34,590 bases of DNA, taken from Bdellovibrionia bacterium. GTDB taxonomy: Bacteria; Bdellovibrionota; Bdellovibrionia; Bdellovibrionales; UBA1609. Shown in pieces: positions 1-34,590 of this stretch. Both the position numbers and the translations under genes were made by a program. Location: NCBI GenBank assembly GCA_030432925.1, contig JAUILT010000028.1, positions 1 to 34,590 of the forward strand, written 5' to 3'. Numbering within the stretch: the stretch's first letter is position 1; every line of letters begins with the position of its first letter. The notes under the pieces were generated by a model, which was given only the letters and a program-made list of their open reading frames with translations, ran no database searches and was not told the DNA's origin.

Positions 1-124
1 CTTCAATGGGTACAAGGTCATCCGCTTTTTTTTGGGCTAAAGCTTTAAGTGGTAAGAAGGCTGTTGTGGCCCATATGAGCGGTAAGAGAAGGGGAGTCAT
101 AGAGAGTTCTATCTTTGTTTTCAT
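1..124 (-). CDS. Secreted protein, N-terminus only (runs off left edge)
   Basis: The ATG at 122-124 (minus strand) directly follows the TAA stop of the upstream small gene, so the two are translationally linked. Only 41 codons lie in the window. They begin MKTKIELSMTPLLLPL and form a typical Sec signal peptide: Lys at positions 3 and 5, a hydrophobic core, then LKALA before a predicted cut at QKKADD. The mature part is mostly outside the window, so no function can be given. The reading frame stays open to the edge. Confidence 0.6.
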   Translation of the reverse strand, partial: MKTKIELSMTPLLLPLIWATTAFLPLKALAQKKADDLVPIE

Positions 125-376
125 TTATACCGCCATTCCAAAGTCTGTTGCTTCTCTAGAAATGTCTGTTTGCACTCTTTTTACGTGAATGTACTTTTCG
201 ACTCCAGGTCTGAATGTGTAATTAACATGGCAATAGGCACCAGGGTAATCGGGCACTTGTTTTGGATTAAGAACAACATACTCAGTTCCTTCAATATTTT
301 GAAAAATCCAGGAGTTACTGATAGGGTCTTTTCTAAACCGTCCTTCAGCCCATCGGCTTCGTCGAAGATGCATCAT
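125..376 (-). CDS. Small hypothetical protein, 83 aa
   Basis: The start at 376 was chosen over an upstream ATG at 412 because a strong ribosome-binding site, GGAGG (384-388), sits seven bases before it. The product begins MMHLRRSRWAEGRF, is rich in aromatic and basic residues, and has neither signal peptide nor membrane segment. It contains one Cys and no family motif I recognise. The stop abuts the start of a secreted protein, so they form a two-gene operon divergent from the FtsB-like gene. The good ribosome-binding site and the coupling support a real gene; the function is unknown. Confidence 0.55.
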   Translation of the reverse strand: MMHLRRSRWAEGRFRKDPISNSWIFQNIEGTEYVVLNPKQVPDYPGAYCHVNYTFRPGVEKYIHVKRVQTDISREATDFGMAV

Positions 377-498
377 ATTTTTTCCTCCGCAAATGTTAAT
401 GGTAGGCTTCATTTTACTTCATGAGCCCTGTAAGAATGTCATTGAGCCAATAAAAAAATGTTAGGATTTCAAGACATTAAGGCTCTGAGAGGAGTGTC

Positions 499-539
499 AA
501 TCAGTTTCAAAAAACTGAAAAATTCAGACGGGATCGGTA
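499..539 (+). repeat. Imperfect ~41-bp repeat, copy 1 (partner at 24883)
   Basis: This stretch matches 24883-24922 at about 37 of 41 aligned positions, including 24 identical bases at its left end. It contains the perfect 7-bp inverted repeat TCAGTTT (501-507) and AAACTGA (512-518). A second, overlapping palindrome, CTGAA-AAA-TTCAG, spans 515-527. It lies between divergent genes, about 70 bp before the FtsB-like gene. It may be a shared operator or promoter element. Confidence 0.6.
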
Positions 540-579
540 TAGGTGGGGGATCTGGACTACCGGATTTCTGATAGCCCGT

Positions 580-585
580 TAATAT
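580..585 (+). promoter_or_regulatory. Candidate -10 element (TAATAT) just before the FtsB-like gene
   Basis: TAATAT ends six bases before the ATG at 592, so a transcript made from it would begin at or near the start codon. No Shine-Dalgarno sequence is present in that gap. The ten-base block GTTAATATTA (578-587) recurs just before lptC at 25008, which also carries the other copy of the 41-bp repeat. No convincing -35 box was found. Confidence 0.35.
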
Positions 586-591
586 TAGGTT

Positions 592-903
592 ATGAAGTCA
601 TGGTTATTCAATATTGTTCAGTTTTTTGAGTCTCTTCTCAACCACCCTATCAAAGTAATTTGGTTATGTTTGATATTTGTGTTTATTAATTTGATTGCTG
701 ATGGCACATTGCTGCAACTATGGAGTCTCAGTAGAAATATCGAGCGCCTTCAAGGAGAAACCATGGGTGTCCGCCAGAGGCTTGTCCATGTACAGCAAGC
801 CATTGAAGAGGCATCAGACCCTCATTTTATAGAGCATCAAGCTAGGGAGCGTTTTGATTTGGTTAACAAAGGGGACCTGGTTTTTATTTTTACTGATGAC
901 TGA
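592..903 (+). CDS. ftsB: FtsB/DivIC-like septum formation initiator
   Basis: The product has 103 residues in the classic FtsB/DivIC layout. There is a short N-terminal tail, one membrane segment (about 22-40), then a coiled coil (about 46-75) and a short C-terminal part ending near GDLVFIF. In known members this bitopic protein joins FtsL and FtsQ at the division site and helps activate septal peptidoglycan synthesis. The motif around EHQARERFDLV matches the family region following the coil. No ribosome-binding site precedes the ATG, while a -10-like hexamer lies six bases away, so translation may be leaderless. A terminator follows directly, so this seems to be a single-gene transcript. Assignment rests on layout and weak motifs. 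Confidence 0.75.
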   Translation: MKSWLFNIVQFFESLLNHPIKVIWLCLIFVFINLIADGTLLQLWSLSRNIERLQGETMGVRQRLVHVQQAIEEASDPHFIEHQARERFDLVNKGDLVFIFTDD

Positions 904-928
904 TCACAGCTATAATTCTCATTGATAG

Positions 929-955
929 CCCGACTCGCTAAAAGTCGGGGTTTTT
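929..955 (+). terminator. Rho-independent terminator after the FtsB-like gene
   Basis: A perfect 7-bp stem, CCCGACT (929-935) with AGTCGGG (943-949), encloses a seven-base loop and is followed by a T5 run (951-955). It lies 26 bp after the stop codon. Confidence 0.85.
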
Positions 956-1005
956 CACTTCAAAAGCACCTTTTGGTTAAGAAAATATTCATGCATTCTC
1001 CAGAG

Positions 1006-1035
1006 TTGACGGTTTGCAACGGACACACTTAGCCT
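1006..1035 (+). promoter_or_regulatory. Possible promoter of the cold-shock-like gene
   Basis: TTGACG (1006-1011) resembles a sigma-70 -35 box. The best downstream hexamer, TAGCCT at 1030-1035 (18-bp spacer), is a poor -10, so the call is weak. The position, between the terminator at 929-955 and the gene at 1081, is where a promoter is expected. Confidence 0.3.
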
Positions 1036-1080
1036 ATAGGTAGGGCAAGGAAGTCCATCAACGAAGGGTAAGGAGGTTCA

Positions 1081-1284
1081 ATGACCATTGGCACGGTAAA
1101 GTGGTACGACGAGATGCAGGGTTATGGCTACATTCTTCAGGCCGACGGGCAAGAGGTTTATTTCCACTATACAGCTATTGCTGAGTACAATAACAAATCA
1201 TTTGCAGTTGGATCCACAGTGACCTATGACCTCATTGAAACCAGAATGGGATTTGAGGCGTCCAATGTAAGGCGCGCTGCGTAG
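1081..1284 (+). CDS. Divergent cold-shock-domain protein, 67 aa
   Basis: The size and opening MTIGTVKWY match the CspA family of small OB-fold proteins that bind single-stranded RNA or DNA. RNP1 reads QGYGYI (residues 13-18) where KGFGFI is usual, and RNP2 reads VYFHYTAI (26-33) where VFVHFSAI is usual. The aromatic stacking positions are thus mostly Tyr, and the usual Lys of RNP1 is Gln. The start is secure: TAAGGAGG precedes the ATG with good spacing. An XRE regulator follows 29 bp later on the same strand. Whether it responds to cold or has another RNA-binding role cannot be told. Confidence 0.85.
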   Translation: MTIGTVKWYDEMQGYGYILQADGQEVYFHYTAIAEYNNKSFAVGSTVTYDLIETRMGFEASNVRRAA

Positions 1285-1313
1285 GCTAGAATCTCTGTCC
1301 TAAAGGGGGGGCC

Positions 1314-1631
1314 ATGAATTATCTAGAATTGCGTGAGTTGAGACTTCGCCTTGGGTGGAGCCTCTCTGAAATGGCTCGGAGAATGGGCTGTGATCAATCA
1401 TTGGTTTTAAAGTGGGAGTCTAACTATCAGGAGCCAGACCCTGGTGTGATTCGTCAGTACATATCTTTACGCTCTTTTGTGGAAGAACATGCAGAAAGAA
1501 CCCGACAAATGCCATTGGCGGAGTCTTTGTTGAAGGACGAGCAGCTCAGTCAATGCTCTCAAGAGGAAGTTATTGCCTGGGAGAGCTTGGCGAGTTTCGA
1601 GCCTGAGGGGGATGGCTCTGATTCAGAATAA
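1314..1631 (+). CDS. XRE-family helix-turn-helix protein
   Basis: The product has 105 residues. The N-terminal part (about 3-55) is a Cro/C1-type helix-turn-helix: LRELRLRLGWSLSEMARR gives the first two helices and CDQSLVLKWES the recognition helix. The remaining half is acidic, helical and ends in an Asp/Ser/Glu tail, with no metabolite-binding domain. A purine-rich ribosome-binding site (AAAGGGGGGG) precedes the ATG. It sits between the cold-shock-like gene and polA and probably shares the promoter near 1006. It may be a DNA-binding regulator, but its target is unknown. Confidence 0.75.
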   Translation: MNYLELRELRLRLGWSLSEMARRMGCDQSLVLKWESNYQEPDPGVIRQYISLRSFVEEHAERTRQMPLAESLLKDEQLSQCSQEEVIAWESLASFEPEGDGSDSE

Positions 1632-1700
1632 ACCTTGAAGATATTTTGCTTTTTCTCTATGTTTTGTCCTTAGTTTTAGAGACAAAGAGAGAGTGTGTGA

Positions 1701-4280
1701 ATGAAAAAGCTTTATGTCGTCGATGTGTATTCATTTTTTTTTCGAGCCTTTTATGCTATTCCAGGATTGACGAGCCCCTCTGGCATGCCAACAAATGCCC
1801 TCTATGGATTTTTATCCATGACGATCAAGCTTCTTAGAGAAATTCAACCAGATTATATGGCTTTTTGTTTTGATCGAAAAGAGGGTTCTTTTCGTGTGGA
1901 CTTGTACGAAGAGTATAAAGCCAATCGCAGTGAAATGCCTGAGGATCTCAAGCCTCAGGTGCCTTACCTCAAAGAGTTAACAGATCTCCTTGGAATTTCT
2001 AGGTTTGAGATAAAGGGCTATGAGGCGGATGATCTTATTGGTAGCTTGGCTCGACAAGGGGCTGAGAGCGGTGTTGAGGTTGTTATTGTCAGTGGTGATA
2101 AGGATTTTGCCCAATTGATCAACTCAAAAATTACCATGCTTGATACAATGAAGAACATAACATACGACGAACAAAGTGCTGTGGAAAAGTGGGGGGTGAT
2201 GCCAGAGCAAATGATTGATTATTTAGCCTTGGTGGGTGATTCCAGTGACAATGTTCCTGGTGTAAAGGGTATTGGCCCTAAAGGCGCACAAAAGCTCTTG
2301 AAAGAGTATGGGACTCTAGAGGGCATTTATCAGAATATTGAAAACATCTCCGCAAAAGGAACTAAAGCTAAACTTCAGGAGTCTGAAGACATGGCGTACC
2401 TTTCAAAAGAGCTGGTCACAATTGTCACTGATTTGAATTTGGTGAAAAAAATAGATGATCTGAAATTGAAGGAGATTGATCATGACAAGCTCAAGAAGAA
2501 ACTGGAAGAGTTGGGATTCAAATCATTTGAAAGAACTCTTTTGGGAACCAACAAAGAAGATATTACTGATGTCCAGTCTTCGGTAAAGAAATCCAAGTCT
2601 GTGGGACGCCAAAAAGGTTCAGGTGCACAGTCAGCCAGTGGTGCTGTTGCCACAGGCGATATTCAAGAAAAGTCTGTGAGCCTTGGCGTGTTAGAAAAAG
2701 CTATAAAACCTTATTCTGAAATTTGGGGCCTACTTGATAACAGGGGGTTTGTTCTTGGGTATGGAAACAGTATTTATAAAATAGAGAGCGTGGCAGCCTT
2801 TGAAATTGGTGAAGTATTAAAATCTAAAGTGTTGCAGTGGAAGGGGTTTGACGTCAAAGAGACCTGGAAGTTTTTGGGCCTTAGGGACCAACACTGTATT
2901 TGGGATGCTATGCTTGCAGGTTACGTGATCCGCGCGGGAAATATTTCTGATTTTGGAGGACTATGTGAGCAATATCTGGGACAGGGTCTTCCAGAACTGC
3001 CCTCCTGGTCACAGGTTTATTCATTGCACAGAGAGTTAGAAGAAAGGCTCAGAGAGCAATTGAGTCAAGTCGAAGGTGAGGAGATCTTTAAAAAATTTGA
3101 GCTGCCGACAGTACCTGTTCTTACTGAGATGGAACTGCAAGGAATCACTTTGGACGCCAGTGAACTGAAGACTCAAAGTGAGGATCTGGAGTCGGATATT
3201 GCTCATTTGACCTCAAAAATTTATGAGCTAGCTGGTGAGGAATTCAACGTAGCCAGCCCTAAGCAGTTGTCAGTGGTGTTGTTTGACAAGCTTCAATTGA
3301 CTCCCGGTAAAAAAACCAAAACCGGATTCTCCACCAATAATGATGTTCTTGAGAAAATCAGAGATGAACATGAAATTATTCCAGCTGTCATGGAGTTCCG
3401 GGAACTTTCCAAATTAAAATCTACCTATGTTGATGCTTTACCAGAATTGATTGACCCTCAGACCAATAAAATTCATACGCATTTTCGACAGGCAGCAACG
3501 TCCACAGGTCGGCTATCCAGCATTAATCCCAACCTGCAGAATATTCCCATTCGTACTGAGCGGGGACGATTGATTCGAAAGGCCTTTAAGGCCGATAAGG
3601 GACAGGTTTTTATTAGTGTCGACTACAGCCAAATTGAACTTCGAGTTTTAGCTCATATCACTGAAGATAAAGGGCTGATGAGGGCTTTTAACAATGATCT
3701 GGATATTCATGCTGCAACAGCCAGTGAAATCTTTGGTGTGGGCTTGGATAATGTGACAAGTGACTTGCGTCGAACCGCAAAGGCTGTGAACTTTGGAATT
3801 GCTTATGGGCAGGGAGTGTATGGTCTGGCTGAGACCTTGGGGATTTCTCGGGGAGAATCCAAGGAGATTATTGAGAACTACTTCAAAAAATTTGCGAATG
3901 TGAAAAGCTATATGGATAACATCGTTGAAAAAGCCAAAAAGGATGGTTTTGTGGAAACCCTTTTTGGGCGGCGTCGGTATATCGATGAGTTAAAATCTAA
4001 AAATCACGCAATGAAGGCCTTTGGAGAGAGGGCAGCGATTAATGCTCCTATTCAGGGAACAGCTAGTGATTTGGTCAAGCTGGCAATGATTCGTCTTTAC
4101 GAAGAGGTTTCCATTCCTGCTGTGCTTCAGGTGCATGATGAAGTTTTATTTGAATGTCCTGAGGAGTTGATAGATGAAAATGTAGCTTTGATTCAGGAGA
4201 TCATGGAGAGTGTTACAGAATTAAAGGTGCCTCTGAAAGTAAATGTGGCCATTGGCACCACCTGGGATAATGCTCATTAA
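1701..4280 (+). CDS. polA: DNA polymerase I
   Basis: The 859-residue product shows the three-part Pol I layout. Residues 1-290 form the 5' nuclease, with GYEADD (106-111), SGDKDF, and the helix-three-turn-helix around GVKGIGPKGA. Residues about 320-460 are the 3'-5' exonuclease fold, but the first acidic motif (DxE) is replaced by GLLDNRG, so proofreading is probably lost, as in Bacillus and Thermus enzymes. Residues about 470-859 are the polymerase: motif A DYSQIELR (catalytic Asp641), motif B with Arg690, Lys694, Phe698 and Tyr702, and motif C VHDEV (Asp813). It fills gaps and removes primers. The stop codon overlaps that of the convergent lipoprotein gene. Confidence 0.97.
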   Translation: MKKLYVVDVYSFFFRAFYAIPGLTSPSGMPTNALYGFLSMTIKLLREIQPDYMAFCFDRKEGSFRVDLYEEYKANRSEMPEDLKPQVPYLKELTDLLGISRFEIKGYEADDLIGSLARQGAESGVEVVIVSGDKDFAQLINSKITMLDTMKNITYDEQSAVEKWGVMPEQMIDYLALVGDSSDNVPGVKGIGPKGAQKLLKEYGTLEGIYQNIENISAKGTKAKLQESEDMAYLSKELVTIVTDLNLVKKIDDLKLKEIDHDKLKKKLEELGFKSFERTLLGTNKEDITDVQSSVKKSKSVGRQKGSGAQSASGAVATGDIQEKSVSLGVLEKAIKPYSEIWGLLDNRGFVLGYGNSIYKIESVAAFEIGEVLKSKVLQWKGFDVKETWKFLGLRDQHCIWDAMLAGYVIRAGNISDFGGLCEQYLGQGLPELPSWSQVYSLHRELEERLREQLSQVEGEEIFKKFELPTVPVLTEMELQGITLDASELKTQSEDLESDIAHLTSKIYELAGEEFNVASPKQLSVVLFDKLQLTPGKKTKTGFSTNNDVLEKIRDEHEIIPAVMEFRELSKLKSTYVDALPELIDPQTNKIHTHFRQAATSTGRLSSINPNLQNIPIRTERGRLIRKAFKADKGQVFISVDYSQIELRVLAHITEDKGLMRAFNNDLDIHAATASEIFGVGLDNVTSDLRRTAKAVNFGIAYGQGVYGLAETLGISRGESKEIIENYFKKFANVKSYMDNIVEKAKKDGFVETLFGRRRYIDELKSKNHAMKAFGERAAINAPIQGTASDLVKLAMIRLYEEVSIPAVLQVHDEVLFECPEELIDENVALIQEIMESVTELKVPLKVNVAIGTTWDNAH

Positions 4281-4936
4281 AAAGACTCCCAGCCCGAAAC
4301 CACGCCATTTTCAAAGTATACGTAGCGGGTTTCGCGTCTGTAGCCCACTTCAGACGAAACATATTTTGAATACTTCCAGCGTTCGTTTCCATAGACAGGG
4401 TTGCCAGCAACTTCTGTTCGATCAGGGTCTCCCCAACTTTCAAGAACAGCTTTTTGCGTCATTCCCACAGAAATATCGTTCTCTTCAATCAGGGCAGACG
4501 TATCTGTAGAAAATGTCTTAACTATAGAAGCAATGCCTCTCTGGTGGACAAAGTTTTCTCTAGCTTCTACAGAAGGAAGGCTTAAAAAATAAACCCTCTC
4601 TTGATCTGAACTCATGAGTGGTTTGTAAAAATAATATTGTTTTTTTGCTCGCTGAGTGGTGAGAGATTTCTCCATTTTTTTTAAAGCCATTCTTCTTTCT
4701 AACGTGATGGCTTGTGACTCATTCAAAGGGTAGCTAGTTCCATAGCCCAGCTCTTCTCTGGCTTTAGATTCCCGATAGGCTTTACGCTCTTGTTCGAGCT
4801 GCCTATGTAAGGGTATTTGACCGCCGTAGGTCGAGTAACCACTATCAGGGTGCCGAACCAATGAGTTGCAGGCCGTTAGCCCAGAAAGGCAGCAGCCAAG
4901 CAGTATAACAAGTATCCATTTGTTAAAAAACACCAT
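4277..4936 (-). CDS. Lipoprotein with BamE/SmpA-like C-terminal domain
   Basis: The 219-residue product starts with a lipoprotein signal peptide; the lipobox is LTAC, with the modified Cys near residue 23. A charged helical middle (about 45-115, many Arg, Lys and Glu) follows. The end (about 155-219) contains ISVGMTQKAVLESWGDP, which fits the GMT..V...G.P pattern of the SmpA/BamE fold, then alternating beta strands rich in Tyr. BamE-type domains act in outer-membrane lipoproteins, but this protein is longer than BamE and is probably not BamE itself. AGAGG precedes the ATG. It is convergent with polA (3-bp stop overlap) and divergent from the FliL-like gene. Confidence 0.75.
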   Translation of the reverse strand: MVFFNKWILVILLGCCLSGLTACNSLVRHPDSGYSTYGGQIPLHRQLEQERKAYRESKAREELGYGTSYPLNESQAITLERRMALKKMEKSLTTQRAKKQYYFYKPLMSSDQERVYFLSLPSVEARENFVHQRGIASIVKTFSTDTSALIEENDISVGMTQKAVLESWGDPDRTEVAGNPVYGNERWKYSKYVSSEVGYRRETRYVYFENGVVSGWESF

Positions 4937-5009
4937 TTCTTTGACCTCTTTTGTATATGTATCGGAATGGGAATATGAAAATTAAGTCCAAGTATGAAAC
5001 ATTCTTTGC

Positions 5010-5020
5010 CATAATATAAA
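5010..5020 (+). promoter_or_regulatory. Candidate -10 region abutting the FliL-like gene
   Basis: The AT-rich string ATAATATAAA (5011-5020) includes TAATAT (5012-5017) and ends one base before the ATG at 5022. There is no ribosome-binding site. Either the transcript is leaderless or this is merely AT-rich sequence; no -35 box is evident. Confidence 0.3.
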
Positions 5021-5021
5021 C

Positions 5022-6020
5022 ATGGCCGAAGAAGTAGAAAAGCCCGATCAAAGTCAGAGTGGAGAGCAAGACTCAGGCGAAATCTCTTTAGAGAATATTG
5101 ATGAGATTCTTCAACAGGAAGACCCTGGGTTTGTTGAATCTCTAGGAGAAATTAAAGAGGCTGGAGAGAACGTCGAAGATGTTGAGTTGGAAAGCTTGGA
5201 GGTTGATGTTGATAGCAGTATCAAGGATGATGATGATGATAAAGAAAGTCGCCTTGAAAAAATCATCCAGCAGCTTTTAAAAAAATATCCTAAGTTAAAG
5301 GTACTCAATACGCTACTTGAAAAATTCAAAAAGTTTATTCGCCAGCGCTTATTGATTTGGAGAGGGCGCCTGAAACTTTGCTTTTTCAATGGCATTGAAC
5401 ATATAAAGACATGGCCGGATCGATTTAAAAAACTTTTATCAGACCTAAAAAAACTGCTTGGAGCATTAAATGCTCAATTAAAAGAGGGGTTTTCTCGTCG
5501 AACTCGTCTGGAAAAGTCACTGGTTTTAGTGTTGATCTTTGGATCAGGGGTGGTGTTGGGGTTGACTTTATTGAACCTTAAAAACAGTCGATGGGCTCCT
5601 TTTGTCAAAAGTCCCATGTTGACCAGTTTTTCTGAAATTGCTGATGTAGAGTGGACCTATAAAGCCACAACAGGAACCCTCCCCTTTTTGATGGCCTTTC
5701 CACAAACCAAGCATAATTATCTGTTTCCAAAAGTAGTAGTGAACCTTAAAGCTAAATCTGGTGAAAGCAGTTTCCAAATGGGAGCTTTTGAGTTTTTTGT
5801 TGAAGTGGACTCCAAAGACACTGCGATCGAAGTGAAGAGTCGAGAGGTAGAACTGCATGATCTGATTCAAAGAGTTGTTGAGACTTTTAGCTATGAATCC
5901 CTTCAGTCTGAGCGAGGAAAAGAGCGTCTCAAAGAAGAAATAAAAAAATCTCTGAATCAAAAAATTGTTCAAGGGTGGGTTAAGGGTGTCTACATAAAGT
6001 TCATGATTACTAAGCCTTGA
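5022..6020 (+). CDS. Long FliL-like single-pass membrane protein
   Basis: The product has 332 residues. Residues 1-75 are very acidic, including five Asp in a row. Residues 75-160 are basic and helical, rich in Lys and Leu. One membrane segment lies at about 166-186, and the rest is outside the cytoplasm. The C-terminal 100 residues resemble FliL: strands around FPKVVVNL, then GKERLKEEI and VYIKFMI at the end. FliL binds flagellar stators and raises their output. Here no flagellar gene is near, and the roughly 165-residue cytoplasmic part is far longer than FliL's short tail. It may instead serve another proton-driven motor. The ATG lacks a ribosome-binding site. Confidence 0.6.
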   Translation: MAEEVEKPDQSQSGEQDSGEISLENIDEILQQEDPGFVESLGEIKEAGENVEDVELESLEVDVDSSIKDDDDDKESRLEKIIQQLLKKYPKLKVLNTLLEKFKKFIRQRLLIWRGRLKLCFFNGIEHIKTWPDRFKKLLSDLKKLLGALNAQLKEGFSRRTRLEKSLVLVLIFGSGVVLGLTLLNLKNSRWAPFVKSPMLTSFSEIADVEWTYKATTGTLPFLMAFPQTKHNYLFPKVVVNLKAKSGESSFQMGAFEFFVEVDSKDTAIEVKSREVELHDLIQRVVETFSYESLQSERGKERLKEEIKKSLNQKIVQGWVKGVYIKFMITKP

Positions 6021-6126
6021 TCTAGGGTCGGCAATGTTCTGTTCATTCACAGGCCCTTCCGTTTTTCGATAGTTCGGTATCGGCTCTCCGTTTTTGAGGT
6101 TGGTGAGTAAAAACTACCGCCCCTCC

Positions 6127-6195
6127 TGGTTGTTTTTTCTGAAAGTCCTCGCACCCAGCTCGGCCCCCTTCGGGGCTAGCTTTCAGGAAACCAAA
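6127..6195. other. Long stem-loop with nested GC hairpin
   Basis: CTGAAAG (6139-6145) pairs with CTTTCAG (6180-6186). The helix extends outward through T and A runs and then TGG with CCA. Inside, GCCCC (6163-6167) pairs with GGGGC (6172-6176) around a CTTC loop. No T run follows the stem, so it is not an ordinary terminator on the plus strand. Confidence 0.55.
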
Positions 6196-6215
6196 GAGTC
6201 TGTTTTTCTATAGAT

Positions 6216-6238
6216 CTCGCGGCCAGGAAGGCCGTGAG
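6216..6238. other. Nine-bp hairpin
   Basis: CTCGCGGCC (6216-6224) pairs with GGCCGTGAG (6230-6238) with one G-T pair and an AGGAA loop. There is no T run after it. Confidence 0.6.
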
Positions 6239-6437
6239 AAGGCCCTGTCAGGATGCAAAACAGTGATCTATCCGGATCAGCCTTTGTAAATAAGAAGTTG
6301 TCCAACCTCTGGGCTCTTGATCTGATACGGTATTGAAATTGCATTGCTTGGGGTTAGAAAGGAGTTGTTTCGACCTCTATTTTGGAACTTCACAGTAATA
6401 TGCAGTCTTTAGCGATTTTGGCAGTGGAATTAAACTT

Positions 6438-6611
6438 ATGAAGATGTTTGATGGCACTCCCTTTGTGGAAATTAAGAATGGAGGAAAATTTGCCAGCAAA
6501 AGGGTTTATGGGCTGGTCAAGGGAGTTCACTTGCAATTTGTAATGTTAGCAGAACACTCAGACTCTGCTGGAGACGTCATTCATAAAAGACTCAAAGATA
6601 TGATCGAATAA
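6438..6611 (+). CDS. Small hypothetical protein, 57 aa
   Basis: The ATG at 6438 opens a frame starting MKMFDGTPFVEIKNGG and ending KRLKDMIE. GTGGA nine bases upstream is a weak ribosome-binding site. The residue mix is that of a small soluble alpha/beta protein, with no signal peptide or membrane segment. The stop lies 27 bp before the end of the convergent sigma-54 activator. I recognise no family. It could be a chance frame, but the amino-acid composition argues mildly for a real gene. Confidence 0.4.
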   Translation: MKMFDGTPFVEIKNGGKFASKRVYGLVKGVHLQFVMLAEHSDSAGDVIHKRLKDMIE

Positions 6612-6638
6612 GAGCGTCTAGGTTTCGAATAAAATTTT

Positions 6639-7916
6639 TTATTTAAAATCTCTAATATCGAGCTGATAAGATTTAACTCGATCATGTAGAGTGCTTTTGG
6701 GAATTCCTAGTTCTGAGGCTGCCTTTCTTTGGTTTCCCTTATTGCGAATGAGACATTCAACAATCAGTTTTTTTTCCATATCTTTTATGGATTGAGGAGG
6801 GGCACTGAGGAGCTGACTGAGTCCATTGATAGGAATGTCATCGATCAGTTGGTGAACAAGGTCTTCAGTGACCTGCTGATTTTTAAATAGGACTCTGGCT
6901 CGACTGATACAGTTCTTTAGTTCTCGGATATTTCCTGGCCAACTATGTTTTTTCAGCTCTTCAATGGCTGTGTGACTAAGGCGTACTTTTTGCTTCTTAC
7001 AAAAGAAATAAATGAGAGTTTCAAAGTCCTCCAGTCGGTCTCGCAAAGGAGGAGGCGTGATCTTTGCCACGTTCAATCGAAAAAATAGATCTGATCGAAA
7101 TTCTCCTTTTTGGACTTTGAGCTTTAGGTTTTGGTGAGTAGCAGCAACAATACGGACATCTGTGTTGATCGTTTTGTCAGAACCAACAGGACGGATTTCA
7201 CTATTTTCTAGGGCACGCAGCAACTTAGGCTGAAGGTGTAGAGGCAGTTCGCCAATTTCATCTAGAAAAAGTGTGCCTCCACGTGCAGATTCAAAAGCTC
7301 CTTTTCTGTCATGAGTGGCGCCGGTAAAGCTGCCTTTGACGTGTCCAAAAAGCTCACTTTCGATAAGTGACTCCCCCAGAGCACTGCAATTCACACAGAC
7401 GAGGGGGCCGTAGCTACGCTGAGAATGCTGGTGAATTTGTTGGGCGACAAGCTCTTTTCCGGTTCCGGACTCTCCGAGAATTAAAACAGGTAACTCAGAG
7501 TCAGCAATGGAGGGGATTCTTTGTAGTTGCTCCTTCCAAAAATAATTTTTACTGGTGGCTGTTATCTCTTGTCTTTCAGAGCCTCGATCAAATTGAAATT
7601 GAAATTCGGTTTTTCCAACTCGTACAGTATCTCCATCTCGAAGCAGAGCTTCAAAAACCTGAGCATCATTAATGAATGTTCCATTACGACTTTGCATATC
7701 TCTGAGAAAAAAGCCTCCAGGCTTTCGCTCTATGCGGGCATGGCGTTGAGAGACAAAATCGTCATTCACTGTAAAGTGCACATTGTCTGATCGCCCAATT
7801 GTAAGAAATTCATTCACTTCTATGGCTTCTTTTTTGCTGCCATCGTTAAGTATCAAAAAGCCAATGTTGAGTTTTTTTTCGGAAGATCTTGGTTTCAGAT
7901 TTTTGGTTTCCAGCAT
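6639..7916 (-). CDS. FHA-domain sigma-54-dependent activator
   Basis: The start at 7916 was chosen because AGGGG precedes it with good spacing; an upstream in-frame start at 7979 has none. The 425-residue product has an FHA domain (about 17-112: GRS at 41-43, SQRHA at 56-60, NGT at 78-80), which binds phosphothreonine. The AAA+ domain follows (about 122-345): Walker A GESGTGKE at 148-155, the sigma-54 contact loop GSFTGA at 195-200 (GAFTGA is usual), and Walker B ending FLDE at 217-220. A Fis-type helix-turn-helix lies at 382-417. It likely opens sigma-54 promoters in response to Ser/Thr kinase signalling. The sigma factor gene rpoN is at 26765. Confidence 0.93.
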
Positions 7917-7987
7917 TTTTTGTCCCCTGTTCCTCAAGATGGGTGGTGATTGTCGGTGAATGGATTTTTGTTTATACAATCGCCGTG

Positions 7988-8054
7988 CCGGGCTCAGATG
8001 GCATTTACTTCATTCGGAGGTCCGGGGTTCCGGATAATACCTGTCCGGGCTCAG
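7988..8054. repeat. Three CCGGG-centred repeats in the regulator/engB spacer
   Basis: CCGGGCTCAG occurs twice in the same orientation (7988-7997 and 8045-8054). Between them lies TCCGG-GGTT-CCGGA (8021-8034), a 5-bp inverted repeat that also contains CCGGG. The cluster lies 70-140 bp upstream of the sigma-54 activator start, where binding sites for its own product or another regulator could sit. Confidence 0.45.
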
Positions 8055-8083
8055 AAAAAATCAGAACAATCCTGTGATTCTTA

Positions 8084-8132
8084 TATACCCAATGCGAGTC
8101 AAAAATATGCCAACTCAATGGCTTTGGGTATA
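8084..8132. repeat. Perfect 9-bp inverted repeat upstream of engB
   Basis: TATACCCAA (8084-8092) is the exact reverse complement of TTGGGTATA (8124-8132), with 31 bp between. The right arm ends 40 bp before the engB start. It could be an operator pair; with no T run after it, it is not a terminator. Confidence 0.55.
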
Positions 8133-8160
8133 GTGCTTTCATCCTAGTGTTTGCCTGTGG

Positions 8161-8166
8161 TATTAT
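8161..8166 (+). promoter_or_regulatory. Candidate -10 element of the engB operon
   Basis: TATTAT (8161-8166) ends six bases before the engB ATG, and no Shine-Dalgarno sequence lies between. The predicted transcript start coincides with the start codon. The -35 region (about 8138-8143, TTCATC) is weak. Confidence 0.35.
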
Positions 8167-8172
8167 CTCTCG

Positions 8173-8778
8173 ATGCAAGTTCGTTTTATAAAGACCGCAG
8201 TTTTGTCTAGAGATTGGCCCGAAGTCGGCCCCGCTGAGGTGGCCATGGTTGGGCGATCCAATGCCGGTAAATCCTCTTTAATCAACGCCATGTGTGGCAC
8301 TAAAACGGCCAAGGTCAGCTCTACTCCTGGCAAAACCCGAGCACTCAACTTTTTTGATGTGAATGGTAAATACCGATTGGTGGATATGCCTGGGTATGGC
8401 TATGCTGCCCGCTCTGGCAACGAGCTGAAGAGCTGGCAGCAGATGATAGAAAACTACCTCACCACCCGAAGCTCACTGGTGGGCTTGGTGCTGGTTATGG
8501 ATATCCGGAGAAAATGGACAGAAGATGAGCAGATGATTTTACAGTTATTGCAACAGATAAGCTGCCCCCTGCTGGTGGCTATGACCAAGTCGGACAAGGT
8601 TGGGGGCAATGAAAAGCGACAGAGGGTGAAGGACCTAAAAACGCTATTGGGGATTGACGGTGTGATCGCTGTTTCTAATACCAAACGTCAAGGATCTGAA
8701 TTGGTAGAAGACTATCTGTTTAAAAGTTGGGTTCAAGATTTTCAACCCATCAGCCCCTACTCTGAGGAGGAGGAATGA
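8173..8778 (+). CDS. engB: Ribosome biogenesis GTPase EngB/YsxC
   Basis: The 201-residue product is a compact TRAFAC GTPase. G1 is GRSNAGKSSLIN (about 28-39), the switch Thr lies in SSTPGKTR, G3 is DMPGYG (about 73-78) and G4 is TKSDK (about 138-142). Length and motifs fit EngB, which helps mature the large ribosomal subunit. It heads an operon: its stop overlaps the kdsB start by four bases (ATGA). The ATG has no ribosome-binding site and lies just after a -10-like hexamer, so it may be translated from a leaderless message. Confidence 0.95.
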   Translation: MQVRFIKTAVLSRDWPEVGPAEVAMVGRSNAGKSSLINAMCGTKTAKVSSTPGKTRALNFFDVNGKYRLVDMPGYGYAARSGNELKSWQQMIENYLTTRSSLVGLVLVMDIRRKWTEDEQMILQLLQQISCPLLVAMTKSDKVGGNEKRQRVKDLKTLLGIDGVIAVSNTKRQGSELVEDYLFKSWVQDFQPISPYSEEEE

Positions 8779-9524
8779 GAGTCGTTGGCGTGATTCCCGC
8801 AAGATATAGTTCCACCCGGTTTCCAGGCAAGCCCATGGCAATCGTAGCTGGAAAACCTCTTTTGCAGTGGGTGGTGGAGACCTGCCAGAAGAGCCCCTCC
8901 TTATCAGAGGTGATTGTAGCCACGGATCACGGGGAAATCTTTGAGTTTGCAGAAAAGCTGGGGGTCAAGGTAATCATGACAGCCCCTGAACTGCCCTCAG
9001 GAAGCGATAGGGTTTATGCCGCAATTTTGAACGAGAGGGCTGACGTGGTTATCAATATTCAGGGGGATGAGCCTTTGCTGGAAAGCTCACTTTTGGACCA
9101 ACTCATCGCTCCGTTCAAAAATGAGGGTCATTTACAGATGTCCACTCTGGCCACTCCAATAAAAAGTCTTGAGGAGTTGAACAGCACCAATGTGGTGAAA
9201 GTTGTAACAGCTAAAAACGGTGACGCCCTTTACTTTTCTCGCTTTCCTATGCCTTACTCCAGGCTTGACGCTGAGCCCCCATATGCGGCATGCTCCAAGC
9301 ACATTGGGCTATATGCCTATAGAAAAGGGTTTCTGGCAGAATTCTGCCGCCACCCGCCCGTGGCTATGGAGGTGTCAGAAAGCCTGGAACAGTTACGGGC
9401 CTTGTATCTCGGTGCAACGATTCGTGTTGTTTCGGTTGATTGTGAATTGCAGGGAGTGGATACTCCAGAGGACGTATCCAAAGTAGAATCCATACTGGCA
9501 AAAAAGGGAAGTCATGGCTCGTAA
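8775..9524 (+). CDS. kdsB: CMP-Kdo synthetase (3-deoxy-manno-octulosonate cytidylyltransferase)
   Basis: The 249-residue product activates Kdo with CTP to give CMP-Kdo for lipid A core synthesis. It has the nucleotide-binding opening [15 protein letters not shown] (about 6-20), the metal-binding NIQGDEPL near residue 95, and a late [10 protein letters not shown], all typical of KdsB. GAGGAGG precedes the ATG inside the end of engB. The next gene, pyrG, starts 11 bases before the kdsB stop. Having CTP synthase beside the CTP user and the Kdo-pathway isomerase kdsD suggests coordinated supply for LPS. Confidence 0.96.
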
Positions 9525-11295
9525 GGCATCCAAAAACAAAACCACCCGTAATAAAACCACAAGAAAAAAATCCCCAATGAAAACCAGAAAACAGCCTCTG
9601 GTACAAAAATATATTTTTGTCACGGGCGGTGTGGTCTCTTCCATTGGTAAAGGTCTGACGGCAGCCAGTCTTGGAACACTGTTGGAGTCTCGAGGAATTA
9701 AAGTTTCCATTATGAAATCTGACCCCTATATCAATGTGGATCCAGGGACCATGTCACCATTGCAACATGGAGAGGTGTATGTCACTGAAGATGGGGCCGA
9801 GACGGATTTAGATCTGGGTCATTATGAAAGGTTCACCAGTGTGTCTTTGACCCGTTCCAACAGTGTGACAGCCGGTCAGGTTTATGAGTCAGTGATCTCT
9901 AAGGAGCGCCGGGGAGACTACCTTGGAGGAACGGTGCAGGTGATTCCTCACATTACCGATGAAATCAAGTCTCGCATGCATGAGGCGGCTCAAGGGTCCG
10001 AGGTCATTATTGTAGAGATTGGTGGAACTGTGGGAGATATTGAAGGGCTGCCATTTATTGAAGCCATTCGACAGATGCGTGTGGATGTGGGTGTTGAGAA
10101 CACGCTGTTTGTCCATGTGACTTATGTCCCTTATATCAAGGCGGCTGGTGAACTAAAATCTAAACCTACCCAGCATTCGGTAAAGGAACTCAGGGAGGTG
10201 GGAATTCAGCCGGACTTTTTAATCTGTCGAAGTGAGAAAGAGTTGAGTGTTGAGATCAAATCTAAGATTGGATTATTTTGCAGTGTGAATCCGGACAATG
10301 TGATTGCCGCCACGGATTCCAACTCTATTTATGAGGTGCCACTGGTCTTGCACTCTGAAAAGTTTGATGCAAAAGTGGTCAGCGCCTTGGGGCTGGAGGA
10401 AACCGCTCCCAAAATGACCGGATGGAAAAAAATGGTGGACACACTTTTGAACCCTAGATCTGAGGTTTCCATTGGTATTGTGGGTAAATATGTGGATCTG
10501 AAGGAGAGTTATAAATCTCTTCATGAAGCCATTGTTCACGGAGGTATTGCCAACAATTCCAAAGTGAACGTGGTTTATATTGATTCTGAAAAACTGAATT
10601 CCAAGAATGTGAAAAATGCCCTGGCCGATGTGGATGGAGTTTTGGTTCCTGGGGGTTTTGGAGAGCGGGGTGTGGAGGGCAAGATTTCAGCTATTCAGTA
10701 CGCTCGTGAAAATGAGGTTCCTTTTTTTGGGATCTGTTATGGAATGCAGTTGGCAGCCATTGAATTTGCTCGCAATGTCTGTGGCATCAAGGATGCTACC
10801 AGTCGTGAGTTTAGCAAACCTCGCAAAGGTCAGAGAAACTTTGTGATTGATTATATGGAAGAGCAAAAGAGTGTGGCCGACATGGGTGGCACCATGCGCC
10901 TTGGAGCCTACCCTTGTCATTTAGAAAAAGCATCTAAGGCTCTTGAGATTTACAAGTCCAGCCAAATTTCTGAGAGGCATCGTCACCGCTATGAGTTTAA
11001 TAACAAGTTTCGACCAATTTTTGACAAGAACGGAATGACTCTGTCAGGAGTCTGTAGAGACAGGGACCTAGTGGAGATCATTGAAATTAAAGAGCACCCT
11101 TGGTACTTGGCTGTACAATTCCATCCGGAGTTTAAGTCCAAGCCCATGGCACCGCATCCGTTGTTTACAAGTTTTGTTGAGGCCTCCATGAATCATGGGG
11201 TAGACCGTTCCACGGTGCCTGTAAAGGCGGGAAAGGGCAAACACACGGTTCGACGCAGAAGTGTTCGAGACGTCACCAAGTCACTCAATTCATGA
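9514..11295 (+). CDS. pyrG: CTP synthase
   Basis: This glutamine-dependent enzyme makes CTP from UTP. The synthetase half begins at [15 protein letters not shown] with its P-loop, followed by [11 protein letters not shown] and the [15 protein letters not shown] region. The glutaminase half has VPGGFGERG, the nucleophile Cys408 in GICYGMQ, and His537/Glu539 in FHPEF. At 593 residues it is longer than the usual 535-550. There is a basic N-terminal extension of about 28 residues, with [13 protein letters not shown], and a basic C-terminal tail of about 35. Translation might start instead at an in-frame ATG at 9577, but that has no ribosome-binding site, while GGGAAG precedes 9514. It overlaps kdsB by 11 bp. 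Confidence 0.96.
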
Positions 11296-11302
11296 GGTGG
11301 GA

Positions 11303-12286
11303 ATGATCCACGAAGATATCGCAGAAGCTAGAAGAGTTCTTGACCTTGAGGCCCGAGCTATTATGGAGCTCAGGGAGAAATTGGCCGATGATTTTATCAG
11401 GGCTGTCGATCAGCTCACAGCCACCACTGGAAAAGTGATTGTTACTGGTGTTGGCAAGTCTGGGCAAATTGGTCGAAAAATTGCGAGCACCCTCAGTTCT
11501 ACGGGAACACCGGCACTTTATGTTCACCCAACCGAAGGATCTCATGGAGATTTGGGGGTGATTGTTGAAAACGATTGTGTTCTCGCTATTAGCAACAGTG
11601 GTGAGTCTCAAGAGCTGGTAGACCTTTTGGGATATTGCGTTCGAAAAGGGGTTCCTGTTGTGGCTATGACCAGCTCTCGCTCCAGTCATTTGGGGCAGAC
11701 GGCCCACGTATTTTTGGATATTTCTGTTAAAGAGGAGGCTTGTCCGTTGAAGCTGGCTCCTACGTCTTCCTCCACAGTCACCCTAGCCCTTGGAGATGCT
11801 CTGGCTATGGCTACTCTCAAGAGGAAAGGTTTTAACGAGGAGGACTTTGCTGAATTTCATCCCGGAGGTAGCCTGGGGCGAAAAATGCTCACACGGGTAA
11901 AGGATCTGATGCAATCTGGGGGAGATTTACCCATTGTCCGTGAAGACACCCCTATGTCAGAAGTGATTACTCTGATGACCAGTTATGAAGTTCGTGGTGC
12001 TGCAGCCGTTGTGTCGGACTCCGGGGACTTGGTGGGTGTAGTGACTGATGGAGATATTCGGCGCCATTTGGGTCGAAGCAAACCCACTTTGGATTTAAAA
12101 GCAAGAGACTTAATGTCCTTAAGCCCTAAAACTATTGATATGAAAGAATTGGCTCAAAAAGCTTTGTTTCTGATGGAGCAGTTTCGCATCAATCTATTAT
12201 TTGTGGTAGACGCATCTTCAGATAAACCCACTCGTCCAGTGGGCCTGTTGCATATTCAAGATTTGATCAAAGCTCGCTTGAAGTAA
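11303..12286 (+). CDS. kdsD: D-arabinose 5-phosphate isomerase (KdsD/KpsF family)
   Basis: The start at 11303 gives 327 residues, the normal family length; GAGGTGGG lies just upstream, and earlier starts fall inside pyrG. The SIS domain (about 30-170) shows TGVGKSGQIGRK, HPTEGSHGDLG and SNSGES, the sugar-phosphate site. A family linker, FHPGGSLGRK, leads to two CBS domains (about 205-327). The enzyme converts ribulose 5-phosphate to arabinose 5-phosphate, the first committed step to Kdo. It is the last gene of engB-kdsB-pyrG-kdsD; a terminator follows at 12334. Confidence 0.95.
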   Translation: MIHEDIAEARRVLDLEARAIMELREKLADDFIRAVDQLTATTGKVIVTGVGKSGQIGRKIASTLSSTGTPALYVHPTEGSHGDLGVIVENDCVLAISNSGESQELVDLLGYCVRKGVPVVAMTSSRSSHLGQTAHVFLDISVKEEACPLKLAPTSSSTVTLALGDALAMATLKRKGFNEEDFAEFHPGGSLGRKMLTRVKDLMQSGGDLPIVREDTPMSEVITLMTSYEVRGAAAVVSDSGDLVGVVTDGDIRRHLGRSKPTLDLKARDLMSLSPKTIDMKELAQKALFLMEQFRINLLFVVDASSDKPTRPVGLLHIQDLIKARLK

Positions 12287-12333
12287 GTTGTTTTGTATTG
12301 GGTACCTCTGGCCGGGATTGGTGTTCAATAGTC

Positions 12334-12369
12334 GAGGGAGGAGAGTTGGAACTCCCTCAGGATTTTTTT
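12334..12369 (+). terminator. Terminator of the engB-kdsD operon
   Basis: GAGGGAG (12334-12340) pairs with CTCCCTC (12352-12358). After four more bases there is a T7 run (12363-12369). It lies about 48 bp past the kdsD stop. Confidence 0.7.
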
Positions 12370-12443
12370 GAACCGATAGTCCTTTTTCTTTCTATTACTT
12401 AAGACCAGTGGATGGGGAAACCTTTGGCCTTTATCCCAAAATA

Positions 12444-12465
12444 TACATATCCTTTTGAATATGTA
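12444..12465. repeat. Inverted repeat overlapping the start of a beta-barrel gene
   Basis: TACATAT (12444-12450) is the exact reverse complement of ATATGTA (12459-12465), with an 8-bp loop. The right arm contains the ATG at 12461, so a hairpin in the mRNA would bury the start codon. It may be an operator or a translational control element. Confidence 0.5.
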
Positions 12466-13198
12466 CGCAACAAAGATTTGCAACTGGATTTTTTTCCTGT
12501 TGGCAGTGACCACTGTATGGACGTCTCATGCTGAAACCATTGAGCTTCCAGAAGAAGAACTGGCCACGGAGTCTGTGCTTCCTGTTTTTGATAAGCCCAG
12601 AGGTGTTTTAAATCGTGCTGTCATCACAGAGGGGCGATTTGAAGTTGGTGGCGGTGTCGGCCTGGCTTTAAATGAGCCCTTTTACAATCCGATGAATTTT
12701 TACATTGAAGGCAGTTATCATTTTACAGAGTTGCATGGGTTAAATATTAAAGGCCTGTTTCTGATGGATGGGCTTTCAGATTACGGTGAGCAACTGAAGA
12801 CAAATCCCAACTTGAGTCCCAAATTTGATGCCAGCGAAGCTCCTCAGCCTAAAAATATCGTTCTTGCCAGTTATCAATTGACGGCTTTTTACGGAAAAAT
12901 CAGTTTGACTAAAAAATCTGTGATGAACCTATCTTTATTTGGATTGGTGGGTGCGGGCATGGTGGGTTTAAACTCTGGAACGCAACTGCCGGCATTGAAT
13001 GTCGGGTTTGGTCAAAAATTTTATTTTAGTTCTAACTTGGCCTTGCGTCTAGACTTTAGGCTCATTGGCTACTCCGGCCCAGACCCCACGTCTCAAACGT
13101 TGGACCCTTCAGACAATGTGACTCCGGATGAAGGGGTCTTCAAAGATGAGATCTTTTTTAATACTTATATTACGACGGGCGTTGTCTTTTTAATGTAA
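12461..13198 (+). CDS. Outer-membrane beta-barrel protein (first of a tandem pair)
   Basis: From the ATG at 12461 the product has 245 residues. A TTG two codons earlier is the only alternative start nearby, and neither has a ribosome-binding site. The signal peptide ends at SHA before ETIELPEEE. The mature protein has alternating strands rich in Gly and aromatics. The block GRFEVGGGVGLALNEPFYNP is paralleled in the next gene (GRFEFAG and NNPFF), as is the later SYHFTELHG against SYFLNEKHG. This pattern fits the beta-barrel family found in Myxococcus and Bdellovibrio Glt clusters, where GltA and GltB sit in the outer membrane. It lies 172 bp before the second barrel and may be separately expressed. 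Confidence 0.7.
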   Translation: MYATKICNWIFFLLAVTTVWTSHAETIELPEEELATESVLPVFDKPRGVLNRAVITEGRFEVGGGVGLALNEPFYNPMNFYIEGSYHFTELHGLNIKGLFLMDGLSDYGEQLKTNPNLSPKFDASEAPQPKNIVLASYQLTAFYGKISLTKKSVMNLSLFGLVGAGMVGLNSGTQLPALNVGFGQKFYFSSNLALRLDFRLIGYSGPDPTSQTLDPSDNVTPDEGVFKDEIFFNTYITTGVVFLM

Positions 13199-13230
13199 CG
13201 GTGAAAGTGGGTAGGTCGGGCATGTTTTCC

Positions 13231-13254
13231 ACTGAAACATAATTGTTTTTCAGT
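13231..13254. repeat. Inverted repeat between the two beta-barrel genes
   Basis: ACTGAAA (13231-13237) and TTTCAGT (13248-13254) form a perfect 7-bp inverted repeat. No clean T run follows, so a terminator is unlikely. The half-site ACTGAAA also occurs within both copies of the 41-bp repeat at 499 and 24883. Confidence 0.45.
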
Positions 13255-13370
13255 CAAAATTTTGGGATGGGTGGGTTTAAGTCCAGATCAAATTCAGAGA
13301 TGTTTCGTTTTTCCAAATAATTTTGCTACATTAGAATTGAGTGTCAATGCACAAAAAGGATTTCATCAGG

Positions 13371-14189
13371 ATGATCAACATCACTCAGTGTATCAGCAGG
13401 CTGTTTCTATTTACCGCGCTTACCTCGTCCGTGGCTTCTGCACAATTCGACGATGTGCCTCCAGAATCAGGTAACAATGAGACAGAAGTGGAATCTTTAT
13501 ACGATAAATATGATAAAGAAGAGACCAGGAGAGCAGCACCGCAAAAACGCCGCCAATTGAACCCTAATAAACTGGGAACTCTCTCAGAACTGGCTACGCT
13601 GGAGCCATTCAATGATATTGCCGTCATCCAAAGAAAGTTTTTGCCAAAGACAGGTCGGTTTGAGTTTGCCGGTATGGCTATGGGAAGCGTGAACAATCCA
13701 TTTTTTAGTAACTTGGGCCTAGGGTTGAGGGCTTCATATTTTCTCAATGAGAAACATGGTATTGAGCTTCAGTACTACTTTCTATCTAACTCAGAAAGAA
13801 GTGTCACAAAAAGCCTGAGAGACAATCAAAGTGTAGAAACCAAGTCTTTGACAACCCCTAAAAATTACATGGGAGCCGCCTACAAATGGAATCCTATTTA
13901 CGGGAAGATGACTTGGCTCAATAGAACTATTGTTCCTTTTGACTTATTTTTTACTATTGGTGGCGGACTGACAAAGACAGATTTGGGGGAGTCTGAGCCA
14001 ACAATACATATTGGAACAGGGCAGGTTTTTGCCCTGACTAAAGCCATGGCTTTTCGGTGGGATATCTCCTGGAACTTCTATCAAGCTGAAGCTATTGAGA
14101 GCAATGGTGATACGATTACCAATAACCAGGATGACCTGTTTTTGATGCTGGGTATGAGCTTTTATTTTCCGGAGGCAAAATACAGATGA
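13371..14189 (+). CDS. Outer-membrane beta-barrel protein (second of a tandem pair)
   Basis: The start at 13371 was chosen because AAAAAGGA lies ten bases upstream; it yields 272 residues with a clean signal peptide ending SVASA before QFDD. Starts at 13341 or 13347 would add ten or eight charged residues ahead of the signal. A short polar linker with YDKYDKEE follows, and the rest is strand-rich and ends SFYFPEAKYR. It resembles its neighbour at 12461 and heads the nine-gene Glt-like operon; its stop overlaps the next start by four bases. The probable role is an outer-membrane anchor or surface element of the machine. Confidence 0.72.
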   Translation: MINITQCISRLFLFTALTSSVASAQFDDVPPESGNNETEVESLYDKYDKEETRRAAPQKRRQLNPNKLGTLSELATLEPFNDIAVIQRKFLPKTGRFEFAGMAMGSVNNPFFSNLGLGLRASYFLNEKHGIELQYYFLSNSERSVTKSLRDNQSVETKSLTTPKNYMGAAYKWNPIYGKMTWLNRTIVPFDLFFTIGGGLTKTDLGESEPTIHIGTGQVFALTKAMAFRWDISWNFYQAEAIESNGDTITNNQDDLFLMLGMSFYFPEAKYR

Positions 14190-15868
14190 GAAAAATACTT
14201 CTTGGCTTGATGACATTTTCTCTTTTACTCACACCCGAAGTCTCTACGGCCAAAGATTTGTCTTCGACAGTGAGGGGGCCCAGGGCTTCAGATATTCTTG
14301 CTGACCCTGTAGAAGAATTGAATCAGGTTCTTGATAGCTCCTATGAGAGCGAACCTATAGTAGTGGCTCAGCGCTCAAGAAAGAGCAACTCTCGTCGTCG
14401 CTCTCAAGGCTCAGGATCTGATTTGATCAACGCACTTCGTTTGGCTAAACAAAGGCAGTACAAGGATGCATCCATTGCCTTATTTCAATTGAGTCATTCT
14501 CCACGCTATAGAAGTAAGTCCATGCAGATTAAATACATTCTTGGTTTGATGCTCTTTCAAATGAAGATGAATCAAGTGGCAGCTTTTCAATTCATTCGTG
14601 TGGTTAAACAAGGGCGTAATAAGTACTTAAAGCAGGCTATAGAAAAGCTGTCATTGGCGGCAGATTTTTTAGGGGACGATACTTTGTTGAATTATGCTAT
14701 TTCCCGTGTGAAGGTGAGTCAGTTTCCAAGAGTGCATAGAGATATGCTTTACTTTAGAATAGGTGAATATCAGCTAAGGAACAAGGCTTACAGTCAGGCC
14801 GCAAAGAGCTTTTCTAGAGTACAGTCCAACAGTAGTATTTTTCCTACAGCAAAATATCATGAAGGTTTGGCCTTTGCTTCAGCGAATAAAACTAAAAGTG
14901 CCATTCGAGCTTTTGAGGAGTTGATTGAGTCGCGTTCGAATAAGGGGGTTACAGACCCTTCACGTGTAGCAGCTTTGATTGGCCGTGCACGCGCGGCTTA
15001 TCAAGCTAAACTTTGGGATCAGGCCATTACTTTTTATCGGGAAGTTCCCAGAGATACAGAGATGTGGCACGATACTTTGTTTGAATCCAGCTGGGCAATG
15101 GTGAGGTCTGGCCGCTTTCGCTCTGCCCTTAGTAATTTTCACTCTTTGCACTCAGCTTATTACGAAGGCTTTTATTTGCCAGAGTCTTTGTTGCTGCGGT
15201 CGATTGTTTATCTTTACATTTGTAAATATGAAGAGATGGATAAGGTTCTTGGATTATTTAATAAAATCTATAAATCTGTATTCGTAAAAATTGATAAGAT
15301 GCTTGATCAGAGACCAAAACCTGCAGTCTATTTTAATGAGGTTGTTCGAGTTATCAGAGACTACAAGCTCAACGGGGACGATATGGATAAGGGCAAGTAT
15401 CAGATCCCTTTTTTGGTGGTTCGACGTATTCTTCAGGAAGGGGATTTTCAAAACTCTTACAACTATATCAAAAAACTTCTTGATGAAAGAAAGCGGATCC
15501 AGACCATGCCAGCGGATTGGAAGTCTTCGGCCATCGGCAAGTACTCCAATCGAGTTTTGAGAACTCGCCTGGTCAAAGCTCGCGAGAGAGCTGGACGGCA
15601 GATCCGGTCTCATCTGGAAACAATTAAAAATGAGTTATTTGATCTCTTCGAGCAAGAAGGGTTTATTCGTTACGAAATGATCAACGGAAAGAAAGAGTTA
15701 TTAAAAAAGAAAATCTCTGAAAAAGAGCTACCCACGGAGCAGATTGATGAGAAATCAAGCAGAGATTATTATATTCAAAATGGGTTTGAATACTGGCCTT
15801 TCCGTGGGGAGTATTGGCTAGATGAGTTGGGGAACTATCACTATGTTGGCACGCAAGCTTGTAACTGA
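14186..15868 (+). CDS. Secreted TPR protein of the Glt-like cluster, 560 aa
   Basis: The signal peptide is MRKILLGLMTFSLLLTPEVSTA. A basic Ser/Arg stretch (about 63-75, RSRKSNSRRRS) is followed by helical repeats over about 78-330; the clearest TPR-like ones are around YSQAAKSF, KSAIRAFEELI and WDQAITFYREV. A long helical region follows, and the C-terminus carries a distinct aromatic motif, EYWPFRGEYWLDELGNY (about 537-553). As I recall, similar endings occur in TPR proteins of myxobacterial gliding clusters. It is likely a periplasmic scaffold joining the barrels to the inner-membrane motor. The start overlaps the barrel gene by 4 bp, and the end overlaps the next TPR gene by 26 bp. Confidence 0.75.
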   Translation: MRKILLGLMTFSLLLTPEVSTAKDLSSTVRGPRASDILADPVEELNQVLDSSYESEPIVVAQRSRKSNSRRRSQGSGSDLINALRLAKQRQYKDASIALFQLSHSPRYRSKSMQIKYILGLMLFQMKMNQVAAFQFIRVVKQGRNKYLKQAIEKLSLAADFLGDDTLLNYAISRVKVSQFPRVHRDMLYFRIGEYQLRNKAYSQAAKSFSRVQSNSSIFPTAKYHEGLAFASANKTKSAIRAFEELIESRSNKGVTDPSRVAALIGRARAAYQAKLWDQAITFYREVPRDTEMWHDTLFESSWAMVRSGRFRSALSNFHSLHSAYYEGFYLPESLLLRSIVYLYICKYEEMDKVLGLFNKIYKSVFVKIDKMLDQRPKPAVYFNEVVRVIRDYKLNGDDMDKGKYQIPFLVVRRILQEGDFQNSYNYIKKLLDERKRIQTMPADWKSSAIGKYSNRVLRTRLVKARERAGRQIRSHLETIKNELFDLFEQEGFIRYEMINGKKELLKKKISEKELPTEQIDEKSSRDYYIQNGFEYWPFRGEYWLDELGNYHYVGTQACN

Positions 15869-18800
15869 TTTGCAGCCTAGGGTAATCATAAAATCTCTAT
15901 TAGCAGTGGCTTTACTACTGCCATCGGCTGGCTTTGCTCAAAAAGGCAAGACTGTTGGTGATCTTCTCAAAAATATTGAGAAAGATGCAAAGCGGGTAAA
16001 AATTAAAAAAGGGCGCTCGGCTCTTCCAAAATTTGGAAATATTCAACGCAGTTCTTCAGTGAATCTTCAAAGGGTGAAGCCCCCCTCTAGCAATACGCTT
16101 TACTATGAAGAGGGGACTAACGAAGCAGAGCTAGAAAGAGTAACAGATCAAGGGATCGAACAGCTCTACAAGTTAACTCGTCAATTTAAGAGAAGCTCTC
16201 GCAGAGGGGAGCTTTGGTTGAGGCTTGCTGAGCAGTATGTGGAAAAAGCTCGTTTGATTGAGTACCGTATTCAGCAAAAATACGACGAAGAATTGCAGGC
16301 TCACAGGGAAAAGAAAACCAAGCGAAGACCTCGGCTGGATCTGAAGCCAGCTCAAGATTACAATAAAAAAGCCATTGCTCTTTATGAGGCTTTTTTAAAG
16401 GATTTTCCTAAAGATAAAAAAGTACCTCAGGCGTTGTTCTTTTTGGGGTATAACTACTTTGAACTGAATCAGACTACCAAGGGTGAGACTTATTATAAGC
16501 GCTTGACCAAAGATTACCCAAAAAGCCCCTACGTAGACCAATCCAATTTTGCTTTGGGTGAGTACTATTTTGAAAATGAAAAATGGGAGCAAGCTCTTAA
16601 CCATTATATTAAAGTGACAAAGAATAAGCGAGGGCAGTTGTATTCTTTTGCTTGGTATAAGACCGCATGGTGTCAGTATAAGGTTGGCCAAGTGAAGCAG
16701 GCTTTAATCAGTTTGCGTCGAGTGATTTCTGCGGGCCGAGTGGCCAAAGGTAAACAAGATAGCTCTACTGGAGGAGTCAGTCGCATTCGTTTAGCTACGG
16801 AAGCTGTTAAGGATTTGGTGATTTTTTTTGCTGAAGTTAAAAAACCCTCAGAAGCTAAGGGGTATTTTTCTAAAGTGGCTGGGCAGAAAGCTACTTTTGG
16901 CCTTATGGAGAAATTGGCCTATTACTATTCGGATACGGGTTATAAAGATGGGGCCCGGTATGTCTTTAAAGAACTTATTGAGATGCGTCCTGATGCCCCT
17001 AAGGCCTATGATTATCAATATCAGATTGTGACTATGTACGTATCTTCTGGAAAAAATAATGTGTTTCGGCAAGAACTCTATCGTTGGATTGAAGGGTATG
17101 GACCTAACAGTATTTGGGCTCGAGCGAATGCCAATAACAAAGAGTTACTGTCTAAGGCCTATCAGTTGATTGAGACCACTTTGAGAAACTATATTCTCCA
17201 ACAGCATCAAACAGCTCAAAATTCTCGAGCTGCTTATTCTCAGAAAATGGCAAAAAGTGGTTATGAACTTTATTTTCAGACCTTCAAGGAGTCTTCTCGT
17301 CTAGATGAGATGCACTTTTTCTATGCAGAGCTGCTTTTTGATATGCAAGATTGGGAGCGAGCTGCTTATCATTATTTATGGATTAACGAGAATGCAAAGA
17401 AAAGTCAGTACTATGAAAAAGCCACCTTGAATGCAATTCTTGCTTTGGAAAAAAACCTACCTTCACCAGAAGAAATTAAGAATATTGTGGGTAAGTCTAC
17501 AGACCCTGTACCTTTTGATAAAACCATTCGAGTTTTCGAAAAGGTATCTTTAATCTATATCAAGGACTTTCCCAGTGGGGAGTCCAATGTGGCCATCCAG
17601 TATAAAATTGCTTCTCTTTACTACTATTATAATCAGTTTGATAAGGCATTGGTTCTATTTGCAGATATTATTGAGAAACACCCTAAAACAAAATTTGCTG
17701 AATACTCAGCTAACTTAATGTTGGACATTTACAATATTAGGAAAGACTACAAGGGCCTGAAAGTGGCAGGTAGTAAAATACTGGCTATTCCTCAGTTGGC
17801 GCATTCGCCAGTAGGTGCTGAAATCCGGCGCGTGATGGAGCGAGCAGATTTTACCGAAGCTCAACAATTGGAAAAGGGTAAAGATTATATCAAGGCCGCT
17901 GAAGGTTATAGACAGTTTGCCAAGAGTAACCCTGGTTCAGAGTTGGCGGTGGATGCATCGTTCAACGCTGCCGTAAATTTTGAAAGAGGTGGAGATCTTT
18001 TTCAAGCCATTTCTATGTATGCAGTGGTGTCAGAAATGAAAACCCAAAAACATGCAGGCCTGAAGAAGAAATCAGACCGGATTTTGGCAACACTTTACGA
18101 GAAGACAGGTCAATATGCAAAGGCGGCAGATGCTTTTGAGACCTATGCCAATCGCAATCAAAAAGACAAAGAGGCCGTAGATTTTTATTTTAATGCCGGC
18201 CTGATTCGAGATGGAATGACTTTTTATACGGCAGCTATTCGAAACTATGATAAGTATTTTCAGTTGTCCAACAAGCTGGAAAAAAAGGAAGCTCTGTTTC
18301 TTATTGCCAGAATTTGGGAGAAGAGGGGAAGTTATAAATGGGCCTGTATCTATTATGACAAATACATTAATAGCAACCCTGTAAATGCATCTAGTGTGGT
18401 GGAGGCGGCATTCAAGCTAGGGAGTTTGAATGAACTAAGAAAGAGAAGAAAGGCTTCGGAAGACTGGTATAAGAAAACTGTGGCTATTCAGAGGCGGTTG
18501 GCAAAGGGTGGAAAAGTGGTTGGTGTCAGATACGCCGCCGAGGCTAAGTTTATATTGGTAAAAAAGACGTATGATGAGCTCAGAAGAATTAAAATCCCCA
18601 GAAGTCCAGCAGCTCAAAAAAGGGCTGTGGATCAAAAGCTTGGTTTGATTAACAGGTTGAAAGAACAATTAAAAGCAGTCATTAAATACGATGATGGCTT
18701 TCAGGTTGTGGCTTCACTAACATTGATTGGGCAAGCTTACCAACATATGAGTGCCGCTATTTTCAATGCGCCTCTTCCCAAGGGGCTGGATAAGGAGGGA

Positions 18801-19022
18801 GTCAAGCAGTATCGAGCTGGAATTGCACAAGTGGCCTTGCCATTTCAACAACAGGCCATTGATAACTATTTAGCCGCTTTGGAGAAGTCCGAAAAGCTAG
18901 AGGCTTACAACGACTGGGCTAAAATAGCACGTAAGGAGCTTCATAATATTGATTCCGCCAAATACAAAAGCTTTGATGCGGAGGTTTTCCTAACCAAGCT
19001 GCCAGACTGGAAGGGAATTTGA
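15843..19022 (+). CDS. Large secreted TPR protein of the Glt-like cluster
   Basis: The ATG at 15843 was chosen over 15822 because GGGGA lies nine bases before it. The 1059-residue product opens with a signal peptide ending SAGFA before QKGK. It is helical repeats almost throughout. TPR-like units appear around KKVPQALFFLGYNYFEL, SPYVDQSNFALGEYYF, KFAEYSANLMLDI, and AVDASFNAAVNFERGG. There is no enzyme motif. Such solenoids give long protein-binding surfaces; in Myxococcus a comparable TPR-rich periplasmic protein (GltD/AgnA) belongs to the gliding complex. The exact orthologue cannot be fixed by eye. The next gene starts one base after its stop. Confidence 0.78.
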   Translation: MLARKLVTDLQPRVIIKSLLAVALLLPSAGFAQKGKTVGDLLKNIEKDAKRVKIKKGRSALPKFGNIQRSSSVNLQRVKPPSSNTLYYEEGTNEAELERVTDQGIEQLYKLTRQFKRSSRRGELWLRLAEQYVEKARLIEYRIQQKYDEELQAHREKKTKRRPRLDLKPAQDYNKKAIALYEAFLKDFPKDKKVPQALFFLGYNYFELNQTTKGETYYKRLTKDYPKSPYVDQSNFALGEYYFENEKWEQALNHYIKVTKNKRGQLYSFAWYKTAWCQYKVGQVKQALISLRRVISAGRVAKGKQDSSTGGVSRIRLATEAVKDLVIFFAEVKKPSEAKGYFSKVAGQKATFGLMEKLAYYYSDTGYKDGARYVFKELIEMRPDAPKAYDYQYQIVTMYVSSGKNNVFRQELYRWIEGYGPNSIWARANANNKELLSKAYQLIETTLRNYILQQHQTAQNSRAAYSQKMAKSGYELYFQTFKESSRLDEMHFFYAELLFDMQDWERAAYHYLWINENAKKSQYYEKATLNAILALEKNLPSPEEIKNIVGKSTDPVPFDKTIRVFEKVSLIYIKDFPSGESNVAIQYKIASLYYYYNQFDKALVLFADIIEKHPKTKFAEYSANLMLDIYNIRKDYKGLKVAGSKILAIPQLAHSPVGAEIRRVMERADFTEAQQLEKGKDYIKAAEGYRQFAKSNPGSELAVDASFNAAVNFERGGDLFQAISMYAVVSEMKTQKHAGLKKKSDRILATLYEKTGQYAKAADAFETYANRNQKDKEAVDFYFNAGLIRDGMTFYTAAIRNYDKYFQLSNKLEKKEALFLIARIWEKRGSYKWACIYYDKYINSNPVNASSVVEAAFKLGSLNELRKRRKASEDWYKKTVAIQRRLAKGGKVVGVRYAAEAKFILVKKTYDELRRIKIPRSPAAQKRAVDQKLGLINRLKEQLKAVIKYDDGFQVVASLTLIGQAYQHMSAAIFNAPLPKGLDKEGVKQYRAGIAQVALPFQQQAIDNYLAALEKSEKLEAYNDWAKIARKELHNIDSAKYKSFDAEVFLTKLPDWKGI

Positions 19023-19023
19023 T

Positions 19024-19860
19024 ATGAAAGTAACAGCTTTGAAACTACTTTTACTTTTATTGATAATACCTGTTGCAGTTCAGGCTCAATTTGACAATTA
19101 TGATGGGGTTGAAGCAGAGGCTTCAAAATCAGAATCAACAGGTCCATCGACTCCAAAACTAAGGGTTGACAGTAAGGACTTCAAGGCCCTGTCAAGCGCA
19201 CGAGAGGCTCGAGATGAAGAGCTATTCGTCAAGGCTGTCTCCAGAATTTTGGGCCGAGATCAGAGTCATCTCGATGCTTTAAACGCTCTTGCTGTTTTTT
19301 ACATTGAAAAAAAGAAACCTGGATTGGCTAAGATTATTCTTAATAGAGCCATTGAGGCTCATCCTGATGAAAAGGCTCTGCACAACAACTTGGGGATTAT
19401 ATATCTTGAGGAGGGGGAGCTGAGAAGAGCTATTAGTTCTTTTAAGAGGGCTATTGGATTGAACAGAAATTACCGAGTAGGTTTGGCCAACCTTGGCTCT
19501 ATATACCTTGAGTTTGGTGATTATATGAGGGCTATTGAGCCGTTGGAGGCGGGGTATTCATTGATTAAGGGGGATCTTCGAGGAAACAAAGAAGCCGTAG
19601 AGATTGCCAACAATTATGCAGTTGCGCTGGCGGGGGCCGGCGAGGGTAAAAAGGCTAAAAAGATCTATGAGAGAATTTTGGATTCTGACTCACGGAATAT
19701 TGGGGTTCTTCTCAATTATGCAACCCTTTTAACTAAAGGCCTTAAGGATAAGTCAGCAGCTCGCAAGGCGATAAGTAGACTAAAGTTTGTTTCAGACAGT
19801 GTGAAGTATAATAATAAGGCTGAGGAACTTGATAAATTCTTGGAATCCTTGCCGGATTAG
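19024..19860 (+). CDS. Secreted TPR protein, 278 aa (GltE/AglT-like)
   Basis: AAGGGA precedes the ATG. The signal peptide is MKVTALKLLLLLLIIPVAVQA, followed by QFDNYDG, the same QFD opening as the second beta-barrel. After a polar linker come about four TPR units (about 75-265), the clearest being KALHNNLGIIYLEEGELRRA and YRVGLANLGSIYLEFGDYMRA. No lipobox Cys is present. Position and size suggest the counterpart of the AglT/GltE TPR protein of Myxococcus, but that is inference. It lies one base after the large TPR gene and 19 bp before a small secreted protein gene. Confidence 0.75.
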   Translation: MKVTALKLLLLLLIIPVAVQAQFDNYDGVEAEASKSESTGPSTPKLRVDSKDFKALSSAREARDEELFVKAVSRILGRDQSHLDALNALAVFYIEKKKPGLAKIILNRAIEAHPDEKALHNNLGIIYLEEGELRRAISSFKRAIGLNRNYRVGLANLGSIYLEFGDYMRAIEPLEAGYSLIKGDLRGNKEAVEIANNYAVALAGAGEGKKAKKIYERILDSDSRNIGVLLNYATLLTKGLKDKSAARKAISRLKFVSDSVKYNNKAEELDKFLESLPD

Positions 19861-19879
19861 CAAGATGGAGCTTGCCGAT

Positions 19880-20170
19880 ATGAAAATAAGGTATAAAATA
19901 TTTGCTAGATGGGTATTTGCCTTCATTTTGGTTTCGTTCACTTTTGCACCTGTTAAGGGACGTGCGCAGAAAAAAAGTGGTAAGACAAGAACGGCAACAA
20001 TCGACTTTGAAGACGAACTCATTGAAGGAGAAGTTAAAAAGCCAGAACTTTTTTATCTTCTTCAAAAAAAGCAGTTCAACTTTAAAAGGTTAATAAAATT
20101 GAGAAATAATTTTCTCCCTGAAATGAGAAGAACATCTGAGGAACTGAGACATACCGGGAGCAAAGATTGA
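19880..20170 (+). CDS. Small secreted protein of the Glt-like cluster, 96 aa
   Basis: The start at 19880 (MKIRYKIF) was chosen because GGAG lies nine bases upstream; an ATG at 19865 has nothing. The signal peptide runs to about residue 29 (KGRA before QKKS). The short mature chain starts basic, then has the acidic block TIDFEDELIEGEVKKPE, and ends in a basic amphipathic helix rich in Lys, Arg and Phe. There is no known domain. Its four-base overlap with the FHA/TonB-like gene suggests a partner of that protein, for example a periplasmic linker. Confidence 0.65.
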   Translation: MKIRYKIFARWVFAFILVSFTFAPVKGRAQKKSGKTRTATIDFEDELIEGEVKKPELFYLLQKKQFNFKRLIKLRNNFLPEMRRTSEELRHTGSKD

Positions 20171-22212
20171 AACAGCCTATTGTTCTGCGTATTTATTTCA
20201 ATGAAAAGCTGGAGGGTGTCAAGCAATTCACTGAATCCCAGGTTGTTATTGGGCGCAATACAGAAGTTCAGGTAAACCTTGAGGAGGAAGGCGTTTCTCC
20301 ACTTCATGCGGTCATTGAGGAGCGAGAGGGTGGGTATTATATCTCTGACCTGGGCTCTCAGTTGGGGACTCAGCTCAACGGCAATAAGGTTCTAGATGAA
20401 TCTATAGATTCTGGTGATGAAATCGTCATTGGCTCTTATAAACTACAATTTTTCATAGGTATTCCAAAGCCAGTCTCGCCACCACCATCAGTTGTGCAGG
20501 CGGTGCCCGCGGCAGCTTCCAGGCCGACTGTTCCGGAGTCTCCTCCTCCAGTTCCTGAAGAGGCTAAGAGCGGCTTCAATGAAGACACTCAAGAAATCGA
20601 GCTGAGCATTCCTGAGGATACCCTTGTTACAGATATTTCTGAAGTAGATGATGCCACTGGAAAGGTGACGGAGAAGAGGGCTTCCGATAGGCGTGGAGCG
20701 GAGAGAATTCCAAAGCCAGTGAAGCGAAGTAAAAAGACATTTGCTCCGCCCACGGAAAAACCGGCAGATCTATTGATGAAGCCTGGCAAAGGGACTGTCA
20801 TTGAAGTGGTTGTTGCCTGGAAAGAAAGAATCATCCACTCTCAGCATTTTAACGATAAGGGTGTCGTAACCATTGGGTCTTCAGAAAAAGCAGACATCAC
20901 TCTACCGGTGTTATCTGGGGTTAGCTCTTATCCACTTCTTGAAATCGATAGCTTGGTAAAGGTGAATATTGCTCCAAATACTCCTGGCGAGTTAGTTACT
21001 CAGGATAAAAAAACTAGTTTTGCGGACTTAGCTAGGCAAAACCGTTTTCAAGGAACAGAAACCGGTCACCAATTGACTTTAGCTCAAGGGGAAATGGTTC
21101 GAATTGGATACCAGGGAGATTTGGTTAATGTTTATGTGCGCTATGTTGCCGAAACACCAAAACCACTTATGGCACCACTGCTGGACCTCACGACAACAGA
21201 AATTACGGGCCTTGCTTTGGCGGCGTTGGTTTCGGCTATTTTTGGAATTTACATGTTTCTTTATGCACCTTCCAATCTCAATGATGAAAATCGATTGGAG
21301 GAGCCTATTCGTAAAGCAACTGTAACGTTTCGGCCGCCGAGAAAACGTATTGTGAAAATGGAGCAAAAGCCAGAAGAGGTGAAGGAGAAAAAGGTCGTTA
21401 AAGTTGTCGAAAAGAAAAAGCAGACGAAGACACCTTCAACAGATAGGGCTGGAAAACCAGGGAAGGCTGGGGAAGTAGCTCCCAGCAAGAAGCCAGTTCC
21501 AAAGAAGCCTAAGAAAGTAGTTTCTGCTCGACCTGGTGGTTCCATCAAAACGGGAAAGAAAAAGGGCGCCAACATGAAGAGTCGAAAGCCAGACCCCACA
21601 AAGGTAGGGTTATTGAGTGTTTTCGGCTCTAAAGGTGGACAGAAAAAATTGGATAAAGCCTTTTCAGGGGCGGGAGAGCTGCAAGGGATGGCGGATGCTG
21701 CCACCGGATATGCTGGAGACAATGAGGACCGCGAAGGAGACACCCTGGGGTCAAAAATTAAAGATACTGGGGCTGGAGGTCGAGGAGAGCAGACTGTTGG
21801 AATTGCAGGTGTTGGAACCAAGGGCAAAGGAACAGGTGGCTACGGCCTGGGGACTGGTGGTATTGGAAAAAAAGGAAGTGTTGATATTAATGTTGGTGGG
21901 CAGGAGGCAGAATTTGTCGGATCCATGGACCGTGAAGCTATTCGTCGTGTGATATTGAATAATAAGCGAGCTATTAGATCCTGTTATGAAAGAGAGCTGC
22001 AGCGTCGGCCAGATATGTATGGAAAGCTGGTGTTGCAATGGAGGATTGTTGAAAAAGGGCGAGTTTCCCAGGCCAAGGTGAAGAGTAACTCACTGGGGTC
22101 CAGGACAGTCGCCAATTGTATTATAGGAAGATTAAGGACGTGGAGGTTTCCTGAGCCACCCCCCGGTACCATCGGTGAGGTGTCATATCCCTTCGTCTTT
22201 ACATCACAATAA
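20167..22212 (+). CDS. FHA-TM-TonB-like protein with AgmX/PglI-type tail (GltG-like)
   Basis: Translation probably starts at TTG (20167): GGGAG is seven bases upstream, and a later start would cut the FHA domain. Residues 5-98 are FHA (GRN at 29-31, SPLHA at 44-48). Residues about 208-328 look like a second, degenerate FHA (IGSSEKADITLP). A membrane helix lies at 345-366. The outer part has a Lys/Pro-rich spacer (380-480), a Gly-rich linker (about 510-580) and a C-terminal domain (586-681) with Cys606, Cys651 and WRFPEPP near 659-665, typical of the AgmX/PglI tail. In Myxococcus such proteins carry motor force through the periplasm. The order of domains matches GltG/PglI best. Confidence 0.85.
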   Translation: MKQPIVLRIYFNEKLEGVKQFTESQVVIGRNTEVQVNLEEEGVSPLHAVIEEREGGYYISDLGSQLGTQLNGNKVLDESIDSGDEIVIGSYKLQFFIGIPKPVSPPPSVVQAVPAAASRPTVPESPPPVPEEAKSGFNEDTQEIELSIPEDTLVTDISEVDDATGKVTEKRASDRRGAERIPKPVKRSKKTFAPPTEKPADLLMKPGKGTVIEVVVAWKERIIHSQHFNDKGVVTIGSSEKADITLPVLSGVSSYPLLEIDSLVKVNIAPNTPGELVTQDKKTSFADLARQNRFQGTETGHQLTLAQGEMVRIGYQGDLVNVYVRYVAETPKPLMAPLLDLTTTEITGLALAALVSAIFGIYMFLYAPSNLNDENRLEEPIRKATVTFRPPRKRIVKMEQKPEEVKEKKVVKVVEKKKQTKTPSTDRAGKPGKAGEVAPSKKPVPKKPKKVVSARPGGSIKTGKKKGANMKSRKPDPTKVGLLSVFGSKGGQKKLDKAFSGAGELQGMADAATGYAGDNEDREGDTLGSKIKDTGAGGRGEQTVGIAGVGTKGKGTGGYGLGTGGIGKKGSVDINVGGQEAEFVGSMDREAIRRVILNNKRAIRSCYERELQRRPDMYGKLVLQWRIVEKGRVSQAKVKSNSLGSRTVANCIIGRLRTWRFPEPPPGTIGEVSYPFVFTSQ

Positions 22213-22227
22213 CAGGGGGTAAAAGCT

Positions 22228-22911
22228 GTGGAAGAAAATGCAGCAATAGAATTAGCGGAACGCTGTGATTACGGCAATTTTATAATGCAGTCATTCTGTG
22301 AAGGTGGTCCCGTTATGATCATCATTCTTGGAGTGGGTTTGATTGTGGTCTTCTTGATCGTAGAAAGACTGCTCAGCCTGCAAAGGTTGACTGTTGACAA
22401 GACAAGTATCAACGAAAACCTATTCAGCATGTTGCTGAGGGGGGATGTTAAGCAGGCCATTACGTTTTGTGACAGTCGTCCAACACCATTGACCAACACA
22501 TTGAAGGCCGGGCTTGTTCAGGTGATGAATGGACGCCCGGATGAAGAAGTTCAAGTGGCCATGGATGCCTCCGTTCTCAGGGAAACGCCCCGGCTTGAGG
22601 GGTGGACGTCCTTTCTTGCGGTTTTTGGTAACGTGGCAGTTCTTATTGGTCTTTTGGGTACGATTATTGGTTTGATTACATCATTTGGTGGTATTGCGGA
22701 GGCCGATGCTGCAACTAAAGCAGCTGTTCTTTCTCAGGGGATTTCAGAAGCCCTTAACTGTACGGCCTTTGGACTGCTTGTGGCGATTGTTTCCATTGTT
22801 GCTTACGGCTACTTTCAGATCAAAATCAATAAGGCTGTCAATGACATGGAAGAAAGTTCCATGACAATGATGAACTTGGTGGTTTCTAACAGAGACAAGA
22901 TCAAGGATTAG
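22228..22911 (+). CDS. TolQ/ExbB/MotA-like proton channel subunit (AglR-like)
   Basis: The GTG start at 22228 is supported by AGGGGG seven bases upstream. The 227-residue product has three membrane segments: about 30-50, then a paired set (about 130-155 and 170-198) after a cytoplasmic stretch. The core reads FLAVFGNVAVLIGLLGTIIGLI, then GISEALNCTAFGLLVAI, the conserved pore-lining part of the family. With two ExbD-like subunits it should form a proton-driven stator, as AglR with AglQ and AglS in Myxococcus gliding. The preceding gene encodes the likely force-transducing partner. Confidence 0.9.
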   Translation: MEENAAIELAERCDYGNFIMQSFCEGGPVMIIILGVGLIVVFLIVERLLSLQRLTVDKTSINENLFSMLLRGDVKQAITFCDSRPTPLTNTLKAGLVQVMNGRPDEEVQVAMDASVLRETPRLEGWTSFLAVFGNVAVLIGLLGTIIGLITSFGGIAEADAATKAAVLSQGISEALNCTAFGLLVAIVSIVAYGYFQIKINKAVNDMEESSMTMMNLVVSNRDKIKD

Positions 22912-22928
22912 GGAAGTAGAGGTCGCTT

Positions 22929-23405
22929 ATGGCACATGTTGATGATTCCGGTGGAAGTAAAAGGCGAAGTTCTATTGTCGATTTGAACATCGTTCCGTTT
23001 ATTGACCTGATGAGTGTGCTGATTATCTTTCTTTTGATCACAGCAGTGTGGACCCAGGTCTCCATGATTCAGATTGGGAGTTCCATTTATGGTAAGAAGA
23101 CCGCTCAGGAACGGTCAGAACCCCCACCAAAGGCGGAAATCCCCTTTCGCTTGGACGTGCGTGAAAATGGTTATCGGATTATACTTGGTCGGCAGTCGAC
23201 AGATGTGCCAAAAGCCGACGGAAAATATGACGATGAGACGTTGGTGGAAAAATTAAAAGAGGTCAAAGAGCTTTACCCAGAAAAGGTAGATGCTGTAGTG
23301 ACTGTACTGGATGAACTGCCTTATGAAACTTTGATTAAGGGAATGGATGCACTGCTGACCGCTGGATTTCCTCAAATATCTGTTTCAACAGCGGGAGCGA
23401 ACTGA
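22929..23405 (+). CDS. TolR/ExbD-like stator subunit 1
   Basis: The 158-residue product has a basic N-terminus (SKRRSS), one membrane helix (about 22-42) and a periplasmic domain. The helix contains VPFIDLMSVLIIFLL with Asp26 at the proton-carrying position. The periplasmic part has the ExbD pattern around VDAVVTVLDELPYETLIKGMD. It starts 17 bp after the TolQ-like gene, and its TGA stop overlaps the next ATG by one base. It probably pairs with the second subunit in an AglQ/AglS-like arrangement. Confidence 0.9.
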   Translation: MAHVDDSGGSKRRSSIVDLNIVPFIDLMSVLIIFLLITAVWTQVSMIQIGSSIYGKKTAQERSEPPPKAEIPFRLDVRENGYRIILGRQSTDVPKADGKYDDETLVEKLKEVKELYPEKVDAVVTVLDELPYETLIKGMDALLTAGFPQISVSTAGAN

Positions 23406-23992
23406 TGGCCATTTATGTACCTGGAAAAAGATCCAGAAAAGGCAAGGCGAAAGGGCAAAAACGAAGCGCTGTGGCAGTTTTGCAATTAACTGCCATGGTG
23501 GACATGTTTACGGTACTGGTCGTGTTTCTTCTTCAAAACTACGCAACCACTAATCAAATCCTTCCTCTTCCTGAGGCCGTAGAGCTGCCACAGGCAAAGA
23601 CTGTTAAAGAATTGAAGCCATCAAATGTTGTTGTACTGACAGATCAAGACGTGCAGTTGAACTCCACAAAAGTAGCGACATTCACGGATGTCAAAGAGGC
23701 TGAGGACTGGCTGATTGTCAATCTTGAAAAAGAGTTGAAAAAGTTGATTGAAGAAGGTGAAAAGAATAAGCAAGAATTACGCAATCAGATACAGAACGCT
23801 GTCACCGAAGCTCGAGAGGGGGAGAGAGCAGAAGATGAAATTGATGAATTCAGAAAAATTACAATTCAGGCGGATAGTAAGGTGGATTTTCTTACTGTAA
23901 AGAAAATTATGTACACAGTTACTGAGGCCGGGGTCTATGAAATCAATTTTGCTGTGATGAAAAAGCCTGAAGAGGCAAGTGAACCCCTTTAA
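23405..23992 (+). CDS. TolR/ExbD-like stator subunit 2 with coiled-coil insert
   Basis: The 195-residue product has a very basic N-terminus (GKRSRKGKAKGQKR), one membrane helix (about 26-46) with Asp33 in LTAMVDMFTVLVVFLL, and a periplasmic domain. Compared with its neighbour it carries an extra charged helical stretch (about 100-140, rich in Glu, Lys and Arg) before the final ExbD-like strand-helix unit. Two unequal ExbD partners beside one TolQ-like subunit is the Agl arrangement. This is the last gene of the operon. No clear terminator was found in the 31 bp before the convergent gene. Confidence 0.87.
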   Translation: MAIYVPGKRSRKGKAKGQKRSAVAVLQLTAMVDMFTVLVVFLLQNYATTNQILPLPEAVELPQAKTVKELKPSNVVVLTDQDVQLNSTKVATFTDVKEAEDWLIVNLEKELKKLIEEGEKNKQELRNQIQNAVTEAREGERAEDEIDEFRKITIQADSKVDFLTVKKIMYTVTEAGVYEINFAVMKKPEEASEPL

Positions 23993-24023
23993 AGTCCATT
24001 CTAAATAAGGTATAAATAGAAGA

Positions 24024-24737
24024 TCAGGCGGCCACCTTCAACTTCGAAAGCATTTCAAAACTTTTTTCTTTTACGTAGGAGATAATCTGCGACTGGGCCT
24101 CGCGATTGATTTGAGTGAACTTAAATCCAACAGTTTCAGAGTCCAGGTATCTTACCTGTGCGGAAGTGTGGATAGTGCCCCCAATTTCATCTGAGATAAT
24201 TTCTAATTTTAGGTTTAGTCCAGGAGCAAGGTCGTAGGCAAAGTTTCGTGCTCCAAAGCCACCCTCTGAAATTGAAGAGAGTTCGCCAACAATATATTGA
24301 TCTCCATGGTGAAGAACTATCTTTCCTGAAACTGGTGCTCTAGGAAAGTTTCTACGATTCACTCCAACGTTATCCATTATGTCATGAAATTCAAAAATTG
24401 GAGCCCAATTAGTCATTCCTTTGGTCCAGATCAGGGCATCGTTCGCATCTCCTTTAAGTTTCTTTAACTCCTCAACGAGATCTTTTTTGTTTAAAGGGCC
24501 TTGAGATTCACCCCTGAAAGCAAAATGCCATTTACGAGGATCTGTGGCCTTTGCAGCCTCTGCGAGGATAGAGTCATAATGATCGAGCCACCATGAATAG
24601 GGTTTCCAAACATTGAGAGCCTTTCCCCAAACCAGAACGTCAGTTGGGTACCTGTTGTCTTTGACAAGCTTTTCCACTTGCTCTCTTGTGAAGGGCCCAT
24701 CGACAATATCGTTGTTACAAATAAACCACTTTTCCAT
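24024..24737 (-). CDS. GYF-GYF-PilZ adaptor protein
   Basis: The 237-residue soluble product has two GYF_2-type domains in tandem (about 2-50: WFICNNDIVDGPFTREQ and VWGKALNVW; about 70-118: WHFAFRGESQGPL and IWTKGMTNW). A PilZ domain follows (about 127-225). The PilZ RxxxR motif is present (Arg129, Arg133), but the second motif reads SISEGG (155-160), with Ser where Asp or Asn is usual, so c-di-GMP affinity is uncertain. GYF domains bind proline-rich partners; in Myxococcus the gliding protein GltJ carries one. The gene is convergent with the Glt-like operon and divergent from lptC. No ribosome-binding site is evident. Confidence 0.85.
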   Translation of the reverse strand: MEKWFICNNDIVDGPFTREQVEKLVKDNRYPTDVLVWGKALNVWKPYSWWLDHYDSILAEAAKATDPRKWHFAFRGESQGPLNKKDLVEELKKLKGDANDALIWTKGMTNWAPIFEFHDIMDNVGVNRRNFPRAPVSGKIVLHHGDQYIVGELSSISEGGFGARNFAYDLAPGLNLKLEIISDEIGGTIHTSAQVRYLDSETVGFKFTQINREAQSQIISYVKEKSFEMLSKLKVAA

Positions 24738-24882
24738 ACGGTACTTATTCGGAATTCAAGGTATCGATCTTTAAGGAGAAGTCGAATTTTTGTCTCAATA
24801 TGAAATACCTTTGCATCTGAAAAAAATAAAAGTGGGGCAAAGGTCGAGTTTGATGTCATGGCAATATTCTGAGGTGGCTGCA

Positions 24883-24922
24883 AATCAGTTTCAAAAAACT
24901 GAAAAACTCAACAGGATCAGTA
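24883..24922 (+). repeat. Imperfect ~41-bp repeat, copy 2 (partner at 499)
   Basis: This is the second copy of the element at 499-539, in the same orientation. The perfect inverted repeat TCAGTTT/AAACTGA is kept (24885-24891 and 24896-24902), while the second palindrome is degraded. It lies between the divergent GYF-PilZ and lptC genes. The block GTTAATATTA also follows downstream (25008-25017), as it does after copy 1. Confidence 0.6.
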
Positions 24923-25005
24923 CAACCCCAAGCAGGGATTATGATACTGGTCCCCATCTAGTTACTAAAAATAAGTTCAAATGTTGCTAATTTCGTGCCA
25001 AAACT

Positions 25006-26025
25006 ATGTTAATATTAAAGAAAGGAATGGCATTGTTTTTGACCAGAGTTCTGAGGCGCTACAGTCAATGGTTTTTGCTTGTTGTGCTGATTGTTCTTAT
25101 TGTTGAAGTGGTGATTTTAGCACCAGGGACTATCAATCAGAACAGAGAAGATATGAGCGAACAACTTCAGGATCAGACAATCTCTTCTCAAGTAGAACAA
25201 TCCATGGAGGGGGTTCACCTTGTCGAAACCAGTGAAGGTGAAAAAGAGTGGGAGCTATGGGCTGATGAAGCTCTAGCCTTTAAGGCCGAGCAGCAGTGGA
25301 TGTTAGAGAACGTAAGAGCTGTTTTTTTTGGAAAAGATGGAGTGAGGTTTACAGTGACCGGAAATGAGGGGTATGTGGAACCAAAGACTAAAAACATGCA
25401 AGTGAAAGGAGATGTTGTGACCCGCTCTTCTAATGGCTATGTTTTTAAGACTGAAAAAGTCACCTATACTTCTCAGGGTAGAGCTTTATATGGTCCAGAT
25501 AAAATAGATATGGTTGGACCTAAAGACAAAAGTGGAAAGTATATGAGTCTGACTGGGGTGGGCATGAAGGCTGACCTTCAGGAGTCCACTATCGATATAT
25601 TGTCTAACGTTGTTGCAACTAAGGACTTTCAAAAAGGTCAGTTAGCCAGAATTCGCTCTCGAACAGCAACGTTCAGCGGTCGAGACAGTCGGGCTCAGTT
25701 TCATGGCAATGTTATTATTGATTATGATACCATGAGGCTGACAGGACCTGATGCGGAGTTTGATTATGACAATGAAAAAGGCATTGTCAAAAGTATGTAT
25801 GTTAAGAATGGGGTTCGTGTTAGTGATGCCGTGAAGTTTGCAACTTCTGATAACGTTCGTGTGCTTTTTGAAGAGGAAAAATTTGTTTTCAGAGGAGCCC
25901 CCAGAGTAGTTCAGAATAATGATGAGATTCGTGGTGAGGAGATTGTATTTTTGAACCGCGGGGAAACTGTGAAAGTCATAAAGGCTCGAGCCCGTGTGGA
26001 AGAGTTGAAAGAAAAAGGAAAATAG
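25006..26025 (+). CDS. lptC: LptC with LptA-like C-terminal half
   Basis: The product (up to 339 residues) starts with a short cytoplasmic tail and one membrane helix (about 21-40). The LptC-like beta-jellyroll follows (about 65-200), including [10 protein letters not shown] and [13 protein letters not shown]. The rest (about 205-335) repeats the OstA/LptA strand pattern, as in [16 protein letters not shown] and [11 protein letters not shown]. LptC links the inner-membrane LPS extractor to the LptA bridge; usual LptC is about 190 residues, so this one may supply part of the bridge itself. The true start may be the ATG at 25027, directly after AAAGAAAGGA; neither start has a well-spaced ribosome-binding site. 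It is followed by lptB. Confidence 0.82.
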
Positions 26026-26027
26026 TG

Positions 26028-26750
26028 ATGAAAAAATTGAGCATCAAAGGTATTTCCAAACGGTTCAAGCAGCGCCAGGTTGTGAAATCTGTATCCTTTG
26101 ATGTGAATTCTGGTCAGGTGGTTGGGCTTTTGGGGCCCAATGGTGCTGGTAAAACAACATCTTTTTATATGGTGGTGGGATTGGTGCAGCCGGACTCTGG
26201 TTATGTCACTATCGATGAGAAAGACATTGGCCAGTTGCCCATGTTTCAGAGAGCCCGTCATGGTTTGAGTTATTTGCCTCAAGAGCCCAGTATTTTTCGC
26301 CGTCTTACAGTTAAGGAGAACCTCATTGTGGCTCTGGAAGCTCAAGGTTACTCCTCTTCTGAACGTGCAGAAAAGTTAGAGCAGTTATTGGATGATTTCA
26401 AAATTCAACATATCAGAGAGAGTTATGGATACTCTCTATCAGGTGGTGAAAGGCGACGTGTAGAGATTGCTCGAGCACTTGCTGGGTCACCCAGCTTCTT
26501 ACTTTTAGATGAACCCTTTGCAGGAATTGACCCCATTGCTGTAGGTGATATCCAAGAGATTATTCGTGAACTCAAGGGGCGGGGGATCGGAATATTGATT
26601 ACAGATCATAATGTCAGAGAGACTTTGGGTATTTGTGATAAGGCATACATTCTGAAAGAGGGAAAAATCGAAGTTGAAGGAACAGCTCATGAGATTGCCA
26701 CCTCAGATGTTGCTAGAAAATTTTATCTCGGTGAGAACTTCAAGCTTTAA
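26028..26750 (+). CDS. lptB: LPS export ABC transporter ATP-binding protein
   Basis: The ATG at 26028 was preferred to the GTG at 26025 because AAGGA is eight to nine bases upstream. The 240-residue product has Walker A GPNGAGKT (about 37-44), the Q-loop region LPQEPSIFR, signature LSGGERRR (about 138-145), Walker [13 protein letters not shown] and the switch His in ITDHNVRE. The wording of these motifs is characteristic of LptB, which drives LPS extraction from the inner membrane with LptF and LptG, not present here. lptC precedes it and rpoN follows after 14 bp, an order widespread in proteobacteria. Confidence 0.96.
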
Positions 26751-26764
26751 AGGGAGTCAGTGGA

Positions 26765-28204
26765 ATGGCTATGCAACTTAAGACCAGTCTAAAACTTTCA
26801 CAACAGTTGAGAATGACGCCTCAACTTCAACAGGCAATCAAATTATTACAGCTGTCCCGTCTAGAGCTGGAAACAGCTGTTCGTAAGGAAATTCTCGAAA
26901 ACCCTGTTCTTGAGGAGGTTCAAGATACAGCGGAGGCGGAGGAAGAGGCCACTAAAAGTGAAAGGCAAGCCTCTGAAGAAAAAATAGATCCCGAAAGCAA
27001 TAGTGATCCAGACCCACGCTCTCAGGAGGAGTTTGAGTGGGAGAGCTATGTGGAGCAGTCTCAAAAGCCTCCTCAGTCCATGGGGAGTGGTAACGAAGAG
27101 ATCATGAACTATGAGAATATCATCTCAGCCTCCCAGACCTTAAATGATCATCTGACTTGGCAGGCGAGTTTGGCCGGCTTCAACGATGAAGAAGAGGCTA
27201 TCGTTCATCTCCTGATTAGCTATATTGATGATGATGGCTATATCAAAGTGGATCTTAGTCAGGTGGCCGAAGATGAAGATATTGATGTCAAAGAACTCGA
27301 GGAGATGCTGCCGTTCATTCATGAGTTTGACCCCGCAGGTGTGGGAGCTAGAAACTTAAAAGAGTGCTTGTTAATTCAGGCGAAGCATTTACAAGAAGAC
27401 ACCAATGATCTGGTGTTTCTGATCAATAATCACCTCAAGGACCTGGAGAAGAAAAATTATCCTGGAATTGCCAAGGCTATGGAACTGGATATTGAGAGCG
27501 TGATTGATATGTGCAAGATTATTTATTCCATGGATCCTAAGCCGGGACGGGCGTTCATGTCTAATGACACCCAGTTTGTGACTCCTGATGTTTATGTTTA
27601 TAAAGTGGGTGATGAGTACATGGTGTCCCTCAATGAGGATGGATTACCTCGGTTGCGTATTTCCAATTTGTACAAAAATATTCTCAAAGGCGACCAGGTC
27701 TCCTCGGAAAAAACCCATGAATACATTCAGGACAAACTGCGGTCTGCTGTATGGTTGATTAAATCTATCCACCAGAGACAAAGAACTATTTATAAGGTAA
27801 CAGAGAGTATTGTTAAACATCAGAGAAAGTTCTTTGATCAGGGCCCGGCCTTTATCAAGCCCATGATTTTGAGAGACATTGCCAACGACATTGGCATGCA
27901 CGAGTCCACGGTCTCCAGGGTAACAACGAATAAGTATGTTCATACGCCACGAGGCATTTTTGAGTTAAAATATTTTTTCAACTCGGGGATCAGTAAAACT
28001 GACGGAGATTCCTTGGCCAGTGAGTCCGTCAAACTTAAAATTAAGCAGTTGGTTTCTGAAGAGGATTCCAAAAACCCCCTGTCGGATCAAAAAATTGTCG
28101 AAGCACTTAAGAAAGACGGCATCAAGATCGCACGAAGAACAGTGGCTAAGTACAGGGACGTTTTAAAGATTTTACCCTCTAGCAAAAGAAAAAAATATTT
28201 CTGA
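26765..28204 (+). CDS. rpoN: RNA polymerase sigma-54 factor
   Basis: The 479-residue product has region I with Gln/Leu repeats (about 3-45: LKLSQQLRMTPQLQQAIKLL), an acidic linker (about 52-95), the core-binding part (about 115-260), the central helix-turn-helix (about 360-385: MHESTVSRVTTNKY) and the RpoN box ARRTVAKYRD (about 454-463) that reads the -24 element. It directs transcription that needs ATP-using activators such as the FHA protein at 6639-7916. AAAGGGAG precedes the start. It follows lptB by 14 bp. Confidence 0.97.
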   Translation: MAMQLKTSLKLSQQLRMTPQLQQAIKLLQLSRLELETAVRKEILENPVLEEVQDTAEAEEEATKSERQASEEKIDPESNSDPDPRSQEEFEWESYVEQSQKPPQSMGSGNEEIMNYENIISASQTLNDHLTWQASLAGFNDEEEAIVHLLISYIDDDGYIKVDLSQVAEDEDIDVKELEEMLPFIHEFDPAGVGARNLKECLLIQAKHLQEDTNDLVFLINNHLKDLEKKNYPGIAKAMELDIESVIDMCKIIYSMDPKPGRAFMSNDTQFVTPDVYVYKVGDEYMVSLNEDGLPRLRISNLYKNILKGDQVSSEKTHEYIQDKLRSAVWLIKSIHQRQRTIYKVTESIVKHQRKFFDQGPAFIKPMILRDIANDIGMHESTVSRVTTNKYVHTPRGIFELKYFFNSGISKTDGDSLASESVKLKIKQLVSEEDSKNPLSDQKIVEALKKDGIKIARRTVAKYRDVLKILPSSKRKKYF

Positions 28205-28210
28205 TAAGTA

Positions 28211-28225
28211 ATACCGAATCGGTAT
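28211..28225. repeat. Palindrome after rpoN
   Basis: ATACCGA-A-TCGGTAT is a perfect 7-bp inverted repeat about one central base, between the convergent rpoN and lipoprotein genes. It can form a small hairpin, but neither strand has a T run after it, so it is at best a weak two-way terminator. Confidence 0.35.
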
Positions 28226-28233
28226 AAAGAGGG

Positions 28234-29532
28234 TTAGTACACGACTTGAGGGTGCCAGTACCGTCGCTCAACAGCATTTGGAGTACTTGTATCGTAGGTG
28301 CTGCCTGTTGCGTTGAATAAAATATCGTCCCAGTCATAGAAGTCATTGCAATCGTCACCATACGCCGATTCAAACTCACAGGCGGACCCTTCAGAGCCAC
28401 GAATATCAGGATCTCCCAGCGTTCCCAGTGAAGTTTCATAGCTGACCCATTGGAGATAAGTATTCCACTCTCTAAGATAGATATTAATTTGATGTTTAAC
28501 TTCGCCTCCACGATTCATACAAGTCAGAGTATAGGGGGCCCTTGTGTTAAAGCCAGTCATCGAGGTGCCATCGAGATCATCTATTGGGTTAAACGCATAG
28601 GGAACATTACTCACAGTTGCCGAAACGTAACCTGAATGGCTGTGTGGATTCCCCGTCGTATTGTAGTGGTTGGTTCCATACTGAAAAGCACTGGCCATGT
28701 TGGCGGCATTGGACAGAATCGGAATGACATCATTGATTCCTTTATCAAGCACATATTGAATTTTATTTTTTGGAACTCCATCTTCATCCTTGAGTGACCA
28801 AGAGGTCACTACAGAGCCCCCAATACAGTTACCAACTTGACCACCCCACTCTAGGTCATTGACAACTGTAATGTCCTCTGCAGTTCCATCATCATCGGTA
28901 TCTATTTCTGTTGTTAGAGAGTAGGTTCCAAGACAGCAATTGGGAAAACTGTCGTTTCGTGAGCTGTGGTTGTACTCACAAATAGGACCGGCATCCCCCA
29001 TCCCTGAAATCTCTTCAGCAGCCGCACAAGTTGTACCTGTTCCATTTTGAACAGTTCTACACCCACCGTCACCAGAGGCATCAATATCTTTAATGGCTCC
29101 TTCGGAACTTTTTTCGATAGTGACCGCGCTAGGGCCGTAGCCTGTCGAGAAGTTCCAGTGCCAACTGGGAGATATGACTACGTATTCGCAAGAGCCTTTT
29201 GGAACATTGTATTGGATATTTACTGGATGAACGTAATTGTCCAACTCGAGGATATCAATTGTACAGTCCATAGCAGACGTACTTAGAGTGACAGAGCCTG
29301 CAATGGAGCAGGAAGTGCCATACTCTCCAGTTTTATAAACCTTTGGCGTGAATAAACCTTCTCTTTTAGCAACGTTGATATAAAAATCGTCAGAGACTTG
29401 CCCAACTTCATCACCTCCGCCACCCCCAGGTGCTGAGGAGGGGAGTGAGGCGCTGTTACCAGACCCTTGGCCACACCCATTCAGAGTTGTTGCGATAATA
29501 ACCAACGTTAGGGATTTTAAAACGAAACTCAT
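28234..29532 (-). CDS. Cys-rich lipoprotein of unknown function, 432 aa
   Basis: The start at 29532 (MSFVLKSL) was chosen because AAGGAG lies six bases upstream; a start at 29550 would overlap that site. The lipobox is LNGC with a Gln-Gly-Ser linker and a run of five Gly after it. The mature chain has many Cys (for example NCCLG and DDCNDF), probably disulfide-bonded, and an Asp-rich loop DTDDDGTAEDI that could bind calcium. It is rich in Thr, Ser, Tyr and Asn and looks extracellular. The C-terminal half ends YWHPQVVY. I recognise no family. It interrupts the common rpoN-hpf order on the opposite strand. Confidence 0.75.
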   Translation of the reverse strand: MSFVLKSLTLVIIATTLNGCGQGSGNSASLPSSAPGGGGGDEVGQVSDDFYINVAKREGLFTPKVYKTGEYGTSCSIAGSVTLSTSAMDCTIDILELDNYVHPVNIQYNVPKGSCEYVVISPSWHWNFSTGYGPSAVTIEKSSEGAIKDIDASGDGGCRTVQNGTGTTCAAAEEISGMGDAGPICEYNHSSRNDSFPNCCLGTYSLTTEIDTDDDGTAEDITVVNDLEWGGQVGNCIGGSVVTSWSLKDEDGVPKNKIQYVLDKGINDVIPILSNAANMASAFQYGTNHYNTTGNPHSHSGYVSATVSNVPYAFNPIDDLDGTSMTGFNTRAPYTLTCMNRGGEVKHQINIYLREWNTYLQWVSYETSLGTLGDPDIRGSEGSACEFESAYGDDCNDFYDWDDILFNATGSTYDTSTPNAVERRYWHPQVVY

Positions 29533-29636
29533 TCTTCGCTCCTTCATCACTTTTCAAATCGGGACAAGTGGTTACAACATTTATGTGTTGTTGGGAAAAC
29601 TGGATAAAGGAAGGGAGAGTGCAGGGCTGCTTCAAT

Positions 29637-29665
29637 TTGAGAATTTGCTAAACTCCCCCTGTAAC
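29637..29665 (+). promoter_or_regulatory. Candidate sigma-70 promoter of hpf
   Basis: TTGAGA (29637-29642) and TGTAAC (29660-29665) are separated by 17 bp and match the consensus boxes at five and four of six positions. This would give a leader of about 48 bases before hpf. Confidence 0.4.
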
Positions 29666-29719
29666 TCACCTTTAGTCTTGCCGATAGGAACTTGCAACGC
29701 AAAGAAGGGAGTGGGATCT

Positions 29720-30067
29720 ATGCACCTCAAACTCAATTTCAAAAAGATGAAGAGCTCACAGAAGTTGACCTCTTATATTGAAAACCGTTTTGAAAAGCTC
29801 CGTAAATATGAAATGAAACCTGTTCAATGCGCCGTGACCCTGTGTGTCGAGGGCGACTCTAAAGTGGTGGATATACACGCCGTTGGAGAGCAAAAAACGT
29901 TTCATGCCCAAGGGGTGTCATTTAATTTTTTTGAGTCTATTGACCTTGCCGTGGACCGCCTGGCCCGGCAAATGATGAAAAAGAAGTCCAAGGTTCAGAA
30001 TCACAGGTGCTATGAGCGCTCTCATCAAGGTAAGATGGATCGGCTCAATGAAGCTCTCTGGAGCTAG
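29720..30067 (+). CDS. hpf: Ribosome hibernation promoting factor, short form
   Basis: The ATG at 29720 was chosen because AAGGGAG precedes it with an eight-base gap; the long upstream frame has no coding character. The 115-residue product opens MHLKLNFKKMKSSQKLTSYIENRFEKL (split here: MHLKLNFKKM, then SYIENRFEKLRKY), the first strand and helix of the HPF/RaiA fold. The second helix is FESIDLAVDRLARQMMKKKSK. It lacks the C-terminal dimerisation domain of long HPF. It blocks the decoding centre in idle ribosomes. It lies near rpoN, its usual neighbour, but across a minus-strand gene. Confidence 0.88.
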   Translation: MHLKLNFKKMKSSQKLTSYIENRFEKLRKYEMKPVQCAVTLCVEGDSKVVDIHAVGEQKTFHAQGVSFNFFESIDLAVDRLARQMMKKKSKVQNHRCYERSHQGKMDRLNEALWS

Positions 30068-30136
30068 AGACTTCAAGAGGCCATGAGGAGCATAAGGAGG
30101 TGGCCTGAAGGCCAGCCAAGCTTGTTGACCGCAATC

Positions 30137-30178
30137 AGTCCCCTTGTTAAAACCGGACTCTGAATTTCTGATAAGGGG
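30137..30178 (+). promoter_or_regulatory. Structured metK leader that can hide the ribosome-binding site
   Basis: CCCCTTGTTA (30140-30149) can pair with TGATAAGGGG (30169-30178) over ten base pairs, two of them G-U, with a 19-base loop. The right arm includes AAGGGG (30173-30178), the ribosome-binding site of metK. A competing stem, AGTCC (30137-30141) with GGACT (30155-30159), would break this one. Upstream, TGGCC-TGAA-GGCCA (30101-30114) forms another hairpin. This resembles a translational switch; no known SAM-riboswitch core was identified. Confidence 0.45.
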
Positions 30179-30186
30179 TCTGTTGA

Positions 30187-31350
30187 ATGAAAGATTATCT
30201 CTTTACAAGTGAATCCGTTTCCGAAGGTCATCCCGATAAAATGGCCGATCAGATCAGCGATGCCGTGTTGGATGCATTACTCGCTCAGGATCCCAAGTCT
30301 CGGGTGGCTTGTGAGACCATGATCTCTACAGGGTTTGTCACCCTTGCCGGAGAAATCTCAACAAATACCTATGTGGACATGCCTGAGATCGTTCGTGAAA
30401 CAGTTAAAAATATCGGTTATGACAGCAGCGATAAGGGCTTTGATTATCAGTCTTGTGCTGTTTTTACATCTATAGATCGTCAGTCACCAGATATTGCTAT
30501 GGGGGTGGATGAGTCCAGCGAAAAAATGCAGGGAGCCGGTGACCAGGGAATCATGTTTGGCTACGCTGTCAATGAAACGCCGGAGCTCATGCCTATGACT
30601 ATTGCCTGGTCCCACAAGTTGGTTGAAGAGCTGGCAAAAATGAGAAAGTCTGGCAAGGCTGATTTTCTTCGTCCAGACTCGAAAAGTCAGGTAACAGTAG
30701 AGTACAAAGAGGGAAAAGCCAGTCGTATTGATGCTGTGGTTTTGTCTACTCAGCACTCTCCTGAAATGGCTCAGGATCAAATTCAGGCCTTCGTGATAGA
30801 AGAACTTTTTCAAAAGGTTTTGCCTAAAAATATGTTAGATGCCAACACCAAGTTTCACGTCAATCCTACAGGACGATTTGTTATCGGAGGCCCTCAGGGA
30901 GACTGTGGATTGACTGGACGAAAAATCATTGTGGACACTTATGGTGGGCACGGGGCTCACGGGGGAGGAGCTTTTTCTGGAAAGGATCCATCTAAAGTGG
31001 ACCGCTCAGCAGCCTATGCGTCTCGGCATGTAGCTAAAAATATTGTGGCAGCAGGGTTGGCAGATCAGTGTCTTGTTCAACTGGCTTATGCCATTGGAGT
31101 TGCTGAGCCAGTTTCTATTATGGTTAACGATTATGGTACGTCTAAGGTGTCTCCTGAAATCTTGAGTAAAGCGGTTCGTCAGGTATGGGACTTGACCCCT
31201 AGGGGAATTGTTGAGGAGTTTGATCTTCTCAAGCCCCGCTACAAGAAAACCGCGGCCTACGGTCATTTTGGTCGAGAAGAAGCGGAGTTCACTTGGGAAA
31301 AAGTCAACAAGGTGGAGCAGTTAAAGGACGTTATAAAAACTTTGGGTTGA
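30187..31350 (+). CDS. metK: S-adenosylmethionine synthetase
   Basis: The 387-residue product makes SAM from methionine and ATP. Signatures in order: [20 protein letters not shown] (ATP and metal binding, about 9-28), [12 protein letters not shown] (about 116-127), and [20 protein letters not shown] (about 258-277). All three are intact and the length is typical. AAGGGG lies eight bases before the ATG and can be paired away in the leader. A ribbon-helix-helix gene starts 87 bp after the stop. Confidence 0.97.
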
Positions 31351-31437
31351 AGCAATGAGGGCTCCTTTTTACTATTTTACGCCTTGCGCAGAGTGGAACC
31401 TATTGCAACCTATGGCAGCCTCATGTACCTGTTGCCT

Positions 31438-31653
31438 ATGGGAAAGAAAGTAGCGACCACCGTTTATATCACAGAGAAGCAGCAGAACCTTTTAAAAGAG
31501 CTGAACGAAAGGTCCAAGGTGCCCATTGCTGAGTATATTCGGCAGGGTATTGATCTTGTTCTTGATAAATACTCAGAAATGCTGCCGGGTCAGATGGATT
31601 TGCCGCTGGGAAAAAAATCCCGTAATACGCAAGAGCAACACGCAGAATTGTAG
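31438..31653 (+). CDS. Ribbon-helix-helix DNA-binding protein, 71 aa
   Basis: The ATG at 31438 gives MGKKVATTVYITEKQQ, a proper start for the beta strand of a ribbon-helix-helix; upstream in-frame starts add unrelated residues. The strand TTVYI is followed by helix 1 (QQNLLKELNERS) and helix 2 (IAEYIRQGIDLVLDKY), as in CopG/MetJ-type regulators. A polar tail follows. There is no good ribosome-binding site. It lies between metK and lepA, 18 bp before lepA; a role in controlling these neighbours is possible but unproven. Confidence 0.75.
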   Translation: MGKKVATTVYITEKQQNLLKELNERSKVPIAEYIRQGIDLVLDKYSEMLPGQMDLPLGKKSRNTQEQHAEL

Positions 31654-31671
31654 AAGGTAAAGTTCAAGATC

Positions 31672-33471
31672 ATGCAACCAGAGAACATCCGTAACTTTTC
31701 AATTATTGCCCATATTGACCATGGAAAATCCACACTTGCAGACTGCCTTCTACAACAGACGGGAACCCTTTCTGACCGAGAAAAGAAAAATCAATTTCTC
31801 GACAACATGGAGTTGGAGCGGGAACGGGGGATCACCATCAAGGCTCAGACGGTGCGTTTAAAATACAAGGCTAAAGATGGAAAAGAGTACCAATTGAATC
31901 TTATTGATACTCCTGGGCATGTGGATTTTTCTTATGAGGTGTCACGATCACTGGCCGCCTGTGAGGGAGCTATTTTGGTGGTGGATGCTGCTCAAGGGGT
32001 GGAGGCTCAGACACTGGCTAACGTTTATCTGGCTCTTGAAAATGATCTGGAAATCATTCCTGTGTTAAATAAAATCGATTTGCCAGCCGCAGACCCTGAA
32101 GCCGTTTGCCAGCAGATAGAAGAGGCGATTGGCCTTGATACTTCAGGGGCGATTATGGCTTCAGCTAAGGAAATGAAAGGTATCGAAGAGATTCTTGAGG
32201 CGGTTGTGGCAAAGATACCGCCTCCCGTGGCTGACCGGGAAAAGCCGCTGAGGGCTTTGGTGTTTGATAGCTGGTTTGACTCGTATCAAGGCGTGGTGTC
32301 TTTGGTTCGGGTGATGGATGGGACTTTAAAAAAAGGCGACCGCATTCAGTTTATGGCCACAAATCGAGACTATGAAGCCCTAAAGCTGGGAGTATTTTCA
32401 CCATTTGCTCAGAACCTTCCGGAACTGAAAGCTGGTGAGGTGGGGTTTATTATCAGCGGGATTAAAGACATTCGTGAGATCAAGGTCGGGGACACGGTCA
32501 CGCATCACAAGCAAGGAGCCACTGAAGCTCTTTCGGGATTTCAGCGCATGAAGCCCATGGTGTTCTCTGGAATTTTTCCTGTGGAAACTCCGGATTTTGA
32601 AGACCTTAAGGATGCTCTTGAGAAAATGGTTCTCAATGACTCCAGCCTGAGCTTTGAGACAGAAACTTCAGCCGCTCTGGGTTTTGGTTTTCGTTGTGGC
32701 TTCTTGGGGTTACTTCACATGGAAATCATTCAAGAGCGTTTGGAGCGGGAGTTTGGTCTCAACCTGATCACCACAGCCCCATCTGTAGTTTATAAAGTAT
32801 TCACTACAGATGCAGAGGTAAAGGAATTAGAAAACCCCTCCCAGCTTCCGGATCTGGCCCGAATTGACCATCTTGAAGAACCTATGGTGAAGCTGACCCT
32901 TCATACTCCATCCGAATTTGTCGGTGGAATCCTCAAATTGTGCGAAGAGAAGCGGGGAGTTCAGCAAAAAATGGAATACATGTCCAATGATCGGGTGATT
33001 ATAGAATACCGGTTGCCGTTGAATGAAATGGTGATGGATTTTTATGACCGTTTGAAATCTATTTCTAAAGGTTACGCCTCAATGGAGTATGAACTTGATG
33101 GATACGAGGAGTCCCACTTGGTGAAGTTGGATATTCTATTGAATGGGGACCCTGTGGACGCTCTTTCTGTGATCGTTCACCGAAGTAAGGCCGAGCCTCG
33201 TGGTCGGGCGTTGGCAAAAAAACTTAAGGAGCTGATTCCTCGTCAGCAGTATCAGATTGCCATTCAAGCAGCTATTGGTGCCAAAATCATCGCCCGAGAA
33301 ACTCTGGGAGCATTGAGAAAAGATGTGACAGCCAAGTGTTATGGCGGAGATATCACTCGAAAAAGAAAACTTCTAGAAAAGCAAAAAGAGGGAAAAAAGA
33401 GAATGAAATCCATCGGAAAAGTGGATATTCCTCAAGAGGCATTTCTGGCTATTCTCAAGGTTGATGACTGA
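31672..33471 (+). CDS. lepA: Elongation factor 4 (LepA)
   Basis: The 599-residue product is the ribosome-associated GTPase EF4. The GTP site has [12 protein letters not shown] (about 13-24), the switch [18 protein letters not shown] (about 80-87) and NKIDLP (about 134-139). After the EF-G-like domains comes the LepA-specific C-terminal part, with the family pattern [20 protein letters not shown] (about 560-579). Length is normal. Its stop overlaps the lepB start by one base, the classic lepA-lepB pairing. Confidence 0.97.
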
Positions 33472-34529
33472 TGAAAAAACAGCCGAGGCGTTTTTGGAAT
33501 GAAGGCATCGGATCCTTTATTATTGCTATTTTGATAGCATTGATCATTCGGTGGGCTTTTATGGAGGCTTATGTGATCCCTTCGGGAAGTATGCTTCCAA
33601 CACTTTTGGTGAACGATCATATTTTTGTTAATAAAGCTGTTTATGGCGTTCGAGTGCCATTTACTACGGACTGGCTCTTCCAACTGGCTGAGCCTGGGCG
33701 TGGAGATGTCATTGTATTTCGATATCCATCAGATCCCAATCTGTACTACATCAAACGTGTTATTGGAGTGCCAGGAGATAGCGTTCTTTATGAAAATGGC
33801 AACCTTTATATCAACCAACAACTGGTGGAAAAAGAGGTTCCCAGAGGTCGGACGCTGAAGGAGTGGTCATGGCTTAAGGACAATGATTTTGTGGGTGAGT
33901 TAAATGCCGGAGGTCTTGGTAACTACAGCCATTGGCAAGAGTCCCTTGGAGATAGAGTTTATAGTATTCTTCTTAAACAGGATGGAACTCAGCAATTGGA
34001 GTTTGGGCCTTATGCGCCTGTGCCAGAGGGCCACTATTTTGTTATGGGAGACAACAGAGATAACTCCCAGGACAGTCGGTTTTGGGCCTCACTGTCAACC
34101 CCAGCTAAGGGCGTTGTGACTTTGGAAAAAATTAAAAAAGGTGAGAGTTCATTGACGATTGAGGCTGGTACGCTACTGAAAACCCGGGTGCAGGGCAAGA
34201 GGGAAATCAGGTACAAAATAACATCATCTGTAAAACTGGGGCAGCGACCTGTGGATGTGGCAGTGGAATGTATGGAAGCTGGACCGGCTGGAAATGTCGG
34301 GCCGGGTGAGATTCAGTCTTTTGAAGATCAGGAATTACAAGGTGCCGTCAAAGTTTTCAATGCCGGTCCGGTTTTGGGGGGGCAGGATAAAAAATACGTT
34401 CCCAGAGAGTATGTTGTGGGGAGAGCCATGTTTGTTTGGCTGTCCTGTGAGGAAAGACTACCCGTAGTTGATTTTTTGTGTAATCCTCTCAGCATTCGTT
34501 GGGGGCGTTTGTTTCATTCAGTGAAGTAA
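33471..34529 (+). CDS. lepB: Signal peptidase I with an inserted domain
   Basis: The 352-residue product has one N-terminal membrane helix (about 12-32), then the catalytic PSGSM with Ser40 as nucleophile and YYIKRVIGVPGD with Lys95 as general base. The family motif GDNRDNSQDSRFW ends at residue 205. Normally VP.. followed by VGRA would come next; here about 100 residues intervene before YVPREYVVGRAMF (309-321). The insert holds AGTLLKT, GNVGPGEI and GGQD, a pattern that recalls phage baseplate-J proteins. The catalytic residues remain, so the enzyme should still cleave signal peptides outside the inner membrane. Confidence 0.93.
   Translation: MKKQPRRFWNEGIGSFIIAILIALIIRWAFMEAYVIPSGSMLPTLLVNDHIFVNKAVYGVRVPFTTDWLFQLAEPGRGDVIVFRYPSDPNLYYIKRVIGVPGDSVLYENGNLYINQQLVEKEVPRGRTLKEWSWLKDNDFVGELNAGGLGNYSHWQESLGDRVYSILLKQDGTQQLEFGPYAPVPEGHYFVMGDNRDNSQDSRFWASLSTPAKGVVTLEKIKKGESSLTIEAGTLLKTRVQGKREIRYKITSSVKLGQRPVDVAVECMEAGPAGNVGPGEIQSFEDQELQGAVKVFNAGPVLGGQDKKYVPREYVVGRAMFVWLSCEERLPVVDFLCNPLSIRWGRLFHSVK
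34086..34394 (+). other. Inserted domain within lepB
   Basis: This marks LepB residues of about 206-308, between the last catalytic-fold motif (DSRFW) and the strand with VPREYVVGRA. Strand-rich sequence with AGTLLKT, a later AVECMEAGPAGNVGPGEI and GGQD recalls the beta domain of Baseplate_J-type proteins (pattern A..G..GNV..G.I, then V.N....GG.D). The reading frame and style continue without break, so it is a domain insertion, not an assembly error. Confidence 0.6.
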
Positions 34530-34551
34530 CAACCATACAGAGGACATGAGT

Positions 34552-34590
34552 ATGAGCAAGAAGATTCAAAAGCAGGGGTTTTTAAGTAGT
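34552..34590 (+). CDS. Start of a further gene (cut by right edge)
   Basis: AGAGGA lies seven bases before the ATG at 34552; an in-frame ATG at 34546 is too close to it. Thirteen codons (MSKKIQKQGFLSS) are visible, 22 bp after lepB. No function can be inferred. Confidence 0.5.
   Translation, partial: MSKKIQKQGFLSS

Follow-up and report, generated by a model that had tools for sequence, protein, structure and literature searches.

The ten genes at 12455–23992 on the forward strand of the analyzed DNA, a window of 34,590 nucleotides from a contig of a Bdellovibrionia bacterium, probably constitute a complete Glt/Agl machine, here called set 1, that is orthologous to Bd0828–Bd0838 of Bdellovibrio and by which the cell makes surface contact with prey or substrate (estimated probability, about 0.7). 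This type of machine is already known, and the locus adds another member of it, a near-universal set of Bdellovibrionales that matches an operon whose final gene serves prey attachment. The less expected part of the locus is a conserved gene resembling those of cyclic-dinucleotide sensors, whose product contains a GltJ-like adaptor domain. With this PilZ-GYF gene included, the functional neighbourhood reaches 24737, beyond the span of the initial annotation. According to a 2026 review (PMC13104615), the gliding machinery of Bdellovibrio is still unidentified, and only the regulation of gliding by cGAMP was noted. The PilZ-GYF protein, with its GltJ-related GYF domains, provides a concrete candidate link from a second messenger to the motor.

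Organization of the operon and families of its products

All ten open reading frames were present at the places claimed for them. From 13341 to 23992, neighbouring genes either overlap or lie no more than 17 bases apart, which agrees with the earlier description of nine overlapping or nearly touching genes; the gene for barrel 1 is the sole one set off, about 140 bases before that for barrel 2. Several listed start codons sit 5′ of likelier ones, as in the gene for GltF.

The two related beta-barrels that had been proposed both exceeded the cut-off of 60 for TIGR04565 (OMP_myx_plus). Outer-membrane barrels 1 (12455–13198) and 2 (13341–14189), both of the GltA/GltB type, scored 87.1 and 111.7 bits, respectively. 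Barrel 2, which carries an N-terminal signal and a linker, has eight strands in its AlphaFold model and resembled OmpW/OmpA in a Foldseek search.

The three secreted TPR proteins were likewise recovered. GltC (14186–15868) matched NF033756 (gliding_GltC) over 480 residues with 205.7 bits (1.5e-60), which is below the Myxococcus equivalog cut-off of 450. The large protein of 1066 residues encoded at 15822–19022, with a start that may be at 15846, matched TPR models; its GltD name rests on position because no GltD model in NCBIfam matched it, and its size and place fit. For the GltE-like protein (19024–19860), NF033758 was the best among several TPR models by a slim margin (51.1 bits, 1e-13), and no lipobox cysteine was seen when the sequence was read. 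Its gene is the variable one of the operon, missing in about a third of the relatives. The small secreted protein encoded at 19829–20170, with a start probably at 19865 or 19880, was identified as GltF/CglF (NF033764, gliding_CglF; 44.2 bits, 1.4e-11).

The protein described as FHA-TM-TonB-like is GltG (20167–22212), which consists of an FHA domain (2e-14), a proline-rich linker, a transmembrane helix near residue 349, and a periplasmic, TonB-like AgmX/PglI C-terminal domain (7e-32). It matched NF033760 end to end (275.8 bits, 7.7e-82) and scored 109 bits, over the cut-off, with NF033768.

Altogether, six of the ten genes matched Glt-linked models and three matched TolQ/ExbD models, with the Glt equivalog matches all under the NCBIfam cut-offs. 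When the conserved Glt/Agl core (aglR, Q, and S; gltC, D, E, and G) was used as the criterion, GltC, GltE, GltG, AglR, and two TolR-like subunits were found. The deltaproteobacterial additions to the machine, namely the GltA/GltB barrels and GltF, were also present. Apart from the GltD-type protein, the TPR and barrel proteins matched Glt/Agl models and not unrelated families.

Stator subunits and conservation of set 1

The one TolQ-like and two TolR-like subunits that had been noticed were supported by Pfam matches. AglR (22228–22911), the TolQ/ExbB-like subunit, matched PF01618 (1.9e-30), and the two TolR/ExbD-like subunits matched PF02472: the first (22929–23405; 1e-15) at the AglQ position of the aglR-aglQ-aglS order, and the second (23405–23992; 1.2e-12) at the AglS position, where by gene order it is the orthologue of Bd0838. 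The channel threonines T145 and T179 of AglR were invariant in 33 orthologues. The transmembrane aspartates D26 of the first TolR-like subunit, which aligns with the ExbD aspartate, and D33 of the second were also invariant. The retention of these residues suggests that the three proteins form an inner-membrane stator that would be driven by protons.

It is very improbable that these subunits serve a Tol-Pal or TonB system and not the Glt machine. They do match TolQ/TolR models weakly, but they score far under the curated cut-offs and are consistently linked to GltG across the relatives. The assignment was rejected on sequence and synteny because a true, separate tolQ-tolR-tolA-tolB cluster lies on another contig (C123), where TolQ, TolA, and TolB exceed their curated cut-offs; TolA, TolB, and Pal are not encoded in the operon. 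The initial annotation had considered that the stator might pair with a TolA/TonB system, and this was not borne out, Tol-Pal being encoded elsewhere in the genome. Its proposal of a proton-driven envelope complex held up, with channel residues kept, matches to Glt/Agl families, and Tol-Pal separate.

In the Glt/Agl machine proposed here, the AglR/TolR-like stator would drive GltG, whose single transmembrane helix and TonB-like periplasmic domain would pass force through the periplasm. A contact between AglR and GltG was demonstrated in Myxococcus (PMC3169522), from which we infer the same contact here. GltC, GltD, GltE, and GltF would connect GltG to the two OmpA/OmpW-like barrels in the outer membrane, and the output would be surface components that are moved or put under force for contact with prey or substrate.

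The gene order is that of the Myxococcus clusters G2-G1-M1 fused as a single operon. This order was collinear across the regions of 35 relatives. It also held in 39 of 52 named loci, and most of the others lack only GltE; a chance arrangement is excluded because the collinearity extends over dozens of genomes. Set-1 orthologues were found in 39 of 40 relatives and in all 27 Bdellovibrionales members listed in the phylum sample, and the set is kept even in genomes of 1.2–1.6 Mb. Orthologous set-1 genes occur in strain kdesi, and in a complete B. bacteriovorus-like genome set 1 occupies the corresponding position with respect to the three other sets. The present genome has two further paralogous sets, of which set 2 is on contig C96. 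Set 1 is the copy nearest to the Myxococcus models, as judged by HMM scores in place of a tree with Myxococcus AglRQS (GltC, 206 versus 109 and 49 bits; GltG, 276 versus 168 and 130 bits).

Control genes and the PilZ-GYF protein

The initial annotation had seen no MglA, MglB, or GltJ homologue at the locus and had reasoned that control must differ or lie elsewhere, which agrees with the genome-wide searches. MglA is encoded on contig C113, with 61% identity to the MglA query. The MglB-type Roadblock domain (PF03259) was absent from the searched genome, and a model search of the genome for GltJ returned shared C-terminal domains and one weak GYF match only. A third GYF protein, on contig C5, has a GYF-GYF-TM topology and was not called GltJ because its complete relatives, when read, show no TonB-like tail.

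Just downstream of the operon, on the reverse strand, a gene at 24024–24737 encodes a protein with two GYF_2 domains (9.6e-16) and a C-terminal PilZ domain (7.8e-13). The RxxxR motif (R129 and R133) as well as S157 and G160 were invariant in 15 sequences; the first position of the second motif (D/NxSxxG) is not Asp/Asn. The AlphaFold model had a pLDDT of 90, and its top Foldseek matches were c-di-GMP-bound PilZ domains. In an alignment search, the closest solved sequence to its GYF part was the GYF domain of Myxococcus GltJ (PDB 7z3c; 1.3e-5). Just three proteins in this genome contain GYF_2, and two of them adjoin Glt sets.

Nearly all members of the order have PilZ-GYF genes, whose adjacency to set 1 or set 2 is far above chance. 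The set-1 type was present in nearly all of the 27 listed order members (25 with at least 113 bits; none above 71 bits outside the order), and it adjoins set 1 in 15 fetched loci and in 21 of 51 named loci. The set-2 type lies directly upstream of the set-2 AglR gene in 24 of 29 loci, versus about 0.2 expected.

These results suggest that the PilZ-GYF protein is a candidate cyclic-dinucleotide (c-di-GMP or cGAMP) input to the Glt/Agl machine that would act in a YcgR-like way. With MglB and GltJ missing, we propose that it supplies the cytoplasmic on/off input. Its GYF modules would bind a cytoplasmic, proline-rich stretch of the machine, for which the GltG linker is the probable site, and the PilZ domain would make this docking dependent on c-di-GMP or cGAMP, like YcgR/MotI on flagellar motors. 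As a specific GYF target the linker is suggestive, yet it was not retained as such, being proline-rich in genomes both with and without an adjoining PilZ-GYF gene.

It is unlikely that the PilZ-GYF gene is a bystander that takes no part in the machine and is linked to it by conserved gene order only. Its opposite strand and its location elsewhere in the genomes of the genus Bdellovibrio, where the set-1-type gene is not adjacent to set 1, are what such a bystander would show, but set 2 has an independent link to another, diverged PilZ-GYF group, the GYF domains of that group match the GltJ model weakly, and Hobley 2012 independently put forward the set-2 gene Bd1482 as a gliding-control receiver. 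A wider proposal, to which we give slightly less than an even chance, is that each Bdellovibrionales Glt/Agl set, set 1 and set 2, has its own diverged PilZ-GYF adaptor, in which the GYF module, part of the membrane protein GltJ in Myxococcus, belongs instead to a soluble protein gated by c-di-GMP/cGAMP, a second-messenger clutch in the place of GltJ and MglB.

Cellular function and comparison with known systems

The use of set 1 in surface contact is supported by the orthologue of its last gene: a Bd0838 transposon mutant showed no attachment to, killing of, or rounding of prey (PMC6561027). Bd0836 is cited in the same paper as one of the c-di-GMP-captured proteins required for predation. The Bd0838 result argues for a role in attachment, and gliding by set 1 may be a further function.

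Set 1 might be the gliding motor proper, the attachment defect of Bd0838 following from lost gliding or lost focal-adhesion contact, a reading that is plausible at somewhat under even odds. Set 1 is the copy nearest to the Myxococcus GltC and GltG models, and Luciano 2011 likewise concluded from the agl tree that Bd0828–0838 is the best gliding candidate, but GltJ, which is needed for gliding in Myxococcus, is absent, and the gene reported to be induced on surfaces in Bdellovibrio belongs to another set. Because this gene, bd1480, also depends on the cGAMP synthase, gliding may be driven by set 2.

We consider it rather improbable that set 1 serves envelope housekeeping or is an Nfs-like surface-polymer transporter by which LPS or a different polymer is distributed or anchored, with the loss of attachment being indirect. 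The operon lies within an LPS gene block conserved in many families, with kdsB, pyrG, and kdsD upstream and lptC, lptB, and rpoN downstream; this block also carries unrelated housekeeping genes (pyrG and rpoN), and the operon has no fused polymer-export gene. The retention of set 1 in genomes of 1.2–1.6 Mb would fit such a role, as would the Nfs paralogue of Myxococcus, in which AglRQS likewise powers the transport of spore-coat polymer (PMC3858216), and the HD100 operons Bd0828–0838, Bd1473–1483, and Bd2368–2377, which are upregulated in host-independent growth and not at 30 min of predation (PMC2797640). On the other hand, the reported defect of Bd0838 already starts at attachment. Surface contact with prey or substrate is the reading that we prefer.

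Compared with known systems, set 1 shares with the Agl-Glt machine of Myxococcus xanthus (G1, G2, and M1) GltC, GltE, GltF/CglF, GltG, two GltA/B-type barrels, AglR with two TolR-like subunits, and the proton-channel residues. It differs in forming one operon instead of three clusters, in lacking GltJ and MglB, and in having an adjoining PilZ-GYF gene. GltJ itself is membrane-bound and ends in a TonB-like tail; unlike the PilZ-GYF protein, it has no PilZ domain. GltH, GltI, and GltK are absent from Bdellovibrio (Luciano 2011). Bd0828–Bd0838, one of the four published Glt/Agl operons of B. bacteriovorus, has the same gene order, with the AglS subunit last.

Set 2 of Bdellovibrio (Bd1473–Bd1483, with the PilZ protein Bd1482) has the same component families, and its PilZ gene is 5′, as in set 2 of the present genome. 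It differs from set 1 in its order (AglR-two TolR-GltD-GltE-GltF-GltG-OMP-GltC), in a GltC of about 850 residues, and in its diverged PilZ-GYF group. Myxococcus Nfs has the same Glt-type core and AglRQS drive, and it functions in polymer transport during sporulation. YcgR and MotI, PilZ proteins that act on flagellar motors as brakes or clutches, resemble the PilZ-GYF protein in combining an N-terminal docking part with a PilZ domain and in fold, and the PilZ-GYF gene lies beside that of a putatively proton-driven stator; in the PilZ-GYF protein, the N-terminal part consists of two GYF domains, and the presumed partner is a Glt/Agl protein.

Identity of the operon and its stator

The window, from a 3.04-Mb genome of the order Bdellovibrionales that is 96% complete, carries a ten-gene operon on the forward strand (12455–23992), which we securely identified as a further Glt/Agl machine, a machine type already known. 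In profile searches of the operon proteins, six of the ten genes were named by NCBIfam (two OMP_myx_plus barrels, GltC, GltE, CglF, and GltG), and the TolQ-like subunit and two TolR-like subunits were identified via Pfam. By its place and size, the 1066-aa TPR protein would be GltD. Every match to a "gliding" NCBIfam model fell under the equivalog cut-off of that model, as could be anticipated for a genome that is not from Myxococcota. The predicted structure of the second barrel had eight long strands (mean pLDDT, 74.5; barrel portion mostly >85), with OmpW and OmpA as structural matches.

Across 33 orthologues, the two TolQ channel threonines of AglR (T145 and T179) and the transmembrane aspartates of the two TolR-like subunits (D26 and D33) were kept; in Myxococcus, AglQ D28N abolished proton conductance (PMC3858216). 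By homology, a proton-driven, envelope-spanning machine is the well-supported prediction. The possibility that the stator subunits form the Tol-Pal motor was rejected, because a separate tolQ-tolR-tolA-tolB cluster is located on another contig (C123), with TolQ, TolA, and TolB above curated cut-offs. The first TolR-like subunit would be better named AglQ and the second AglS, since the Myxococcus order is aglR-aglQ-aglS and Bd0838, the last gene of its operon, is annotated AglS.

Gene order, surroundings, and paralogous sets

In M. xanthus, the genes form three clusters, G2 (gltC, A, B, K), G1 (gltD-J), and M1 (aglRQS) (PMC3169522), whereas the window has a single operon in the order G2-G1-M1. 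This order was maintained in all sufficiently complete fetched regions of relatives (35 genomes, ten families). Among 52 named loci, 39 had it, and the exceptions nearly all lacked GltE only. GltE (19024–19860) was missing in about one-third of the order; the other nine genes were retained, with GltD then abutting GltF. In the phylum sample, ortholog-level GltC (523–849 bits) was present in 27 of 27 listed order members, and GltC homologues of other classes were weaker (113–194 bits). Three order members (G106, G140, and G136) had a second set-1-like GltC (384–423 bits), possibly a further duplicated set.

An LPS block conserved across families encloses the operon, with kdsB, pyrG, and kdsD upstream (8173–12286) and lptC, lptB, and rpoN downstream (25006–28204; putative rpoN, assigned by reading, at 26765–28204). 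Also near the operon is a gene (6639–7979, reverse strand) for a sigma-54 activator that begins with an FHA domain.

Besides set 1, the operon of the window, the genome has set 2 on contig C96 (PilZ-GYF, AglR, two TolR, GltD, GltE, GltF, GltG, OMP, and GltC) and set 3 on contig C72 (AglR, two TolR, GltD, GltG, lipoprotein, OMP, GltC, and another lipoprotein). Of the three, set 1 was nearest to the Myxococcus models. The set-3 lipoprotein beside GltC (L016, 1264–2616, reverse strand) gave a weak match (6.7e-7 over 48 residues) to the model of the MIDAS-family adhesins of Bdellovibrio, so an adhesin specific to set 3 is possible. At the GltC level, the 2,657,893-base genome G031 retained set 1 alone.

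Bdellovibrio was reported to have four expanded core sets without GltH, I, J, and K, with Bd0828-0838 as the best gliding candidate (Luciano 2011; PMC3169522). The complete genome G037 (3,988,594 bases) has four sets, at 0.41, 0.80, 1.55, and 2.43 Mb, whose orders fit Bd0412-0420, Bd0828-0838, Bd1473-1483, and Bd2368-2377 of strain HD100. Set 1 would therefore correspond to Bd0828-0838, judging from gene order and position in G037. A transposon mutant of Bd0838 (AglS) was unable to attach to, kill, or round prey (PMC6561027), whereas bd1480, in set 2, was reported to be surface-induced and to depend on the cGAMP synthase Bd0367 (PMC9140294). For set 1, attachment is thus the supported role, with gliding a plausible one. 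Bd0836, which by position should be the putative AglR, is among six c-di-GMP-captured proteins also needed for predation, as cited in PMC6561027.

MglA is encoded on contig C113 (61% identity to an approximate MglA query); in Bdellovibrio, it is required for prey invasion and not for gliding itself (PMC3983030). A profile search of the genome found no Roadblock/MglB protein, and a model search found no GltJ.

The adjacent PilZ-GYF gene

Immediately downstream of the operon lies a GYF-GYF-PilZ gene (24024–24737, reverse strand). Only three proteins encoded in the genome have GYF_2, namely the product of this gene, the PilZ-GYF of set 2, and a GYF-GYF-TM protein truncated at the end of its contig. 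The set-2 gene is directly upstream of set-2 AglR here, and was so placed in 24 of 29 loci of relatives against about 0.2 expected. Nearly all of the 27 order members listed had the set-1-type protein (at least 113 bits in 25), and no genome outside the order exceeded 71 bits for it in the phylum sample. Its gene was convergent with set 1 in 15 of the fetched loci, and the same held for 21 of the 51 named loci; in the genus Bdellovibrio, it is situated elsewhere.

GYF proteins of a third class (C5:1-930, L191, in this genome; relatives L200-L202, L204, L207-L209, and L212-L215) usually occur singly in a genome. This class comprises two GYF domains, an acidic linker, one transmembrane segment, and a periplasmic part in which no TonB-like tail was seen by reading. 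Its topology is GltJ-like, and it is a possible membrane partner. By reading, HAMP-adenylate-cyclase-like proteins in two relatives (L205 and L206) have C-terminal GYF domains. In both groups of PilZ-GYF proteins (L049-L077 and L216-L230), the last two residues are mostly Ala-Ala, as in 12 of 15 set-1-type proteins. This end is like SsrA/CtrA-type ClpXP degrons and is possibly a regulated-proteolysis signal.

Both arginines of RxxxR were invariant in 15 PilZ-GYF orthologues, as were Ser and Gly in the second motif, and the predicted structure (pLDDT, 90) matched c-di-GMP-bound PilZ domains, YcgR, and MotI. Putative gating of the set-1 machine by PilZ-GYF and the surface task served are both testable. 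Since our literature search found no paper joining PilZ, GYF, and Bdellovibrio, and Hobley 2012 covers the set-2 gene Bd1482, proposed as receiver of a gliding signal, the order-wide set-1 counterpart and the GYF-GltJ relation are, as far as could be checked, new. This relation is a likeness to the GYF structure of Myxococcus GltJ, 7z3c: by sequence, no PDB entry matched the PilZ-GYF alignment better, and by structure, the model matched 7z3c more weakly than it did the PilZ domains, YcgR, and MotI.
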